A stretch of 64,000 nt of DNA from Planctomycetaceae bacterium (lineage in GTDB: Bacteria; Planctomycetota; Planctomycetia; Planctomycetales; Planctomycetaceae): NCBI GenBank assembly GCA_015485495.1, contig WFTL01000034.1, forward strand, positions 1-64,000, in the 5' to 3' direction. The notes beneath the pieces were generated by a model. The model was not told the origin of the DNA. It did not search any database and saw only the letters and a list, made by a program, of their open reading frames with translations. Below, one piece after another: positions 1 through 64,000 of this stretch (position 1 is the stretch's first letter; the number at the start of each line of letters is the position of its first letter). The translations under genes and the position numbers were made by a program.

Positions 1-196
1 GGTTTGCGAAGCGTCGTCTTCAGGAGCACAACGAGGAGCGTCCGCACAGCAGCCTGGGCTACCGGACACCATCGGAATTTGCGTTGCAGTGTGCCGGCTC
101 CGTTCGGGCAACGCCCTCCGTGCGGGAGCACACTGCGGAATCCCTTACCCACCCCGCACTCTCATAACGCCTGGTACAGAAAATGGGGGCACCTCA
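1..196 (+). mobile_element. Right end of an IS3-family-like insertion sequence
   Basis: The window opens inside the element. The visible part is the 3' end of the transposase gene followed by a terminal segment at 172-196. Read on the opposite strand, that segment begins TGAGGTGCCCCC and then has a T-rich TTTTCTGTACCA stretch. It starts with TG, as IS3-family ends do, and resembles their inverted repeats. The left end and the target duplication lie outside the window, so family and boundary are inferred from the transposase tail and this end alone. Confidence 0.7.
3..167 (+). CDS. IS3-family transposase, C-terminal fragment (cut by window edge)
   Basis: This is the last 54 residues of an open frame entering from the left edge. 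It contains RPHSSLGYRTPSEFA, the hallmark end of the rve/DDE integrase core of IS3-type OrfB transposases. This region normally follows the catalytic glutamate, so the DDE triad is not visible here. The tail after it, to the TAA stop at 165-167, is poorly conserved. The enzyme would cut and join the IS ends. Whether the whole gene is intact cannot be judged from this fragment. Confidence 0.8.
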   Translation, partial: FAKRRLQEHNEERPHSSLGYRTPSEFALQCAGSVRATPSVREHTAESLTHPALS

Positions 197-762
197 GCCG
201 GACAGAAGTGGAGACAAAGAGCGTCCGCCGCACCATCGGCCAGGTCCGCGACAGCCTGGCCGTGCGGTACGAGCGATAGGCTCGCGCGGCCAGGCTGCTG
301 CCGCGGGCCGGTCGACGCGATGCGGTCGCTGAAGCGCGCACTGGACGACGCCGGCAGTCTACGCCCTTCGATCAGATGCCCGCACGCGCCGTTCCGGTCC
401 ATGCACGCCTGGAATTCTGTGCCGGCCGGCCACTCGCAGAAAGCCGTACCGAAGTCGCCGTCGCGGCCTTCCCGGGTACGAACCGAAATCGGAGCGGAAC
501 GGCAGCCCTCCGGTGGCGGATGACGATGATCGCGCACCGAACGACCGGACGGCTCGCGCCGTGCCAGGGCTCTTCTGTCGAACACGTGGCTGTGACAGCA
601 CGTCACCACAGATGGGGCATCGCCGAATGCCGTGGAGGGGAACGACACAGGAAAACATTCTGCAGTTCACCGTGTGCATAGCGCCGTTAAAGGACATCGC
701 ACGTGGTGACGCGGACTTTGCATCGGCGACGGACGTCTGTTCGGCGGCGACCGGGCGGCCTG
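197..762. other. 566-bp stretch between IS end and sialidase gene, no supported gene
   Basis: Several overlapping frames are open on both strands, as expected in GC-rich DNA. None shows a recognisable motif, a good ribosome-binding site or a plausible start. A minus-strand frame over 145-648 runs through the IS end and is more likely chance or a decayed remnant than a gene. No terminator with a T-tract was seen downstream of the sialidase stop. Confidence 0.5.
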
Positions 763-1851
763 TCAGGGTTTCGTGTGTCCCAGAATGGCGTCTTCGTCGA
801 AGATGAGATGATTGATGATCGTGCGTTCGCCGGACGTGTACACGATATGGATTTTTCCGTCGCTGGTCTGCAGCAGGTTCGGGTAGGCGGCCGTGTCTCC
901 CGGGCGATTGACGACATCGCGGCGGTGCGGCCACGTTTTTTCGCCGTCTGTGGAAATCGCCACGGTCAGCGGCATGCGTTCGCCCTGATCGTTGTCGTTG
1001 TACACCAGGACCAGATGCCCGTTCTGCAGGCGGATCATGTCGACGGCGGCATTGGGATTGGGAAAAGCCGTGTCCGCACCGGGACTCCACGTCCGTCCGC
1101 CGTCCCGCGATTCCGTGCGGACGATGAATCCGTCGGGACGCGGCCCGTAACCGCCTCCACGGCGGCAATAGGCCACCAGGTAGTCGTCCGTGATCTGGAC
1201 GGGAGCCGGCTGGAGATTGCCCAGCCGGGAGTACACTCGGTTACTTTCCGTCCACTGGCCGGTCTGCCGATCGCGAATCAGAAACAGCGAACAGGTGTCG
1301 GAACCGACTTCTTCCCGATCGTGTCCGGTTTCATGATAAATCGGCAGAAGCCAGTTGCCGTTGCGAAGAACAATGGGGCGGCTGCGGACCATGGTGCCCT
1401 CTTCGAATGTCAGCAGGACCGGATCGGACCACGTGCGGGCTCCATCGGCAGAGATTTTGTACTTGATGCGTGACGTGGACCAGGTGTCTCCGTATCGCGT
1501 CAGATAAAACAGCCAGACCTCCCCGTTCGGCGCCTGCCAGACGACGGCATTCCCTTCGGAGCGGCCGGGGGTGTCGGCGATCACCACCGGTTTGGTCCAG
1601 GTATCGGATCCGGCCGGAAGCCGGGCACCATACACGGCCGTGTCTTCGCCGTATTCTCCGGAACCTGCGTAATAGACCAGGTACAGATCGCCGTTGTCCA
1701 GTTCATCGAAGGCCGCCGGGTGCTTGTATCGGTTGGGAAGTTCCGGTCCGAAAACACGTTCATGCACGATCTCACCTGCGATTGCCGGCCGGAAACAGCA
1801 GACAGCGGCAGCCGCACAGACAGACACGAAGGCAATGACGGGACGAATCAT
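763..1851 (-). CDS. Secreted sialidase-like (BNR/Asp-box) six-bladed propeller protein
   Basis: A 362-residue protein. It starts with a signal peptide (MIRPVIAFVSVCAAAAV..., cleavage around residue 25). The body has three clear Asp-boxes of the S-x-D-x-G-x-T-W type: SADGARTW, SRDGGRTW and STDGEKTW. Family knowledge places it with BNR_2/GH33-like exo-sialidases, which are abundant in planctomycetes and act on exported glycans. The sugar specificity cannot be read. The start at 1851 is chosen because it puts the signal peptide at the N-terminus; the frame is open 47 codons further upstream. It lies 97 bp downstream of a DUF1080 gene on the same strand, so the two may be co-transcribed. Confidence 0.8.
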   Translation of the reverse strand: MIRPVIAFVSVCAAAAVCCFRPAIAGEIVHERVFGPELPNRYKHPAAFDELDNGDLYLVYYAGSGEYGEDTAVYGARLPAGSDTWTKPVVIADTPGRSEGNAVVWQAPNGEVWLFYLTRYGDTWSTSRIKYKISADGARTWSDPVLLTFEEGTMVRSRPIVLRNGNWLLPIYHETGHDREEVGSDTCSLFLIRDRQTGQWTESNRVYSRLGNLQPAPVQITDDYLVAYCRRGGGYGPRPDGFIVRTESRDGGRTWSPGADTAFPNPNAAVDMIRLQNGHLVLVYNDNDQGERMPLTVAISTDGEKTWPHRRDVVNRPGDTAAYPNLLQTSDGKIHIVYTSGERTIINHLIFDEDAILGHTKP

Positions 1852-1948
1852 CAGAAGAAATCCGAAAAACCAGGTGACAGACGAGGGCCGCTCATCGTAG
1901 CCGGCCGTCCAGGCGATTTCCCGCCGGATCTGCAGGAAAAACGGGCCG

Positions 1949-2740
1949 TCAGTCGGGATCGAGAACCATGAGTTCGACGCGTCGAAAATCACAGGGATGG
2001 CTTTCGGACTGCAGCGAAATCGTGCCGGATTCCAGCAGCAGATGGTCGTCGGAAATCAGGCGGCGGGCATCGGGATCGCGGGGGTCGAGCTGCGGATCGG
2101 TGTATTCGAGAACGACCTGTCCATCGATCAGATGCCGAATGCGGCGGCTTCCACGCACTTCGACTTCCGCCGTGACCCAGCGGTCCAGGTGATAGGTCTT
2201 TGAAGAGGAACGGGTGCAGTGCGGGCGGAACAGGCGCCCGTTGAGAACCACGTTGGTGCCGGGAGTACACAGGTTGCATGTGGTGCGTTCGTGCGTTCCG
2301 TCGCCTCCCAGAAGCTGCACTTCGATGGAAACCGGGAACTTCTGATCCCGAGTCATCGTCGCCGGATCCTGGCCGTGCAGCATGAGGCCGCTGTTGCGAA
2401 TCGCCCAGCGCGGACCGCCGGGAGTCTGTTCGCCCGTGAAACGGTATTCGACCCGCAGCCGGTAGTGCGAAAACGGACGTTCATAGAACAGGTGTCCGAA
2501 ACGGTCCTGGAACGTGTCGTAGGCGTCGTATCGCACCTGGATCATTCCGTCGGCCACTCGAAAGGTGCTGCCGAAGTTTTCGCCGAGCGGATATCCACGG
2601 ATTTTCGGAATCCATCCGGTGAGATCCTTCCCGTTGAACAGCGGGACCCACTGTCCGGTCGGAAATTCAGGAGCGGCTGCTGCTGCCGGTGCGGACAGAA
2701 ACAGAATCGGCAGCAGGCAGAGCAGAGACAGTCGAATCAT
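1949..2740 (-). CDS. Secreted DUF1080 (3-keto-disaccharide hydrolase-like) protein
   Basis: 263 residues with an N-terminal signal peptide (LSLLCLLPILFLSAPAAAAA). The mature start WVPLFNGKDLTGW is the signature opening of DUF1080, a concanavalin-like jelly-roll fold. Later blocks (IRNSGLMLHG, SIEVQLLGGDG, TISLQSE) also match the family. DUF1080 proteins are secreted and expanded in planctomycetes. Some family members hydrolyse 3-keto-glycosides, but substrate here is unknown. Start 2740 is chosen for the signal peptide. It shares a strand with the sialidase-like gene and the PQQ-propeller gene, suggesting a cluster handling external sugars. Confidence 0.85.
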   Translation of the reverse strand: MIRLSLLCLLPILFLSAPAAAAAPEFPTGQWVPLFNGKDLTGWIPKIRGYPLGENFGSTFRVADGMIQVRYDAYDTFQDRFGHLFYERPFSHYRLRVEYRFTGEQTPGGPRWAIRNSGLMLHGQDPATMTRDQKFPVSIEVQLLGGDGTHERTTCNLCTPGTNVVLNGRLFRPHCTRSSSKTYHLDRWVTAEVEVRGSRRIRHLIDGQVVLEYTDPQLDPRDPDARRLISDDHLLLESGTISLQSESHPCDFRRVELMVLDPD

Positions 2741-2847
2741 CGGATCAATGTTTCCTGATGGATGTCGATCGTGAAGATGCGAACACGGCCAGGTTTCCGG
2801 CCGTACGGTTCTGGAGAACATGGTCCCGGGGGACAGTGCGCAAAGAA

Positions 2848-4188
2848 TTACGGTGTTCTCTGTTCGGAAAGGCAGTACAGGTGCCGCAGCGTTCTGAGAT
2901 ACAGGCGGCCTCCGGCGACTGCCGGTGAAGCACGCATGCCTTCGCTCAGCCGATTGCGGCGAATGATTTCCATGGACGGGTCGGCTCGAAACAGCACGAC
3001 CGTTCCGTCTTCATCGGCCGCATAGATCACTCGGCCGATGACGACAGGAGACGCCACGAAGGATCCACCCAGGCGGATTTTGTTGAGTTCTTTTCCGGTG
3101 ACCGCATCCACACAGACAGCAACGCCCTGTCCGGTCACCATGAAGACGCGGCCGTCGTACAGGACAGGGGCCGCCAGACGCGCATTCCCGCGCTGCCGGG
3201 TCCACACGATGTGGGAATCGGTGATGTTGCCGCGGGCCTGAGTGTCCAGAGAGACGGCCAGCAGACTGCCGCGCGTGGCTCCGGTGTGCAGAATCGCCAG
3301 ATCGCGTTCCGGATGGTGACAGAAAATCGGCGGTGCGACTGCGTTGTAGGCATCGTGCCGCACGGTCCAGACTTCTTCGCCGGTCTCCGCGTCGTAGGCG
3401 AAGGCTGCTCGGGCCCCCACGGACACGACGAGCGTACGATTCCCCGACCGGATCAGCCCGGGCGTGCTGAAAGCCTTTCGCAGATCGCCGTCGCGGATGG
3501 GCCGGCCGTTTTCATCCAGGTCGCCGTAGTCGGTGCTGCGGTCCGTTCTCCACACGGTGCGCCCCGTGTCCGTATCCAGCGCCATCAGAAACTGCACATC
3601 GATTCCGTCGAATGTCAGGATGAGCAGATTGTCGTGGAGCACGGGAGAGGATCCAGGGCCCCGGTAGTGTCGGCAGTGAATGTCGCGGCGCTGCCACACG
3701 ACTTTCCGCGTATTCGGGTCGATGCGGGCGGTTCCGTACGATCCGAAATGAGCATACACGGCAGCGTCGGTGACCGTGCAGGACGGCGACGCGTAGGTGT
3801 TCATCGTGTTGCCCAGCGGTTCCGGGTCTTCGTTTTCGAACAGAAGCTGGTGCGCGAGGTGTTTTCCCGTGACCGCATCGATGCAGTCGATGTACTGCCG
3901 ATGGCCGTCGGCCGTGGCCGATGTCAGCCAGATGCGGCCGTTGAGAATCACGGGAGTCGACAGACCGTGTTCAGGGAGCGGAATTTTCCAGAGGACGTTT
4001 TTGCCGGACTGTTCATCCCAGTGCTGTGGAATGCCCGACGCGGCCGATTCGGGAACCACGCTGTTTCCGGTCGGCCCGAATCGTCCGGGCCAGCCGAATT
4101 CATCGGGAGCCTTCCCTGACAGACGGGCCGGCCCTGCCGCCAGAGTCAGCGCGGTCAGCAGCGTGAGGAGGAATCGGAGACCGTTCAT
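2848..4188 (-). CDS. Secreted PQQ-type beta-propeller protein (BamB-like)
   Basis: 446 residues. A signal peptide (MNGLRFLLTLLTALTLAAGPA) is followed by repeats with the PQQ-enzyme pattern, for example YIDCIDAVTGKHLA, LMALDTDTGRTVWR, FAYDAETGEEVWTV and VCVDAVTGKELNKI. Each repeat is one blade of an 8-bladed propeller. In planctomycetes such proteins occur in large numbers; most are not quinoprotein enzymes and probably act as scaffolds or binding proteins in the periplasm. No catalytic motif is seen. The 5' leader contains a 17-bp imperfect direct repeat directly before the start. Confidence 0.8.
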   Translation of the reverse strand: MNGLRFLLTLLTALTLAAGPARLSGKAPDEFGWPGRFGPTGNSVVPESAASGIPQHWDEQSGKNVLWKIPLPEHGLSTPVILNGRIWLTSATADGHRQYIDCIDAVTGKHLAHQLLFENEDPEPLGNTMNTYASPSCTVTDAAVYAHFGSYGTARIDPNTRKVVWQRRDIHCRHYRGPGSSPVLHDNLLILTFDGIDVQFLMALDTDTGRTVWRTDRSTDYGDLDENGRPIRDGDLRKAFSTPGLIRSGNRTLVVSVGARAAFAYDAETGEEVWTVRHDAYNAVAPPIFCHHPERDLAILHTGATRGSLLAVSLDTQARGNITDSHIVWTRQRGNARLAAPVLYDGRVFMVTGQGVAVCVDAVTGKELNKIRLGGSFVASPVVIGRVIYAADEDGTVVLFRADPSMEIIRRNRLSEGMRASPAVAGGRLYLRTLRHLYCLSEQRTP

Positions 4189-4192
4189 TGCG

Positions 4193-4225
4193 GATGCTGT
4201 CAGAGAAAAGATGTTGTCAGAGAAG
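4193..4225. repeat. Imperfect 17-bp tandem repeat in the leader of the PQQ-propeller gene
   Basis: GATGCTGTCAGAGAA at 4193 is repeated as GATGTTGTCAGAGAA at 4210, with one difference in fifteen bases. On the coding (minus) strand this gives two CTCTGACA(A/G)CATC blocks ending a few bases before the ATG at 4188. It may be a protein or RNA binding site, or a slipped-strand duplication. Confidence 0.6.
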
Positions 4226-4345
4226 CGCAGAGGAGCGGTTCAGCCCCGAACAGTCCGGAAACGGGACGGATTCCCGGGGAAGACACCGGTGTTCGGGGGC
4301 AGCGGCTGCCGGCAGGACGGCGGAAGACGCGGCTGCATGCATCGA

Positions 4346-5410
4346 TCAGGGGGACCAGCGGCAGTTGCCGGGGACGACCAGGTCGGCAGACGGGACATCG
4401 CAGTCGAACAGATCGCGAATCCGGGCGGCTGCCTCTTCCGGTGCTATCGTGACGATATCGACATCCGTTGCAAGTTCGAATCCGGCCATTCGTGCAGGCC
4501 GCGGCAGCAGATCCAGATACCAGTGCCCGCATTCGGAATCGGGCGCTGTGCCAGCGGGCAGTTGAACGAGCATCAGATTCAGGGCCACGGTTCTGTGGAT
4601 CGTCTGCAGAGCACCGGCTGCAGCGTGAAGATGGGCCGCCATGGAAATGAGATCACTGTCGGAGGTGTCTGCGAAACGGCGGGAAGCGTTTCGCAGGACA
4701 CAGCGTACCTGCCAGGAGGTGCGGCCGGCAAACGGACAGAGCAGGACGAGGCGATCGGTGACGGCGATCAGACGCTGCTGCTGAGACAGTTCTGCTTCGA
4801 TCAGATCGGTCAGCAGACTGTGTCCGGTGCGGCGGCGGTAGTCACAGGCACGCTGAACGCGTCTTTCCGTTTCCGGCGGCACGCTGTTCAGAGCGAGAAT
4901 CTGTGAATGGACGTGGGGCAAAGAAGCGCCCGCACTGAATCCTTCGTTCCGGAAGGCGACGACGGACCGAATCGGGGCGGTCTGTTCGAGCACCCTCGTG
5001 CGGCGCTTCCAGGCCAGCAGAATGCGAGCCGCTTCGGGTACCGTCAGATCGGTCAGGCGGCGAACCGGACGGGGAGATTCGATGACGACTTCGTGCTGGC
5101 CGGCTGCGGAAACGGCCGGGAACAGATTCGTCGCGGACTGCGGAACGGCGGCCTCAGGCCGAACGGCGGGGAACTGATTGGGGACGATGCGCAGCAGCCA
5201 GCCGGGGGCATTGGCGGAAGAATCCACCGAGCGCAGTGCCAGGACCTCGCCGGGAGTGTCCTGTTCCCTCCCTTCCAGAAAGGGGTCACCACCGGGAGGA
5301 TCCGAAAGGGACGGTTCCGGCCCGGACGCTCCAGGCCGAGCACCGCGTTCCGGGGCGACGATGACCTGGCGGCCGGTGAGGATGTCCGTTCGCAGTGAAG
5401 AATCCGGCAC
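4346..5410 (-). CDS. Galactose-1-phosphate uridylyltransferase-like enzyme
   Basis: 354 residues with the GalT/HIT architecture. The active-site motif is HVHSQ at residues 166-170, corresponding to HPHxQ of GalT, where the second His forms the uridylyl intermediate. RIVPNQFPAV near residue 75 and GHWYLDLLPR near 293 are also GalT-like. The usual zinc-binding CPFC block is replaced by DPFL at 42-45 in an otherwise matching context (GREQDTPGEV). It would exchange UMP between UDP-glucose and galactose-1-phosphate (Leloir pathway). Given the changed motifs, an ADP-sugar or other nucleotidyl substrate is possible. No galK or galE is nearby. Confidence 0.75.
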   Translation of the reverse strand: MPDSSLRTDILTGRQVIVAPERGARPGASGPEPSLSDPPGGDPFLEGREQDTPGEVLALRSVDSSANAPGWLLRIVPNQFPAVRPEAAVPQSATNLFPAVSAAGQHEVVIESPRPVRRLTDLTVPEAARILLAWKRRTRVLEQTAPIRSVVAFRNEGFSAGASLPHVHSQILALNSVPPETERRVQRACDYRRRTGHSLLTDLIEAELSQQQRLIAVTDRLVLLCPFAGRTSWQVRCVLRNASRRFADTSDSDLISMAAHLHAAAGALQTIHRTVALNLMLVQLPAGTAPDSECGHWYLDLLPRPARMAGFELATDVDIVTIAPEEAAARIRDLFDCDVPSADLVVPGNCRWSP

Positions 5411-5497
5411 GCGGCTACCTGGACCGTTCTGCGTCGGCAGCCGTTTCGGTGCTGCCGCCTGTGGGGAGACACGAAACCATCAGCGATGCTCCGTCTG

Positions 5498-5854
5498 TCA
5501 GCGCACGGCGTCCGGATAGCGCCGCCCGACCGGAACGGGAGGCAGGGCATCCGGATCGACCGGCTGACCGTACAGGATCCGGTTCTGGGCGGCCCGACGT
5601 TCGATGGTTCGGGGAGTACGAAAATCGCGGGGGCGGTCATTCAGATCCGGTCCGATCGCCGGGTCGAACAGAGGATCGGAGCGTTCCCAGGAAAGTCGTT
5701 CGGCCGCCGGATGCGGCCGAATGCAGCTCGGGAAGCGCGTGTTCCGGGGAGTGATGCATCCACATGCGCACAACAGAACGATGACGAACGGAACGCGGCG
5801 AAAGCCGGTGCGCGGCGGCGACGGGCCTGGAAACATGTCGAAAAGCAGGCGCAT
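5498..5854 (-). CDS. Small predicted lipoprotein
   Basis: 118 residues. The N-terminus has basic residues, a hydrophobic stretch (VPFVIVLLC) and a lipobox-like LCAC/ACGC, so it is probably exported and lipidated at Cys31 or Cys33. The mature part is polar and proline-rich, with WERSDPLFDPAIGPD and a run of arginines. I recognise this general layout from short planctomycete lipoproteins of unknown role, but no enzymatic family. It lies 87 bp upstream of the GalT-like gene on the same strand and may be its operon partner. Met7 is an alternative start. Confidence 0.6.
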   Translation of the reverse strand: MRLLFDMFPGPSPPRTGFRRVPFVIVLLCACGCITPRNTRFPSCIRPHPAAERLSWERSDPLFDPAIGPDLNDRPRDFRTPRTIERRAAQNRILYGQPVDPDALPPVPVGRRYPDAVR

Positions 5855-5963
5855 GGATCGGAAACTTCCGTGCGACGGCGGCCGGCCGCACGAGCCGGGC
5901 GGAGGGAAGGGGGTGACTGGAATGACTCAGGAGGGAGCTGTCGGGAAGTCCAGGGTGACTTGT

Positions 5964-5976
5964 ACTGTCAGACAGT
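5964..5976. promoter_or_regulatory. 13-bp palindrome ACTGTCAGACAGT upstream of the lipoprotein gene
   Basis: Perfect inverted repeat with a single central base, 110 bp upstream of the lipoprotein start. On the minus strand it sits between a possible -35 (TTGCTG) and -10 (TACAAG), so it could be an operator for the lipoprotein-galT unit. Regulator unknown. Confidence 0.35.
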
Positions 5977-6088
5977 CCGTCGCAGCAAGATGAACCTGGC
6001 AGGATCTGCAGATGGGACCGGTGAAAAGGCGAATGATGCCGCTGAATCGGCCGGAGCAGCAGCGCAGGAGACCTGTGGTGGATTCGTT

Positions 6089-6117
6089 TTGACACGTTCG
6101 AAGATTGTTTCTATGGT
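6089..6117 (+). promoter_or_regulatory. Sigma-70-type promoter of the candidate small RNA
   Basis: Perfect -35 TTGACA at 6089-6094, a 17-bp spacer, then TATGGT at 6112-6117. Transcription would start near 6124. No plus-strand reading frame of note follows before the terminator at 6167-6205. Confidence 0.6.
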
Positions 6118-6123
6118 CCCCGC

Positions 6124-6205
6124 TTCCGCACGACGCGGTGGACGGATTCACCGAAGTGAGGAACGAAGCGGCGCAGCCATGGATGGCTCCGGCCGCTTTT
6201 TTTTT
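6124..6205 (+). ncRNA. Candidate small RNA of about 80 nt
   Basis: A near-consensus promoter points into an 80-nt stretch that ends in an intrinsic terminator. The interior can form a short hairpin (GGTG...CACC around 6138-6152) before the terminator stem. It contains no start codon with a useful frame. It does not match the conserved cores of SRP RNA, tmRNA, RNase P RNA or 6S RNA that I know. The call rests only on the promoter-terminator pairing. Confidence 0.45.
6167..6205 (+). terminator. Rho-independent terminator
   Basis: Stem AGCGGC (6167-6172) pairs with GCCGCT (6192-6197). An inner stem AGCC/GGCT (6175-6178 with 6185-6188) lies inside it. Nine T residues follow at 6197-6205. This is the clearest intrinsic terminator in the window and serves only the plus strand, where no gene lies upstream except the candidate small RNA. 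Confidence 0.75.
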
Positions 6206-6330
6206 GTGACCGGGGGCCGGGGCTGATTCGCCGCGGAAGAAGCCGGCAGCCGGTGGCTGTGGATCGGCCCCAGGCCCACCTGGCGTGGAGCCTGGTGAAC
6301 CGTGCGGGGGCCGGTGGCCCGTCACCGATG

Positions 6331-6368
6331 AGAGGCGGTCTGTCGAAGTAAGAGGCGGTCTGTCGAAG
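6331..6368. repeat. 20-bp tandem duplication
   Basis: AGAGGCGGTCTGTCGAAG occurs at 6331-6348 and again, identically, at 6351-6368, separated by TA. A perfect 18-base match at a 20-bp period suggests recent duplication. Confidence 0.8.
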
Positions 6369-6394
6369 CGTCGGTCCGCCAAAGGAAGGCAGCC

Positions 6395-6405
6395 GGGGGG
6401 GGGGG
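6395..6405. repeat. Homopolymer run of 11 G
   Basis: Eleven consecutive G residues in non-coding DNA about 140 bp upstream of the cupredoxin promoter. Runs of this length are prone to slippage and can also be assembly error points. Confidence 0.75.
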
Positions 6406-6522
6406 TGCAGGCCGGTGGCCGGCTGATGGATCCGGATGAGGGACCTGGCGGCGAATGGTCCGAATATGCGGATTCTGAAGGGCGGGAACGGCATCAGGTG
6501 TGCCGGGAATTCGTCTGAAGAA

Positions 6523-6553
6523 TTCGACTTCGGTTCCGGGCGATTCCTATAAT
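6523..6553 (+). promoter_or_regulatory. Promoter of the cupredoxin gene
   Basis: Perfect -10 TATAAT at 6548-6553. The best -35 is weak, TTCGAC at 6523-6528, with a long 19-bp spacer. The predicted start near 6560 gives a leader of about 90 nt to the ATG at 6649. Confidence 0.5.
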
Positions 6554-6648
6554 GCGTGCGGCGAACCGGCCGGCATGCAGTGCGGTGGCACGGACAGGTT
6601 CATGCGAGGCGTGGTTGTTCGTCAGGATGTTGGGGTGAGGTATCATTT

Positions 6649-7401
6649 ATGAACAGACTGTTTGTCGTGTGTGCCGTGGCTGTGTCTTTCCTGATGCCGG
6701 CGGCATCGGCTGCGGACGGATGGGGATCGGTGAAGGGGCGGATCATCTGGAAGGGCGATGTGCCTGAACCGGTTCTGCTGCACCCGAAAGGGGCATCCGT
6801 GAAGGATGCGGAAGTGTGCGCAGCGACCGACATGTACCGCCAGGACCTGGTTGTCGATCCGGAAACAAAGGGCATTGCCAACATCTTCATCTATCTGCGG
6901 AAGGCTCCGAAGAAGATCCACCCGGATGCAAAGGAATTCGAAAGTTCGGTCATCTTCGACCAGAAGAACTGCACGTTCATTCCGCATGCGATGCTGGTCC
7001 GCGCCGGCCAGTCCGTGGAAGTGCTCAACAGCGATCCGGTCGCTCACAACACGCACACCTATCCGATTCGCAACAAGGGGGAGAACCTGACGGTCGCTCC
7101 CATGACAACGGCCGGCAAAGGGCCGCTGTTTACAACGCGGGCCTCCGAGATTCTGCCGACGGAAGTCAAGTGCGACTTTCACGGCTGGATGAACGCCTAC
7201 TGGCTGATTCTGAATCATCCGTATGCGGCCATTACCGCGAAGGACGGGTCTTTCGAAATCAGCAATCTGCCGGCCGGGCGGCACAAGTTCCGCGTGTGGC
7301 ACGAACGGGTGGGTTATCTGGAACGCAGCCTGGTGGTGGAAATCCGCGACGGAGAAACGACTGAGCTGAAAACGCTGGAATACGAAATCCACGAAAAGTA
7401 G
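6649..7401 (+). CDS. Secreted cupredoxin-like protein with C-terminal carboxypeptidase-regulatory-like domain
   Basis: 250 residues with a signal peptide (MNRLFVVCAVAVSFLMPAASA). The middle is a cupredoxin fold. His133 in SDPVAHNTH, with Cys175, His178 and Met181 in KCDFHGWM, form a complete type 1 copper set (C-x2-H-x2-M). Residues from about 190 (AAITAKDGSFEISNLPAG) match the carboxypeptidase-regulatory-like beta-sandwich. Proteins of this layout are often labelled methylamine utilisation or plastocyanin-like in planctomycetes; an electron-transfer or copper-binding role in the periplasm is inferred. It is followed after 5 bp by a small membrane protein gene. The start is fixed by the signal peptide. 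Confidence 0.8.
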   Translation: MNRLFVVCAVAVSFLMPAASAADGWGSVKGRIIWKGDVPEPVLLHPKGASVKDAEVCAATDMYRQDLVVDPETKGIANIFIYLRKAPKKIHPDAKEFESSVIFDQKNCTFIPHAMLVRAGQSVEVLNSDPVAHNTHTYPIRNKGENLTVAPMTTAGKGPLFTTRASEILPTEVKCDFHGWMNAYWLILNHPYAAITAKDGSFEISNLPAGRHKFRVWHERVGYLERSLVVEIRDGETTELKTLEYEIHEK

Positions 7402-7406
7402 CGAAC

Positions 7407-7571
7407 GTGAAGCAGCAGATCGGTGTTTTTCTGCAGATGGTCGTACTGAGCGCTCTGCCGGCGCTCATTGCGTACCAGTTGTTTTTCGGCATTCCTTTGA
7501 TCGTGATGCCGGCCTGTCTGCTGGCAGGTGTGCTGGTTTTCTCAGTGGGAACCCGGCTGCGGGAACACTGA
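7407..7571 (+). CDS. 54-residue membrane protein, hypothetical
   Basis: GTG start 5 bp after the cupredoxin stop. The product has a short polar start (KQQIG), two hydrophobic segments (about residues 6-27 and 29-47, with LSALPALIAYQLFFGIP between) and a basic end (GTRLREH). The tight spacing and two-helix hairpin layout argue for a real gene. No family recognised. It lies between the cupredoxin and HlyD-type genes, so all three could form one transcript acting at the cell envelope. Confidence 0.55.
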   Translation: MKQQIGVFLQMVVLSALPALIAYQLFFGIPLIVMPACLLAGVLVFSVGTRLREH

Positions 7572-7663
7572 CGTCGGTGGCGGGACCGTCGGCGTCGTCG
7601 ATCGTACGGCGCAGCGTGTTCATCGGTGCAGGGCGCGGCGTCTGACGCGGGAGTCGAACTGTC

Positions 7664-9097
7664 ATGACCGATGCGGACAGGTCGCGGGTGCTGCTTCGTC
7701 GCGTCCTGATTTCAGAAGCCGTGATTGCGGCGATTGTCCTGGTCAGTGGCGGGGGCTTCCTGCTGCTCAGCGCGCAGAAACCTCAGGTGACAACGAAACA
7801 GGCCGCTGTGAGGCATCTGAATATCGATGCCTTCGCAGTGGATCCGGTGACGTTCCGGGAGGTTCTGACGGCCTGGGGAACGGCCAGGGCCGATCGGGAA
7901 GTCGTTGTGGCCGCTCAGGTGCCCGGCGAGGTCGTGGAAGTGCATCCGCGGCTGGAAGTCGGTGAACAGGTTTCCGCCGCATCGGGACTGGTTTCTTCCG
8001 AACAGGCAACCCATCTGCACCGGGGAGACACGCTGGTTCAGGTGGATGAGCGGGAGTACGTGCGGCGTGTGGAACAGGCCCGAACGCGTCTGGCCGAAGC
8101 GACGCGGAGCGTGGAACAGCTTCGGAAGCAGGAGGCCAACAGTCAGCGGCTGCTGAAGAAGGCCCGAACGGATGTGGTGGCGTTCGAAAAGGAATACGAA
8201 CGTTTCCGCAGGGCGTTTTCGCTGAATGCGGGGGCCGAATCGGAAGTGACGCGGGCTCTGGTGGAACTGCAGAGGGCCCAGGAAGTCATTCTGAAGCTGG
8301 AAAACGCGGTCCGCCTGTTTCCTGTTCAGATCGCGGCCGCGGAAGATCGTCTGGCGGCTGCCCAGGTCGAACTGGAGCGGGTCACCGACGATCTGCGGCG
8401 GACGCGCGTGATCGCTCCCTTCGACGGGGTTCTCAGCGAGGTCATGGTGGAACAGGGACAGTACGTGCGGGCCGGAGAACCGCTGTTTCGGCTGACCGAT
8501 CTGAGACGCATCGAGATTCCGGTGGCCATCGGTCTGGATGACTGGCAGGAGATTTCGGCTGCTCTGCGGCAGGGAGATTCGCCGGATGTCCGTCTGGCGA
8601 CCGGACAGTCGGCGGCCGCCCGCTGGACCGGCCGGATCGTTCGGATTTCTCCAAAGGCCGACCCGGAATCACGGACGATTCGCGCCTTCGTGGAAGTTCT
8701 CAACGACCAGCAGGAACAAAAGCTTTTGCCGGGTACCTTTGTTCACGCCCGCATCACGGGGGCTTTGAGGTCGGATGCCATTGTCATTCCGCGGGAATGT
8801 GTTTATGACGGACATGTGTTCATCGTGCGGGACGAAGGAATCGTGCACCGGCAGCCCGTGAAACAGGGACGGCGCCTCAAATCGCTCGTCGTGATCACGG
8901 AAGGACTGACCGGAAACGAACAGATTGCCACGACGAATCTGAATCTGCTTCGGGAAGGACGACGGGTGGAGATCCAGGAAACGACAGACCTGACGGATGA
9001 ACTGGCCGTTCAGTCGTGGCCGCTCATTGAGATCGTGCAGTCGCCTGAGCTGACTCAGTCACCGGGCGGTCCTTCTGTTCCGGACTCGGTTCGCTGA
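7664..9097 (+). CDS. HlyD/RND-type periplasmic adaptor (membrane fusion protein)
   Basis: 477 residues. One transmembrane anchor is at 14-37. Then come the first half of a lipoyl-like domain (VVVAAQVPGEVVEVHPRLEV), a long coiled coil (about 130-255, rich in Glu/Arg/Gln heptads), the second lipoyl half (RTRVIAPFDGVLSEVMVEQG), a beta-barrel and a membrane-proximal domain. It would link an inner-membrane pump to an outer-membrane channel. Unusually, no RND or ABC pump gene follows; the next gene is rsmE. A longish insert (about residues 95-117) lies between the first lipoyl half and the coiled coil. Start ATG at 7664. Confidence 0.85.
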   Translation: MTDADRSRVLLRRVLISEAVIAAIVLVSGGGFLLLSAQKPQVTTKQAAVRHLNIDAFAVDPVTFREVLTAWGTARADREVVVAAQVPGEVVEVHPRLEVGEQVSAASGLVSSEQATHLHRGDTLVQVDEREYVRRVEQARTRLAEATRSVEQLRKQEANSQRLLKKARTDVVAFEKEYERFRRAFSLNAGAESEVTRALVELQRAQEVILKLENAVRLFPVQIAAAEDRLAAAQVELERVTDDLRRTRVIAPFDGVLSEVMVEQGQYVRAGEPLFRLTDLRRIEIPVAIGLDDWQEISAALRQGDSPDVRLATGQSAAARWTGRIVRISPKADPESRTIRAFVEVLNDQQEQKLLPGTFVHARITGALRSDAIVIPRECVYDGHVFIVRDEGIVHRQPVKQGRRLKSLVVITEGLTGNEQIATTNLNLLREGRRVEIQETTDLTDELAVQSWPLIEIVQSPELTQSPGGPSVPDSVR

Positions 9098-9135
9098 GAC
9101 GGACAATCTGTCGGATGTCTCCAGGAACGGACTCC

Positions 9136-9843
9136 ATGACTGCCCGATTCTATTGTGCGGATCTGTCCGGCGCGGATGCGGTTCTGAATGAAACGGAATC
9201 GCACCATGCGCTGCACGTGTTGCGCATGCGCGAAGGGGACGAAGCGGAACTTTTCGACGGCGGCGGAATCACGGCCGAAGCTGTGATTGAGCAGACGGAT
9301 CGACGCTGCGTGCGGCTGCGAATCCGTTCCCGGCGGACCGTCCCGCTGCCGCAGCGCCCTTCTCTGACTGTCGCCGCCGCCGTTCCCCGGGGTGACCGTC
9401 TGCGCAGCATGATCGAAAAACTGACGGAACTGGGAGTCGACCGCGTGATTCCTCTGCGGACTCAGCGGTCCGTCGCCGATCCTCGACCCGGACGGATCGA
9501 CCGGCTGCAGGCCACCGTGATTTCGGCGATGAAACAGAGCGGCCGGAATCATCTGCTGAAAGTGGAGGAAGCCATGGAGTTTTCCGTGGTTCTGAGAAAC
9601 GCGGCCGGCTCCGGGCAGGTCCTTTATATGGCGCATCCGGGGCGAGCTGCTGAACAGCAGCCGGTGATCCCGGAGCGTGATGCTCTGTTGCTGATCGGTC
9701 CGGAGGGCGGGTTCACGTCCGAAGAAGTCCTGCAGGCGGCAGACTACGGAGCGCACCGACTCATCTGGCCGGAAGGGATCCTGAGAATCGAGACGGCGGC
9801 TGTCGTGTTTTCTGCTCTGCTGCTCAGCCGCCTGCATGGCTGA
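9136..9843 (+). CDS. rsmE: 16S rRNA (uracil-1498-N3)-methyltransferase RsmE
   Basis: 235 residues, normal length. It begins with MTARFYC and has a PUA-like N-terminal domain (ESHHALHVLRMREGDEAELFDG). The SPOUT methyltransferase domain includes LRTQRSVADP and the knot motif LLIGPEGGFTSEEV. It uses S-adenosylmethionine to methylate U1498 of 16S rRNA in the 30S subunit. Start 9136 has AGGAA 8 bp upstream; 9115 is an alternative. Housekeeping gene; its position after the HlyD gene looks incidental. Confidence 0.9.
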   Translation: MTARFYCADLSGADAVLNETESHHALHVLRMREGDEAELFDGGGITAEAVIEQTDRRCVRLRIRSRRTVPLPQRPSLTVAAAVPRGDRLRSMIEKLTELGVDRVIPLRTQRSVADPRPGRIDRLQATVISAMKQSGRNHLLKVEEAMEFSVVLRNAAGSGQVLYMAHPGRAAEQQPVIPERDALLLIGPEGGFTSEEVLQAADYGAHRLIWPEGILRIETAAVVFSALLLSRLHG

Positions 9844-9923
9844 CGCTGCAGCCGGGCGACTGCGTTTTCCGACCGGTTCGGGCACGGGCGGGGAACGCCG
9901 CACCGGATCAGGCGGGACGGCCG

Positions 9924-10181
9924 TTATGAATCGGTGACGGCCGAATCGGTGGTCGTGCCGTTCGATTCGGGGGCCGTTGTGCGGTCCACTTTTCGACCGA
10001 CGAAAACCATGACGCCTCCGATTCCCCCCAGGACGATGCCGCTGGCAGCGCTCACCAGCACAGCGCGGACGTCTGTCGGGTGCCAGAAGATGCCGGCCAG
10101 CACCAGAAGTCCCAGAACAAGAAAGAACGAACCCAGGATTCTCAGCGTGATGCCGTCGCGGTGGGGGGAAGATTCGGTCAT
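9924..10181 (-). CDS. Small two-helix membrane protein, hypothetical
   Basis: 85 residues. Two hydrophobic stretches, LGSFFLVLGLLVLAGIFW and VLVSAASGIVLGGIGGVMVFVG, are flanked by a polar N-terminus and a Thr/Ser-rich tail. The second helix is glycine-rich. No family is recognised. It is the last gene of a likely operon with a 135-residue membrane protein (48 bp upstream) and a sodium:solute symporter, so it may be an accessory subunit or simply co-transcribed. Confidence 0.6.
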   Translation of the reverse strand: MTESSPHRDGITLRILGSFFLVLGLLVLAGIFWHPTDVRAVLVSAASGIVLGGIGGVMVFVGRKVDRTTAPESNGTTTDSAVTDS

Positions 10182-10229
10182 GGCAGGCGGCCTGTTCGGG
10201 AAAAACGCGCGGGGGATCGGCAGCCGGAT

Positions 10230-10637
10230 TCAGCGGCCCAGCAGCAGGTAAATGAGGATGTAGGGAAGAACGACGACGGTCGCCCAGATCCGCAGATCCC
10301 GCCACCATGCCTGGTCGGGGGCTCCTCGAAAAATGAAACTGCGTTTCAGAGTCCAGACCCAGAGGACGGCCGCTGCGAACAGTCCCATGCAGCAGACCAT
10401 GGCCACCCACATGGGAACCTGGCCCAGCCAGACATCGATGGGGTGGTGCAGTGTGTGCAGAGGCGGTCCCAGGTGTTCTGCGAGCCAGCGGCTGAGTGCT
10501 TCGACGGCTTCCACGATCAGCGGTGTCCGGGGCTGTGAATCGTCCTGTGACACTGCCTGCCGGGCCACTGTTTCCGGAGTCGCTGCCAGGAACAGCAGTG
10601 CTTCAGCCGTCCGCACGACGCAATATCCGTTTGCCAT
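10230..10637 (-). CDS. Membrane protein linked to sodium:solute symporter, hypothetical
   Basis: 135 residues with two or three predicted helices, notably PMWVAMVCCMGLFAAAVLWV and WATVVVLPYILIYLLLGR, and a hydrophobic start. A W-rich loop (RGAPDQAWWRDLRIWA) separates the last two helices. It starts 4 bp after the symporter stop, so translation is likely coupled. Small membrane partners downstream of SSS transporters are common in planctomycetes, but their role is not established. Confidence 0.65.
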   Translation of the reverse strand: MANGYCVVRTAEALLFLAATPETVARQAVSQDDSQPRTPLIVEAVEALSRWLAEHLGPPLHTLHHPIDVWLGQVPMWVAMVCCMGLFAAAVLWVWTLKRSFIFRGAPDQAWWRDLRIWATVVVLPYILIYLLLGR

Positions 10638-10641
10638 CGGT

Positions 10642-12171
10642 TCAGTCCTCCGCGGCGTCTTTTGTGATGACGGAACGGTACACCAGGCCGGTCAGTTTTT
10701 CCGGCGGATCTGAGGGAGTCATCAGACTCACGACGACGGTCACGGCCAGAGAAACGAGAAAGGACCAGACGGCAACATACAGATACGACGAATCGGACAT
10801 GAAGACGGCGTCTCCGATGGCGTTCAGTCCAAAAGTGAGGCAGAATCCGACCAGCAGGCCGGCGCAGCCGCCCCACGCGGTCGCTCGCCGCCAGAAAATC
10901 CCCAGCAGCAGAATGGCGAGCGTGGGGCCCTGAAACAGAGACAGCAGCGTCTGCAGAACGTCGTACAGGGTTTCGAACCGTGAGAAGACCGGAGCGAGGG
11001 TGGCGGCGAACAGGAGGACGGCGGCCGTCATGGAACGTCCCAGAATCATTCCCGTGCGATCGGGAACCGGCCGTCCCGTCACCTTTTCGTAGATCGGACG
11101 GAAAAAGTCGCCCGTAAAAATGGTGACGCAGGAATTCAGATAAGAATCGACACTGGACATGAGGGCGGCGAAGAAGGCCGCGAAGACCAGACCTTTCAGT
11201 CCGGTGGGCATGAGCAGATTGATGAGCGCCGGAATGGCCGCATCGTGCGGTTCGATATCCGGCACGATGGCCCGGGCAATCATGCCGGGAACGAAAACCA
11301 GAAGCGGAATCGCCATTTTGAACAGGCCGGCTGTCAGGACACCGGCTTTCGCGTCCCATTCCGTGCGGGCTCCCAGAGCCCGCTGCATGACCGCCTGATT
11401 GCCCACGTAGTATCCCGTGGACATCACGATGCCCAGACTGAAGACCATGCCCGTCCAGGGGTATTCGGTGTGTTCGTTGTGAGGATGCAGCAGCCGGAAG
11501 TAATCGGCGGTGGTGTCCGGCTGAGCGGAAACGTCGGTGACGAGTCCCGAGATGCCGCCCACTTCCCAGAAACCCAGCACCAGCAGCGCGGCCATGCCGA
11601 CGAACATGATGATCAGCTGCATCACATCAGTCATCACAACGGCTGCCATACCGCCGCTGACTGTGTAAATCCCCACCACAAGCGCCGTGATCCAGATGGC
11701 CACCAAGGGGGGCATGTCGAGAACCTCCTTCATGAACACTGCGGATGTCCACAGAAGAATGGACAGGGTGACGGCCATGAACAGAAGGAGAACCGAGGCG
11801 AGACTCCACCGGGTCAGGCCGTTGTAACGCCGTCCGAGAAACTCCGGCAGCGTGTAGACTCCGGTGCGCCAGTAGTACGGAACGAACAGGAAAGCGGCCA
11901 GCAGCAGTGCCGGGACGGAACCGATCCAGTCGAAGTTGGCCTGGGCCAGGCCCCGGTCATACGCCGCGCCGGCTCCGTTGATCAGGTCCGTGGCGCCGAT
12001 ATCGCTGACGACCATCGACATGCCGATGGCCCAGAACGGCAGGCTGCGACCGCCCAGAAACAGGTCGCCGGCGGAATGCACGTAGCGGGAAAAGTAGCTG
12101 CCGACGAACAGCACGCCGAGCATGTACACGGCGATGATGATGTAGTCGATGGATGCGAGCGACTGGGACAT
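10642..12171 (-). CDS. Sodium:solute symporter (SSS family)
   Basis: 509 residues and about 13 predicted transmembrane helices. The N-terminal SSS pattern is clear: SIDYIIIAVYMLGVLFVGSY, then GGRSLPFWAIGMSMVVSDIGA, where the sodium-site serines and small residues lie. A second signature is YTVSGGMAAVVMTDVMQ, and SSVDSYLNSC lies around helix 8. It imports a solute with Na+ at the inner membrane. Family members carry sugars, amino acids, pantothenate or nucleobases; the substrate cannot be read from sequence. It is first in a unit with two small membrane proteins and lies 82 bp downstream of the carboxyltransferase gene. Confidence 0.85.
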   Translation of the reverse strand: MSQSLASIDYIIIAVYMLGVLFVGSYFSRYVHSAGDLFLGGRSLPFWAIGMSMVVSDIGATDLINGAGAAYDRGLAQANFDWIGSVPALLLAAFLFVPYYWRTGVYTLPEFLGRRYNGLTRWSLASVLLLFMAVTLSILLWTSAVFMKEVLDMPPLVAIWITALVVGIYTVSGGMAAVVMTDVMQLIIMFVGMAALLVLGFWEVGGISGLVTDVSAQPDTTADYFRLLHPHNEHTEYPWTGMVFSLGIVMSTGYYVGNQAVMQRALGARTEWDAKAGVLTAGLFKMAIPLLVFVPGMIARAIVPDIEPHDAAIPALINLLMPTGLKGLVFAAFFAALMSSVDSYLNSCVTIFTGDFFRPIYEKVTGRPVPDRTGMILGRSMTAAVLLFAATLAPVFSRFETLYDVLQTLLSLFQGPTLAILLLGIFWRRATAWGGCAGLLVGFCLTFGLNAIGDAVFMSDSSYLYVAVWSFLVSLAVTVVVSLMTPSDPPEKLTGLVYRSVITKDAAED

Positions 12172-12253
12172 GGGATTTCCGGAAGCATTCAGGGCAGGAC
12201 GGGCGGGAGTCTAGCAGACGGTTTTTCGCCGAACCACTGACCTGAGAACGCCT

Positions 12254-13843
12254 TCACACCTGAAAAACTCCGGTCCGGAACGGCTGCGGGATTTCCCGGG
12301 GCAGAAAGGACAGCGCTGTCTGGAGCCATGAACGGGTTTCGTGCGGGGGGATGATGGCGTCCACCCAGCCCCGGGCCGCTCCATAGCGAATGTCGGTCTG
12401 TTCTTCATAGCGGGTGCGGATCGTGTCCTTCAGAGCGGCGCGGTCCTGGTCGGACAGTTCCTGTCCCGAACGGCGGGCTTCCCGCAGCTTCAGAGACAGC
12501 AGGGTGTCTGCGGCCTGGGCGCCTCCCATCACGGCGTAGCGGGCGCACGGCCAGGCGAGAATCAGGGTCGGATCGTAGGCCTTGCCGCACAGAGCGTAAT
12601 TGCCGGCTCCGAATGAACCACCGATGATCACCGTCAGTTTGGGGACGACCGAATTGCTCATGGCATTCACCAGTTTGGCTCCGGCCCGAATGATGCCGTG
12701 CTGCTCCGACTGCTTCCCGACCATGAAGCCCATGACGTCCTGGAAGAAAATCAGAGGAATGCGCATCTGGTTGCAGTCCATGACGAAGCGGGCGGCTTTG
12801 GATGCGGCATCGGCATACAGGACACCGCCGATCTGCAGTTCTCCGTCAGCGGCCTGCCGGCGTGTTTTCTGGCTGGCCACGATGCCGACACTCCGCCCGC
12901 CGATGCGGGCGAAGGCGGTGATGAGGGTCTGTCCGTAGTCGCGTTTGTATTCGTCGAGCGATTCGGGGTCGACGATGCATCGGAGCACGTCGCGCATGTC
13001 GTATTCGGCCGTGCCGTCGGCCGATACCAGATCGTACAGCGGTTCAGCGGCCGGGCCGTGATCGACGGATGTGGCTGCCAGCGGCGTGTGCTGCGGCAGG
13101 TGGGCGAACAGGGACCGGAGCCGTTTCAGACAGGACGTATCATCCGGCTCGTGAAAATCGACGGTGCCGCTGATGGACGCATGCATGGAGGCTCCGCCGA
13201 GTTCTTCCGGATCGACGATCTGTCCCAGCGCGGCACGGACGAGTGCCGGGCCGGCCAGGCACATCTGACTGCCTTCTGTCATCAGAACCGTGTCGCACAG
13301 CACCGGCAGATAGGCACCTCCGGCGATGCAGTTGCCCATGACGGCCGCATACTGGGGAATTCCGGCTGCCGACATGACGGCGTTGTTGCGAAACACGCGG
13401 CCGAAATCGTCTTCGTCCGGAAAGATTTCGTCCTGCAGGGGAAGGAAGACGCCGGCGGAATCCACGAGATACACGGCCGGAAGCTGAGCCAGCATGGCGA
13501 TGCGCTGGGCCCGCAGCAGCTTCTTGACCGACTGCGGAAACATGGCCCCGGCTTTGACCGTGGCGTCGTGTGCGGCAATCACGCAGGGACGTCCGTGAAT
13601 GAACCCGATGCCCGTGACGATTCCGGCGGCCGGTACCGGACCGGTGTCTTCATACATGTTCCAGGCGGCCCACAGACCCAGTTCCCGGAACGGGCGGTCC
13701 GGATCGAGAAGCTGCTGGAGACGTTCCCGAACCGGCAGCCGTCCCAGTTTTTTCTGCCGCTGGTGGCCGGCCGGGCCGCCGCCTTCCCGCAGAACGGCTT
13801 CCTGGCGAACAAGATCGTCGGTGAGTTGACGGAGGTCAGTCAC
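12254..13843 (-). CDS. Acyl-CoA carboxylase, carboxyltransferase (beta) subunit
   Basis: 529 residues, the usual size for the beta subunit of methylcrotonyl-, geranyl- or propionyl-CoA carboxylase. The family profile is strong: LLDPDRPFRELGLWA, GRPCVIAAHDATVKAGAMFP, GSQMCLAGPALVRAALGQ and the glycine-rich acyl-CoA pocket VIIGGSFGAGNYALCGKAYD. With MMGFMVGKQ-like GFMVGKQSEQHGI it is closest to 3-methylcrotonyl-CoA carboxylase subunits. It transfers CO2 from biotin to an acyl-CoA. No biotin-carboxylase or biotin-carrier gene is adjacent. The GTG start at 13843 is preferred: GGAG lies just upstream, and the extra 58 codons before it look non-coding. Confidence 0.85.
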   Translation of the reverse strand: MTDLRQLTDDLVRQEAVLREGGGPAGHQRQKKLGRLPVRERLQQLLDPDRPFRELGLWAAWNMYEDTGPVPAAGIVTGIGFIHGRPCVIAAHDATVKAGAMFPQSVKKLLRAQRIAMLAQLPAVYLVDSAGVFLPLQDEIFPDEDDFGRVFRNNAVMSAAGIPQYAAVMGNCIAGGAYLPVLCDTVLMTEGSQMCLAGPALVRAALGQIVDPEELGGASMHASISGTVDFHEPDDTSCLKRLRSLFAHLPQHTPLAATSVDHGPAAEPLYDLVSADGTAEYDMRDVLRCIVDPESLDEYKRDYGQTLITAFARIGGRSVGIVASQKTRRQAADGELQIGGVLYADAASKAARFVMDCNQMRIPLIFFQDVMGFMVGKQSEQHGIIRAGAKLVNAMSNSVVPKLTVIIGGSFGAGNYALCGKAYDPTLILAWPCARYAVMGGAQAADTLLSLKLREARRSGQELSDQDRAALKDTIRTRYEEQTDIRYGAARGWVDAIIPPHETRSWLQTALSFLPREIPQPFRTGVFQV

Positions 13844-14206
13844 GGAGGACTCCAGGAACAGGCTTTCAGACGATGGAGATCGCCGGAGGGCACCAGGCGA
13901 TGAAGAACATGCGACTGCGAAGAACAGCGTGCGGCCGGGTCGACAGAATGCCGGGCAGCCGTTCGATCGGTCGGCGGCCCGGCGGAAACAGCAGGCCGCG
14001 ATTGTAGGCCGGTCCACGGTGCGGTACGAACACGGCTGAGTCGGATCCTGAACGAATCCCGGGATTTGCCGGGCCCGGGGCAGCCGTGATTTCGGGGGCT
14101 TCGGCGGGAATTCTGCAGAATTCCTGACGGGAGACGGCAGCGTGCGGCAACCGTTTCCTCAGAGATCTCTGTGGCAGTGCCGGTTTTTCCGGTATGGTAA
14201 CTTTCA
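13844..14206. other. 363-bp divergent intergenic region
   Basis: This lies between the carboxyltransferase gene (minus) and the ECF sigma gene (plus) and must hold both promoters. A TATGGT at 14192-14197, only 10-15 bp before the sigma start, might be a -10 element giving a very short leader. A minus-strand frame here begins with TTG and has no SD; I do not accept it. Confidence 0.4.
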
Positions 14207-14722
14207 ATGACCGCGACTCCTCAGGCTGTTTACCTCGAGAACGAAAGCTGGCTGCGCACCGTGGTGCGCAGTCGGGTGCAGGAAGCGGACGCGGTCGAGG
14301 ACATCATGCAGAACATCGCGCTGGCGCTGGTGCGCCAGCGTGATGCTCTGAAAGACATCAGCCAGGTGGGAGCCTGGCTGTATCAGGTGGCTGTCCGGCA
14401 GATCATGATGTACCGCCGGACGACGGGCCGTCGCAGGAACTTCGAGAATCGCCTGGCTGCTCAGGTGACCGAACGGACCGCAGCGGCACCGGATCCGGTC
14501 GCCAGTGTTCTGGCGGCCGAAAAGCAGGAAGCCGTTCGAGAAGCTGTCGGGAAACTCAGTGAACTGGACCGACAGGTTCTCATGCTGAAGTACGTGGAAG
14601 GATGGACGTATCGTCAGCTGGCCGAAATGCTGGGGGTGTCGGAAGACACGATCGAATATCGCCTGCTGAAGGCACGCCGCAGGCTCAAATCTCTGCTCAG
14701 GACCACAGTGGAGGCAGCATGA
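14207..14722 (+). CDS. ECF-type RNA polymerase sigma factor
   Basis: 171 residues. Region 2 contains EADAVEDIMQNIALALVRQ and VGAWLYQVAVRQIMMYRR (promoter melting and -10 recognition). Region 4 contains LSELDRQVLMLKYVEGWTYRQLAEMLGVSEDTIEYRL (-35 helix-turn-helix). No region 3, as usual for ECF factors. The short linker is Ala/Thr rich. The stop overlaps the start of the next gene (ATGA), which is a membrane protein likely to act as its anti-sigma partner. Confidence 0.9.
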   Translation: MTATPQAVYLENESWLRTVVRSRVQEADAVEDIMQNIALALVRQRDALKDISQVGAWLYQVAVRQIMMYRRTTGRRRNFENRLAAQVTERTAAAPDPVASVLAAEKQEAVREAVGKLSELDRQVLMLKYVEGWTYRQLAEMLGVSEDTIEYRLLKARRRLKSLLRTTVEAA

Positions 14723-15222
14723 CTTCTGCAGAACGACTGGACCTGCTGATGCAGCGGGCCGTGGACGAGGAGCTGTCACCGGCTCAGCGGCACGAACTTC
14801 TGGACCGGCTGGCGGAATGCCCCGATGGCTGGAAACGTCTGGCCTGTTCGTTCCTCGAAGATCAGCTCGTGGCCAGCGGAATCCGACAGTCGGGGACGCG
14901 GCGTTCCGCCGATCCGTGTGACGAACCGACCGTGCAGCCTTTGAGAACACCGCGGGGGTTCTGGTATCAGCATCCGGCGCTGTCCACCGCGATTTCCATC
15001 TGCCTGGCATTTCTGCTGGGACTGGCCGTTTCGGGAACAGATGCCGACAGAACACCGGGGGTGGCGGGATCGGTCGGACGGCATGCGGAATCCGTGACGG
15101 TCGATACGACGCCGGAACCGGCAGGGCCTTCCGTAGCAGAACAGGAAGCGCTGAGGCGGGAAATGGAACTGCTGCGACGGACGCTGGAAGCATTCGGTCG
15201 TCCGGACGGAGGCGTTCCCTGA
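14719..15222 (+). CDS. Probable membrane-anchored anti-sigma factor
   Basis: 167 residues, ATG overlapping the sigma-factor stop by 4 bp. The N-terminal 50 residues (LLMQRAVDEELSPAQRHELL) resemble the cytoplasmic helical part of planctomycete anti-sigma proteins. There is no HxxxCxxC zinc motif. One transmembrane helix (ALSTAISICLAFLLGLAVS) is followed by an exported tail ending in a heptad-like EALRREMELLRRTLEAF. Function is inferred from the coupling with the ECF gene and the topology, not from a recognised family match. Confidence 0.6.
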   Translation: MTSAERLDLLMQRAVDEELSPAQRHELLDRLAECPDGWKRLACSFLEDQLVASGIRQSGTRRSADPCDEPTVQPLRTPRGFWYQHPALSTAISICLAFLLGLAVSGTDADRTPGVAGSVGRHAESVTVDTTPEPAGPSVAEQEALRREMELLRRTLEAFGRPDGGVP

Positions 15223-15265
15223 ACACCAGGCGGGTTTCCGGCCGTAGTCCGCAGCGGCTGCCGGA

Positions 15266-16540
15266 TCAGTGATCTTCCGTCGCATCGGGCAGGCGGACGT
15301 CGATCCAGACGAGACGGTGATCGGAACAGGTCACCTTATCGGCTCCCGCGTGTCCGGATGCCGGCCAGTAGACTCCCGCTGCAATGACCTGAAGTCCGCG
15401 GCACGGCAGCACGTAATCGACCCGCAGATTGCCCACCGACCGATCGGAAAAGTCGGCGGTGTCGCAGGCGGCCGGACCACGATGCGAACGGTTTTTGCCT
15501 TTCTGAACCTCTGCCGCTTCCGCCGCACCGGCACTTCGCGGCGCGGGGTATTCGGCGATTCTCGGATGAGTCAGGAGCTGTCGGATGGCATCCGGCTGAC
15601 TGGCTCCGTCAGCCGGGTCGGCATTGAGATCGCCCAGAAGACAGAACCACGCGGTGTCCGTCAGTCCGCCCTGGTGTCCTGAATCATCACGAATCCACGT
15701 GCTGCGTGTCGGATCGAGATAATCGGTCCAGAAGCGGATTTCGTCCGCATTGCGGCAGCCGTTGCGGTCTTCGGGACCATCGAAGGCCGGCGGTGTCGGG
15801 TGGGAAGCCAGAAGGTGCAGCCGGCTGTTTCCGATGAGAACCGGAACATCCCAGTGGCTCTTGGAGGAAAGACGCAGGCTGTGCCAGACGTTCTCGGAAT
15901 GCCAGAAACGGCCGCTGGCCGGATCGACGGGGCGACGGGCGTCCGGCATGCTGCTCCACAGAACACGCTGAAATGTGCGGATTTCGTCGGGGACGGGAGG
16001 AAAACGGGACAGCAGCACCATGCCGAACTGTCCGGGAAACCAGCCGAACCCGTGACAGTCGGCCGGCCCCTGGATCCTGCCGTCGCCGTTGACATCCACG
16101 CCGGCGGGCAGCCCCGTGTTGACCGGTGCGGACCAGACGAACGGCAGAATCAGCGGTTCCGTATTTCCCGGCAGGTCGGCGGACTGCAGATAGTGTGTCT
16201 GAAACAGCTCAATCGCCTCACCGTCAGGCTCGTAGTCGAATTCGTTCAGCAGAACGATGTCGGGACGCACGGTGCGGAGAATCCAGGCGACGTGTTCGGC
16301 CTGTGCGTCGCCGGCGGCCAGGTCCGTCGCCAAAGCTCCGGCTGTTCTCCGGTTCAGACTCACATTGAACGTGGCGATTCGCACAGAGTCCGATGCTTCT
16401 TCGGCAGGTGCTTCATAGCTGCTGAACAGGTCTGCTGCGAACAGGCAGAGCAGCCAGATGAGCAGACGGCCGGCCGCTGCGATCCGGACAGGACGGCGAT
16501 GCGGTTCTGATACCGCGATGGAGAACGGAAAAGAAGTCAT
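15266..16540 (-). CDS. Exported endonuclease/exonuclease/phosphatase-family protein
   Basis: 424 residues. A hydrophobic segment (LLIWLLCLFAADLF, about 27-40) precedes the mature domain. The EEP (DNase I-like) active-site set is present: ATFNVSL, VLLNEFDYE (metal-binding Glu), LLASHPTPP, GDLNADP, RVDYVLP and the terminal SDHRLVW. Such secreted enzymes cleave phosphodiesters of nucleic acids, phospholipids or inositol phosphates; the substrate is not evident. It lies 72 bp downstream of the enoyl-CoA hydratase gene on the same strand, so it may be the tail of the fad operon, and it converges on the sigma/anti-sigma pair. Confidence 0.8.
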   Translation of the reverse strand: MTSFPFSIAVSEPHRRPVRIAAAGRLLIWLLCLFAADLFSSYEAPAEEASDSVRIATFNVSLNRRTAGALATDLAAGDAQAEHVAWILRTVRPDIVLLNEFDYEPDGEAIELFQTHYLQSADLPGNTEPLILPFVWSAPVNTGLPAGVDVNGDGRIQGPADCHGFGWFPGQFGMVLLSRFPPVPDEIRTFQRVLWSSMPDARRPVDPASGRFWHSENVWHSLRLSSKSHWDVPVLIGNSRLHLLASHPTPPAFDGPEDRNGCRNADEIRFWTDYLDPTRSTWIRDDSGHQGGLTDTAWFCLLGDLNADPADGASQPDAIRQLLTHPRIAEYPAPRSAGAAEAAEVQKGKNRSHRGPAACDTADFSDRSVGNLRVDYVLPCRGLQVIAAGVYWPASGHAGADKVTCSDHRLVWIDVRLPDATEDH

Positions 16541-16612
16541 GTCTGATTTCCGCGCTGTGCGGGGGACGGAGTCCTGCTGTTCGGCAGGTGATGGCAGGCC
16601 GGCACAGGCTGT

Positions 16613-17407
16613 TCAGGATGACCACCACGGTGGTCGTTTTTCCAGAAAAGCGCGGATTCCTTCCTGGGCTTCCTGAGAATTCCGGCTGTCCAGGTGCTGC
16701 CGAACAGGATCGCAGTCTGAAGCATCAGTCGGCGTCCGTGCAGTGGTGTCCCGCAGCAGACGCTTTGTCTGTCGAATGGTTTCCGGAGCACCGGCGGTGA
16801 CGGCCTGAGCTGTCCGAAGCGTCTGTTCTGCCAGGGTCTGTTCGGTCACCACCCGTTCCACGAGTCCGATACGCTGCGCTGTGTGGGCGTCGACCGGCTG
16901 ACCGGTCAGGAACAGATCGTTCAGAGCACCGGCAGACAACCGCTGACGAACGACATCCAGAATGAGGGACGGAAGCAGGCCGCGGCGGGCTGCGGGAAAG
17001 GCGATGCGGGCGGAATCGGCTGCCAGGACGATGTCGCAGGCGGCCATCAGAGCCGCTCCTCCGGCCCACGCATCGCCGTGTACGGACGCGAGGAACACGA
17101 GCGGAGACTGGCGGATTTCCTGCAGCACGGCAGCCAGACTGCGGGCACTGCCGGCGGCTCGTTCCGGATCGGCCAGATCGGCCAGATCGGCCAGATCGAG
17201 GCCGGAACAGAAGCCGGGACCGGTCCCTTCCAGAACGACGACACGGCACGACGATGCGTGCCGCAGTGTCTGCAGCACCTGGAACAGGTGTTCCAGCAGG
17301 GAAGCCGACAGGGCGTTTCGCCGTTCCGGGCGGTTCAGAGTCACGGTATGCACGGCATCGGCGACCGCTGCGGTCCGAATCGAACGGGGAGCGGGTTCTG
17401 TCGACAT
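16613..17407 (-). CDS. Enoyl-CoA hydratase/isomerase family protein
   Basis: 264 residues, typical crotonase length. Crotonase features include TLNRPERRNALS, the first oxyanion-hole segment GFCSGLDLAD and the second, VHGDAWAGGAALMAACD. A threefold Leu-Ala-Asp repeat follows the first oxyanion segment. The two glutamates that hydrate enoyl-CoA are not obvious (GWAGGAA and PAARRGLLPS replace the usual sequence), so it may be an isomerase or hydrolase rather than a true hydratase. It is third in the FadI-FadJ operon, 114 bp after fadJ, and should act on acyl-CoA in the cytoplasm. Confidence 0.8.
   Translation of the reverse strand: MSTEPAPRSIRTAAVADAVHTVTLNRPERRNALSASLLEHLFQVLQTLRHASSCRVVVLEGTGPGFCSGLDLADLADLADPERAAGSARSLAAVLQEIRQSPLVFLASVHGDAWAGGAALMAACDIVLAADSARIAFPAARRGLLPSLILDVVRQRLSAGALNDLFLTGQPVDAHTAQRIGLVERVVTEQTLAEQTLRTAQAVTAGAPETIRQTKRLLRDTTARTPTDASDCDPVRQHLDSRNSQEAQEGIRAFLEKRPPWWSS
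17170..17200. repeat. 9-bp tandem repeat encoding Leu-Ala-Asp units
   Basis: GCCAGATCG is repeated three times in tandem within the enoyl-CoA hydratase gene, encoding DLADLADLAD. The period is a multiple of three, so expansion would keep frame. Confidence 0.75.
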
Positions 17408-17521
17408 CGATTCGGTTCCGGAAACAGTCGCCTGCGTCCTGTTCCGTCATGGCACCGTCTGCCGGCAGACTGACCGGCCGGCTGCGGCCGGCGAACCGAT
17501 CAACGGGACCGGGAGCGCGGT

Positions 17522-19645
17522 TCAGGAATAGAACGGACGATTCTGCGAGGCGCGTTCGACCAGAGACGGAGCCGGCGTGTATCTGGATCCGTGCTGCTGT
17601 TCCAGCCGTCTGAGCGTGTCCACGACGTGCTGCAGTCCCAGGGAATCCATGTATCGGAAGGGGCCGCCCAGGAACGGCGGGAATCCGATTCCGAAAACGG
17701 CTCCCAGATCGCCGTCTCGTGGACAGGCGACGGTGTCGTCTTCCAGACACAGAGCCGCTTCGTTGAGCATCATGAATACGCAGCGTTCGACGATCTGTTC
17801 GGCCGGCATATTGTTCTGGGGAGTGATGCCCAGTTCCGCGTACACGGTTTCGTCGATGGTGCGGCTGTTTTTCGGCTTGTCGTAAAGGTAGAAGCCTTTT
17901 CCGGACTTGCGGCCCAGGCGATTGCGTTCGATGAGTTTCTGCTGAGTTCCGGTTCCTTTCATACGGTCGCCGAAGGCTTCTTCGAGGATCGGCTGCACCT
18001 TGCTGCCGACATCGATTCCGACTTCGTCCAGCAGTTTGTAGGGGCCGACCGGAAAACCGAACTTCACCAGCGCCCGGTCGATGCTGTCGAAGGCGACTCC
18101 TTCCATGCCGCAGTCCATGGCCGCATTCATGTACGGAGCCAGAATCCGGTTCACATAGAAGCCGGCTCCGTCACGGACCACAATGACCGTTTTTCCCTGT
18201 TTGCGGCCGAAGTCCACCGCCGTGGCCACGGCCTGGTCGCCGGTTCCTTCGTGCCGGATGATTTCCAGCAGCGGCATTTTTTCGACGGGCGAAAAATAGT
18301 GCATCCCCAGAACATTGTGCGGCCGCTGTGCTTCAGCGGCGATGTCGCGGATGGGGATGGATGATGTGTTCGTGGCGAAGACGGTGTCTTCGTTGCCCAG
18401 AGCTTCGATATCGGCGACCATCTGTCGTTTGAGTTTCAGGTCTTCGAACACGGCTTCAATGATGAGTTCGCAGCGATCCATGCCGCTGTAATCGAGTGTT
18501 CCGCTGAGCCGATTGATCTGCTGTTTCGCCTGTTCCGAATTGAGGATTCGGCGTCGAACACGTTTGCGAAAGTACTCATCCACGTGCCGGTAGGCTCCCA
18601 GAATACCTTCCGGCCGAATGTCCTTCATGCGGACGCTGGTTTTGGCTTTGTCGATGGAAACGACGGCAATGCCGGCTCCCATGAGACCGCCGCCGAGGAT
18701 TCCCAGGCGGGTGACCGGCCGGGGCGACACGTCTCCCTCGACGAACGATTCCTTTTTCAGTTCGTTGGATGCGAAGTAGATGTTCATCAGCTGCTGTGCC
18801 TGAGGAGACACGCAGAGTCGGCCGAATTCCGTGGATTCGCGGTCCAGAGCCTGTGCCAGGGAGGAACTCAGAGATGCTTCGGCGACGTCCAGAATGGCCA
18901 GAGGAGCCGGATAGTTGCCCTGAGTGGTCTTGAGAACCTGCTGGCGGGCCTTTTTCAGGACGATTCCACGCAGTCCCGGCAGTCGGACGATGCGGTCCGA
19001 AAGACGCTGTTTTCGGTGCCGCCGGATGCCGCGGTCCATCAGCCGGCGGACGGCTTTGTGAGCGACGTCCTGAAGAATGCTGGCCGGGACGGCTTCATCG
19101 ATGAGGCCGGCTTTGAGTGCCCGGCGGGCGTTGAGCTGTTTTCCGGTGAGCAGCAGATCCAGGGCGGTCGGCAGGGCGACCAGACGCGGCACCAGCGTGG
19201 CTCCCCGTCCTCCTGGAAGCAGCCCCAGCATGACTTCGGGAAGGCCGATTTTCGTTTTGGGATCGTCCGAAGCGATGCGGTAGTGGCAGGCCAGAGCGAG
19301 TTCCAGACCGCCTCCCAGACAGGGGCCGTGAATGGCTGCCACGACAGGACGCGGGCTGTCCTGCATGCGGCTGAACAGGGCCTGGCCTTCGGCGGAAATC
19401 CGCTTGCCGTCTTCAGCGGTTTTCACGTCGTTGAGCATTTTGATGTCGGCACCGGCGACGAAACTGTTCGATTTGCCGCTGGTGATGATGATGCCCCGGA
19501 CGGACGCATCCTTTTCCAGTTCGGCCCACAGTTCGGCGAACTCATCAGCCAGAAGCTGGTTGAGGACATTCATCGTTTCATCGGGCACGTCGATCGAAAT
19601 CGTGGCGATGCCTTCGTCGTTGACAGTCCGGGTCAGTGCCTTCAT
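17522..19645 (-). CDS. fadJ: Fatty-acid oxidation complex alpha subunit FadJ-like
   Basis: 707 residues, full length for FadJ/FadB. The N-terminal crotonase domain has FVAGADIKML and the oxyanion segment GPCLGGGLELALACHYR, with the catalytic acid in LPEVMLGLLPGGRGAT. The 3-hydroxyacyl-CoA dehydrogenase part has the NAD fold LGILGGGLMGAGIAVVS, then NTSSIPIRDIA, GMHYFSPVEKMPLLEII and a C-terminal GPFRYMD block. It hydrates trans-2-enoyl-CoA and oxidises the 3-hydroxyacyl-CoA in beta-oxidation, in complex with the thiolase encoded 118 bp upstream. Confidence 0.92.
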   Translation of the reverse strand: MKALTRTVNDEGIATISIDVPDETMNVLNQLLADEFAELWAELEKDASVRGIIITSGKSNSFVAGADIKMLNDVKTAEDGKRISAEGQALFSRMQDSPRPVVAAIHGPCLGGGLELALACHYRIASDDPKTKIGLPEVMLGLLPGGRGATLVPRLVALPTALDLLLTGKQLNARRALKAGLIDEAVPASILQDVAHKAVRRLMDRGIRRHRKQRLSDRIVRLPGLRGIVLKKARQQVLKTTQGNYPAPLAILDVAEASLSSSLAQALDRESTEFGRLCVSPQAQQLMNIYFASNELKKESFVEGDVSPRPVTRLGILGGGLMGAGIAVVSIDKAKTSVRMKDIRPEGILGAYRHVDEYFRKRVRRRILNSEQAKQQINRLSGTLDYSGMDRCELIIEAVFEDLKLKRQMVADIEALGNEDTVFATNTSSIPIRDIAAEAQRPHNVLGMHYFSPVEKMPLLEIIRHEGTGDQAVATAVDFGRKQGKTVIVVRDGAGFYVNRILAPYMNAAMDCGMEGVAFDSIDRALVKFGFPVGPYKLLDEVGIDVGSKVQPILEEAFGDRMKGTGTQQKLIERNRLGRKSGKGFYLYDKPKNSRTIDETVYAELGITPQNNMPAEQIVERCVFMMLNEAALCLEDDTVACPRDGDLGAVFGIGFPPFLGGPFRYMDSLGLQHVVDTLRRLEQQHGSRYTPAPSLVERASQNRPFYS

Positions 19646-19763
19646 GGGTTTGCTCTCCCTTCAGGAGACAGTCAGGTGCCATGCGTTCGGAAGTGCGGCG
19701 ATGGCGGATTTCAGAGCCCCCGAATGGTGCGGCCGATGACAGATGGAAAGAAACAGGGGCCGG

Positions 19764-21056
19764 TCAGTCCGTTTCGACAATCATGGCGGCGCCCAGGCCG
19801 CCGGCGGCACAGGCGGTGGTCAGTCCGATTCCGCCGCCGCGTCGACTCAGTTCATGAATCGTCTGCGTGATGATGCGTGCGCCGGTGGCAGCGAACGGAT
19901 GTCCGTAAGCCAGAGATCCGCCAAGGACATTGAACCGGTCCATGTCGATTTCTCCGAGAACACGGGATCCGTTGAGAAACTCATCGGCGTATTTTCGGGA
20001 TGCGAAGGCTTTGATGTTGGCCAGTGTCTGAGCGGCGAAGGCTTCGTGCATGTCGATGAGCGTCAGATCGCTGAGTGTCATGCCGCAGCGTTCGAGAAGT
20101 TTCGCGGACACCTGAGTGGGGCCCATGAGCAGGTCGCGGTCCACGGTGTTGGCGGTGAACGCATACTGACGAATGTAGCCAATGGGCGTGTATCCGAGTG
20201 ATTTTGCGACTTCTTCCTTCATCAGCAGAACCGCAGACGCTCCATCGGTCAGCGGGGAACTGTTGGCCGCTGTGATGGTGCCGTACCGGCGATCGAAAAC
20301 GGGCTTCAGCCGCGACAGCTTTTCCAGGGAGGAATCGGCCCGGATGTTTTCGTCCCGCGCCAGCACATCGCGGTAGGGTTCTGCGAAGGCCATGGTGACT
20401 TCTTCGTTCAGTTTTCCTTCTTCCCAGGCCTGATGGGCCAGTCGGTGAGACCGGAGGGCGAATTCGTCCTGTTCCTCCCGGGAAATGCCGTGGTCTTTCG
20501 CCATCTGTTCGGCACTGTCGCCCATTCGCAGGCCGGTCGTGAATTCGGCAATGGCCGGCGGAACGGGAGCGAAATCTTTCGGCCTCATACTGCTGATGAT
20601 TTTCAGCCGTTCTCCCACGGATCGCGCTTTGCTCAGCCGGACGAACTTCTGCGCCATACGGTCGCTGAAGCCGATCGGCAGAACGCTGGACGAATCGGCT
20701 CCGCCGGCGATGCCCACCTCGATGTCGCCCAGACGAATCGCATTGCAGATTTCCGCGACCGACTGAAAACTGGTGGCGCAGGCGCGGGACACACTGTAGG
20801 CATCGCAGGTGACCGGCAGATCAGTCCCCAAAACGATTTCCCGCGCGATGTTCGGAGCCTTCGGCAGGACGACCACCTGACCGAATACAAGCCGATCGAT
20901 GCGGTGGCCTTCCACACCGGTGCGGGCCAGCAGATCACGCACCACCATGCGGCCCAGGTCGATCGCACTGACGGTGCGGTAATACGTTCCCTGGCGGGCA
21001 AACGGAATTCTCAGACCGGCCACAACGGCCACCCGGTCGTCCGACGGCATGATCAT
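19764..21056 (-). CDS. fadI: Acetyl-CoA C-acyltransferase (3-ketoacyl-CoA thiolase) FadI-like
   Basis: 430 residues. The nucleophilic Cys is in [15 protein letters not shown]. His is in [14 protein letters not shown], the second His in [16 protein letters not shown], and the second Cys in [13 protein letters not shown], so the thiolase catalytic set is complete. The size and sequence are of the FadI rather than FadA type. It cleaves 3-ketoacyl-CoA to acetyl-CoA and a shortened acyl-CoA, pairing with FadJ. It is the first gene of the operon and lies behind a palindrome-containing promoter. Met3 is an alternative start. Confidence 0.92.
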
Positions 21057-21131
21057 CGGTCAGTTCCCCCCTGACAGAACACGAAGACGTTCCACGGGAC
21101 ATCCTGCCATTCCGCACCGGAACACATCGAC

Positions 21132-21156
21132 AGAATAACATGACCGACCGGTCGGT
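21132..21156 (-). promoter_or_regulatory. Extended -10 promoter with palindromic operator upstream of fadI
   Basis: On the minus strand an extended -10 (TG-T-TATTCT, hexamer at 21132-21137) would start transcription near 21125, about 70 nt before fadI. A perfect 14-bp palindrome, ACCGACCGGTCGGT at 21143-21156, fills the space just upstream of the -10. This layout and sequence style fit a TetR-family repressor site, as known for fatty-acid regulators. The regulator itself is not in the window. Confidence 0.6.
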
Positions 21157-21317
21157 TTCCTGCCGTGAACAGAACAAAACGGCCGATTCCCTGAGACGCG
21201 AAAGGGGCCGTCCGGGGCCGGCAGAATGGGGAGAATTCCGCATCCTGCCGTCCGTCGGAGGCGGATCCGGATCGGCGGGAGGGGCCCGGATTCGATGCTG
21301 ATGGACTTCCGCGACTG

Positions 21318-21962
21318 TCAGGACCGGCGGCGGCACTGACGAACGAAGGCCCGGATTTTTTCTTCCGATTTGATCCCAGGCGCAGATTCCACGCCGCTGG
21401 CCGTGTCGACTCCCCAGGGCCGGACTGCTGCGATCAGAGATCCGACATTATCGGGGGTGAGTCCGCCGGCGAGGATCAGCGGGAGCCGGTCGTTCGGTCG
21501 TTGTGCAAGCAGACCAGGGTCGACCGTCTTCCCGGTTCCTCCATACTGGCCGGGAACAAGTGCATCCACCAGGATGGCTCGAACGGGAACGTCCTTCAGC
21601 CGTTCCATCGCTTCGGTCAGTGCGTGCGGCTGTCCGCCCGGACGCACGGCCTGAATCACCGACACATCCGGGTGCCGGTCTCGCAGGTGGCGGATCTCAT
21701 CAGCGGATTCGTTTCCGTGGAACTGCACAGTCGACAGACCGACGTCACGGATGGCCCGGTCGATGGTGGAAGCGGGCGCATTGACGAAGACGCCGACGAT
21801 TTCCAGTCTGGAACGAATGGGTTCGGCCAGGCAGGCTGCCGTGTCAATGGTCACGGATCGCGGAGACGGCTCATAGAAGTTGAATCCGATCGCGTCGGCT
21901 CCGGCTTCGACGACTGCCAGGGCATCTTCCGGACGGGTGACACCGCAGATCTTGATCCACAT
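21318..21962 (-). CDS. trpF: Phosphoribosylanthranilate isomerase TrpF
   Basis: 214 residues, normal length. MWIKICGVTRPEDALA is the typical start, with the catalytic Cys7 in KICG. GADAIGFNFYEPSPRSV, TVQFHGNE, ILVDA and the phosphate-binding LAGGLTPDNV and GVDTASGVES follow, with the catalytic Asp in LVDA. It converts phosphoribosylanthranilate to CdRP in tryptophan synthesis. It stands alone, without other trp genes. The start at 21962 is firm because the frame upstream is unrelated. Confidence 0.95.
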   Translation of the reverse strand: MWIKICGVTRPEDALAVVEAGADAIGFNFYEPSPRSVTIDTAACLAEPIRSRLEIVGVFVNAPASTIDRAIRDVGLSTVQFHGNESADEIRHLRDRHPDVSVIQAVRPGGQPHALTEAMERLKDVPVRAILVDALVPGQYGGTGKTVDPGLLAQRPNDRLPLILAGGLTPDNVGSLIAAVRPWGVDTASGVESAPGIKSEEKIRAFVRQCRRRS

Positions 21963-22279
21963 CGGACCGATTTCCTGTTGTCGGATGGCGTACGGTCGAA
22001 AGAGGCTGGTTCCGGTCCGTTCGGGCCCGGCAGCCGGGCGGAGTCTTTTTCCGGACCGATTTCCCGTGTCGACGGGACTCGATATCCTGCCGGAATCCAG
22101 AGCGGAAATCCACGAACAGCCGCATGTCCGTTTCCTGAGAAGCGGGGTGCGATCGGGACGTCTGGTGCATTCCGGAATGCCGCACGAAACGGCCGGTTCG
22201 GCTGGACAGGATCGTTCGGTCGTTCGGAAGATGGCGACAGCCGGGAGAGCGGAACAACGGAAATCGGAAGAGGACGGGA
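21963..22279. other. 317-bp divergent intergenic region between trpF and trkA
   Basis: It must hold promoters for both genes. A short inverted repeat (TCCCGT-GTCG-ACGGGA, near 22062-22077) is visible. No strong -35/-10 pair could be chosen with confidence and no small ORF is supported. Confidence 0.4.
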
Positions 22280-23620
22280 ATGAACATTGTGGTGCTGGGG
22301 GCCGGCACGGTCGGTCAGTCGACTGCGGAACTGCTGTGTGCGCGGGGACTGAATGTCTGCGTTGTGGATGAACAGCCCGACGTGCTGCGGCGCGTGGAAG
22401 AACGTTTCGATGTGCAGACGGTCTGCGGTTCGGCGATCGATGCATCCACTCTGTTTCAGGCCGGAGTGCTGAGTGCGGATCTGTGTCTGGCGGTGACCAG
22501 TCGCGATGAGGTCAATCTGATCAGTGCCAGCGTGGCCCGGGAAATGGGAGCGTCCCGGAGCGTGGCTCGGGTGTTCAATCCGATTCTCAGAGACCGAAAC
22601 ACGTTCGATTACCAGCGGCATTTTTCCGTTGATCGTCTCATCAGCCTGGAACAACTGACCGCTCTGGAACTGGCCCGGCACATCCGCAGCACGTCGGTGG
22701 TCACGGTGGAGACGTTTATGCGGGGAGGCGTTGAGGTCCAGGGGATTCCGGTCGGTGCCCGGGCGAAGGCGATCGGTGTCCCGCTTCAGGAACTGAAGCT
22801 GCCCAGAGCCGTTCGTGTCGGCGTCATCACCCGGCGCGATGAATCTTTCATCCCCGCCGCGTCTGATGCCGTCCAGGCAGACGATCACGTGACACTCATT
22901 GGAAACCACGAAGATCTCCAGAAGGCAGTCGGCCTGTTCGAGGGGCGGCTGGCGCCGGGGCCGCGTGTGATCATCGCCGGCGGCGGGGAAACGGGGCTGA
23001 ATCTGGCCCGGCTGCTGAAAGACACGCGCTGCCGTGTCACGGTGCTGGAATCCGATGCGGATCGGTCGGAGCTGATCGCCGAACGTCTTCCACACTGCAC
23101 GGTGCTCAGAGCCGATGTGAAAAGCCGGGCCGATCTGGAAGAAGCCCGGGTTGGATCGGCCGAACTGTTCGTTGCCTGTACAGGGCACGACGAGGAAAAC
23201 ATCGTCTGCGGGGTGGAAGCGAAGGAACTGGGCTGTGGGCGTCTGCTGACGATTGTTCGCAGTCCCGACTATGCCAATGTGCTGCAGCGGCTGGGAGTCG
23301 ATGTAGCCGTCAGTCCGCGACAGGCGATGGCCCGGCAGATCATCGGACTCATTTCCCGGGGGCCCATTCGGGAACGATCGCCGGTTGCGGGAGATTCCGC
23401 GGAAGTGTGGGAAGTGGAAGTGCGGGCCGGCGCAGCGGCCACGCAGGCTCCCCTGCGGGATCTTCCGCTGACCGGATGTCTGGTCGCGGCCATCGAACGC
23501 GACGAATTCGTCAAGGTGCCGGGGGCCGACGATCGGCTGGAACCTGGAGACACGGTGGTTCTGCTGGTCCACAAAGCAGTCGAATCGAAGGTGTACGGTC
23601 TGTTCGACCCGTCTGCCTGA
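22280..23620 (+). CDS. trkA: Trk system potassium uptake regulatory subunit TrkA
   Basis: 446 residues. Two Rossmann-type RCK domains, starting MNIVVLGAGTVGQS and VIIAGGGETGLNL, each with an acidic ribose-binding end of the second strand, are followed by TrkA-C domains (GVEVQGIPVG and the final part around 360-440). TrkA binds NAD(H)/ATP on the inner face of the K+ channel subunit TrkH/TrkG and gates it. No trkH/trkG is in this window. The 3' end converges on csrA with a perfect stem-loop between. Confidence 0.92.
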   Translation: MNIVVLGAGTVGQSTAELLCARGLNVCVVDEQPDVLRRVEERFDVQTVCGSAIDASTLFQAGVLSADLCLAVTSRDEVNLISASVAREMGASRSVARVFNPILRDRNTFDYQRHFSVDRLISLEQLTALELARHIRSTSVVTVETFMRGGVEVQGIPVGARAKAIGVPLQELKLPRAVRVGVITRRDESFIPAASDAVQADDHVTLIGNHEDLQKAVGLFEGRLAPGPRVIIAGGGETGLNLARLLKDTRCRVTVLESDADRSELIAERLPHCTVLRADVKSRADLEEARVGSAELFVACTGHDEENIVCGVEAKELGCGRLLTIVRSPDYANVLQRLGVDVAVSPRQAMARQIIGLISRGPIRERSPVAGDSAEVWEVEVRAGAAATQAPLRDLPLTGCLVAAIERDEFVKVPGADDRLEPGDTVVLLVHKAVESKVYGLFDPSA

Positions 23621-23645
23621 CCACGCAGGAGGTGATTTTCCGGAT

Positions 23646-23675
23646 CCTCCGGCGGCCCTGCAGGACCGCCGGAGG
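23646..23675. terminator. Stem-loop between convergent trkA and csrA
   Basis: A perfect 10-bp stem, CCTCCGGCGG (23646-23655) with CCGCCGGAGG (23666-23675), encloses a 10-nt loop. It lies 26 bp after trkA and 58 bp after csrA. Neither strand has a T-tract, so it may be a Rho-assisted or mRNA-stabilising structure rather than a classical terminator. Confidence 0.45.
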
Positions 23676-23732
23676 GACAGTGCAGGAGAACGAATCCGCA
23701 GAACACAGCGCGGGACGTTCCGTGCGGGACGC

Positions 23733-23927
23733 TCAGCCGGGGGCGCCCGCCCGGTTCTCCTTCATTTCCCGCTGAATGGCATCGTAGACTTCTTCGCGGT
23801 GAACTGAAATGTCGCGTGGGGCATCGATGCCGATGCGCACCTTGTCGCCTCGAACATCCACAACCGTGATGCGAATCGAATCTCCGATGACGATCGTCTG
23901 GTCACGCTGTCTCGAAAGAACCAGCAT
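23733..23927 (-). CDS. csrA: Carbon storage regulator CsrA
   Basis: 64 residues, complete. MLVLSRQRDQTIVIGDSI and the second RNA-binding segment APRDISVHREEVYDAIQ match CsrA, including the conserved Arg after HREEVY. CsrA is a dimeric RNA-binding protein that binds GGA motifs near ribosome-binding sites and controls translation. A perfect GGAGGT lies 8-10 bases before the start at 23927, which fixes it against a 47-codon upstream extension of the frame. Confidence 0.95.
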   Translation of the reverse strand: MLVLSRQRDQTIVIGDSIRITVVDVRGDKVRIGIDAPRDISVHREEVYDAIQREMKENRAGAPG

Positions 23928-24496
23928 TGCAATGGTACCTCCATGAGCACCTGCGACGGGGCACAGGTGGGTGATCTGTTGTGCTGTGGGCCGATCAGCG
24001 GCGGGTGCCGCGACGGCAGCGGGCCAGGGAAAACCGATGCCCGCGAATTTCCTGATGTTCCTGTCCATCGTCGATTCACACTGTGTGCGTCACCTGGACC
24101 GGGCAGTTTATGGCCGTTGCCGCAGTCTGACGTCGAGTGTGCGGATTGTACGGGCTCTATGGAGTCCGTTTTCGTTTCGGAGGAAACGCGAATCGGACGC
24201 TGTGGGATCGCGGGTCAGGGGGCGTTTTCAACGGGCTCATCAGGAATGGTTTCCGACCGGAGGGCGGACAGGCGCACCGGATTTTGCGGTCAACCGGCAC
24301 AGTTCGGCCACTCCGGATCGTTTCTCCGGCATCCGATTTGTGCGGACCAGGTTTTTTATTGTGATTCGGCACAACTCGCCGATAGACTCCATGGACTACG
24401 GTGTCTGTTGTGCGGGCGTGTTCCCGTCTGCTCCGGCTGCTCGCGAACCGCCGGGCGGAACAGCGCTGTCGTTTGGTTTTTCAGGAGCGGAAGGAC
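23928..24496. other. 569-bp divergent intergenic region between csrA and the Gly-rich secreted gene
   Basis: Contains the promoter described at 24359-24386 and, on the other strand, the csrA leader. Plus-strand frames cross the region but have no SD and no recognised motif. I see no RNA gene. Confidence 0.4.
24359..24386 (+). promoter_or_regulatory. Promoter of the Gly-rich secreted protein gene
   Basis: TTGTGA at 24359-24364, a 16-bp spacer, GATAGA at 24381-24386, preceded by a T-rich stretch. Expected start near 24393, giving a leader of about 104 nt. Confidence 0.4.
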
Positions 24497-25363
24497 ATGC
24501 GGTTGACTCATTCATCCGGCCCGATTCGGCGCTGTGTTGTCGGAATTCTCACTGTGACGGCTGTTGCGGCGGCTGCCGCTCCTGAAGTGTCCGCGGCTAA
24601 GAAGCTTCGAACGCGGGCCATCACGCGTCCGACGTTCGATCCGTCGGCTGAACGGGTGGACCTGTTCGAAGGCATGAAAAGCGGCCGGCTGGAAGCACGT
24701 GTGATTGCACGCGATTCTCTGGGCGGTGCCTTTCAGGTGACGAACCTCACCTCGAAACCTCTGACGGTTGAGCTGCCGGAAGCCTTCGTGGCCGTCCAGG
24801 TCAATCGGCAGATTCTGGGGGCGCAGGGCGGGTTGACTGGTGGTGGTGGATTCGGTGGCCGCGGGACACAGACGACCGGCGGCGGTGTCGGCGGTGTCGG
24901 AGGGGCAGCCGGCGGGGCGGCTGGAGGTCAGGGACAGGGATTTTTCTCAGTTCCACCTGAGCGGACAGTCAGTCTGCCATACCACTCGGTGTGTCTCGAA
25001 CATGGAAAAAAGGAGCCGAATTCCCGTGTTCGTTACACCGTCATGCCGGTGGACGCATTTTCCGCCGATCCGGTGCTTTATGAACTGCTGACGGTGGTGG
25101 CCCGTGGCCGTGTGGACACTCAGACAGCTCAGGCAGCCGCCTGGCACGTGGCCAGCGACATGAGCTGGACGGAGCTGCTCAGAAAGGTCCGGCGGACGCG
25201 CGGCCGATCTGTGCCATACTTCGATCCGCAGAGGGTGCGTCAGGCGGAACTGCTGGTGGCGACCGCCAGAGGGCGGGTGCGTGAAAAGGCGGCCGATCTT
25301 CCGGAAAACGATTCATCGGAATCAACGGACGGAATTCCCCTTCGCAGCCGCGTTGTCCGGTAG
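24497..25363 (+). CDS. Secreted protein with glycine-rich insert, hypothetical
   Basis: 288 residues. A signal peptide (VVGILTVTAVAAAAAPEVSA) is followed by a folded-looking part (about 30-105, with GAFQVTNLTSKPLTVELPEAFVAVQV, reminiscent of a beta-sandwich). A glycine-rich low-complexity stretch follows (about 115-152, GGG/GG/AAGG repeats), then a second part with YELLTVVARGRVDTQTAQAAAWH that looks helical. I know this type from planctomycete genomes as a conserved hypothetical, without function. Start 24497 gives the signal peptide, with purine-rich GGAAGGA just upstream. Confidence 0.65.
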   Translation: MRLTHSSGPIRRCVVGILTVTAVAAAAAPEVSAAKKLRTRAITRPTFDPSAERVDLFEGMKSGRLEARVIARDSLGGAFQVTNLTSKPLTVELPEAFVAVQVNRQILGAQGGLTGGGGFGGRGTQTTGGGVGGVGGAAGGAAGGQGQGFFSVPPERTVSLPYHSVCLEHGKKEPNSRVRYTVMPVDAFSADPVLYELLTVVARGRVDTQTAQAAAWHVASDMSWTELLRKVRRTRGRSVPYFDPQRVRQAELLVATARGRVREKAADLPENDSSESTDGIPLRSRVVR

Positions 25364-25537
25364 AGCGGTCCGGCCGGGAGCAGCCGGTCAGAAGCAGCCG
25401 CGTCCCCGGGGGCAGTCCAGTGTCCGGGAAAGATGGAGATTGGGCCGGCAATTGTCAGGAAATCCGCAGGCGCGCCGATATGCTTCGCGGCTAAGTCTTT
25501 GTTTGTCAGGGAATGTCAGACACGGCTGCGCCGCTTC

Positions 25538-27388
25538 ATGTCGTCTTCCAATCGCCGTTTTTTCCTGTCTTCTTCCGGTCTGATCGCCGGTCGCTGGCTC
25601 ATTCTGTCAGTGGTGCTGGGAATCGTCGTGGGGGCGGCGGCAATCAGTTTCCAGGTGCTGACCGAATCGGTGGGGCATTTCGTACTGGAACGACTGTCCG
25701 GGTTTGCTCCGGGTGGCGCGGACGGGGAATACCACCGCTTTCATCCTCTGGAACAGCCGCTGTCGATTCCGGCGGTCATCGGGGTTCTGATCGCGGGAGG
25801 ACTGTGTTCCGGGTTTCTCGTGTACCGGTTCGCTCCCGAAGCCGAAGGGCACGGAACCGACGGAGCGATCGATGCCTTCCACAATCGTCGGGGAACGATT
25901 CCGCTCCGCATCGCTGTGGTCAAGACGCTCGCGTCGGCACTGACCCTGGGAACGGGGGGATCCGGAGGACGGGAAGGTCCCATCGCTCAGATCGGAGCTT
26001 CTCTGGGATCGTATCTGGGGCAGCTTTTGAAGCTGTCATCCCGGGATCGCCGCATTCTTCTGGCCACGGGGATGGGGGCGGGCATCGGGGCCGTGTTCCG
26101 GGCACCCCTGGCGGGTGCTCTGTTTGCGGGGGAAATCCTGTATCGGGAAGCCGACATCGAATCGGACGTCATCGTGCCGTCGGCGATCGCGTCGATCGTC
26201 GCGTATTCGGTGTACGGTCTGTTTCTGCCGGATCATCTGTGCTTCAGTCATGTTTTCGGTGAGCTGCATCATGCTCAGATGCAGTCTCTGGCAGAACTTC
26301 TGCCCTACACCGTTCTGGCCGGTGTGCTGGTGGCGGCCGGGTTTCTGTACACCCGCTGTTTTCAGAACACGCATCGCCTGTTCGGGCGTCTTCCTGGTCC
26401 CCGGATGGTTCGGCCGGCTATCGGAGCTTTCCTGGCAGGAGTGACGGCCGTCATGGCCTGGCTGGCGACCGGTCGGGATGAACAGAGTCTGGCGGTGCTG
26501 TCCACGGGATACGCGTTTCTGCAGACGGCTCTGAAGTCGCCCCAGGATGTGGCCGTGAGCATGCTGCTGACGGTGGCGGTGCTGAAAATCGTCACGACGT
26601 CATTCACGATCAGTTCCGGGGGGTCCGGAGGGGTATTCGGACCGTCGATGGTGATCGGCGGATCGGTTGGAGTGGCCGTGGGGCATGTGGCGTCCGGCCT
26701 GTGGCCCTATCAGCTCGACCCGGGCGCGTTCGGGATTGTGGGCATGGCGGGATTTTTCGCCGGCTGCGCCCACGCTCCGATTTCCACCATCATCATGGTG
26801 TCCGAAATGACGGGCAGCTATCAGCTTCTCATGCCGGCCATGTGGGTGTCCACCCTGTGTTTTCTGATGTCGCAGCGCTGGACGCTGTATGAACGTCAGG
26901 TGGCCAGTCGCCTCGAATCGCCGGCACATCGTGGCGATTTCCTGATCGACGTGCTCGAAGGAATCACCGTCAACGACACCTACCGGCGTGACCGCCGGAT
27001 TCAGACGGTCCCCGAAGGGATGCCGCTGGAATCCATCGTGCGGATGCTCAGCCGCACCCAGCAGCACTACTTTCCCGTTGTCAACGATGAAGGAAAGATG
27101 GTGGGCATTTTTTCCACCGACGACGTGCGGCGCTATCTGTACGATGAAACGATCTGGAAACTGGCGGATGCGGCCGACGTGATGACCAGTGATTTCCTGA
27201 GTGTGACTCCGGAAGACGATCTCCACGTGGCGATGAAAAAGTTCACGGCTTTGAACATCGATGAACTGCCTGTGGTGTCGTCGGAAGATCCGGGGCAGCT
27301 TCTGGGAATGCTCCGCCGCAAGGAAACCATCGCCACATACAACCAGCAGCTTCTCCGCCAGCAGCAGCTTGCTCAGGAACAGGGCTGA
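25538..27388 (+). CDS. ClC-family chloride channel/transporter with CBS pair
   Basis: 616 residues. About 10-12 helices form the ClC core. The selectivity segment GSGGREGPIAQIG contains the gating Glu, and GGVFGPSMVIGGSVGVAVGH matches the late signature. The first signature is GHGTDGAIDAF, not the GSGIP of classical ClCs. After residue 460, two CBS domains (PEGMPLESIVRMLS and VMTSDFLSVTPEDDLHVAMK) could bind nucleotides. It moves Cl- (with or without H+) across the inner membrane. The frame is open to 25433; 25538 starts the protein nearer the first helix. Confidence 0.85.
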   Translation: MSSSNRRFFLSSSGLIAGRWLILSVVLGIVVGAAAISFQVLTESVGHFVLERLSGFAPGGADGEYHRFHPLEQPLSIPAVIGVLIAGGLCSGFLVYRFAPEAEGHGTDGAIDAFHNRRGTIPLRIAVVKTLASALTLGTGGSGGREGPIAQIGASLGSYLGQLLKLSSRDRRILLATGMGAGIGAVFRAPLAGALFAGEILYREADIESDVIVPSAIASIVAYSVYGLFLPDHLCFSHVFGELHHAQMQSLAELLPYTVLAGVLVAAGFLYTRCFQNTHRLFGRLPGPRMVRPAIGAFLAGVTAVMAWLATGRDEQSLAVLSTGYAFLQTALKSPQDVAVSMLLTVAVLKIVTTSFTISSGGSGGVFGPSMVIGGSVGVAVGHVASGLWPYQLDPGAFGIVGMAGFFAGCAHAPISTIIMVSEMTGSYQLLMPAMWVSTLCFLMSQRWTLYERQVASRLESPAHRGDFLIDVLEGITVNDTYRRDRRIQTVPEGMPLESIVRMLSRTQQHYFPVVNDEGKMVGIFSTDDVRRYLYDETIWKLADAADVMTSDFLSVTPEDDLHVAMKKFTALNIDELPVVSSEDPGQLLGMLRRKETIATYNQQLLRQQQLAQEQG

Positions 27389-27443
27389 ACCCCGGTCGCC
27401 TCCGAGGGCCGAAAGCCACGGCGTCCGGCGGATTCTCTGCGGA

Positions 27444-28259
27444 TCAGGATGCGTACCGAGCGGCGAAACGCTGCAGCAGCGATGCGGATTCCGGCGTGTC
27501 CCGGCAGCGGGTCACGAATTCATCGAAGGGGATACCGGCGATGCGTTCGATGTACTGCGGATACGCGCGGATGCGCTCAATCAGAGCGCTGCGGGTGAGT
27601 TCCGGGTGAAACTGCGTTCCATAGATCGGGCGATCGGTGATCTTCATGGCCTGATTGCGCACCAGCTCGCTGCCGGCCAGACGAACGGCGGCATCCGGCA
27701 GACGATGCACGACGTCCTGATGACCGGCCTGGACCGGAAACGAATCGGGCAGCGCGGAGAACACCGGATCCTGTCTCGCTGCATCCGTCAGCCGCACGCT
27801 GATCGTACCGACTTCCGCCCGGGACAGATCGGTCCGGACTTCGCCACCGAGGACACGGGCGATGGCCTGGAACCCCCAGCACGAAGCGAACACCGGCACG
27901 TCCGAATCGGCAAGGCGCTGCAGGGATTCTGCAGCGGTGTTCCACCACGGTCCGCCTTCGGCCACGGAGTAGTTCCCGCTGCCTCCAATGACCACGAAAC
28001 GGACATGTTTCAGCCGATCCTGTTTCAGCACGGTTCTGCCCGTCAGGTCGAACGTCGTCAGTTGCCCGGAGGCCAGGCCGAGTGCCTCCTGAAAACAGCG
28101 GACTTCCTGTGACCTCATGGGGTCGGCGGCATCGCGGATCTGCAGAAGCAGCACACGTGCCGCAGTCGACGGGCGATTTCGGGACAGGGGAGAAGCAGTG
28201 GACAGGGGCATCACGCTGTGGGTCGGGGACTGGGCGACGGGCACACAGCAGGCAGACAT
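27444..28259 (-). CDS. Class I glutamine amidotransferase-like protein
   Basis: 271 residues. The catalytic triad of the class I GATase fold is visible: Cys in VPVFASCWGFQAIARVLGG, His in PIYGTQFHPELT with the following Glu. An alpha/beta start (VLLLQIRDAADP, FVVIGGSGNYSV) fits the family. It resembles stand-alone GMP-synthase-like GATase proteins of unknown acceptor. The glutaminase would release ammonia for a partner enzyme not present here. Start codon is uncertain: 28259 or 28211. It converges on the ClC gene. Confidence 0.8.
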   Translation of the reverse strand: MSACCVPVAQSPTHSVMPLSTASPLSRNRPSTAARVLLLQIRDAADPMRSQEVRCFQEALGLASGQLTTFDLTGRTVLKQDRLKHVRFVVIGGSGNYSVAEGGPWWNTAAESLQRLADSDVPVFASCWGFQAIARVLGGEVRTDLSRAEVGTISVRLTDAARQDPVFSALPDSFPVQAGHQDVVHRLPDAAVRLAGSELVRNQAMKITDRPIYGTQFHPELTRSALIERIRAYPQYIERIAGIPFDEFVTRCRDTPESASLLQRFAARYAS

Positions 28260-28312
28260 GCCTGCCTGCCGTGACCGGCCGCTGAAAATTTCGGGCTGCT
28301 GATTCTTCTGTT

Positions 28313-29179
28313 TCAGCCGGAAGCAGTTCGAATCGTCGAGTCCGGCGGGCCTTTGAGAAGTTCCGGAGGATAGTCGACTCGCACGAGATACAGACCGCAG
28401 GCCGGCGCCGTCGATCCGGCCCGGCCACGGTTCTGACTCCGGATGATTTCAGACAGAGCTGCCGGAGGCCAGTGACGATGACCGATTCTCAGCAGAGTGC
28501 CGACGATCGTCCGGACCATGTTGTAGAGAAACCCGTCGGCTTCCACTTCGAAGACGATGAGAGGATGTTCCGGAGATTCGTGCGGACGGGCGTCCCGGGG
28601 ACTCCAGAAGCTTCCCGTCAGAAAATCCGGGACAGCACGTCGTTCGATGGATGCCGCAAAGATCGTCCGGATGCTGGTGGCTTTGTTCGGGTAATTGGTT
28701 TCGAAGCAGCGAAAATCGTGGGTTCCGATGAGATCCGGGAGGGCCTGCCGCATGGGTGCCAGCTCAGGAGGGCGCCGGGGCCGCCAGACGTAGCGGCGCA
28801 GAAACGGCGGCAGAACCGGCCCGTCCCACAGCAGATAACGATATCGCTTCCGCACGGCCGATCGGGTCGCATGGAAATCCGGATGGACTTCGCGGGATTC
28901 GATGATCGTGATGTCATCCGGAAGATACCGCTGCAGTCCGCGCCGAAACTGTGTCGGGGGAATCGTCGATTCCGTACGGAAGCTGACGACCTGACCCAGC
29001 GCATGAACACCGGCGTCCGTTCGCCCCGCACACAGAATGCGGTGTGACCGGCCCGTCAGCTTTTCGAGGGCCGTTTCCATCAGTTCCTGGACGGTCAGAC
29101 CATTCGGCTGGACCTGCCAGCCGTGATAGGCCGATCCATCGTAGGCCACCGTCAGCATGATGTTGCGGCACGAAGACAT
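28313..29179 (-). CDS. truA: tRNA pseudouridine(38-40) synthase TruA
   Basis: 288 residues. Catalytic Asp is in CAGRTDAGVHALGQV. YDGSAYHGWQVQPN near the start, SAVRKRYRYLLWDGP and FEVEADGFLYNMVRTIVGTLL near the end are diagnostic. It isomerises uridines 38-40 in the anticodon arm of tRNAs. Length is normal. The start at 29179 (MSSCRNIML) has no strong SD; MLTVAYDG at 29158 is the alternative. The frame continues upstream, but that part has no TruA similarity. Confidence 0.92.
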   Translation of the reverse strand: MSSCRNIMLTVAYDGSAYHGWQVQPNGLTVQELMETALEKLTGRSHRILCAGRTDAGVHALGQVVSFRTESTIPPTQFRRGLQRYLPDDITIIESREVHPDFHATRSAVRKRYRYLLWDGPVLPPFLRRYVWRPRRPPELAPMRQALPDLIGTHDFRCFETNYPNKATSIRTIFAASIERRAVPDFLTGSFWSPRDARPHESPEHPLIVFEVEADGFLYNMVRTIVGTLLRIGHRHWPPAALSEIIRSQNRGRAGSTAPACGLYLVRVDYPPELLKGPPDSTIRTASG

Positions 29180-29654
29180 GGCACGTGGCTGTGAGGGACC
29201 GGGATGCCGTTTCGGGATTCCGGTCCGGAATGATGGGAAGTCGGAAGTCACGGAGATTACCAGGAGACCTGGAGTGAGAACACAGGGACCGATCGGGGCA
29301 GGTCCGCATTCCCGGATTTCCTCGCACCGGAGCGCACGCAGAGTCTGGTCTGCCCCGGCGCGAACGGTTCTTTCATCCCGCGAATAGAGGAAATTCCCGG
29401 CGACAGACGGTTCTGGCCGATTTCCGCCGGTACGCTCCCCGGCGGCGACCGTTCTGTGGGAGCGGGCTCTGACAGAAAAACCATCAGTCGTCCACCTGGC
29501 GGGAAACATTCCGCTGCCCCGGGCTGTGTCCGCGAGGAGACAGAACGGAATCCGGATCCAATTGACTTTTCGACTCGGGCTCCTATCTTCTGACATCAAC
29601 TCGATGGCGCAGGGGTGTGCCTGATATCGAATGGAATGCGGAAGGAGCAGCGGC
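29180..29654. other. 475-bp divergent intergenic region between truA and the sigma-54 activator
   Basis: Holds the promoter at 29562-29589. A minus-strand frame extending truA upstream to 29599 is not accepted. No repeats or RNA genes were seen. Confidence 0.4.
29562..29589 (+). promoter_or_regulatory. Sigma-70-type promoter of the GAF/sigma-54 activator operon
   Basis: TTGACT at 29562-29567, 16-bp spacer, TATCTT at 29584-29589; expected start near 29596, with a leader of about 60 nt to the GTG start. Confidence 0.5.
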
Positions 29655-31631
29655 GTGTCATCTGCGGAAGTGAAGTGGACCTCTCTTCAGGGAGTGCTGA
29701 AGTCTGCGGATTCGCAGGAACTGCTGCCGCTGCTGAATCTGTTTTCTCGAATCCAGACGGCTGCGGTGGAAGCGGGCGATCCGGCCGTTTTTTTGCGGGA
29801 TCAGTGTGAAAAGCTGCTTCCCGAAGTGGACGGCACGTGGCTGGCTGTGATGCGTCGTATTCCGGGGCCGGACTGGGAGTGTGTCGCGGAATCCGGGCGC
29901 GCTCCGGCAGCCCGCCAGGTGGCTTTGTGGGACAGCGCGGCGGAACGGGAGGAGGCCGGATTTCAGGGGGCATCCCCCTGCCATTTCGCGGTTCCGCTGA
30001 CCGACTGCGGCTGGGGGCAGCTTCTGACAGGTCGGGTTCAGGGGACGGCGGATCAGGTGGAGCGGACGGCCGTGATGATTGCCCGGGCATTGAATGTGGC
30101 CGTTCCGCTGGTGCTGCGTCAGGCGGCATCGGGCCGTCAGCTCGATCGGCTGCGGTCCACGCTGAACATCGCAGCGCGGCTGTCGGGGAAGGAGGAATCC
30201 GATTCGCTGCTGGAACTGATTGCCGAGGAGGCGACGCGGCTGCTGGACTGTGACCGGGCCAGCATTTTTCTTTGGGATCGGGAACGGGACGAAGTGGAGG
30301 CCCGTCCGGCTCTGGGGGTCTCGGGGGCGTCTCTGCGCCTGCCGGCGAAGGAAGGCATCGTGGGAGAGACTCTGCGGACCGGGCAGTCGATCGTGGTGCA
30401 CGATGCCTATTCGGATTCACGTTTCAATGCTGACGTGGATCGGGAAAGCGGTTACCGGACTCGGAATCTGATCTGTGTGCCTTTGAGGGACGCAGATGGC
30501 ACGATCGTGGGGGCGTTTGAGGCCATCAATCGCCGTTCGAATCTGGATTTCACAGATGAGGATGTGGAGTGTCTGACGCAGCTGGGGACTCAGGCCGCCG
30601 TCGCGCTGCGCAATCTTCGAGAGAAGAGTCTGCTGAATCGCAGCCGCGATCAGCTTGCGGCGCAGCTCACCAGCAGCGTGAAGATCATTGGCGACAGTTC
30701 GGCAATGAATGCTTTGCGCGACACCATCGAACGGCTGGCGTCCACGGATCTGCCTGTCCTGATTCTGGGAGAAAGCGGCACCGGAAAGGAAGTGGCCGCG
30801 CAGAGCCTGCACTATCAGGGACAGCGGGCCCCGTGTCCGTTCGTGGCGGTGAACTGTGCGGCTCTGACGGAGTCGCTGCTGGAAAGCGAACTGTTCGGGC
30901 ATGAAGCGGGCGCCTTCACCGATGCCCGGGATCAGCGGAAAGGCAAGTTCGAACTGGCAGACGGCGGCACGCTGTTTCTTGATGAAATCGGCGACATGAG
31001 TCCGGGAGGGCAGGCGAAGCTGTTGCGGGTCCTCGAGCAGAAGGTGATCACCCGGGTGGGCGGATCTCAGCCGATTCCCATCGATGTGCGGATCATCGCC
31101 GCCACGAACGCCAGTCTTCCTGAACTGGTTCGGGAAAAGAAGTTTCGGGAAGATCTGTATTATCGGCTGAGCGTGGTGACTCTGGATCTTCCTCCGCTGC
31201 GGGACCGTCCCGAGGATATCCTGCCGCTGGCGGAGCATTTTCTGAAGCAGTTCGCAGAACAGGCCCGCCGCGGTCCGCTGCAGCTGACAGCAGAAGCCCG
31301 CCGCCGGCTGCAGACGCATCCCTGGCCGGGCAACGTTCGCGAACTGCGCAATCTGATGGAGCGTGTGGCTTTTCTGGCGCCCGGAAACCGCATCGATGCG
31401 GAAGATCTGGCATTCATTCTGAGTCCCGATGAACAGGCGGGACGTCTTCCGGCACTGGAGCTGGGTCTGGAGAAGGCGACGCGGGCCTTTCAGCGGGACT
31501 TCATCCGCCGCAGCATTCGCAGGACGAACAACAACATGACGGAAGCTGCGAAACTGCTGGGGCTGCATCGGTCCAATCTGTACCGAAAAATGAAGCAGCT
31601 GCGCATGTCAGAAGTGGACGGCGAGGAATAA
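29655..31631 (+). CDS. GAF-domain sigma-54-dependent transcriptional activator
   Basis: 658 residues from a GTG that has AAGGAG 8 bp upstream. Residues 1-160 are a sensor-like region without a named domain. A GAF domain spans about 170-325 (LLDCDRASIFLWD, GEGIVGET-like KEGIVGETLRTGQSIVV). The AAA+ domain (350-585) has Walker A GESGTGKE (372-379), Walker B LFLDEIGD (440-447) and arginine fingers. A Fis-type helix-turn-helix is at 628-648. The sigma-54 contact loop reads GAFTDA (419-424) instead of GAFTGA. Such proteins activate sigma-54 promoters by ATP hydrolysis. Two small membrane protein genes follow directly. Confidence 0.9.
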   Translation: MSSAEVKWTSLQGVLKSADSQELLPLLNLFSRIQTAAVEAGDPAVFLRDQCEKLLPEVDGTWLAVMRRIPGPDWECVAESGRAPAARQVALWDSAAEREEAGFQGASPCHFAVPLTDCGWGQLLTGRVQGTADQVERTAVMIARALNVAVPLVLRQAASGRQLDRLRSTLNIAARLSGKEESDSLLELIAEEATRLLDCDRASIFLWDRERDEVEARPALGVSGASLRLPAKEGIVGETLRTGQSIVVHDAYSDSRFNADVDRESGYRTRNLICVPLRDADGTIVGAFEAINRRSNLDFTDEDVECLTQLGTQAAVALRNLREKSLLNRSRDQLAAQLTSSVKIIGDSSAMNALRDTIERLASTDLPVLILGESGTGKEVAAQSLHYQGQRAPCPFVAVNCAALTESLLESELFGHEAGAFTDARDQRKGKFELADGGTLFLDEIGDMSPGGQAKLLRVLEQKVITRVGGSQPIPIDVRIIAATNASLPELVREKKFREDLYYRLSVVTLDLPPLRDRPEDILPLAEHFLKQFAEQARRGPLQLTAEARRRLQTHPWPGNVRELRNLMERVAFLAPGNRIDAEDLAFILSPDEQAGRLPALELGLEKATRAFQRDFIRRSIRRTNNNMTEAAKLLGLHRSNLYRKMKQLRMSEVDGEE

Positions 31632-31635
31632 GGGC

Positions 31636-32013
31636 GTGGTGACGCAGGAGTCAGACAGGGCGGATGCCGGCATCATCCGGCAGTGGCGCCGGAACCGGGT
31701 CGGTTCCGCAGGACTGCTGCTTTCGATCGTTCAGCTTCTGATGCACGCTGCCTGGATCGGGATCACCGAAACTGCGGCCCGCCGCGGACATCTGAAAGAT
31801 GCGTCGTTTTCCGACGGATTCGCCTGGGCAGTCGTCCTGCTGATGATCGGCAGTTTCGCTGCGTCTCTGGTGGCCCTGTTTCTTTCGCTGTACGGCAGCA
31901 TTCACGGACGGCCCCGCACTCCGGCCCTGATCGGCCTGGCCATTTCCTTCTTCTGCGGAACGCTGGTGACTTTTCTTCTTGTTCTGACAGCACTGGCCGG
32001 AGGTGGTCGATGA
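31636..32013 (+). CDS. Small membrane protein, hypothetical
   Basis: 125 residues, GTG start 4 bp after the activator stop (second GTG at 31639 possible). Three hydrophobic stretches, VGSAGLLLSIVQLLMHAAWI, AWAVVLLMIGSFAASLVALF and LIGLAISFFCGTLVTFLLVL, form helices around residues 22, 63 and 98. No family recognised. Its stop overlaps the next gene's start (ATGA), so both are translated together. Linkage to the activator suggests an envelope protein under the same promoter. Confidence 0.65.
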   Translation: MVTQESDRADAGIIRQWRRNRVGSAGLLLSIVQLLMHAAWIGITETAARRGHLKDASFSDGFAWAVVLLMIGSFAASLVALFLSLYGSIHGRPRTPALIGLAISFFCGTLVTFLLVLTALAGGGR

Positions 32014-32477
32014 CGGATTCCGATTCCGGAAAGCAGCCGGCAGCCGCTGCGGAATTGGCTGCTCAGCCGGAAGAGCGGCCGGCCAATACGCTGGCGGTGG
32101 TGGGCATCGTGCTGACACTGATTGCCGCCATGATGGCCGGGCTGCTGATCACGATGGCCGGACGCCTGGCGGAGACGGAAGCGGCGTCCGCGACCGACAG
32201 CCCGTCGACAGTTGCCGGTTCGGAACAGAGGGCGGCCGAAAGCGGTTCGACCGGCGAGTTCGACGCGGCTGTGCGGCTGAGAATTCTGCTGCTGGCCAGC
32301 ACGACGGCCGTTGTCTGTCTGACGGGGCTGAGTCTGTGCACGGCCGGACTGTTGACTGCTGACCGGCCACGCGCTCTGGCAGTGACCGGAGTGGTCGTGT
32401 CGCTGCTGATCCTGGCCGGTCTGTTCGGTGTGATGATCACAGGATCGCTGCTCAACCCGCTCCCTCCTGGACGCTGA
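32010..32477 (+). CDS. Small membrane protein, hypothetical
   Basis: 155 residues, start overlapping the previous stop by 4 bp. A polar Ala/Glu-rich start is followed by a helix (LAVVGIVLTLIAAMMAGLLI), a polar Ser/Thr/Glu-rich loop of about 50 residues, and two helices (LLASTTAVVCLTGLSLC and ALAVTGVVVSLLILAGLFG). It shares the alternating small-residue helices of its partner. Function unknown; probably a two-subunit membrane unit with the preceding gene product. Confidence 0.6.
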   Translation: MTDSDSGKQPAAAAELAAQPEERPANTLAVVGIVLTLIAAMMAGLLITMAGRLAETEAASATDSPSTVAGSEQRAAESGSTGEFDAAVRLRILLLASTTAVVCLTGLSLCTAGLLTADRPRALAVTGVVVSLLILAGLFGVMITGSLLNPLPPGR

Positions 32478-32655
32478 AGTTCGGGAGGACGGCCGTCTGC
32501 GCACGGCGAACGACGGCCAGCAGCCTGCAGGCCGGATCCAGAAGCGGAGCGACACCGATCCGACACTCCGGAGCCTGTTGGTACGTGATCACACGGACGG
32601 TCGCCCGAACAACGCTGCGTTTTCTTCGCCTGTGGACCTGTGCGCCCTCTGCGGC

Positions 32656-34023
32656 TCAGTGAAAACCGAGAACATGAAACCGGACGGCATGGATCGGCGC
32701 GTTCTCGCCGGGTGAGAAGAACGATCGAATGGCATGAAGGGATTTCTCACGGAGCCTCAGAGCCGCGGAGGGGGAGCGTTCGGCGGCCGGCTGATACAGC
32801 GGGAAGGTGTCGGCAGCCCGAAGGAGTTCCTTTCGGCCGGTCCATGTCCGGACGTGTCGCTTCCACCACCAGGGGCGTTGCGGAGCGTTCAGAACGGCCC
32901 GGACATACTCATCCTTCTCAATGGTCTGCGTCACCGCCAGAGCGACGGCGAGCTGAAAACGGGCCTGTGGGCAGATCGGGGCACCGGTGGCTTCCAGACA
33001 CCAGCGATCCATGCGGACGGAACACCAGTCCTGCAGCGGGAGCGGCGGACGGACGAATTTCTGCAGCGAGGGCGGAAGCTGCCCGATCGCCTCCACATGG
33101 ACTTCCAGCCGAAGTGTTTCCGGACGCGGGGAATACAGTTGCCAGCCCGTCCAGTTGTCCGTGATGCCCACCAGGGCCAGAGCCGGCCAGAGGATGACGG
33201 CAGCGGCCGTCATCCTGCTGCGGAGGTCCGGAAGACGTGGTGGCTGGTTCCGCGGCCCGAACACGGTCACGGCCGTGACAGCCAGCATGATGTTCCAGAT
33301 CAGAACGCCGGCTTCGTGGTTGAGTCCCCACGGGCCCAGGGCCGCCAGCAGCAGCGTGTGCATGGTGACAGCCAGAGGGAGGCCCAGGAAGCGTCGGGTG
33401 CGGCGGCTGAGCAGGGCCATTCCGGTGGCGAACTCGGCTGTCGAAGCGGCACCGCACAGCCACGACACGAGCCGGGCATCGTCTGCGAGAAGCGGCAGGC
33501 GGGCCAGATCCAGAAGAGACATGACGATCGAACGTGTCATGCCGGAATCGAATTCCGGGCCGACGCGCGACAGGGCGGAAAACAGATAGATCCCGGCCAT
33601 CAGATGTCTCAGGACCGGCAGCCATCCGATCCGGCCGGCCGTCAGTCGGGTGATCATGGCCAGCAGGAACAGCCAGTGCCAGGCCTGCAGGCACTGCTGA
33701 CTGCACAGGACCGGAAGCGTTCCCAAAACCGCCAAAACGGCTGCCGGCAGGACACCGGTGCGTCTGCCGCAGCGGCGTCTGAACGCCACGGCGGATCCCA
33801 GGACCAGGGCGGCGACGAACGCCGCGGACACTGCCGCCACGGCGGAATCCGGCAGCCATCCTGCCTGGCGGATCAGCGGGATGCGCGGAAAGGGGGAGGC
33901 GTCAAACCAGACGTTTCGCGTGGCTGCGATGAGCAGCAGTTCCGTGATACAGAACAGCAGCAGAACGCGCCGCTCGGCCGTTGCGCAGGCCGTGTGGAGT
34001 GTGTCGGCCGGTTCGGCATCCAT
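32656..34023 (-). CDS. Multipass membrane protein, HTTM-like
   Basis: 455 residues. About 8-10 helices occupy the first 280 residues, including HWLFLLAMITRL, LMAGIYLFSALSRVGPEFDSG and LGLPLAVTMHTLLLAALGPWG. A soluble C-terminal part (from about 310) carries WTGWQLYSPRPETLRLEV and W-rich segments. The membrane part recalls HTTM/vitamin-K-carboxylase-like proteins, but the match is weak and catalytic residues cannot be assigned. Start 34023 is just after the stop of the upstream CNNM gene (34025), so it is likely the third gene of that operon. Confidence 0.6.
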   Translation of the reverse strand: MDAEPADTLHTACATAERRVLLLFCITELLLIAATRNVWFDASPFPRIPLIRQAGWLPDSAVAAVSAAFVAALVLGSAVAFRRRCGRRTGVLPAAVLAVLGTLPVLCSQQCLQAWHWLFLLAMITRLTAGRIGWLPVLRHLMAGIYLFSALSRVGPEFDSGMTRSIVMSLLDLARLPLLADDARLVSWLCGAASTAEFATGMALLSRRTRRFLGLPLAVTMHTLLLAALGPWGLNHEAGVLIWNIMLAVTAVTVFGPRNQPPRLPDLRSRMTAAAVILWPALALVGITDNWTGWQLYSPRPETLRLEVHVEAIGQLPPSLQKFVRPPLPLQDWCSVRMDRWCLEATGAPICPQARFQLAVALAVTQTIEKDEYVRAVLNAPQRPWWWKRHVRTWTGRKELLRAADTFPLYQPAAERSPSAALRLREKSLHAIRSFFSPGENAPIHAVRFHVLGFH

Positions 34024-34024
34024 G

Positions 34025-35056
34025 TTACAGTTCCCAGGCGGTGTGAGGCGACAGAGAGACGCCGGGGGACACAAGGAGCCGGTCTGCCAGCTGATCACGG
34101 CGGATGATTCCGAGCGGATGTCCGGTATCGCCGTCGGTCACGATGCCCAGGTGGGCATTCTGCTGAAACAGTTCGCCCAGAACTTTCAGGGGAGGATCTT
34201 CTTCCCGGAAGTGCGGCAGAGGTTCGGCTGCGGCAACCGGTGTGGCGGAGGACAGCACCACGGCGGCCACGCGGACTGCGGCTGTCCATTCGCGCGGAGT
34301 TCCTTCGGTGTGCAGCAGAACCCATCCGGCCTGGTGGGCATCGGCCGTGGCCAGAAGCTGGTCTCTGGTGCATGAGAGTGGCATGCCGGGGAATACGCTG
34401 ATCGGTTCCCTGTAGTCGGCCAGGATCCGGCTGCCGGAGGTCATCAGGTTGTCCGCCAGGCGGCGCTGGATGCGGGTGAGAATTCCGTCGCGCTGTCCGG
34501 AAGCAATCAGGCCGAACAGCCGGGTTCGGCTGAACATGGTGTCCACAGAGGGACGGTCCTGCCGTGTGATTTTCGAGAGTCCTCCGGCGATGAGCGTCAT
34601 GGGAAAGGTGAGCGGCAGGAACAGAAGATAAAAGAAACGAAACAATCGGTGTCCGCGGTGCAGCAGCGTCAGGGGGGCCCGGTAATACAGGCTTTTGGGG
34701 ATGAGTTCTCCGAACACGAAAATCACGGGGGTCATGATCAGGGTGGCCGCGACTTCCGCGGCTGCGGACGACTGTGCCCGACTGCTCAGCGCCGCAAGCA
34801 GCAGACTGATGGCGACGGTTGTCAGGTAGTTGGCCACATTGTTGCCGACCAGGGTTGTGGAAACGAACCGCGTCGGGTGTTCGAGGAATTCCAGAATCTG
34901 CCGTGATGTGGTGTCGCCGTGCTGGCTGCGCAGTGTGAGCTGCAGAGAGCTGACTCGATAGAATCCTGTTTCCGATCCGCTGAAGAATGCCGACAGATAC
35001 ATGCCGATGTAAAACAGCAGCAGTGCGGATCCCAGAAGAATCACCGAGGAAGTCAT
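34025..35056 (-). CDS. CNNM/CorC-family (hemolysin-like) membrane protein, shorter paralogue
   Basis: 343 residues. The DUF21/CNNM transmembrane domain (1-180) has FSGSETGFYRVSSL, TTLVGNNVANYL and FGELIPKSLYYR, all typical. The downstream part shows degenerate CBS-like sequence (VVTDGDTGHPLGIIRRDQL-like IVTDGDTGHPLG) and no CorC_HlyC domain. CNNM/CorC proteins are linked to Mg2+/Co2+ export or transport. It overlaps the longer upstream paralogue by 4 bp (ATGA), so the two are probably a heteromeric pair. Confidence 0.85.
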   Translation of the reverse strand: MTSSVILLGSALLLFYIGMYLSAFFSGSETGFYRVSSLQLTLRSQHGDTTSRQILEFLEHPTRFVSTTLVGNNVANYLTTVAISLLLAALSSRAQSSAAAEVAATLIMTPVIFVFGELIPKSLYYRAPLTLLHRGHRLFRFFYLLFLPLTFPMTLIAGGLSKITRQDRPSVDTMFSRTRLFGLIASGQRDGILTRIQRRLADNLMTSGSRILADYREPISVFPGMPLSCTRDQLLATADAHQAGWVLLHTEGTPREWTAAVRVAAVVLSSATPVAAAEPLPHFREEDPPLKVLGELFQQNAHLGIVTDGDTGHPLGIIRRDQLADRLLVSPGVSLSPHTAWEL

Positions 35057-36354
35057 GGCGTGTGTTCCTGGTCGGAAGAAAGCAGGTCGACCGGTTCTGC
35101 CAGCACGCGTACCAGTCCTCTGTCTGTGACATCGATGGCGGTCAGTGTCCAGCCGTGCCAGGTCACCTGGTCGCCGCGTTCGGGAATTCGGGTGAGGCGA
35201 TTCTGAAACAGGCCGGCCACGGTGTACAGGGTTTCGTCTTCGGGGGTGAGGCTGACACGCAGTCGGGCGGCCAGGTAGCGAAGGGTCACAAGGCCTTCGA
35301 CGTGGAATCGATTCGTGTCGATTTCGATCAGCGGTTCTCTCTGCAGGACCCGCCGTGTGCGGCTGGGGGCTTCACTGACGATGCCGGCCATGAGGTCTTC
35401 CCAGGACAGAAGGCCGACCAGGTCGCCGTGTTCGTGGACCACGGCAGCGACCCGGCGATACCGCGTTTCCAGCTCAGTCAGCACCTGCGCGGCGGTGGCG
35501 CACCACGGCACATAGACGACCGGCTGGGCGAGTTCGGCGAATGTGAGTCCGGGCCGATGATCCAGGAAATCCAGCGGCACGACGCCCAGAATTTCGGTTC
35601 CGCCGCGGCGCTGAACGAGCAGGTAATCCGTTCCGACGAGATTCAGCAGGCGTACGGAATCCGGCTGCTGATGTGGCTGCACGGTCACGCAGTGGCGGCG
35701 GGGCCGCATGAGTTCTTCCGCATGAATTTCACTCAGGTCGAGAATGTTGTGCAGCACATGCTGTTCTTCGGCCTGCATGTCGTGTCCCAGAGCAGCCGAC
35801 AGGTCCAGGGCACGTTCCAGATCGTCCTGACTGAGCTGGGTTTCGCGACGGACATGCGGCCAGAACATCCGCCGCAGGGCCCGGGCGCAGCGGTCCAGCA
35901 CAGGAATGACCGGATCCAGCAGAACCAGAGCGGCTGCCAGCGGCCAGGCGGCGGTCCGGGCCACCGCCGCAGGACGCATCACGGCTGCGCTCTTGGGAAT
36001 GACTTCTCCGAACAGGATCATTCCGGCCAGATTCAGCAGGCTCAGCACGGCGGCCGAACCGGTTCGTCCGGCCTGGCCGAGCCGGCTGATCAGTGCGATT
36101 CCCACGGCGAAATACGCCAGGTTGATCAGCAGATTCCAGAACAGAATGCCGGTGAGCAGTCGGTCGGGATTCTGCATGAGGCCGGCAATGAGTCTCTGGC
36201 GGCTGGTTCCTGCTGCGTACTGAGCGATCTGGTCGCGATTCAGGAAAAAGAAGGCCGTTTCACTCGATGAAAAAAACGCAGATCCCAGAATCAGCAGCAG
36301 CATGACGGCTGCCCAGGGAATCCAGATGGAAAGGGTTTCCGGTAAGATGTTCAT
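35053..36354 (-). CDS. CNNM/CorC-family (hemolysin-like) transporter, longer paralogue
   Basis: 433 residues. The CNNM core has LGSAFFSSSETAFFFLNRDQIA and FGEVIPKSAAVMRP. The region after residue 200 holds two CBS motifs (LMRPRRHCVTVQPH and VYVPWCATAAQVLTEL), then DLVGLLSWEDLMAGIV. The C-terminal CorC_HlyC domain (NRFHVEGLVTLRYLAARL, YTVAGLFQNRLTRIPERGD) is complete. First gene of a three-gene unit; start is 59 bp from the divergent bioD. Confidence 0.88.
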   Translation of the reverse strand: MNILPETLSIWIPWAAVMLLLILGSAFFSSSETAFFFLNRDQIAQYAAGTSRQRLIAGLMQNPDRLLTGILFWNLLINLAYFAVGIALISRLGQAGRTGSAAVLSLLNLAGMILFGEVIPKSAAVMRPAAVARTAAWPLAAALVLLDPVIPVLDRCARALRRMFWPHVRRETQLSQDDLERALDLSAALGHDMQAEEQHVLHNILDLSEIHAEELMRPRRHCVTVQPHQQPDSVRLLNLVGTDYLLVQRRGGTEILGVVPLDFLDHRPGLTFAELAQPVVYVPWCATAAQVLTELETRYRRVAAVVHEHGDLVGLLSWEDLMAGIVSEAPSRTRRVLQREPLIEIDTNRFHVEGLVTLRYLAARLRVSLTPEDETLYTVAGLFQNRLTRIPERGDQVTWHGWTLTAIDVTDRGLVRVLAEPVDLLSSDQEHTP

Positions 36355-36413
36355 GGGGGCGGACGTGGCTGCCGGCAGAGGCGTTCTGTGGGGACCGCCG
36401 GGCTGAGGAGGTT

Positions 36414-37148
36414 ATGAAACCATTATTCGTTTCCGGCACGAACACGGAAGTCGGCAAGACGTGGATTTCCACCAGGATTCTGAGCACGCTGCGGCGGGCC
36501 GGTCATCGTGTGGGGGCCTGGAAGCCCGTGTGCAGTGGATCCGTGGAACGGGACGGCCGCCGCGTCTGGGAGGACGTCGACCTGTTGACGGCGGCTGTGA
36601 CCGGTGACGCGGAAGGCCGGCAGGCGGAAGCCGTTTCTGATCGGGTGTGCTGTCAGCGGTTTCACGCGGCTCTGGCTCCCAATGTGGCGGCACGTCGAGA
36701 AGGCCGCCGTGTTTCGGATGAACAACTGCGCAGCGGACTGGACGTCTGGCGCGGCTGCGCAGATTTCGTGGTAGTGGAAGGAGCCGGAGGACTGTTCAGT
36801 CCGCTGTCGGACACGCTGCTGGGGGCCGATCTGGCGGCCCTCCTGCAGCTTCCGGTGCTGATCGTGGCCGGCAGTCAGCTGGGAGTCATTCATCAGACGC
36901 TGGCCACCATTGAAGCGGCTGCCGCGCGGGGACTGACGGTTTCGGCCGTGATTCTGAACGCCGCGAATCCGGAGGTGTCCGATGCCGTTCTGGAATCCAG
37001 TGCTGCGGAACTGAAGCGGCTGCTGACGGGCATTCCGCTGTACTGCACCTTTCACGACGGACCGTGGCTGCTGACAGACGGAGAGGTACAAAGCTGGTTC
37101 GAAGCCGGCCGCGCAGCGACCGCAGTTCCCGGCGGGCAGGAAAGCTGA
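36414..37148 (+). CDS. bioD: Dethiobiotin synthetase BioD
   Basis: 244 residues. The P-loop FVSGTNTEVGKTWIS, the substrate-binding AWKPVCSG with catalytic Lys, and VVEGAGGLFSPLS are diagnostic. It carboxylates 7,8-diaminopelargonate with CO2 and ATP to give dethiobiotin, the second-last step of biotin synthesis. A strong GAGGAGG lies just before the ATG. No other bio gene is in the window. An acyl-CoA carboxyltransferase, which needs a biotin enzyme partner, lies some 22 kb away. Confidence 0.93.
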   Translation: MKPLFVSGTNTEVGKTWISTRILSTLRRAGHRVGAWKPVCSGSVERDGRRVWEDVDLLTAAVTGDAEGRQAEAVSDRVCCQRFHAALAPNVAARREGRRVSDEQLRSGLDVWRGCADFVVVEGAGGLFSPLSDTLLGADLAALLQLPVLIVAGSQLGVIHQTLATIEAAAARGLTVSAVILNAANPEVSDAVLESSAAELKRLLTGIPLYCTFHDGPWLLTDGEVQSWFEAGRAATAVPGGQES

Positions 37149-37150
37149 GC

Positions 37151-37168
37151 AGGGGATCGCTTTCCCCT
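37151..37168. terminator. Short hairpin between convergent bioD and clpC
   Basis: AGGGGA (37151-37156) pairs with TCCCCT (37163-37168) around a 6-nt loop, 3 bp after bioD. It is followed by TCTCCC, not a T-run, so termination would be weak or Rho-dependent. Confidence 0.3.
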
Positions 37169-37254
37169 TCTCCCGGCCCCTTCCGCTGCCGCCGAAATCG
37201 GTTCGAACGGCAGAAGGCGGCCCGCCAGACAGGACGGCCCTGTGTTCTGTGGTT

Positions 37255-39822
37255 CTATTCGTCTCCGCCGTCTTCACCGGTGCCCACGGACGCCAGTTCC
37301 GATGATTCGGATTCCGGTTCGTCTTCGGGTTCCTGGAAGTCGCCATCGAATTTGAGCTGTTTCTGGTCGCCCACTTCGGTCACGTCGACACGGATGACGT
37401 TTTTGCCTTCGAAGGTTCCTCGCAGGAGTTCTTCGGACAGAGGGTCTTCGATGAAGCGTTCCACACTGCGCCGCAGCGGCCGGGCACCATAATCCAGGCC
37501 ATCGTCCATTTCGCCTTTGTCGATGATGAAGCCGCGGGCCTCGTCGGTGAGTTCCAGACGCAGGCCGCGTTCCCGGAGACGTTCGTGGACTTTGTTCAGT
37601 TCGATATCGACGATCTGCATCAGCTCGGCGCGGGTGAGTTTTCGGAAGACGACCACTTCGTCCAGCCGTCCCAGAAACTCGGGCTTGAACTGTTTCTGCA
37701 GTTCGTGCATGAGATGACGTTTCATGTCTTCATAAGACTGTTCTTCGTCCGTATCCCGCAGGGTATGCAGGCCCATGCTGCCGCCGTGCGCCATCTTGTT
37801 GGCTCCGGCATTCGTCGTCATGATCAGGATGACGTTCTTGAAATCGACCGTGCGGCCGAAGCTGTCGGTCAGGTGCCCTTCTTCCATGATCTGCAGCAGC
37901 ATGTTGAAGACATCGGAATGGGCCTTTTCGATTTCGTCCAGCAGGACCACGGCGTAGGGACGCCGCCGGATTTTTTCGGTGAGCTGACCGCCTTCTTCGT
38001 AACCCACATATCCCGGAGGTGCTCCGATGAGCCGGCTGACGTTGTGTTTTTCCATGTACTCCGACATGTCGATCTGAATGAGCGCGTCTTCGTCTCCGAA
38101 CATGAATTCGGCCAGCGTCTTGGCCAGCAGGGTTTTCCCCACACCGGTCGGTCCGGAAAACAGAAACGCTCCGGTGGGCCGTTTGGGATCCTTCAGGCCG
38201 CTGCGGCTGCGGCGGACGGCTTTGCAGACCTGCCGGATGGCTTCGTCCTGACTGATGACGCGTTTGTGCAGTTCGTCTTCCATCTGCAGCAGCCGAACGG
38301 CATCTTCGCTGGACAGCCGGGTCAGGGGGATGCCCGTCATCCGGGCCACGACTTCCGCCACGACTTCGGCATCGACGACTCCGTCCGTGCGGCGGGATTT
38401 TTCCCGCCATTCTTCCGTGAGCTGATCTTTTTTGCGCCGCAGTTTGTCGGCCTGGTCGCGCAGAGCGGCCGCCTTTTCGAACTGCTGTTCGGCGACGGCT
38501 TCTTCCTTGGCCTGATTCAGCCGCTGGATTTCGTCTTCCAGTTCCTTCAGGTCGGGCGGGCGGACCATCGACTTCAGCCGGATGCGGGCACCGGCTTCGT
38601 CGATCACGTCGATCGCCTTGTCGGGCAGGCAGCGGGACGTGATGTAGCGGGACGACATTTCCACGGCCGTTTCCAGAGCGTCGTCTGTGATCTGCACCCG
38701 ATGGTGTTCTTCGTAGCGTTCCCGCAGTCCCTTGAGAATATCGACGGCCTGAGCGGGGGACGGCGGATCCACGATGACGGTCTGGAAACGCCGTTCGAGG
38801 GCCCCGTCTTTTTCGATGTACTTGCGGTATTCGTCCAGAGTCGTGGCGCCGATCACCTGGAGTTCTCCGCGGCTGAGAGCCGGTTTGAGGACATTGGATG
38901 CGTCGATGGCTCCTTCGGCTCCGCCGGCTCCCACCAGCGTGTGCAGTTCGTCAATGAACAGGATCGTGTTGCGGGCCCGCCGGACTTCGTTCATCACGGC
39001 CTTGATGCGTTCTTCGAACTGGCCGCGGTACTTGGTGCCGGCCACCATCATGGCCAGATCCAGAACGATGATGCGGCGATCGGCCAGCAGGTCCGGCACG
39101 TTGCCGTCGACAACCATCTGAGCGAACCCTTCGACGATGGCCGTCTTTCCGACTCCGGCTTCTCCCAGCAGCACGGGATTGTTCTTCTGACGCCGGCACA
39201 GAATCTGAATGACTCGTTCGATTTCCCGTTCCCGACCGATGACCGGGTCCAGTTTCTTCTGACGCGCCAGTTCGCTCAGGTCCCGTCCGAAACTGTCCAG
39301 CGCCGGTGTCTTGCTGCGCGAACTGCCGCGGGAAGAACTGCCTTCGCTGCGCTCGCCGGATGATCCGGCTTCCGCGGCTTCCAGTCCGTGGCCCAGAAGG
39401 TTGAGCACTTCTTCCCGCACTTCTTCCAGTTTCAGGCCCAGGTTCATCAGGACCTGAGCGGCGACGCCTTCCTGTTCCCGCAGCAGTCCCAGAAGAAGAT
39501 GCTCCGTGCCCACATAGTTGTGGTTCAGGTTCCTCGCTTCTTCCATGGCGTACTCGATGACCTTCTTGGCGCGGGGCGTCTGGGGCAGTTTGCCCATGGT
39601 CACCATGTCCGGTCCGGTCTGGACGATCTTTTCGACTTCGATGCGGATCTTGCGCAGGTCGACGTCGAGATTCTTCAGGACGTTGGCGGCAACGCCCGAT
39701 CCTTCCTTCACCAGGCCCAGCAGAATGTGTTCGGTCCCGATGTATTCGTGATTGAACCGCTGAGCCTCCTGGTTGGCCAGCTGCATCACCTTGCGTGCCC
39801 GGTCGGTGAAACGTTCGAACAT
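37255..39822 (-). CDS. clpC: ATP-dependent Clp protease ATPase subunit ClpC
   Basis: 855 residues. Two Clp-N repeats (1-67 and 82-145), a first AAA+ domain with Walker A GEAGVGKT (220-227) and Walker [13 protein letters not shown], a UVR coiled segment ([24 protein letters not shown]), and a second AAA+ domain with [18 protein letters not shown]. The C-terminal Clp_B-type domain ends in an acidic tail. ClpC unfolds substrates for ClpP; adaptors bind the N-domain. The next gene upstream (divergent) carries its own Clp-N pair. Start ATG at 39822. Confidence 0.95.
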
Positions 39823-40384
39823 TCGACTTCCCTCTCGCTGTGTCTTCGTTGTTTTCGCTCGAACGATGCCTCAGGCAGGAGGATCGGTCGATCATTTCTG
39901 GCTGGTCGGCGATTCCGGCCATCCGGCGGGACGGTTGAAACCACCGAGAATTACAGTCAATCTAGCGCCCTGGAGGCCACGTCTGATCGGGAATTGCCGT
40001 TCGCCTGCGAAAATTTCCGGACAGACATGTCGGTTGCAGCGAGAAGACTGTTTCCCGCTGCGGGCCGTGATGTCTCACCCGCGCTCGTTTTTCGTTCAAG
40101 AACCTGGTTCTGATGCAACCCGCACGATCCGACTGCCATACCGGCAGACGGGTCGGTTCCCGTCCACGGGCCGCGAATCACGTGCCGGATTCTATGGGGG
40201 GGCCGGAATGGCGACAAGACAGGGCCGTCAGACTCCATGGAACTGTCGTTCGCGGCCGGAATTTGTCAAGGGTGGTCTTTCGCGGATTCCGGGCGTTCGT
40301 TCTGCCGGTTGCGGCCGGGCAGAAGTCGTTCGGTGCCGGGTGGGAGTCCCCTGCGAGTTCTCTTCTGGCGGAGACCTGTGAACC
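39823..40384. other. 562-bp divergent intergenic region between clpC and the thiE fusion gene
   Basis: It should hold promoters for both genes. On the minus strand, TTGACT at about 39955-39960 could be a -35 for clpC, but no good -10 follows at the right distance. No CIRCE-type or CtsR-like repeat was recognised. No ORF is supported. Confidence 0.4.
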
Positions 40385-42079
40385 GTGTTTGCCGACGAAC
40401 TGACCCTGACGCCTTCAGCGGCACGTGTGATCCGCCGCACCGGCCGGGCTGCCGCGCTGGTTCCGGAGGCTGACGTCACCGGACATCTGGTGGCGGCTTT
40501 GCTGCAGGAAGAATCGCTGGCCGGCGCCATCCTTCGATCGGCCGGTGTCCGTCCGGACATGCTGCCGAACATCCCGTCACACGATGCGGCCGGCCTGTCC
40601 GATTCGGAAGATACCGACCGGATCAGCGACCGCCTGTCGGATCAGCACCTGTCTGAACTGTCGCCGGGTCTGCTGGTGCTGCTGCACACGGCGCAGAAGC
40701 TGGCCCGCCGGCAGCCGGATGTCACGGACATCTCCAGTGAACATCTTCTGGCAGCCGTGTTCGAAACGGAATCTTCGGTACGCCGCCTGCTGCTGAAGTC
40801 CGGACTGACGGCGGATGCGGTGATGGCCCGCAGCAGTGACAGTCCGGAATCATGCGGAGAAGCCATTCCCGTTCCTTTCGAATGGTCGGATGACGAAGGC
40901 ATCCACCGGCAGTCCGGAGAACCTGCTGCGGGCAGCCGGCAGGAATCGGTCTGTTCTGTCGAGCTGCCGGCCGCCGTCGGTGCCGACGTTCGGTTCAGAC
41001 ATGGGCGCGTATTCGATGCCTGTTTCAATCGTGCTCGTGAAGGACTGCGTGTTCTGGAGGACTGCGCCCGATTCCTTCTGGACGATGCACGCCTGACATC
41101 CGCTCTGAAAGCCATGCGTCACCGTCTGCGGCATGGTGAACAGCTTGTGGAAGCCGCCAGTCCGGATGCCGAAAACCGCATCGTCCGGGACCGCGACACA
41201 CCGGGGGATGTGGCGACCGGTCTGACGAATGAACCGGAATCCCGGCGGGCGGGTGTGGAAGACATCGTTCATGCGAATGCCCGGCGCGTGCAGGAAGCGC
41301 TGCGCAGTCTCGAGGAATTCGGAAAGTTCGTCGGTGCCGAGTTTGCAGAACAAATGAAGCAGATGCGCTATGAATCCTACAGTCTGCATCAGCAGATGGT
41401 CCGTTCGTGCCGTCAGCTGTCTGCATCGACACGTCGCGAACAGCTCCGATCGGCCCGTCTGTGTGTGCTGATCACCGAATCCGGATGCTGCCGGCCGTGG
41501 CGGGATGTCGTCCGCGCCTGTCTGGATGCGGGAGTCGACATGCTGCAGCTTCGGGAAAAACGGCTCAATGACCGGGAGCTGTTCCGGCGGGCCGACTGGA
41601 TGACCGGTGCGTGCCGCCGCGCAGGCGCTTTGTGCATCATCAACGACCGGGCTGACGTGGCGGAAGCCGTCGATGCGGATGGTGTTCATGTGGGGCAGGA
41701 CGATCTGTCGCCGCAGGCGGCCCGCGCTGTGGTCGGTCCGGAGCGGCTGGTGGGGCTGTCCACTCACAGCCGCGAAGACATCGTGGAAGCCGTCGCGGTC
41801 GATGTCGATTACCTGGGAGTCGGTCCGGTGTTTGATTCGGCCACGAAGTCGTTCGACCGCGTGGCCGGGCCGGAGCTTCTGCGGAAGGCTGCCGAACAGT
41901 CGCCCGACGTTCCCTGGTTTGCCATCGGGGGAATCGATCTGTCTGTGATCGACCGGGTTCTGGAGACCGGGGCGGCACGCATTGCCGTATCTGCTGCGGT
42001 GATCGCCGCCGAAGATCCTCAGCAGCAGGCTGCCGTCCTGCGCCGGTTTCTGCCGCCGCTGAAGGAACCCCTGTCGTGA
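40385..42079 (+). CDS. thiE: Clp-N repeat / ThiD2 / thiamine-phosphate synthase (ThiE) fusion
   Basis: 564 residues, GTG start. Residues 1-60 and 92-148 are two Clp-N-like repeats (SSEHLLAAVFETESSVRRLL compares with Clp[21 protein letters not shown]). Residues 206-345 are ThiD2 (RVFDACFNRAREGLRVLEDC), reported as a monofunctional HMP-P kinase often fused to ThiE. Residues 357-558 are ThiE: MLQLREKRLNDREL, CIINDRADVAEAVDADGVHV, LGVGPVFDSATKSF and FAIGGI hold the pyrophosphate and thiazole-binding residues. It would phosphorylate HMP-P and join it to thiazole phosphate. A hydrophilic linker (149-205) separates the Clp-N part. Stop overlaps comF (GTGA). The gene is divergent to clpC, and no other thi gene is in the window. 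Confidence 0.85.
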   Translation: MFADELTLTPSAARVIRRTGRAAALVPEADVTGHLVAALLQEESLAGAILRSAGVRPDMLPNIPSHDAAGLSDSEDTDRISDRLSDQHLSELSPGLLVLLHTAQKLARRQPDVTDISSEHLLAAVFETESSVRRLLLKSGLTADAVMARSSDSPESCGEAIPVPFEWSDDEGIHRQSGEPAAGSRQESVCSVELPAAVGADVRFRHGRVFDACFNRAREGLRVLEDCARFLLDDARLTSALKAMRHRLRHGEQLVEAASPDAENRIVRDRDTPGDVATGLTNEPESRRAGVEDIVHANARRVQEALRSLEEFGKFVGAEFAEQMKQMRYESYSLHQQMVRSCRQLSASTRREQLRSARLCVLITESGCCRPWRDVVRACLDAGVDMLQLREKRLNDRELFRRADWMTGACRRAGALCIINDRADVAEAVDADGVHVGQDDLSPQAARAVVGPERLVGLSTHSREDIVEAVAVDVDYLGVGPVFDSATKSFDRVAGPELLRKAAEQSPDVPWFAIGGIDLSVIDRVLETGAARIAVSAAVIAAEDPQQQAAVLRRFLPPLKEPLS

Positions 42080-42834
42080 CGGCTCCTTCTGTTCAGCCGC
42101 TGCGTCGAGCCCTTCTGGACCGGCTGCTGCCGCCTGTCTGTGTGGGATGCGGGGCATCCACCTGCGGCGGAACGGCCGATCTGCCGGCGGCCCTGTGTGC
42201 CGACTGCCACGATTCCCTGGCGGTTCCCATGCCGGTCGTGTGTCGTCGCTGCGGTGCCCCGGCCGGACCTCATGCAACCGAAAACAGCCGCTGTCCGCAT
42301 TGCCGCGGCCGGGCGTTTCGGTTTCAGTCCGTGACCTGCCTGGGGATGTATGAAGGACTGCTTCGGGAGCTGATTGTCAGCGGAAAATGGTCGCTGTCGG
42401 CGGTGAAGGTGCGAACCGTGGCGGGAGTTCTGGCAGCCGCCCGCAGGGGGCGTCTCATGGCCTGCGGTGTCGATCGGATTCTGCCGATTCCTCAGCACTG
42501 GACGCGGCGTCTGTTCAGGAACTTCAACGCGGCTCAGATCGTGGCCCGGGAAATCGGACAGGTCCTGGGGCGTCCCGTGGACAGCGGGATTCTGCGCCGC
42601 GCCCGCCTCACGCCTCCTCAAAAAAGACAGACTCTCCGGGAACGGGCCGCTCTGCAGAAAGGTTCCTTCGATGTGGCCGGTACGGGATGCATTCAGGGAA
42701 AGAGTCTGCTGCTGGTCGACGACATTCTCACGACAGGCGCCACGTGCGATGAAGCCGCTCGGGTGCTGCTGAAACAGGGAGCCCGCGCCTGCCACGTGGC
42801 GGTTCTGGCCCGCGTCTCGGCGTGGGCATCGTGA
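42076..42834 (+). CDS. comF: ComF-family phosphoribosyltransferase-like protein
   Basis: 252 residues, GTG start overlapping the thiE stop. The N-terminus has a zinc ribbon (CVGCGAST, CADCHDSL, CRRCGAP, CPHC), and the C-terminal type I phosphoribosyltransferase domain has the PRPP loop SLLLVDDILTTGATCDEAARVL. ComF proteins are needed for DNA uptake in naturally competent bacteria; some may act in nucleotide salvage or as ssDNA handling factors. Translational coupling to a thiamine gene is unusual but may be incidental. Confidence 0.88.
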   Translation: MTAPSVQPLRRALLDRLLPPVCVGCGASTCGGTADLPAALCADCHDSLAVPMPVVCRRCGAPAGPHATENSRCPHCRGRAFRFQSVTCLGMYEGLLRELIVSGKWSLSAVKVRTVAGVLAAARRGRLMACGVDRILPIPQHWTRRLFRNFNAAQIVAREIGQVLGRPVDSGILRRARLTPPQKRQTLRERAALQKGSFDVAGTGCIQGKSLLLVDDILTTGATCDEAARVLLKQGARACHVAVLARVSAWAS

Positions 42835-42902
42835 ATGTGGCGGCCGGCGGAGCGATCTCGGCCGGGCCGGCGGTCAGGTGGCAGCGGTCAGATGGAGAAC
42901 AG

Positions 42903-44117
42903 TCAGCCGGACGGCAGGGCGGCCGTTCGTTCGGAAACGGCAGCGCTGACGGGAGCCCAGCGGATGTGAGCGAAACCGGCCGCCATTCGATCGGCGATGT
43001 CGTCCATGCAGATTCCTGCCGCAACGAGAATGAGGTGATCTCCTTCGCGGACGGGATCGCAGCGGTTGGCAAGAAGGACTTCGTCAAGTCGGGACAGGAC
43101 AGTGGGGACGGAGGCGGAGATCACATTGCCGTATCCGGCCAGATTGTTGAGAAACTCGACATCGGGAAATTCCGGACGGGCGGCGGCGACCAGTGCCTTG
43201 AGCAGTTTTGCGCTGGGCTGGTGAGGAATCACGATGACGCGTTCGCCGGCCCGCACCGTGTCGGAATCCAGGGCCGTTCGCAGACTGGACAGCATCAGTT
43301 CGATGGCATTCAGAAAGACGGGTTCCGGATTCATCCGCATGACGGTGCGTCGGCAGGGACGCCCGCGGAAACAGAAAACATCGGTGTGATCGGTTCGAAA
43401 CAGCGGATCCGGATTGGGACGACGACAGGAGGGAATCGGCACGTCGTCCACAATGATGCGGTCCAGGGGCATCTGCCCGCCGTGTTCCAGAATCGCTCCG
43501 ATGGCACCGGCAGAAACGAGTCCGCAGAACAGGCGGTCGGATGCGTCGTGCCAGTATTCCGGTGTTTCCACGGTCAGCAGCGCCACGCGGCCATCCGACG
43601 GCAGAGTATCGACTTCCAGACTGGCATCCTGAAGAAGTTTCAGAAACCCGGTACAGCCGTGATTGAAGGGAGTGATGTGGCCGACCGGAAGATCCAGCCG
43701 GCTTTCCAGTTCACGGGCCATCCGGACACACGCACGCCGGTCTGTGTGAGAATGGCACAACAGCACGGAACTGCAGTCATGCAGACTGTAGCCGGAATTT
43801 CGTTCGAGCTGTTCACACAGTCGGACGGCCACTGCCGCAGGCGTGACGCCTTTACGGAGAATGCGGCGATGGCGAATTCCGGTCGACTTCCGAATGCTGC
43901 TCAGGCCGGCAAAGCCCTCGGCTCCCCCCAGTCGAGACAGCTTCAGGACAGCGTCATTATCCAGCAGATCGAACAGATCGTCCTGATCATACACGTCGGC
44001 GATCGCCGAAATCCCCGGCGTACCGGCGTCCCGCCCGGTAAAATGCATCACAGCGATTCCTCGCAGCCCGACCCCTGTCTTGCATGCGAATCGATTGGGA
44101 ACCAGTGACGTTCCCAA
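42903..44117 (-). CDS. 3-oxoacyl-ACP synthase III (KAS III)-like thiolase-fold enzyme
   Basis: 404 residues, longer than FabH (about 320). Catalytic residues align: Cys155 in FNHGCTGFLKLL, His299 in VIPHQPSAKLL, Asn331 in GYGNVISASVP. The acyl pocket and the first half otherwise differ from FabH (no ACAGF start, no N-terminal TGIG motif). Substrate unknown; it would condense an acyl-CoA with a malonyl-like acceptor in the cytoplasm or act in another Claisen-type reaction. TTG start at 44117 is chosen because GGGGAG lies 8 bp upstream; ATG at 44048 is the alternative. It sits between comF and the ComM-type gene. Confidence 0.75.
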   Translation of the reverse strand: MGTSLVPNRFACKTGVGLRGIAVMHFTGRDAGTPGISAIADVYDQDDLFDLLDNDAVLKLSRLGGAEGFAGLSSIRKSTGIRHRRILRKGVTPAAVAVRLCEQLERNSGYSLHDCSSVLLCHSHTDRRACVRMARELESRLDLPVGHITPFNHGCTGFLKLLQDASLEVDTLPSDGRVALLTVETPEYWHDASDRLFCGLVSAGAIGAILEHGGQMPLDRIIVDDVPIPSCRRPNPDPLFRTDHTDVFCFRGRPCRRTVMRMNPEPVFLNAIELMLSSLRTALDSDTVRAGERVIVIPHQPSAKLLKALVAAARPEFPDVEFLNNLAGYGNVISASVPTVLSRLDEVLLANRCDPVREGDHLILVAAGICMDDIADRMAAGFAHIRWAPVSAAVSERTAALPSG

Positions 44118-44654
44118 TTACGATTCTCCCCGGCGCAAAGGCTAGCAGATTTCCCCCCGATGGGTACTCAAAGACAGGGACGAACGGCCGTTTTTGGGGG
44201 AACAACAGAACAACTGCAGAAACAGGACCTTCAGACTGCACAGGTTTCCCATGTTCCCGGATTTTTGCTCAGCGGCCCCGAACGCTCGTCCGTCCACGCT
44301 GGAGGCATCGTACGCAGCCTTTGGGAAAGCGTAATGGCCATCCGGTTGATGGGCGAAGACGGGCGGGGCCGATGGACCGGCCGGTCGGGGCAGTTCCATT
44401 TCGAATGGCCTGGATCAGGCTGATCGGGCCGGGTTCCGACATTGGAATCGGCACACGATCTGAATCAGAATCGGGATTCACACGATGAAACTCGCTGCCA
44501 CCGGCTGCGAGATGGTTTTCGGCCTGGCCGGTACGCGCTGCTGGTGTGTCTTCGGAATCGGAAAGGAGGCGGCGGGATCCGCACGATTGCAACCAGGCAG
44601 CGGGCGCGTCAGACTTTTTGGCCACCTGCATGACCAGGCATCTGGATATTCTGT
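44118..44654. other. 537-bp divergent intergenic region
   Basis: Between the KAS III-like gene and the ComM-type gene. A 58-codon frame starting ATG at 44485 ends at the next gene but has no SD and low-complexity content; I do not call it. No clear promoter was chosen. Confidence 0.35.
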
Positions 44655-46199
44655 GTGATGCTGTCGCGCCTTGCCACGTACACGCTGCTGGGAATTGAAG
44701 CGCTTCCGGTGGAAGTCGAAGTCGACATTTCACCGGCATCGCTGCCAAAGACGATTCTGGTCGGTCTGGCAGAAGCAGCCGTTCGCGAAAGCACGCATCG
44801 GATCGAGCGGGCTTTGGTCAACAGCGGCTATGGTCGACCCGTGGACCGGGTGGTGATCAATCTGTCGCCGGCCGATCTGCCCAAGGATGCGGCGGCTCTG
44901 GATCTGCCGATCGCTCTGGGACTGCTGGTGGCCGATGGTCAGGTGGAGGCGGCGGAGGAGTTTTCGGAATCGGTGTTCGTCGGGGAGCTGGCTCTGGACG
45001 GCAGTCTGCGTTCGGTACGGGGCGTGCTCTCGATGGCTCTGGCGGCACGCGAAGCCGGTCGCCGGCACATTGTGGTTCCGGCGGCAAACGCGCAGGAAGC
45101 GGCCGTCGTGGACGGGATCGACGTGATCGCTGTGGGGATGCTGGCGGAAGCGGTGGGGTTTCTGACCGCTTCGCTGCCGCTGACTCCTGTGCCCTTCAGC
45201 TGGGAGCAGGCCCGCGAGGAATACGGCCGTTACGACATCGATTATTCGGATGTGAAAGGGCAGGAATCCGCCAAGCGAGCCCTCACGGTGGCCGCGGCAG
45301 GCTGTCATCACATTCTGATGATCGGCAGTCCGGGAACGGGCAAGACGCTTCTGTCTCAGCGGCTGGGCACCATTCTTCCTGAACTGGAGCCGGAAGAAAG
45401 TCTGGAAACAACGAGAATCTACAGTGCGGTGGCTCAACTGGAACCCGGACAGCCTCTCATGCTGCGGCGGCCGTTTCGGGCGCCCCATCACACGATCAGC
45501 GAAGCGGGACTGGTCGGCGGCGGCAGTATTCCTCAGCCCGGTGAAATCAGTCTGGCTCACCACGGCGTTCTGTTTCTCGACGAGCTGCCGGAATTCAATC
45601 GACGGACACTGGAAGTGCTTCGGCAGCCGCTGGAGGATCAGCGGGTGACGATCTCCCGGGCCACCGGCAGCATGACGTTTCCTTCCAGTGTGATGCTGGT
45701 GGCGGCCATGAACCCGTGTCCGTGCGGATTTCGTGCGGATCCCCGCCGGCAGTGCACGTGCACTCCCATGCAGATCGAACGGTATCTCAGCCGGATCAGC
45801 GGGCCGCTTCTGGACCGCATCGATATTCACATCGAAGTGCCGCCGGTTCCTTTTCGGGAACTGTCCGACACGAATTCAGGGACATCGAGTTCTGTCATGA
45901 GAGACCAGGTTCGGGCAGCGCGTGACCGTCAGCGGCATCGCTTTCGCGGAGAAGCGCATCACGTCAACGGAAAAATGCAGGCCCGACAGATTCGAAAACA
46001 CTGCCGGCTGTCGGAAGGCGCTGCGGCTCTGCTGAAAAATGCCATGGATGACATGGGGCTGTCGGCGCGGGCGCACGACAAAATTCTGCGAATCAGCCGG
46101 ACCATCGCTGATCTGGATGACAGTGAAGACATCGAGGAAATCCACCTGTCGGAAGCGGTCAACTTCCGGACGCTCGATCGAAGTTTCTGGCAGCAGTAG
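44655..46199 (+). CDS. comM: YifB/ComM-family Mg-chelatase-like AAA+ ATPase
   Basis: 514 residues (GTG at 44655 or ATG at 44658). The N-terminal ChlI-like domain (LPVEVEVDISPASLPKTILV) is followed by AAA+ Walker A IGSPGTGKTLLSQRL, Walker B VLFLDELPEF, and the C-terminal zinc-finger-containing domain with CPCGFRADPRRQCTCTP. ComM helicase activity promotes branch migration during natural transformation and recombination. The gene follows a KAS III-like gene and, one gene away, comF. Confidence 0.9.
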   Translation: MMLSRLATYTLLGIEALPVEVEVDISPASLPKTILVGLAEAAVRESTHRIERALVNSGYGRPVDRVVINLSPADLPKDAAALDLPIALGLLVADGQVEAAEEFSESVFVGELALDGSLRSVRGVLSMALAAREAGRRHIVVPAANAQEAAVVDGIDVIAVGMLAEAVGFLTASLPLTPVPFSWEQAREEYGRYDIDYSDVKGQESAKRALTVAAAGCHHILMIGSPGTGKTLLSQRLGTILPELEPEESLETTRIYSAVAQLEPGQPLMLRRPFRAPHHTISEAGLVGGGSIPQPGEISLAHHGVLFLDELPEFNRRTLEVLRQPLEDQRVTISRATGSMTFPSSVMLVAAMNPCPCGFRADPRRQCTCTPMQIERYLSRISGPLLDRIDIHIEVPPVPFRELSDTNSGTSSSVMRDQVRAARDRQRHRFRGEAHHVNGKMQARQIRKHCRLSEGAAALLKNAMDDMGLSARAHDKILRISRTIADLDDSEDIEEIHLSEAVNFRTLDRSFWQQ

Positions 46200-46320
46200 A
46201 TCCGGCGCATGGATTTTCCGGACTGCGGGCGCCCAGGCCGGTTCGGCAGTTCCGTACCCGGACATCTGCTTTCGAAGTGACCGAAGATCCGGATGACCGA
46301 ACACCGGGGGCTTCGTGAGG

Positions 46321-46350
46321 TTGCCGAATGAAACCGGCCTGTGTTATAGA
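46321..46350 (+). promoter_or_regulatory. Promoter of the AGCS symporter gene
   Basis: TTGCCG at 46321-46326, an 18-bp spacer, TATAGA at 46345-46350, expected start near 46357. It makes the frame's first codons (from 46353) unlikely to be translated and supports the start at 46413. Confidence 0.45.
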
Positions 46351-46412
46351 CCATGCGGCGTTGTGTGACAGACCACGCGGCGGCCCCCGTTCATGTTCGA
46401 GTGCAGGAACTG

Positions 46413-48062
46413 ATGCTGATGGCGTCCTTCAGACTGCTTCTGGCCGGTGGAATCTGTTTTCTGGCGATGTCAGCTTCGGGGTGGAGCCAGGAGGATTCGC
46501 CCGGTCCGCTTCCGCAGTCTGCTGATGCGGTGCAGACCGGGGACGCCGCTGATGCCGACGGCCCGCCGGTGGAAACCGCGCCGAAGGCGGATTCCCAGGA
46601 TGCCGGCGATTCGCTCATGGATCGCATCGACCGGCGTTTCGGTCAGGTCGTGAAGATCATGCTGACCGTCCTTTTCTGGGATCCCGTTCCCGGCGATGCC
46701 AATATCCCTTTGATCGTTCTGGTTCTGCTGTTCGGATCCGTGTTTTTCACCTTCTACCACGGGTGGCTCAACCTGCGCGGGTTTCGACACGCCATCGACG
46801 TGACCCGGGGCTGCTATGACAATCCGGATGATCCCGGTGAGATTTCGCACTTTCAGGCGCTCACGTCGGCACTGAGTGCCACGGTGGGGCTGGGGAACAT
46901 TGCCAGCGTGGCCGTGGCCATCCATGAAGGCGGGCCGGGAGCCGTTGTGTGGATGGTGATTCTGGGCGTGTTCGGCATGACGGCCAAGTTCAACGAATGC
47001 ACGCTGGCCCAGGTGTTCCGGCGCATCCGTCCCGACGGCACGGTGCATGGGGGTCCCATGTACTATCTGGAAATCGGTCTGCAGGAACGCGGCCTGCCGT
47101 CTGCTCTGGCCAAAACCTTCGGTCTGGTGTTCGCTCTGTTCTGCATCGGCGGATCGCTGGGGGGCGGCAACATGTTTCAGGCCAATCAGGCTACAGCGGC
47201 CGTGGTGCATATTCTGGACGAATTTCAGATCGTTTCGACGCCGGATCGATGGCGCGGTCTGGTGGGAGGCGTTCTGCTGATTCTGGTGGGGCTGGTGATC
47301 GTGGGCGGGATTCGCCGCATCGGCCAGGTGACGGAACGCATCATTCCTCTGATGTGCGGAGTGTACGTTCTGGCCAGTCTGGCCATTCTGCTGGCCCATG
47401 CGTCTGAGCTGGGAGACACTGTGATGCTCATTCTGAAATCCGCAGCGGATCCCGGTGCAGCTTACGGCGGATTTCTGGGCGTGATGGTTCTGGGAATCAA
47501 GCGGGCCGTCTTTTCCAATGAAGCGGGAATCGGATCGGCCGCGATCGCTCATGCGGCCGCCAAAACGGATGAACCGGTGCGCGAAGGAATCGTGGCCATG
47601 CTGGGACCGTTCATCGATACGGTCGTCATCTGCACGATGACGGCTCTGGTGGTGATCATCACGGGAGCGTACACAGCCGAAGGCGAGCTGCAGGGCGTGG
47701 AAATCACTCAGAAGGCCTTTTCCAGCATGGCGAGCTGGTTTCCCGTTGTTCTGGGGGTGTCCGTGTTCCTGTTCGCGTATTCGACGATGATCAGCTGGTC
47801 GTATTACGGAGAAAAGGCCTGGCAGTATGTTCTGGGGGAATCCCGTCAGGCGACGCTGGTTTACCGGTTTCTGTTTCTGGCGTTTATTGTTCTGGGCGCC
47901 GTGTCGTCTCTGGACAACGTGATCACGTTTTCCGACATGATGATTCTGTCGATGGCCTTTCCCAACGTGATCGGCGGCATCATTCTGGCACCGCGCGTGA
48001 AGGGGATGCTGCAGGATTACTGGAGCCGGTACCGCAGCGGGGAATTCACCCGTTATTCATGA
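46413..48062 (+). CDS. Sodium:alanine symporter (AGCS family) with exported N-terminal extension
   Basis: 549 residues. It begins with a signal-like segment (MLMASFRLLLAGGICFLAMSASG), then about 70 polar residues rich in Asp/Pro before the first AGCS helix near residue 90. The core has ATVGLGNIASVAVAIHEGGPGA, FNECTLAQVFRRIRPDG, HGGPMYYLEIG and SNEAGIGSAAIAHAAAKTDEP, which are diagnostic. It takes up alanine or glycine with Na+. Signal-peptide-bearing AGCS proteins appear to be a planctomycete habit. Confidence 0.88.
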   Translation: MLMASFRLLLAGGICFLAMSASGWSQEDSPGPLPQSADAVQTGDAADADGPPVETAPKADSQDAGDSLMDRIDRRFGQVVKIMLTVLFWDPVPGDANIPLIVLVLLFGSVFFTFYHGWLNLRGFRHAIDVTRGCYDNPDDPGEISHFQALTSALSATVGLGNIASVAVAIHEGGPGAVVWMVILGVFGMTAKFNECTLAQVFRRIRPDGTVHGGPMYYLEIGLQERGLPSALAKTFGLVFALFCIGGSLGGGNMFQANQATAAVVHILDEFQIVSTPDRWRGLVGGVLLILVGLVIVGGIRRIGQVTERIIPLMCGVYVLASLAILLAHASELGDTVMLILKSAADPGAAYGGFLGVMVLGIKRAVFSNEAGIGSAAIAHAAAKTDEPVREGIVAMLGPFIDTVVICTMTALVVIITGAYTAEGELQGVEITQKAFSSMASWFPVVLGVSVFLFAYSTMISWSYYGEKAWQYVLGESRQATLVYRFLFLAFIVLGAVSSLDNVITFSDMMILSMAFPNVIGGIILAPRVKGMLQDYWSRYRSGEFTRYS

Positions 48063-48125
48063 AATCGGCCTGCCGCTGATCGTCGCCGGATGATGCTGCG
48101 GGCGTTCAGGACAGGGCCGCGATTT

Positions 48126-49562
48126 TCACGACAGGACCGCATCGGCCAGACGCAGCAGCCGGGATTCTTCGAACGGCGGGGCCTGGAACTGAACGGCCAG
48201 GGGCAGCCCGTTTTCGGATCGGCCGGCCGGGACGGAAATCGCCGGAATACCGGCCAGATTGGCGCTGATCGTATAAATGTCGCTCAGATACATCGCCAGC
48301 GGATCGTCCGTCTTTTCGCCGATCCGGAAAGCCGGCGTGGGCGTGACGGGACCGGCCAGCACATCGACATTTCGAAATGCCGCATCGAAGTCTTCGCGAA
48401 TTCGTCTTCGCACCTTCAGTGCGGTCAGATAATAGGCATCGTAGTAGCCGGCCGACAGAGCGTAGGTTCCGAGCATGATCCGCCGCTTCACTTCCGGACC
48501 GAATCCCTCGCCTCGGCTGCGACAGTAAACGTCCATCAGGTCTGTACAGCCGTCGGCCCGCCGCCCGTAGTGAATGCCGTCGTAGCGGGCCAGATTGCTG
48601 GACGCTTCACTGGACGCCACCAGATAGTAAGTGGCCACGCAGTATTTCGAATGCGGCAGTCGGACGGTCCGGACGGATGCTCCGCGTTCTTCCAGTTGAT
48701 GAACCGTTCTGCGGACAGCATCCGCCATTTCTTCATCGAGTCCTTCGGCGAAATGGTCTTCGATGAGTCCGATTCTCAGATCGCTCAGAGGCCGTGACAG
48801 TTCCGTCCGATAGTCGGGAACCTGGTGCCGGACGGACGTGGAATCGCGCACATCGTGGCCGGCAACCGCCTGCAGCAGCAGGGCCGCACCCACTGCGTCC
48901 CGGGCGAACGGACCGATCTGGTCCAGGGAACTGGCGAAGGCCACGAGCCCGTAGCGGGAAACGCGGCCATACGTCGGTTTCAGACCCACACAGCCGCAAA
49001 AAGCGGCCGGCTGCCGGATGGATCCACCGGTGTCCGATCCGAGGGCCAGGGGAACCAGGCCGGCACTGACGGCCGCAGCGGACCCTCCGCTGGATCCTCC
49101 CGGAATTCGCTGAGGATCATCCGGATGGCGCGTGGGGCCCCAGGCGGATGTTTCCGTGGAGGATCCCATGGCGAATTCATCCATGTTGGTCGTGCCGATG
49201 ATGATGCCGTCGGCTGCCTGGATGGCTTCTGTGACATGAGCATCGTAGGGGGGGCGGAATGATTCCAGCATGCGGCTTCCGCAGGTGCACGGCAGGTGCC
49301 GGCAGCAGATGTTGTCTTTGATGGCCACCGGCAGGCCCGCCAGCAGTCCGAGTGGTTCACCGGCCCGGCGGCGCTCATCGATCCGGTCCGCCCGCTTCAG
49401 GGCGCCCTCGGCGTCGACGTGGACCATCGCATGGATGGTGTCGTCCTGAGCGGAAATGGCCTCCAGACAGGATTCCACCAGCTGACGGGATGTCAGATTT
49501 CCGGAGGACAGGGCAGTCAGCAGTTCTGCAACGGGGCGTGACGGCAGGGATGAAACAGGCAT
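48126..49562 (-). CDS. gatA: Asp-tRNA(Asn)/Glu-tRNA(Gln) amidotransferase subunit A
   Basis: 478 residues. The amidase signature is complete: catalytic Lys in [12 protein letters not shown], the cis-Ser and nucleophile Ser in [15 protein letters not shown] and [17 protein letters not shown], and [21 protein letters not shown]. GatA releases ammonia from glutamine for GatB to amidate mischarged tRNA. GatB and GatC are not in the window. The product is a full-length GatA, so it is the functional tRNA enzyme rather than a generic amidase, on balance. Confidence 0.9.
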
Positions 49563-49992
49563 GGCAGTGATCGAACGGGCTCAGAATGGCAGTGGCCGCA
49601 CAGCATAGAAATCTGCGGGCACCATGCACACCCACGGAGAGACAGATCCCTGGAAAGTCAGACAGGGCCGTGACTCCGCGCGGTTTCCGACAGGTCCGGG
49701 CCACAGGCCGCGCAGCCATCGCGGACAAATGGCATGTGTCGGCGGGAGAGAACCGGCGGCGCTGCCGGCGTGTCGGAGTCCCGGGGGACGGGGAGGAGCC
49801 GGAGCGCTGGGGACTGGTCGGTCGCGAGAACGCGCCGACGCGTTCTGTGAAGGAGCCGCTGAGAAATCGGGGATGGCCGATTGTGTCCTGCCGGCGATTG
49901 ATCACAATTCGAGGGCGACCGGCGACGGCCGGTCTGAATCAGCGAAAGAATCTTTGCCGAGGCGACGGTCCGGTTCCTGCCTGAACTGAACA
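49563..49992. other. 430-bp divergent intergenic region
   Basis: Between gatA (minus) and the aminotransferase gene (plus). No small ORF, repeat or convincing promoter was chosen. Confidence 0.35.
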
Positions 49993-51420
49993 GTGAAACT
50001 GAGCATGTCTGTGGAATCTCCCGCCCGCGGGGCCGTTCTCGAGTACGACGGAGAAGATCGTTCGAATTCTCTGCGGGCCCGGCTGCTGGCGACCGAACCG
50101 CAGTGTCTGCGAACAGAAACGCCCACACTGGCGATGATTGAACGCAGTGCCGGCAGCTATCACTGGACCAGTGACGGACGCCGGCTGGCCGATTTCACGT
50201 CCGGGGTACTGGTGGCCAATCTCGGCCACAACCCGGCGGAGTGGTGGAAACGGCTGATGAATTACCTGAATCTGGATCCGACAGCCGCTGCGGAAACGGA
50301 CGGCTGTCTCAAAGCGGTGCCACTGACAACTTACAATGCGGGCTGTCCCGTCGAAGTGGAAGCCACGGATCGTCTGCTGGAAAGTCTGAGGTCGGCTCCC
50401 GGCGGATCCCGCATGGAACAGATTCTGTGGGCCGCCAGTGGCAGCGAAGCCGTGCAGAAGGCGCTGTGGGCATGTCTGGCTCAGAAGCCGGGCCGCGACC
50501 GGATTCTGGCCACACGCGGGGGATTTCACGGAAAGAAAGGACTGGCCGGAGCGGTCACTGGTGATGAATCGTCGCCGGAGCGGGATCCCCGGGTTCGATT
50601 CATCGCCTTTCCCAAAGAAGAATGTCGGTCTCTGGAACGGCGCGAACAGCCGCTGGATCTGGAACCGTATCGAAACGAACTGCGGGCGGTACGGGAAGAA
50701 CTGGGCGACCGGATCTGTGCGCTGATCACCGAGCCGTATCTGGGCGGCGGCGGTTCCTATCATCCTCAGCCGGAATACCTGCAGCTTCTGGAACGCTTCT
50801 GCCGGGAACACGATATCGCCTTCGTGCTGGATGAAATTCAGGCGAACTTTGGCCGTACCGGTCCCATGTATGCCTTCACGCGATACGGTGTCGAACCGGA
50901 CATCGTGCTGCTGGGAAAGGGGCTGGGCAATGGAATCCCTGTGGACTGCGCAGCCGGCCGGGCCGACCTGTTCGCCGCTCTTCAGTACGGTGAAGGTTCT
51001 GACACCTGGAGTGCCCATCCTCTCGGGTGCGCGGCCGTCCTGGCGACGCTGGACATGTTTCGTGACCATCCGATTCTGGAAAACGCCGCCGTTTTGTCCG
51101 ATGTGATCCGCGAAGGACTGCTGAGACTGAACGAGCTGCCGGCCGTGGCTGCCGTGCGGGGAGAAGGAACGGTCTGGGGACTGGAATGCGCGGCACTGGA
51201 TCGGTTTTCCGCAGATCAGGTGGCGATGCAGGTCGTTCGGTCCTGTTATCTGGGGGATTCTGCCGGCCGTGCCGTTCACCTGCTCGGTCCTCTGGCCGGA
51301 TGCGTCATCCGCATCGCGCCGCCTCTGACAATGGCGGCAGACGAAGCCAGGGACTGTCTGGACGCGATGTATGACATCATCGCCGGGCTGCCGGACAGCA
51401 TCAGGGCGTCGGCCGACTGA
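49993..51420 (+). CDS. Class III (PLP-dependent) aminotransferase
   Basis: 475 residues, GTG start with in-frame ATG 12 bp later. The family signature is clear: ASGSEAVQKALWACLAQ, FVLDEIQANFGRTG with Asp280 contacting the pyridine nitrogen, and VLLGKGLGNGIPVDCA with the Schiff-base Lys309. It belongs to the class III (acetylornithine/GABA/omega-amino acid) group. The donor and acceptor cannot be read. No SD is evident. It follows no related metabolic gene. Confidence 0.85.
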   Translation: MKLSMSVESPARGAVLEYDGEDRSNSLRARLLATEPQCLRTETPTLAMIERSAGSYHWTSDGRRLADFTSGVLVANLGHNPAEWWKRLMNYLNLDPTAAAETDGCLKAVPLTTYNAGCPVEVEATDRLLESLRSAPGGSRMEQILWAASGSEAVQKALWACLAQKPGRDRILATRGGFHGKKGLAGAVTGDESSPERDPRVRFIAFPKEECRSLERREQPLDLEPYRNELRAVREELGDRICALITEPYLGGGGSYHPQPEYLQLLERFCREHDIAFVLDEIQANFGRTGPMYAFTRYGVEPDIVLLGKGLGNGIPVDCAAGRADLFAALQYGEGSDTWSAHPLGCAAVLATLDMFRDHPILENAAVLSDVIREGLLRLNELPAVAAVRGEGTVWGLECAALDRFSADQVAMQVVRSCYLGDSAGRAVHLLGPLAGCVIRIAPPLTMAADEARDCLDAMYDIIAGLPDSIRASAD

Positions 51421-51646
51421 CCATTCTATTCGTCGTGAACAGACCGACTGTCTCCGGACATTCCGGCCAGCATGCGCGCAAGAATCGTCACACCTGTCGG
51501 TTTTGCAGGTTGAGCGATGGGGGTTCCGAAGTTGGCCGATAACGGAATGAGTGATTCGTGGTGTCCGGGACCGCTTTCTGCCGGCTGTATCCGGTGTATC
51601 GGTCGTTTTGTTCCGGCGGCTGCTGTCGACCTGTTCGGGGCCCCCC

Positions 51647-52879
51647 ATGCCGTTTCCTGCTGCGTTCCGTATCCTGAAAGCCGGACAGGTGGCCGGCGCC
51701 GTGATGCTTGTTCTCATAACCGCTGCCGCGTCTGCGCTCAGCGCTGTGCCGGTCGAGCCGGTGCCGGATCCGCTGCCGGACAGCAATGGCGGACGTTCGG
51801 AGCTGACCGGCGGTTCCACCGGTCAGTGCGGCTCCGAGCAGGGGCCGGCGTTCTGGATCGTGTCGACGGAATGTTCCCGCCAGAGCTTCGATCGAAGCTG
51901 CCCCGTTTTTCGGCCTCAGGTGACGTTCGTTCGCCGCTGCGGACACCGCCGGGGCATTCCTTTCAGGCAGATGCTCCAGTCGCTGCGTCCGGATATCCCA
52001 ATCTGCATCAAGGTCCACGGCAGTTTCGTGTCCCGGGAAGGAATCATCGATGAAGGACACATCACGTACCGCTGGCTGTGTTCTGCGGCCTGTGGCGCGA
52101 AAATGCAGTTGATCCATTTTACGTGGCCCAGTTCGCGTCCCTGGCTGACTCCCACGATTCAGTGCGATGTCAACATCCTGGGCCGCCGCGCCGCTCGCAA
52201 CGGCTGGTATCTGGCAGAACTGATCCGGCACCTGCCGCCGGGAACGCCCGTATGTCTCATTGGTCACAGCCACGGCTGTCGACTCATTTCATCCGCACTG
52301 CATCTGATGGGAGGCGGCCGTGTCCAGGGACATGCTCATCCCGGGGCCCGCCGGAACGGACGGCCCATCCGTGTGGTCTTCGCGGCGGCGGCCATGCGCC
52401 ACGACTGGCTCAATCCTGAAGAACGCTACGGGCGGGCATTGTGCGTGGCCGAATGTCTGATGAATTTTCGCAACCGGCGCGACTGCGCTCTGAGGCTGTA
52501 TCCGCTTCGCCATCCGTTTTCCGGACATTCACTGGCCACGTCCGGATTCACAACGCGGGATCGACGACGTCTGAAGAGCTGGTCTCGAAAAGTCGCTCAG
52601 TACGACGTCACACCGCTCATCGGTCACGGCCACATGTGGCCGAACTATGTGGCGCACAGGCGGCTGGCACGTCTGATCCGCAGTTACGTGTACTTCACCG
52701 ATCGGTTTCCGCAGACGCCGGCATCCGGGGCGCAGGCGTCCCGGCAGGCGACCGCCCCGTCGACCACCACAGGCCGGCTGCCGGTTCTCGCTGCTGCGGA
52801 CGATTCACGCCAAAGTGGTATTCCGACTGATACAGCGGCAGCACGCCTGGCTGATTCGGGACAAGAACAGGTCCGCTGA
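51647..52879 (+). CDS. Exported DUF900-like alpha/beta hydrolase
   Basis: 410 residues. A signal-anchor-like segment (AGAVMLVLITAAASALSA) precedes a cysteine-rich stretch of about 50 residues (CGSEQG, ECSRQSFDRSCPVFRP, RRCGHRRG). The alpha/beta hydrolase core has ICIKVHGSF, IHFTWPSSRP and the nucleophile elbow LIGHSHGCRLISSALHL (Ser208), similar to DUF900 proteins. GHGHMWPN near 327 likely carries the catalytic His. The final 60 residues are low in complexity and overlap the antisense gene that ends at 52695. An earlier start at 51551 would add a basic region. Confidence 0.65.
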   Translation: MPFPAAFRILKAGQVAGAVMLVLITAAASALSAVPVEPVPDPLPDSNGGRSELTGGSTGQCGSEQGPAFWIVSTECSRQSFDRSCPVFRPQVTFVRRCGHRRGIPFRQMLQSLRPDIPICIKVHGSFVSREGIIDEGHITYRWLCSAACGAKMQLIHFTWPSSRPWLTPTIQCDVNILGRRAARNGWYLAELIRHLPPGTPVCLIGHSHGCRLISSALHLMGGGRVQGHAHPGARRNGRPIRVVFAAAAMRHDWLNPEERYGRALCVAECLMNFRNRRDCALRLYPLRHPFSGHSLATSGFTTRDRRRLKSWSRKVAQYDVTPLIGHGHMWPNYVAHRRLARLIRSYVYFTDRFPQTPASGAQASRQATAPSTTTGRLPVLAAADDSRQSGIPTDTAAARLADSGQEQVR

Positions 52880-53282
52880 GCGGTACAGAGGCGCCTGTCT
52901 GAGGATCACGCACGGACTGCCCGGCCACCCCCACGGTTTCGGCCGGCAGAAGAATGGCGGCGGACCGGGACGGAATGATGGTGTAGGAGGCCGATCCGGA
53001 GGGCAGGGCGCTTCCGTACGATGCGCCTGCTGTTCCCGTGGAAGGCCAGGGAGGCAGGGCGGGAACGATCACCGGCACGGACGTGCCGGGATATCCCGGG
53101 CGATGTCCAGGACGGTGTCCCGGAAGAACGGTGGGCGGCGTTCCCGGCGAAGGAACCGGCGGCATGACGGATCCGGATCCTGCATGCATTGCGGAACCAG
53201 GTGCCGGAACGGGAGGGTGAGCTGACAGGGGGCCGGACACCAGGAACGGGATGATCAAAAGAATTGTCGGTAGAGATCTCAT
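52695..53282 (-). CDS. Secreted proline-rich protein, hypothetical
   Basis: 195 residues. A signal peptide (MRSLPTILLIIPFLVSGPLSA) is followed by a Pro/Gly/Ser-rich region with repeated PGHRPGHRPGYPG and a more structured C-terminal half. GGAGA lies about 10 bp upstream of the start. No family recognised. Its last 62 codons overlap, on the opposite strand, the end of the DUF900-like hydrolase gene (52695-52879). Confidence 0.55.
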   Translation of the reverse strand: MRSLPTILLIIPFLVSGPLSAHPPVPAPGSAMHAGSGSVMPPVPSPGTPPTVLPGHRPGHRPGYPGTSVPVIVPALPPWPSTGTAGASYGSALPSGSASYTIIPSRSAAILLPAETVGVAGQSVRDPQTGASVPLSGPVLVPNQPGVLPLYQSEYHFGVNRPQQREPAAGLWWSTGRSPAGTPAPRMPASAETDR

Positions 53283-53738
53283 GAAACGGTCTCCGGCAGA
53301 ATCTGGCTGCAGGCACACGTTCCGCCCCGGCAGCATGGGAACAGATTGTCCTCGGGAGCGAGTGCATCAGAACACTATGCCCTGCGACCAGGTGTGCAAT
53401 CAGAATTCCGAAATAGAGCCGGGCGGCCGGGCAGGCGCCGACGAATGGCCGCGATGTTCGGGCTGCACCTGCTGCCGAAAGTCACCGAACCGGAACAACC
53501 GGCCGCTGTGCAGCCGCTGGGCGCAGAGACTTCGGCAGGTCGACCGGACAGACGCCCGGTGTTTCGGTGAACTTTCCCGGTTTTTGTGGAGGATGGATCC
53601 GGGGTGGGGGCAGGGGGCGGACCGGCAGGGCGTTCTTGCAACGGCGAAGCAGGCGGTCTACAACGCACATGCCCCGAACGGGGGAAGCGTGGTTGATCTG
53701 ACTGCGCGTGGCGGACCTGACTGCGTGGAGTGCTGTTG
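53283..53738. other. 456-bp divergent intergenic region
   Basis: Between the proline-rich protein gene (minus) and the DUF2237 gene (plus). Contains the promoter at 53636-53664. Plus-strand frames here lack SD and motifs; none accepted. Confidence 0.4.
53636..53664 (+). promoter_or_regulatory. Promoter of the DUF2237-cysteine desulfurase unit
   Basis: TTGCAA at 53636-53641, a 17-bp spacer, TACAAC at 53659-53664. Transcription from near 53671 would give a 68-nt leader to 53739. Confidence 0.45.
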
Positions 53739-54113
53739 ATGGCAAGAAATGTTCTGGGTGGAGAACTGCAGGTCTGTTCGGCCGATCCGCTGACCGGTTT
53801 TTTTCGCACCGGAACATGCGATACCTGCGGGGACGACACGGGAATGCACACGGTGTGCGCTGTGATGACGGACGACTTTCTCGAGTTTTCGCGATCGGTC
53901 GGGAACGATCTGTCCACGCCGCAGCCCGCATTTCGTTTTCCCGGCCTGCGCGCCGGGGATCGATGGTGTCTCTGCCTGCCCCGCTGGATCGAAGCTCTGG
54001 AGGCCGGTCGGGCTCCGCAGATCGTGCTTCAGGCCACGCACATGTCGGTGATCGAGTTCCTGTCCATGGAAACGCTCCTGGAGTACGCCGTGGATGCGGA
54101 AGCGGCTTCGTAA
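53739..54113 (+). CDS. DUF2237 family protein
   Basis: 124 residues, full length for the family. MARNVLGGELQVCSADPLTGFFRTG, then CDTCGDDTGMHTVCAVMTDDFLEFS and FRFPGLRAGDRWCLCLPRW reproduce the DUF2237 pattern with conserved cysteines (Cys in the C-D-T-C and W-C-L-C blocks). The family is widespread, mostly uncharacterised, and short. A GGAG lies upstream of ATG 53739. Its partner downstream is a cysteine desulfurase, 73 bp after the stop. Confidence 0.85.
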   Translation: MARNVLGGELQVCSADPLTGFFRTGTCDTCGDDTGMHTVCAVMTDDFLEFSRSVGNDLSTPQPAFRFPGLRAGDRWCLCLPRWIEALEAGRAPQIVLQATHMSVIEFLSMETLLEYAVDAEAAS

Positions 54114-54186
54114 CGGGCATGGACAGCGGCCGAAGCAGCGTCCGGCCAGGCAGACGGATTTCGGTGTGAACAGACGGGGTTCGGTG

Positions 54187-55338
54187 ATGTCGGCTGAGCG
54201 GATTTATCTGGACAACAATGCCACGACCCGGATTCTTCCGGAAGTGGCCGATGTCATGGCCCGCACGTGGCAGGCCGCGTTCGCCAATCCCGGCAGTCAG
54301 CACAGTTTCGGTCAGGACGCCCGGAGGTGTCTTGACGCCGCCCGGGAAACCACGGCGTCCGTGCTGAACTGTTCGCCCGGGGAAATTGTCTTCACCAGTG
54401 GCGGTACGGAATCGATCAATACAGCGGTTGGAGGACTGGTTCCGCGGGGGCAGGCCACGATCGCTTTGACGGCCGGTGAACATCCGGCCACGCTGGCAGC
54501 CTGTCGGAGGGCGACGCAGAACGGCGGGCGTCTGGTGTTCATGCCGGTGGATGGTCAGGGGCGTCTGGAAGAAGACGGACTGCATCAGCTTCCGTGGGAG
54601 GAACTGGATCTGGCAGCCGTCATTCTGGCCCACAACGAAACGGGCGTCATTCAGGACCTGACGGTTCTGTCCGAACTGTGCCGGAAGCACCAGGTACCGC
54701 TGTTCGTCGATGCCGTCCAGGCGGTGGGAAAGATGCCTGTGGATTTTCGGGAACTGGGGGCGGCGGCGATGGCCTTCGGAGCGCACAAGTTTCATGGCCC
54801 GCGCGGTATCGGCGGTCTGGTGATCCGCGCAGGGATTTCCGTCCCGGCGCTGCTTATCGGCGGGCATCAGGAAGCCGGGCGGCGGGCCGGGACGGAACCG
54901 GTGCCACTTGTCGCCGGCATGGCCGAATCGCTGCGGTTGTTTGAGGAACGGCCTGAGGAACGCATCGATGCCGTACGGGCGATGCGGGACCGGCTGGAGG
55001 AGCGTCTGAAGGCCGATGCGGGGCCGGTTCGGATTCACGGGGCCCACGCATCCCGGCTGCCGAACACGCTGTCTGTCGCCTTTCAGGGACTCGACGGGGA
55101 AGCGCTTCTGGTGAATCTCAACCTGGAAGGTGTGGCCTGTTCTCTGGGCAGCACCTGTGCGAGCGGATCGGCCGAACCGGCGCCAACGCTGCTGGCCATG
55201 GGCGTGGACCGGGCCGACTGTCTGTCGTCCGTTCGGTTTTCACTGAGCTGCCAGAATACGATGGACGAAGTGGACGAGGCCGCGGATCGGATCTGTCGGG
55301 TGGTGCAGCGGATGCATGCGGTGTCAGCGACCGTCTGA
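54187..55338 (+). CDS. Cysteine desulfurase (NifS/IscS-like)
   Basis: 383 residues. The PLP Lys is Lys201 in FGAHKFHGPRGIGGL. YLDNNATTRILPEV starts the fold, TSGGTESIN binds PLP, HNETGV and DAVQAVGKMPVD are typical, and the sulfur-carrying Cys324 is in LGSTCASGSAEPAP. It takes sulfur from cysteine as persulfide for Fe-S clusters, thiamine or tRNA thiolation. No iscU or other isc/suf gene is next to it. The start at 54187 (or GTG 54184) is chosen by homology. It ends 15 bp inside the opposing htrA frame. Confidence 0.9.
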   Translation: MSAERIYLDNNATTRILPEVADVMARTWQAAFANPGSQHSFGQDARRCLDAARETTASVLNCSPGEIVFTSGGTESINTAVGGLVPRGQATIALTAGEHPATLAACRRATQNGGRLVFMPVDGQGRLEEDGLHQLPWEELDLAAVILAHNETGVIQDLTVLSELCRKHQVPLFVDAVQAVGKMPVDFRELGAAAMAFGAHKFHGPRGIGGLVIRAGISVPALLIGGHQEAGRRAGTEPVPLVAGMAESLRLFEERPEERIDAVRAMRDRLEERLKADAGPVRIHGAHASRLPNTLSVAFQGLDGEALLVNLNLEGVACSLGSTCASGSAEPAPTLLAMGVDRADCLSSVRFSLSCQNTMDEVDEAADRICRVVQRMHAVSATV

Positions 55339-56898
55339 CGCAGCGTGTCCGGTGCGGTGCGTGTCGGAACCGGTCAGCAGCAGGCGTCCCATGAGGGCCT
55401 GGTGGCCGTTGCGGACGATCTGAAACGACAGGCGGGATGCGGTTTTCAGGCGGGACGGATCGAGCACGAAGGCAAGACTGCGTTCGTCGAGCGTTTCGTA
55501 GCCATCCAGTCCCACAAGAATGTCGCCGCGACGCAGACCATCACGGGCAGCGCGGCTGCCGCGTCGCACGTAACGGATCTTCATGCCTCCGCTGTACCGC
55601 GCCGGCAGTCGGGCGCGTTCGTCCTGAGACAGTCTGGTCAGGCGGATGCCGAACAGATGCCAGGCACGTTCCAGTCCGGTGGCGTCCGGCGGCAGCGATG
55701 AGGGTTCCGGTGCGGATTCGGCGGATGTCTGCGATGCGGTCCACGTCCCGCGGATTTTTCCGGCTGATCGGATGGTCACGGGCTGTACGGTCAGAGCGAC
55801 CGTCTGCTGTTCGCCTTCACGTTCGATGGTGACGGAAACGGGAGTGTCAGACGTGGCTGTCAGCAGAGACCGTTCCCAGTCGGCCTGGTCCGAGACCGGC
55901 CGGCCGTCGACCCGTCGAATGATGTCACCCGGCTGCAGACCGCATTCGGCCGCCGGACTGTCCGGCTGAACGGATTCGACGACCAGATGCTGGTTTCCGG
56001 GAGTGTTGACATCGCGTCCGCGGAGTCCGTGTGTCATGCCGCTGCGGCGTTCGGTGCTCATGAGCTGAGCAATCACACGGCGGGCGTCGTCAATGGGGAT
56101 GGCGAATCCGATGCGCTGGGCCCCGGCACGGATGGCCACATTGATTCCGATGACTTCTCCGTCGAGATTCAGCAGGGGGCCGCCGCTGTTGCCCGGGTTG
56201 ATGCTCGCGTCTGTCTGGATGAGATTCTCATAGGACTGCGTTTCGTCCACTTCGACATTTCGTGAAACGGCGCTGACGATTCCGGCGGTGACCGTATGTT
56301 CATATCCGAAGGCATTTCCGACGGCGAACACCTGCTCTCCCAGCATGACGTCGGACGATGTGCCGATTGTCAGAACGGTCATCGGCTGAACCGGATTCAC
56401 CTGAATGATGGCCAGGTCGTGCTGCGCGTCGCGATCCACCACGCGGGCCGGGTATGTCTCGCCACGGTCGTCGGTGACGATGATCTGTTCCACGTCCTGA
56501 ATGACGTGGCAGTTGGTAACGATGTAGCCTCGTTCGTCAATGACGATTCCGGTTCCCATGCCCGTGACGCGGCGTTCCCGGGGAGGCAGAAACCGGCCGG
56601 CTGCAGCCGTGGTTTCGCGTTTTTCCGTATGGATATTGACAATCGCACTGCGGCAGTCCCGGACGGCCCGGACCAGTGGAGTTTCACGCACACTGGATGC
56701 CCGCAGCGATCCGATTTCCGGCCCGGCCGTCAGAATCGCCGTCACACAGACCATTCCCGCCAGGACGGGCGGCATTCGGCGGATGAATCCGGAAACAACG
56801 GACACTCCGAGTGCTGCGCAGCGGACCGGCCACCGGCCACGGCGGCTTCGGCGACTGGCCGGTTGAGGGACACGGCGCGGTGGAGGCGGCTGCAGCAT
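55324..56898 (-). CDS. HtrA/DegP-family serine protease with two PDZ domains
   Basis: 524 residues from ATG 56898. A basic start and a hydrophobic segment (VLAGMVCVTAILTAG, 46-60) anchor or export the protein. The trypsin-like domain has His131 (TNCHVIQ), Asp161 (QHDLAII) and Ser238 (NPGNSGGPL), all intact. PDZ1 is about 290-385 (VESVQPDSPAAECGLQPGDIIRRVDG); PDZ2 is a degenerate C-terminal one (YVRRGSRAARDGLRRGDILVGLDGYETL). It degrades or refolds misfolded envelope proteins. The frame extends upstream to 57099 without similarity. Confidence 0.88.
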   Translation of the reverse strand: MLQPPPPRRVPQPASRRSRRGRWPVRCAALGVSVVSGFIRRMPPVLAGMVCVTAILTAGPEIGSLRASSVRETPLVRAVRDCRSAIVNIHTEKRETTAAAGRFLPPRERRVTGMGTGIVIDERGYIVTNCHVIQDVEQIIVTDDRGETYPARVVDRDAQHDLAIIQVNPVQPMTVLTIGTSSDVMLGEQVFAVGNAFGYEHTVTAGIVSAVSRNVEVDETQSYENLIQTDASINPGNSGGPLLNLDGEVIGINVAIRAGAQRIGFAIPIDDARRVIAQLMSTERRSGMTHGLRGRDVNTPGNQHLVVESVQPDSPAAECGLQPGDIIRRVDGRPVSDQADWERSLLTATSDTPVSVTIEREGEQQTVALTVQPVTIRSAGKIRGTWTASQTSAESAPEPSSLPPDATGLERAWHLFGIRLTRLSQDERARLPARYSGGMKIRYVRRGSRAARDGLRRGDILVGLDGYETLDERSLAFVLDPSRLKTASRLSFQIVRNGHQALMGRLLLTGSDTHRTGHAASDGR

Positions 56899-57304
56899 TC
56901 TGTCGGTGCGGGTGGAGTGACGAGTGGGAGAACAGGATCGACCATCGGTTGAGCCGGTTTGGGCGCTTGAAGCACGGGATTCACACGTCGCAAACTTTAC
57001 CCGGCTGGAAGTCTGTGATTCTGGGCAAGATGTGCATCCGTCCTTGTGAAATGCCGGTCTGTTCTGTTGAATGGTGTTCAGCCGACTCAAGAAGCACACG
57101 CTGCGGAATCCTGCGGATGTGGTTTGTCCGTCGGGCTGAACGCTGGACAGCCGGCGACCCCGGCAGTTCCCGCGACTTCAGTGGCGCAGGCGGCGGTCCG
57201 GTTTCTGCAGGGCACGTGTTCTTTCGATTTCCGGTCAAGCACGGTTCGACGTTCCTTTCGGGCGTCGGCAGAAACTGCAGGTCCTTTCCGAAAGGAGACC
57301 GAGC
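56899..57304. other. 406-bp divergent intergenic region
   Basis: Between htrA-like (minus) and the TPR protein gene (plus). No clear -35/-10 pair was chosen; the TPR gene has a good AAGGAG site just before its start. The plus-strand frame through the region is not accepted. Confidence 0.35.
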
Positions 57305-58243
57305 ATGGCGGCGGGAAAAGATCCGAATGCCGTGCGGGCGCGACAGCTTCTGAAGCGCCGCGATGTGGACGGTGCCGTTCGTCTGCTGCAGGAGACGCTG
57401 ACCGGAGACACGGCCACCTGCGAAGCGGCCGAACTTCTGGGAGTGATCCTGTTTCGTCTGAAACGCCACAGCGAAGCGCGGGATGTGTTTCAGCTCTGGA
57501 CGCGTCTGGATCCCCGTGACCCGGCCGCCTGGGTGAACCTGGGAGCAGCGCTGAATGTGCTGGGCGAACACAGGGCGGCGGCGGATGCGCTGCGGAAGGC
57601 GATTCAGCGGGATCGGAAAAATGCCGCGGCGTATTACAATCTGGGAATTGCCGAAAAAGCGCTCGGCCACGCGTCCAACGCCGTCGTGGCCTACACGGAA
57701 TGCCTGAAAATCGAACCGGACAGTCAGGAAGCGGCCATCAATCTGGGAAATCTTCTGATCAGCCAGAAACAGTTTTCGCGAGCCGAAAAAGTTCTCAGGG
57801 CCGCTCTGGAGCATGCTCCGAAATCCGCCAAACTGCAACGCCTGCTGCAGAAGGCGGAAGCGGGGGCCGCCGGAACGCGCGTGGAGATTTCTCCGTTCGG
57901 CCGTCTGGTGGATGAAAAGGAACTGGCCCGCCGGCAGACCACCGTGAGAAAGCGGGAACTGACGGCGGCTCAGCGAAATCACGAGCGGCAGTTCATGCGG
58001 GAAGCGGTCCGCGAGCTGCGGCACGCCATTCGTCCGGTGGTGACCCTGCTGGATGAAGACCTTCCCCGGCACATGCACACGCTGCAGATGTCCGTGTTTC
58101 AGCAGGATGCCCGTTACGACAGCTTTTCGGCGTATGAAGGGCTGTGTGCGGCAATGAAGGAGCTGGATGCGGCCTTTGAAACGATTTCTTCCGGAATTGC
58201 GGAAATCCGATCGGAACTCAGCAAAACCGATCCCGGGCTGTGA
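57305..58243 (+). CDS. TPR-repeat protein, hypothetical
   Basis: 312 residues. At least four TPR units span about 8-180 (for example PAAWVNLGAALNVLGEHRAA and NAAAYYNLGIAEKALGHASN). The C-terminal 120 residues (KELARRQTTVRKRELTAAQR onwards) are helical and charged, and do not match a domain I know. TPRs mediate protein-protein contacts; the partner is unknown. It precedes truB by 123 bp on the same strand. The AAGGAG before ATG 57305 fixes the start. Confidence 0.75.
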   Translation: MAAGKDPNAVRARQLLKRRDVDGAVRLLQETLTGDTATCEAAELLGVILFRLKRHSEARDVFQLWTRLDPRDPAAWVNLGAALNVLGEHRAAADALRKAIQRDRKNAAAYYNLGIAEKALGHASNAVVAYTECLKIEPDSQEAAINLGNLLISQKQFSRAEKVLRAALEHAPKSAKLQRLLQKAEAGAAGTRVEISPFGRLVDEKELARRQTTVRKRELTAAQRNHERQFMREAVRELRHAIRPVVTLLDEDLPRHMHTLQMSVFQQDARYDSFSAYEGLCAAMKELDAAFETISSGIAEIRSELSKTDPGL

Positions 58244-58366
58244 TCTTCACGGGCATTCGACGGCATAATGGGAGACTGCCGGAAGGGCGCCGTTTCGGAA
58301 GGCCGATGCGAGAACACGTGCGGCCGACTGCTGCTGTTTGCCGGGGAAGCTGCATCACGGAAGACG

Positions 58367-59323
58367 ATGGACGATCATCATTCGGGCCTGTTCGGTGTCC
58401 TCAACGTCTGTAAGCCTGCCGGTGTCACATCGCGCGATGTGGTCAACGTGGTTCAGCGTCTTGTACGACCGGTCAAAACGGGTCACGCAGGAACGCTCGA
58501 TCCGATGGCCACCGGCGTGCTTCTGGTCTGTGTGGGGCCGGCAACCCGTCTGGTGTCCTTGCTTCAGCAGGCTCCCAAGACCTATCTGGCCGAATTTCGT
58601 TTCGGTCAGACCAGCGATACGGAAGACAGCACCGGACAGGTCACGGAAGTTCCGGACGCTGTCGTTCCGGATCGGGCCCGGATTGAAGCGGTGCTGCCGG
58701 AATTCTGCGGTGTCATCTCTCAGAAGCCTCCTGCCTGGTCGGCTGTCAAAGTGAACGGTCGGCGCGCCTATGCGCTGGCGCGGCAGGGCCGTGAACCGGA
58801 TCTGCGGCCTCGTCCGGTTCGGATCGATTCGATCGACATCACCGAATACGACTGGCCCCGTCTTTCGGTTCAGGTCCGGTGCGGATCGGGAACCTACATC
58901 CGTTCGCTGGCCCGGGATCTGGGAGACCGGCTCGGCTGCGGAGGGCTGATGAGCGGACTGACGCGCGTTCGCATCGGAGATTTTCGGATCGACGATGCGG
59001 TTCATCCGGATCAGCTCAGTGAGGACACCGTGCGGGAACACCTGTGTCCGGCCATCGACGTGGTTTCGTTCGTGTCTCAGTACCGCTGTACGGAAGCGGA
59101 ACGAAAAATCGTGGCCCGGGGCGGATCGTTTGATCTGGATCGGTCCCGGCTGATCCGCCGCCGTCTGCTTCCGGACCGTCCCGGTGATGCCGAACAGATC
59201 AAAAAAACGCCTCCGCTGGCTCTGACATCGGAAGCCGGTGACGAACTTCTGGCACTGGCCGAAATCCGCCGACAGGGGCGCCGCATTCAGCCGCGCGCCG
59301 TGTTCATTCAGCCGACCCGCTGA
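58367..59323 (+). CDS. truB: tRNA pseudouridine(55) synthase TruB
   Basis: 318 residues. The catalytic Asp is in KTGHAGTLDPMATGVLLV; GVLNVCKPAGVTSRDVV starts the domain. VRCGSGTYIRSLARDLG and QKPPAWSAVKVNGRRAYALAR are the other TruB blocks. It makes psi-55 in the T-arm of tRNAs. The C-terminal extension (about 240-318) carries a probable second domain with IVARGGSFDLDR. The start at 58367 is favoured over the longer frame from 58268. Confidence 0.93.
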   Translation: MDDHHSGLFGVLNVCKPAGVTSRDVVNVVQRLVRPVKTGHAGTLDPMATGVLLVCVGPATRLVSLLQQAPKTYLAEFRFGQTSDTEDSTGQVTEVPDAVVPDRARIEAVLPEFCGVISQKPPAWSAVKVNGRRAYALARQGREPDLRPRPVRIDSIDITEYDWPRLSVQVRCGSGTYIRSLARDLGDRLGCGGLMSGLTRVRIGDFRIDDAVHPDQLSEDTVREHLCPAIDVVSFVSQYRCTEAERKIVARGGSFDLDRSRLIRRRLLPDRPGDAEQIKKTPPLALTSEAGDELLALAEIRRQGRRIQPRAVFIQPTR

Positions 59324-59339
59324 ACGAGCCGGCGGCCGG

Positions 59340-60389
59340 TCAGGGTATGAACGACGTGTGTTCGTCGATGGACAGACAGAATTCCGCGATCAGCCGGGCG
59401 GCCTGTTCCAGGTCGGATTCCTGAACCACTTCCACCGGACTGTGCATATACCGGTTGGGGATGGTGACCAGTCCGGTCGCGCAGCCGCCTCGGCTGAGCT
59501 GGATGGTGGCGGCATTGTTGCTGGCCGGGCGGCCCAGAGCACTGAGCTGAATGGGGATGCCGTGTTCAGCCGCCCGGGACCGCAGCAGTTCCACCACGCG
59601 GGGATTGGCATTGGCTCCCCGCACCACGACCGGTCCGTCACCAATCGCAATGTGTCCGTACTCATTCCGGTCGATTCCCGGACAGTCTGTGGCGTGCGTG
59701 ACGTCGACGGCAAGAGCCACATGCGGATTCACGTTGTAGGCACTGGTGCTGGCGCCCCGCAGGCCGATTTCTTCCTGAACGGATGAAACGGCCGTCACGC
59801 AGGCTGAAGGCTGCTGAGCGTGTATGAGACGCAGGGCGGTGAACACGACCCACACGCCCACCCGATCGTCCATGGCGGTGCCGGAAAGCCGGCCGTTCCG
59901 CAGTTCCTGACAGACCGGTTCCGGGGTAACGGAATCGCCGATGCTGATGATGCCGGAGGTCTCTTCGGCGGACCGGCTGCCGATGTCGATCCACAGATCA
60001 CTGATCTGCGGAACGGTTTTGCGTTCCGAATCCTTCAGCAGATGAATGGGTTTGCGGGCGATGACTCCTGGAACCGAACCGTCATGTGTGTGGATCAGCA
60101 TCCGCTGGCCGAGAAGAATCTGCACATCCCAGCCGCCCACAGGGCTGACACGGACGAATCCCTGGTCGTCGATGTGCCGGACGATCAGCCCGATCTGGTC
60201 GCAGTGTGCATCGAGCAGGATGCGGGGCTGTCCGGTTTCATTGACGCACGCCAGAACATTTCCATGGACATCAGTCCAGGTTTCATCGGCAAACGGAGCA
60301 GCATACTGACGCACGATTTCCTGGACATCCTGTTCGAATCCGGATGTGCCTGGCGTGGCCAGAAGATCTTTCAGAAATGGATCCGGCAT
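59340..60389 (-). CDS. M42-family metallopeptidase (glutamyl aminopeptidase-like)
   Basis: 349 residues. All metal and catalytic residues of the M42/M20 fold are visible: His in LLDAHCDQIG, bridging Asp in SGTAMDDRVGVW, Glu pair in SSVQEEIGLRGA, Asp in ALAVDVTHATD and His in RYMHSPVEVV. Such two-zinc (or cobalt) aminopeptidases remove N-terminal residues from peptides in the cytoplasm as large tetrahedral oligomers. The start at 60389 has GGAG 8 bp upstream. It shares a strand with purN, 146 bp upstream. Confidence 0.9.
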   Translation of the reverse strand: MPDPFLKDLLATPGTSGFEQDVQEIVRQYAAPFADETWTDVHGNVLACVNETGQPRILLDAHCDQIGLIVRHIDDQGFVRVSPVGGWDVQILLGQRMLIHTHDGSVPGVIARKPIHLLKDSERKTVPQISDLWIDIGSRSAEETSGIISIGDSVTPEPVCQELRNGRLSGTAMDDRVGVWVVFTALRLIHAQQPSACVTAVSSVQEEIGLRGASTSAYNVNPHVALAVDVTHATDCPGIDRNEYGHIAIGDGPVVVRGANANPRVVELLRSRAAEHGIPIQLSALGRPASNNAATIQLSRGGCATGLVTIPNRYMHSPVEVVQESDLEQAARLIAEFCLSIDEHTSFIP

Positions 60390-60535
60390 CAGGTGGTCTC
60401 CGGTTTGTGAAACATTCGGTCTGCCGGCATTCTGACAGACAGGGCGCGATTGGCAAACGGGCGGATTTTTCCGGTAACCGTCCGCAGACACATCCGCTCC
60501 GGAAGGGAATTCCGTTTCGGATGAAACCGGACGCT

Positions 60536-61186
60536 TCAGTCCGGCGAATCCAGCCAGGTTCTCTGGCCGTCGATCATCAGTCGGCCGGAGACGACGCGAC
60601 GAATGGCTTCCGGATACGCGATCCGTTCCTGTTCAAACACCAGAGCGGCCAGTTCGTCCGTGGTGGTGCCGTCCGGAATGTCGACTGCCCGCTGGATGAT
60701 GACAGGGCCGTGGTCGTACTGGTTGTCTGCAAAGTGCACCGTGCATCCGGAGACCCGGACCCCGCGCCGCAGAACGGCTTCATGCACGCGATTTCCGTAG
60801 AAGCCGCGGCCGCAGAAGGACGGAATGAGCGATGGATGGATGTTCAGGACGCGGTGCTCGAAGTCGGCGGGAATGCGGACCAGACAGAGAAAGCCGGCCA
60901 GAATCACCAGATCGACCTGCCGGTCACGGCAGGCATCGAACAGGTGACGGCTGAACTGTTCGGTCGATTCGAAGCGACGCCGTTCGGCCACCAGGCAGGA
61001 CTGCCCTGCCTGGGCGGCACGGTCGATGCCTTTGCAGTCCGGTCGACTGGCAATCACCAGAGCAATTTCCGCCCGCAGGCGGTCGGCTTCGATTTCTTCC
61101 TGCAGATTCAGAAGAGTGCGGCCGCCACCGCTGATCAGAACGGCAAGCCGCACAGGCCGATCGACGATCCCAGGCAGACGTTTCAT
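60536..61186 (-). CDS. purN: Phosphoribosylglycinamide formyltransferase PurN
   Basis: 216 residues. The catalytic Asn-His-Asp set is in LNIHPSLIPSF and FADNQYDHGPVI. The start RLAVLISGGGRTLLNLQ is the nucleotide-sugar loop, with GGGRTLLNL in place of the usual SGxGSNLQ form. ILAGFLCLV precedes the active site. It formylates GAR using 10-formyl-THF in purine synthesis. Length is as usual. Confidence 0.93.
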   Translation of the reverse strand: MKRLPGIVDRPVRLAVLISGGGRTLLNLQEEIEADRLRAEIALVIASRPDCKGIDRAAQAGQSCLVAERRRFESTEQFSRHLFDACRDRQVDLVILAGFLCLVRIPADFEHRVLNIHPSLIPSFCGRGFYGNRVHEAVLRRGVRVSGCTVHFADNQYDHGPVIIQRAVDIPDGTTTDELAALVFEQERIAYPEAIRRVVSGRLMIDGQRTWLDSPD

Positions 61187-61266
61187 GATTGTTGTTCAGC
61201 CGCCTGATCGGGGCAGGGTGGATGGCCGTCTGGCGGCGGCAGCGACGCCGCACGAGAAGCTCTGCT

Positions 61267-63108
61267 TCACACATCGTAGCCGGCCGTATAGTCGGACGGT
61301 CGGGCAGCGTACTGATCTTCGACGAAGCTTTCAAACTGAGGCTCACCGGCCATCCGACGAAACAGGTGGCGGCGCTGCCGGCGTTCCCGTTCGGACTGTC
61401 CCCACAGAATCACGACCGCCAGAACCGCTCCGGACGAAACAAGCAGCAGGGCCAGCCCGCTTTGTCGGTCGGAAACACCACGCTGTGCCTGCCGAACGAG
61501 GACGGAACCGGCCGGAAGATGTCCTTCGGCGGCCAGTTCGAGAATCTCATTCGTGTCCGGAGTCCACGTGACATGATCAGTCAGAATCAGGGGCGCGATT
61601 CGTGAAGCGTCCTGGCTGCGGTACACATAGCGTTTGAACACACAGCCGGTGACCGTCACATGATCGATGATGTCCGCTTCGGTCGGAAACTCCTCCGGAA
61701 CATGCGTGGAAACGATCACGGCCGGATTGTTCTGGGAATCGGCGGTGAACAGCCACAGTTCATGGAGACGGCGCCCGGAAAAGGACGGGTGATCGGCCGG
61801 ATAACTCATCACATGCCGCACATGGCCGCGTAATGTCACCAGACGTCCCTGCCATGCATCCGGATTCATGAACAGGTCCACGAATGTATCGAACCGGCCG
61901 GGATCCTGGACGGCATCGCGGTAGCGGCGATCCCGGAGCTGCCAGAGACGGTTGAGTCGCCATTGTTCCTGGTGAAACTGCAGAGCCGTCAGATGACCGC
62001 TGTCGAACTGCTGCTTCAGGCGGGCTTCTTCTTCCACGGCTTTGGCAGCCATGTCTCGGCGCAGAGTGTCCAGCCGCTGCTTCAGGAATGCGTCGGCAGC
62101 GCGGCGATGAGACGGGGCGCGGCGGGCCGATGGAAATCCGGACTGCAGGAAACGATCCCAGTCCTGCAGTCCCTGAAGCGTTTCGTAAAAGATCCAGGAT
62201 TCTTCGTCGAGGAGCCGTCGTTCGGAAACGGTGTGCCGGCGGATCAGATGGCGGTGAGGATGCACGGAAATTTCACGGACCGCCTCGCAGTAGATGAGCG
62301 GTCGGTGGTCCCACAGTTTGACCACCCATCCTTTGACGAGAACCGGGAGCGTCATCAGCCGGCCAGGCCAGGATCGAATTCCGTCGTCGTCGGCGAATTC
62401 AACGCCGGACGTGCAGACCATCGCCAGAGACGGCGCGTCGGCGTCGTCCAGAGGGAACAGTTCACCGAACGTCAGGCTGCGAATGGCAGCTCGGTCGGAA
62501 GTCTGCAGCACGGCCGTTCGAGACCGGTCGCTGTCCGATGATTCTCGCCGCAGCAGACCCCGGAAGACCACCGGTCGTCCCACGAAGTGTTCCGGATGGC
62601 TGCGGATGTCAGCGGTCAGCGAATACCGGTTCAGCACCGGCCCGGGGGATGTGTCCGGATCGTCCCGGTCGCGAAACGGATCCGGGGGACCGGCGACCGC
62701 GGCCATTCCGCGAATCGTCAGGGAACCCGCTTCCCAGGCGGCGCGGCGCAGTTCTGAGAACCGGTAAAACGCATCTTCCCACACAGCCGCGCTGCGTCCC
62801 GGATGCATCTGCCGAACCATCCGCCGCCGATCATCGATCTGCTCGAGAAATGATTCCAAAAACGTCCGTTCGTCGTCATCGAACAGCGGGTGGCGGTGCC
62901 TCAGCACATCGGTCTCGTTGAGGACCAGGTCGATCGGTGAGGTGCGCCAGGACGTCCAGTCGATCACCTCGGAACGAGGAAACTCATCGTCGCCCCGGAC
63001 AGTCGTCGTGCCAACAGGACCAACCGAAGTGAAACCGATCAGAATCCACACGGCTGCTGTCACGACCGGGTGCTGGTCGGCAGCGGAATGATGACGTTCT
63101 GGGAACAC
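61267..63108 (-). CDS. Secreted or membrane protein with two OB-like modules, hypothetical
   Basis: About 613 residues from the GTG at 63108 (uncertain; no ATG near). A hydrophobic stretch ([19 protein letters not shown]) would export it. Two similar modules follow, one about 175-285 ([15 protein letters not shown] then [15 protein letters not shown]) and one about 430-530 ([15 protein letters not shown] then [15 protein letters not shown]), each like an OB-type beta-barrel. A coiled segment lies between them ([17 protein letters not shown]). One C-terminal helix ([19 protein letters not shown]) is followed by a basic tail. The longer open frame to 63684 is rejected. No function is recognised. 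Confidence 0.6.
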
Positions 63109-63741
63109 GCGGCGTCCGTTCTTACGAATTCTGTGAAAAGCCACGGCAGCAGGCCGGACCTTCGTTGCCGTGCGGCCAGACAGCAGTCTATGAACTTTGA
63201 ATACGGGGAATCCAGCCCATCCAGGGGGGTCAGGGCATGGAGCGGATCCAGGAGGTTCCTGGGGCGCCTGATGTCGGATGCTTCGGAGAGGGGGCGAATG
63301 GAACGGGCATTCCGGTGTGGTGTCGCCTGGTGGAGGCCGCCAGGACCTGTTTCTGAGAGTGTGCGGAACCGGATTGTGGGAGCGCCGGGTGAGGTTCTCG
63401 TAGCGGATGGCTGGAAAACAGGGCGACTTCTCAGCTGCTGTCGGTTCGAAGCTGATCGGCTCGTTGACAGCCTGGCGGGCTTGTTCGATAATCCCGGGCG
63501 GCTGTTCGGTGCCCGTGGATCCTGAAGTTTTGAGGAACCGGATGAGCGGGGCTGTGTCCTGGCAACGGATGGGACGGATGCCGTGGTTCGTTCGATGACC
63601 GGACGGCTGGTTCGGTGAACGGATCGTTCCACGGTGGGGACCGGCCTTCGGCCTGGCGGGAAGACCGGGCAGACAGAACCGCACCGCTCTGAAGTGTGAG
63701 TATTGGATTTCCCTGTTTCGTTCGAACCCGAAAGCAGTCTG
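63109..63741. other. 633-bp divergent intergenic region with thioredoxin promoter
   Basis: Contains the strong promoter at 63464-63492 followed by a 240-nt leader. That leader can form a small hairpin, GGCC-TTC-GGCC, around 63652. No ORF with SD was found. Confidence 0.45.
63464..63492 (+). promoter_or_regulatory. Strong sigma-70-type promoter upstream of trxA
   Basis: Perfect TTGACA at 63464-63469, a 17-bp spacer, GATAAT at 63487-63492 (one mismatch to TATAAT). The start near 63499 would leave a long 5' leader of about 243 nt before trxA. Confidence 0.6.
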
Positions 63742-64000
63742 ATGTCAGGAAATGTCGTGGAGTTTACCGATGCGAACTTCGAAACCGAGGTTCTGCAGGC
63801 GTCTGAACCGGTGCTGGTGGATTTCTGGGCCCCCTGGTGCGGCCCGTGCCGCATGCTGACGCCGACGATTGAAGAACTGGCAGACGAATACGCCGGCAGG
63901 GTGAAAGTGGGCAAGCTGAACACGGACGAAAACCAGCAGACGGCGGCCGGTTACGCGGTCACGTCCATTCCCACTGTGATTCTGTTTCGCAACGGGGAGA
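63742..64000 (+). CDS. trxA: Thioredoxin (3' end cut by window edge)
   Basis: The first 86 residues, open to the window edge. The active site WCGPC sits in [21 protein letters not shown] at about residue 32. [21 protein letters not shown] and [13 protein letters not shown] (cis-Pro) are typical. The missing end should be about 20 residues. It reduces disulfides with electrons from thioredoxin reductase. Confidence 0.93.

Follow-up and report, generated by a model that had tools for sequence, protein, structure and literature searches.

Does the interval 6089-6205 of the plus strand, where a promoter and a terminator lie close together with no gene between them, encode a small RNA, and what might such an RNA do? 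The window analysed is the whole 64,000-nucleotide stretch of planctomycete DNA, and all coordinates refer to it. The promoter is of the sigma70 type (6089..6117, plus strand) with a -35 hexamer TTGACA (6089-6094), a 17-nt spacer and a -10 hexamer TATGGT (6112-6117), as the sequence-only reading had described it, and directly 3' of the -10 hexamer the sequence is GC-rich. The predicted small RNA, of about 82 nt, would extend from 6124 to 6205 (plus strand), the start being inferred from the position of the -10 box; its evidence consists of the fold (z -3.13), covariation and a covariance model match. The stem and nine T residues reported at its end are present, and this T-run (T9, 6197-6205) is the sole run of eight or more T in the window, both strands having been scanned. 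The terminator (6165..6205) was not among the sites listed by a scan for loops of 3-8 nt, since a further hairpin sits within its outer stem.

Inspection of the flanking sequence bore out the claim that the terminator follows no gene. No convincing gene lies upstream of the RNA on the plus strand, where a 246-aa ORF (5486-6226) sits opposite a divergent lipoprotein-like gene (5498..5854, minus strand; 118 aa, no Pfam family). The interval itself had been described as free of ORFs; no reading frame is consistently open across nine homologues from genera g1 and g55, and a small ORF was rejected on this basis. The RNA had also been placed between a lipoprotein and a cupredoxin gene. The first of these neighbours stands, as most genomes with the RNA have the lipoprotein-like gene next to it, whereas the "cupredoxin" gene (6649-7401, plus strand) is not a conserved partner, because in genome G001 the gene downstream of the RNA is a different one on the minus strand. 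The protein matched no cupredoxin family in a Pfam search, which gave weak, sub-threshold CarboxypepD_reg-like matches, and it has four further homologues in the genome. That the RNA is the leader of the downstream gene was rejected in view of the different gene in G001, the 444 nt between the T-run and that gene, and a second promoter-like site (6524-6553) lying between the two. Two tandem copies of AGAGGCGGTCTGTCGAAG are found at 6330-6370, in the stretch that separates the RNA from the downstream gene.

Segment 6124-6207 has a folding energy of -36.6 kcal/mol, while its shuffles average -26.6 (z -3.13; one of 200 shuffles as good). Hairpin 1 (6124..6163, plus strand) displays the loop ACGGAT (6142-6147; GGA 6144-6146), and hairpin 2 (6165..6205, plus strand), which is the intrinsic terminator, has the inner loop ATGGAT (6179-6184) flanked by GCC and GGC, that is, C-ANGGAN-G; these loops are candidate CsrA sites 1 and 2. 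An alignment of eight sequences contains 24 base pairs in four helices, with 94.8% of cells paired against 55.0% in the best slid control. Changes on both sides were seen in 14 of the 24 pairs (8.2 in shuffles) and in 35 cells (11.9 in shuffles), which are not independent events since the eight sequences fall in two clades; at several pairs, three to five kinds of base pair occur. A covariation check on homologous regions, of the kind that had been proposed for this locus, gave a score of 0.634 against 0.292 in shuffles, and for every measure none of 500 shuffles reached the observed value.

BLASTN searches of 59 genomes with 6080-6215 gave one full-length match outside the source genome, in G001 of the same genus (70% identity, E 1.9e-7); G002 was matched in part. 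In both, the RNA segment is divergent from the same lipoprotein-like gene and has TTGACA and a -10-like box at equal spacing. The lipoprotein-like gene is present in 155 of 170 family genomes, and reading upstream of it (30 loci, later 110 of the 155 genomes, one of these regions being just 29 nt long) revealed the RNA in a second genus, g55. Paired ANGGAN hairpins were found upstream of the gene in 8 of the 110 genomes against 0.05 in shuffles, and seven of these regions hold this RNA while the eighth (L056) does not; on the opposite strand such pairs occur in 3 of 110. The RNA lies divergent from the lipoprotein-like gene in the two other genomes of its genus and in six of the eight g55 genomes.

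A covariance model with eight seeds found the RNA in all three g1 genomes and in six of eight from g55. The window copy, itself a seed of the model, was matched at 6119-6204 with 72.5 bits, and the weakest of the nine g1/g55 matches (E 0.0079) was that in G069, the sole non-seed among them. Genera g54 (G067, G065) and g73 (G157) have related forms that share the promoter distance and the pair of ANGGA hairpins, the G067 form adjoining the lipoprotein-like gene and the G065 form lying on another contig. With limited sensitivity, 12 of the 170 family genomes, from at least four genera, were found to carry the RNA. Among its carriers is a MAG of Fuerstiella, a genus of Planctomycetaceae (L171); a scan of named genomes gave 25 stretches and two of the five read (L171, L181) are RNA copies. 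The -35 hexamer is TTGACA in 11 of the 12 homologues (TTGACT in one) and the spacer is 17 nt in all 12, under a search pattern that already required TTGAC[AT], 16-18 nt and TA...T.

Other searches were less productive. A first scan of the genome contigs with P0002 found nothing, and the covariance search of 397 genomes of the class, in which scoring was confined to 11-26 first-look candidates in each genome and distant copies can be missed, added nothing convincing. Rfam gave no gathering match in the window, unrelated families alone appearing at E up to 10, and nothing relevant for the 12 homologous loci at E up to 1. The pattern TTGACN{76,90}GCCANGGAYGGC occurs in the 170 genomes at 58 places, 29 of which were read individually, and the reversed control yields about 36; most of these matches are background. 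Among the covariance-model matches L085 and L246 were rejected since they lie inside ORFs, and L086 since it matches the terminator half of the model only; in L245 an ORF is followed by one ANGGA hairpin. A further match of the model (L083, 1501-1585, minus strand; G185, g75), a two-hairpin RNA with loops ACGGAU and ACGGAC and a T8 terminator, lies directly 3' of what we take to be a PII-like (glnB-like) gene.

These comparisons bear on the reading that there is no gene here, only a promoter and terminator brought together by chance or a leftover terminator. Sigma70-like matches in positions 1-20000 number three, close to the shuffle mean of 2.3, as that reading would expect, and the promoter match by itself is not beyond chance for the region; the comparative evidence is the convincing part. 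Covariation, conserved position and the conserved promoter in relatives speak against this reading, which we consider highly improbable, and covariation and conserved position were the grounds on which a chance terminator or promoter was rejected. Loss of the stem and promoter in relatives had been named beforehand as the outcome that would count against a small RNA; promoter, stems and loops are all conserved. With its conserved promoter, covarying two-hairpin RNA, intrinsic terminator, lack of a conserved ORF and recurrence at the same place in several species, the proposal of a stand-alone small RNA is supported, and the stretch is very probably a real small RNA gene.

The most constant part of the RNA is found in its ANGGA loops. 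Two such hairpin-loop motifs are present per RNA at all 12 loci, and despite differing stems both loops retain A.GGA in 8 of 8 seeds and 12 of 12 loci; the first A is kept at both sites in all 12. These counts have to be read with the route of discovery, since the presence of ANGGA helped to select some of the loci: G001 was found via BLAST, G002 via BLAST and position, and g55 via position, then promoter and ANGGAN, while the g54/g73 forms were found with criteria including TTGAC or GCCANGGAYGGC, which makes loop constancy least independent there. Site 2 is a hexaloop at all 12 loci and hairpin 2 here reads C-ANGGA[UC]-G. At site 1 the eight-sequence consensus shows a hexaloop, whereas the loop has 7 nt in G069 and in the forms from g54 and g73. 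The GGA starts are 37 nt apart in the window RNA; within g1/g55 their distance ranges from 37 to 40 nt, and in g54/g73 it is 25-26 nt. G070 additionally contains a second ANGGA that overlaps. Of the terminator-like sites in the planctomycete loci examined, 2 of 73 have an ANGGA(N) loop and both are copies of this RNA, the number being an undercount in that the inner loop of the window copy was not picked.

According to the available text of the review PMC7652899, RsmE contacts a hairpin whose loop is the hexanucleotide ANGGAN, SELEX gave the consensus RUACARGGAUGU, and the majority (44) of SELEX hairpins have six-nucleotide loops. In the predicted fold of the window RNA the hexaloops are closed by an A-U pair, which counts against the CsrA-decoy reading. 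The genome possesses six CsrA genes, one of them in the window (23733..23927, minus strand; 64 aa; PF02599, 89.7 bits, E 1.2e-25). Its product, the presumed partner protein among the six paralogues, aligns gap-free to solved CsrA (1y00, 2bti); the RsmE-type entries 2jpp/2mf0 are matched as well. CsrA is present in all 170 family genomes, in 3-17 copies each. FliW, a protein antagonist of CsrA, was found in 0 of 170 family genomes (0 of 37 in a smaller family set) and in 14 of 22 genomes from other families of the class. The two ANGGAN loops, the six CsrA paralogues and the lack of FliW suggest an RNA that binds CsrA, and such binding is likely.

We favour, as probable, a two-hairpin RNA with its own promoter and terminator, each loop presenting A-N-G-G-A, which would bind about one CsrA dimer and titrate CsrA. 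An RNA of about 82 nt would be transcribed from its own sigma70-type promoter and ended at the intrinsic terminator, its two hairpins each presenting the loop shape bound by proteins of the CsrA/RsmE family. As the second site is inside the terminator hairpin, every finished transcript would carry both sites. Sites separated by some tens of nucleotides can both be bound by a single CsrA dimer, and with two clear ANGGA hairpins there is room for about one dimer per RNA at most; most likely one dimer would grip both loops of a single RNA. Produced in quantity, the RNA would titrate CsrA off mRNA leaders, as CsrB/RsmZ do in gammaproteobacteria, in a minimal two-site design. That titration is its main role has a good chance of being right. 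We also speculate that CsrA might protect or alter the 3' end, the terminator hairpin being one of the sites.

The same molecule could instead be a base-pairing small RNA whose C/U-rich 5' region pairs with mRNA Shine-Dalgarno sequences, CsrA serving as partner or chaperone in the manner of SR1 or being titrated incidentally in the manner of McaS/GadY. The 5' region is indeed C/U-rich in the g1 and g55 copies, and SR1 (Bacillus subtilis), McaS and GadY are precedents in the available text of PMC7652899. However, the C/U stretch is paired inside hairpin 1, where its sequence varies while the pairing is largely kept, and the highest constancy sits in the ANGGA loops instead, so that we consider this reading unlikely. 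The loops by themselves do not reveal what binds them, and the six CsrA paralogues may differ in specificity; hence the conserved GGA loops might bind something other than CsrA, either another RNA-binding protein or, by pairing, a pyrimidine-rich RNA. Against this, the first A of ANGGA is kept at both sites in all 12 loci, as recognition by CsrA requires and simple GGA pairing does not, and we regard such a ligand as improbable.

The proposed titration of CsrA by this RNA may be compared with known systems. By its sequence it is like CsrB/CsrC and RsmX/Y/Z of the gammaproteobacteria, being a stand-alone, terminator-ended small RNA with GGA in hairpin loops, no conserved ORF and a genome with CsrA (six genes). 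It is unlike them in having two sites instead of many, no Rfam match, a planctomycete host and a terminator loop that is itself a site. Transcription driven by BarA-UvrY/GacS-GacA is a feature of the gammaproteobacterial Csr/Rsm circuit. CsrB, in the available text of PMC7652899, binds ~18 CsrA subunits; that this RNA has two clear sites where classical sponges have more counts against the CsrA-decoy reading. The RNA would work like a Csr sponge while being a member of no Rfam Csr/Rsm family and lacking the many sites. McaS and GadY (E. coli), which the same partial source gives as having at least two GGA motifs and binding CsrA, share that number of motifs with it and differ in being base-pairing small RNAs. 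The flaA 5'UTR of Campylobacter jejuni, which is reported to be able to titrate CsrA, is alike in its two stem-loops, ANGGA in each loop and compensatory changes; it forms the leader of an mRNA, in a species that has FliW, whereas here a separate gene is found in a FliW-less family.

Whether a minimal two-site RNA with a terminator doubling as a CsrA site controls CsrA in this FliW-less family with 3 to 17 csrA genes per genome is evenly poised. Found, at limited sensitivity, in 12 of 170 genomes while FliW is absent family-wide, the RNA cannot be a general FliW replacement. The part of PMC4682653 available proposes sRNA antagonists of CsrA driven by BarA-UvrY as gammaproteobacterial and Planctomycetes, among others, as possible FliW users. 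A planctomycete family with CsrA in each genome examined, FliW in none and a conserved RNA with CsrA-type loops in at least four genera contrasts with that proposal, and makes the question of CsrA control in the family directly testable via one small RNA. A literature search that took in few subscription papers listed no planctomycete Csr small RNA. If the reading is true, RNA control of CsrA arose outside Proteobacteria.

Some further elements possibly linked to CsrA were encountered. At ~1000-1120 of the matching strand, L225-L232 (g72, eight genomes) have a conserved leader with a hairpin of the type YCAGUC-NNGGAY-GACUGG, in which GCCANGGAYGGC stands a few nucleotides 5' of a possible ATG; these matches look like CsrA-repressed mRNA leaders and not like this RNA. 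In g24 (L238, plus strand; L239 and L240, minus strand) the start codon of a gene lies within a GCCAAGGATGGC hairpin, ~100 nt past position 1000 on the matching strand. The predicted N-terminus of the product, MADVLSQSEVESLLSALDPG, resembles by eye that of FliM, and the gene is a candidate CsrA target in motility.

Follow-up and report, generated by a model that had tools for sequence, protein, structure and literature searches.

ClpC, ClpA and ClpB meet their adaptors and substrates through their Clp N-domains, which act as receptors and can have other roles too. ThiD2 phosphorylates HMP-P and ThiE joins the product to thiazole, giving thiamine phosphate; the two domains are known as a fusion, the bifunctional thiamine phosphate synthase PRK02615 (PF17792 with PF02581). 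Fusions of Clp_N to other partners are likewise already known. The plant proteins ClpT1 and ClpT2 (PDB 4y0b, 4y0c), which are part of the plastid Clp protease, carry a Clp_N pair outside an unfoldase, and ClpT1 binds the Hsp100 proteins ClpC2 and ClpD and stimulates the ATPase of ClpD (PMC4243950). In the mycobacterial ClpC2 (PDB 8ad9, 8b9o), a cyclomarin sponge and auto-repressor, Clp_N is joined to a non-AAA module and is a sensor of peptide ligands that alters the output of that module (PMC10030653). The vWA proteins of the FtsH ternary conflict systems also join ClpN repeats to a non-Clp domain (PMC7159879). The one open-access paper found that brings Clp_N and planctomycetes together concerns conflict systems, and within the open-access literature no published description was found of Clp_N combined with ThiD2-ThiE, nor any that pairs Clp_N with TMP-TENI. 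The preliminary description of the locus presented here likewise knew of no ThiD2-ThiE fusion with a Clp-N pair.

The locus lies in the window, the whole 64,000 nucleotide stretch of DNA that was analysed, from a Planctomycetaceae bacterium whose nearest named relatives are Fuerstiella MAGs, as found by a search with an alignment as query. The gene (40385..42079, forward strand) encodes 564 aa, from a GTG start at 40385 immediately 3' of an in-frame stop to a TGA stop at 42077-42079. In order, and all on the forward strand, it encodes a double Clp_N domain (residues 8-151; 40406..40837), a disordered linker (residues 152-206; 40838..41002), a ThiD2 domain of the HMP-P kinase type (residues 208-336; 41006..41392; PF17792, E 5e-38) and a full ThiE, or thiamine phosphate synthase, domain (residues 361-539; 41465..42001; PF02581, TMP-TENI, E 1e-54). 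Pfam, NCBIfam and AlphaFold agree on this arrangement, which is the one first proposed. Residues 207-556 match PRK02615 of NCBIfam, with its order of ThiD2 then ThiE, at 364 bits against a cut-off of 335, and the ThiE domain is above the NCBIfam cut-off for TIGR00693. In alignments of the relatives (A1 and A3), the ThiE motif residues Q388, R390, K392, N420, D421, T487, K488 and G515-G516 are invariant, as are many charged residues of the ThiD2 domain. The protein is thus a predicted bifunctional thiamine-phosphate synthase bearing a Clp_N pair on a flexible tether of about 55 residues. A ComF-like phosphoribosyltransferase gene (42076..42834, forward strand) overlaps the stop of the fusion gene by 4 nt and probably forms an operon with it; the same gene order is seen in the Fuerstiella-like loci L036, L042, L044 and L060.

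The first 148 residues had been read as two Clp_N-like repeats. Pfam bears this out, with two stretches up to residue 146 that match Clp_N (PF02861) at 38-42 bits against a cut-off of 20.7 (E 1e-9 to 1e-10). An AlphaFold prediction of the full protein, made with 62 relatives, gives two folded halves with a low-confidence linker between them (pTM 0.67). The Clp_N helices (residues 10-25, 31-41 and 45-52 in repeat 1; 94-108, 118-126, 131-138 and 143-151 in repeat 2) have pLDDT values of about 90-97, with residues 8-151 mostly above 90, ThiD2 and ThiE are also confident, and the linker is at about 40-55. A Foldseek search with the whole model returned mainly ThiE structures, the top matches being thiamin phosphate synthases, and for this reason the N-domain was folded and searched separately. 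The leading matches of the isolated domain, from both Foldseek and VIA, are all Clp N-domains, namely those of ClpC, ClpB, ClpA, ClpT and ClpC2. VIA aligns 120-132 residues with about 20% identity and Z scores of about 13-14; the Foldseek E-values are modest, the best being 4.5e-4. The best match of the single sequence to the PDB is weak, which indicates that the fused domain is divergent. The Clp_N match is not due to chance, since it is found by Pfam at the same position in 25 of 26 fused relatives (E 0.01 or better) and the N-domain profile matches 68 of 80 further loci (E < 1e-14). Profile matches and predicted fold together confirm that residues 8-151 form a genuine double Clp_N domain, though a divergent one.

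The predicted double-repeat helical fold is that of the ClpC, ClpB and ClpA N-domains (PDB 5hbn, 1khy, 6pbs). In contrast to those proteins, the fusion is joined to a metabolic enzyme and most of the ClpC anchor and phosphoarginine residues are lost; AAA modules with Walker motifs were not matched by Pfam anywhere in the 564 aa, and the protein is thus not an Hsp100/Clp unfoldase. It resembles the accessory proteins of the ClpT and ClpC2 type, both of which share the fold, in having its Clp_N pair outside an unfoldase. However, ClpT has no enzyme domain, nor has ClpC2, and the vWA-ClpN proteins belong to a conflict-system context rather than to thiamine synthesis. Compared with PRK02615, the difference is the extra N-terminal part of about 206 residues, made up of the double Clp_N domain and the disordered linker.

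The fusion is the only TMP-TENI protein over the cut-off in the window genome, and the same is true of nearly all of 40 relatives. In the window genome, a search for the ThiD family (PF08543) gave nothing beyond partial matches of low score, and no canonical ThiD was seen there; true ThiD scores above 240 bits in four of the relatives. Thiamine synthesis should therefore pass through the fusion protein. No TPP riboswitch or other Rfam element reached the gathering score within the window.

The domain order is not unique to the window genome. It is found class-wide in planctomycetes, with the N-domain present in 86 of the 102 distinct planctomycete ThiD2-ThiE proteins sampled. When genome contigs were scanned, a query with the single protein gave no match and a query with an alignment did. 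Among 80 named loci, 68 have 147-398 aa of additional N-terminal sequence, scoring 50-166 bits against the N-domain profile, and 12 are without it. By NCBI orders, the domain occurs in Planctomycetales, Pirellulales, Gemmatales and Isosphaerales, which are all four named orders of Planctomycetia. It is absent from all six loci of Phycisphaerae, where ThiD2-ThiE without Clp_N is normal. In a sample of 195 genomes of the phylum, most ThiD2 frames outside the class of the window have a length of 340-430 aa, which leaves no room for the extension, and among the matches listed the strong N-domain-profile matches within ThiD2-ThiE frames all belong to that class. Two MAGs labelled Candidatus Kuenenia stuttgartiensis (loci L037 and L045) also carry a fusion of the Planctomycetia type; their labels are probably wrong.

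When the presence of the N-domain is mapped on a tree built from the catalytic half of 102 proteins, of which 86 have the domain, a minimum of 8 changes is required; shuffled labels require 15.1. The trait is clustered, with repeated loss or gain. Some lineages, among them family f5 and the loci L009, L011 and L023, are without the domain, which they apparently lost or never gained and which is dispensable there. A split gene was considered for relatives without the domain and rejected, the only nearby Clp_N-like frames being those of clpC itself. Where the domain is present it is under purifying selection, less constrained than the catalytic half, with dN/dS in close pairs of 0.10-0.24 for the N-domain and 0.03-0.08 for the catalytic half.

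The divergent neighbour is clpC (37255..39822, reverse strand; 855 aa). Pfam recognises two Clp_N stretches, UVR and two AAA modules in its product, which is thus a full protein of the ClpC type. Both 'GTEH' glutamates of the pocket are retained in the N-domain of this ClpC. The head-to-head arrangement across 562 bp (39823..40384) is exactly as in the preliminary description, and this intergenic region is partly conserved in Fuerstiella-like relatives. A promoter-like site directed toward clpC, TTGTCG-17-TAGAAT (40189..40217, reverse strand), which is a consensus match only, lies in a block conserved with loci L036 and L044; with this site as promoter, the 5' UTR of clpC would be about 370 nt long. 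A second intergenic block, TCTAGCGCC at about 39962-39970, is invariant in four Fuerstiella-like loci.

Counted in loci whose upstream DNA extends for 1.5 kb or more, a divergent clpC is beside 19 of 59 fused genes and 1 of 12 unfused genes, and three further unfused relatives face clpC (L011, L023 and L029). The synteny is real, since by our own estimate the chance of such adjacency is below 0.1% for roughly 5,000 genes. The fusion and the adjacency are decoupled, because clpC is next to about one third of the fused loci and is also found beside unfused genes. Among the neighbours, only clpC was found to recur widely; in the scanned loci without clpC no other conserved neighbour recurs, except for a thioesterase-like gene in two. 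In locus L028 (1-684), the clpC-like match beside the ThiD2-ThiE gene is unusual in that it is split and shares only about 45% identity with the ClpC of the window.

It is possible, and we tentatively favour this at a little short of an even chance, that the Clp_N pair serves in docking or sensing and thereby links the sole thiamine-phosphate synthase with proteostasis. As a module it would be non-catalytic and tethered to the enzyme, and would most likely bind a proteostasis protein or peptide; candidates are an Hsp100 (ClpC or ClpB), an adaptor and unfolded segments that lie exposed. Binding would make the level or the activity of the enzyme depend on protein quality control. This remains the best reading in view of the precedents of ClpT1 and the mycobacterial ClpC2; the binding of a partner, its identity and the direction of regulation are inferred. 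In its favour are the identity and predicted fold of the domain, the disordered tether, the spread through four orders under purifying selection, the sole copy of ThiE and the recurrence of clpC as a neighbour. In plants, the thiamine enzyme THIC was enriched in a CLPC1 trap (PMC8889267), a result that goes no further than showing that the Clp system and thiamine enzymes can meet. Against docking, the ClpC and phosphoarginine contacts are mostly lost, the N-domain is missing from some lineages, and clpC is next to only about a third of the fused loci and also occurs beside genes without Clp_N.

The main rival, somewhat unlikely in our view, is a purely internal structural or allosteric role with no link to proteolysis, such as oligomerisation, solubility or folding back on ThiD2-ThiE. 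The N-domain and the catalytic half stay joined while clpC adjacency comes and goes, and the N-domain, in the manner of accessory domains, changes more quickly than the catalytic half. Directly after the Clp_N pair, linker residues 159-167 (40859-40885; E-A-I-P-V-P-F-E-W) are better conserved than the remaining linker, with a family consensus of about EP[LI]x[VI][DE]xxL, and this segment could pack in cis. In an alignment of the fused N-domains its columns have P in 81%, L/I in 78%, D/E in 72% and L in 70%; a simple regular expression matched 36 of 81, making it a loose motif. However, the AlphaFold model has the two halves on a low-confidence linker and not as a packed unit, and several relatives do without the N-domain, as Phycisphaerae normally do.

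A role as ClpC adaptor or decoy, proposed in the preliminary description, is quite improbable. The domain would mimic the ClpC N-domain and displace it, activating or occupying ClpC, or would deliver the enzyme to ClpCP. The resemblance of fold and the 19 head-to-head loci are consistent with this, as is the control of ClpC activity by docking of its N-domain; through T7, R9, E32, K85 and E106 that N-domain keeps ClpC at rest and binds phosphoarginine, and it has a hydrophobic groove (PMC12583610). The fused domain, however, keeps the Clp_N fold and, as judged from its residues, not the known ClpC contact set. Alignment of 81 fused N-domains with the ClpC of the window and the B. subtilis ClpC N-domain, in what we take to be the numbering of the latter, has T or S at the T7 position in all 81. 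R9 is lost throughout, replaced by A, G or S in 80 and by Q in one; K85 is mixed, with Arg in 24 of 81 and Leu97 in the window protein; E32 is unconserved, with Gly33 in the window protein; and neither R122 nor T81 is kept across the family. Of T7, R9 and K85, which anchor docking to the ClpC body, only the T7 position therefore persists. The loss of most contact residues (R9, E32 and K85) disfavours both a simple ClpC mimic and a phosphoarginine reader. Moreover, the ClpB N-domain profile outscores that of ClpC in 78 of 81 fused domains, although the reverse scores are even (71.0 vs 68.4 bits) and the ClpC profile was built from near-identical sequences. clpC adjacency is also seen without Clp_N. 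Docking through ClpS is unlikely too, since ClpS was not found in the window genome or the genus.

It is very doubtful that repeat 2 reads phosphoarginine, binding a protein arginine-phosphorylated by an McsB-like kinase and so tuning the enzyme. The window genome has an McsB-type ATP:guanido phosphotransferase domain, as do 39 of 40 genomes of relatives (G000:C54:8830-9414 included), which makes the domain near universal in this planctomycete class; it matched in 0 of 14 control genomes. Of the 81 fused domains, 52 have Glu and 11 have Asp at the E106 position (Glu119 in the window protein), alongside the conserved T7 position. Yet of the two pocket glutamates that of E32 is gone, T81 and R9 are not kept, and a Glu at the E106 position may be a mere structural feature of Clp_N. 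It is highly improbable that the domain is an evolutionary passenger, the 5' part of the neighbouring clpC duplicated into the gene with no selected role: the head-to-head layout makes duplication conceivable and some lineages are without the domain, but dN/dS is well below 1 in close pairs, the domain spans four orders, and it is about 25-27% identical to clpC and no closer to ClpC than to ClpB.

Docking or sensing linked to proteostasis thus remains the preferred reading of the Clp_N pair. A more specific form of it, which we regard as unlikely, is that the synthase, by its free Hsp100-type N-domain, makes direct contact with ClpC, ClpB or their clients, and that the proteostasis load would in this way throttle vitamin B1 synthesis or set the turnover of the enzyme. 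If this direct contact is true, domain fusion would have given planctomycetes a class-wide and hitherto undescribed kind of Clp-linked metabolic control. That selection has kept a Clp N-domain on the only thiamine-phosphate synthase across a bacterial class suggests a direct line from protein quality control to the synthesis of B1, and the fusion is a natural test case for the function of Clp N-domains away from the unfoldase.
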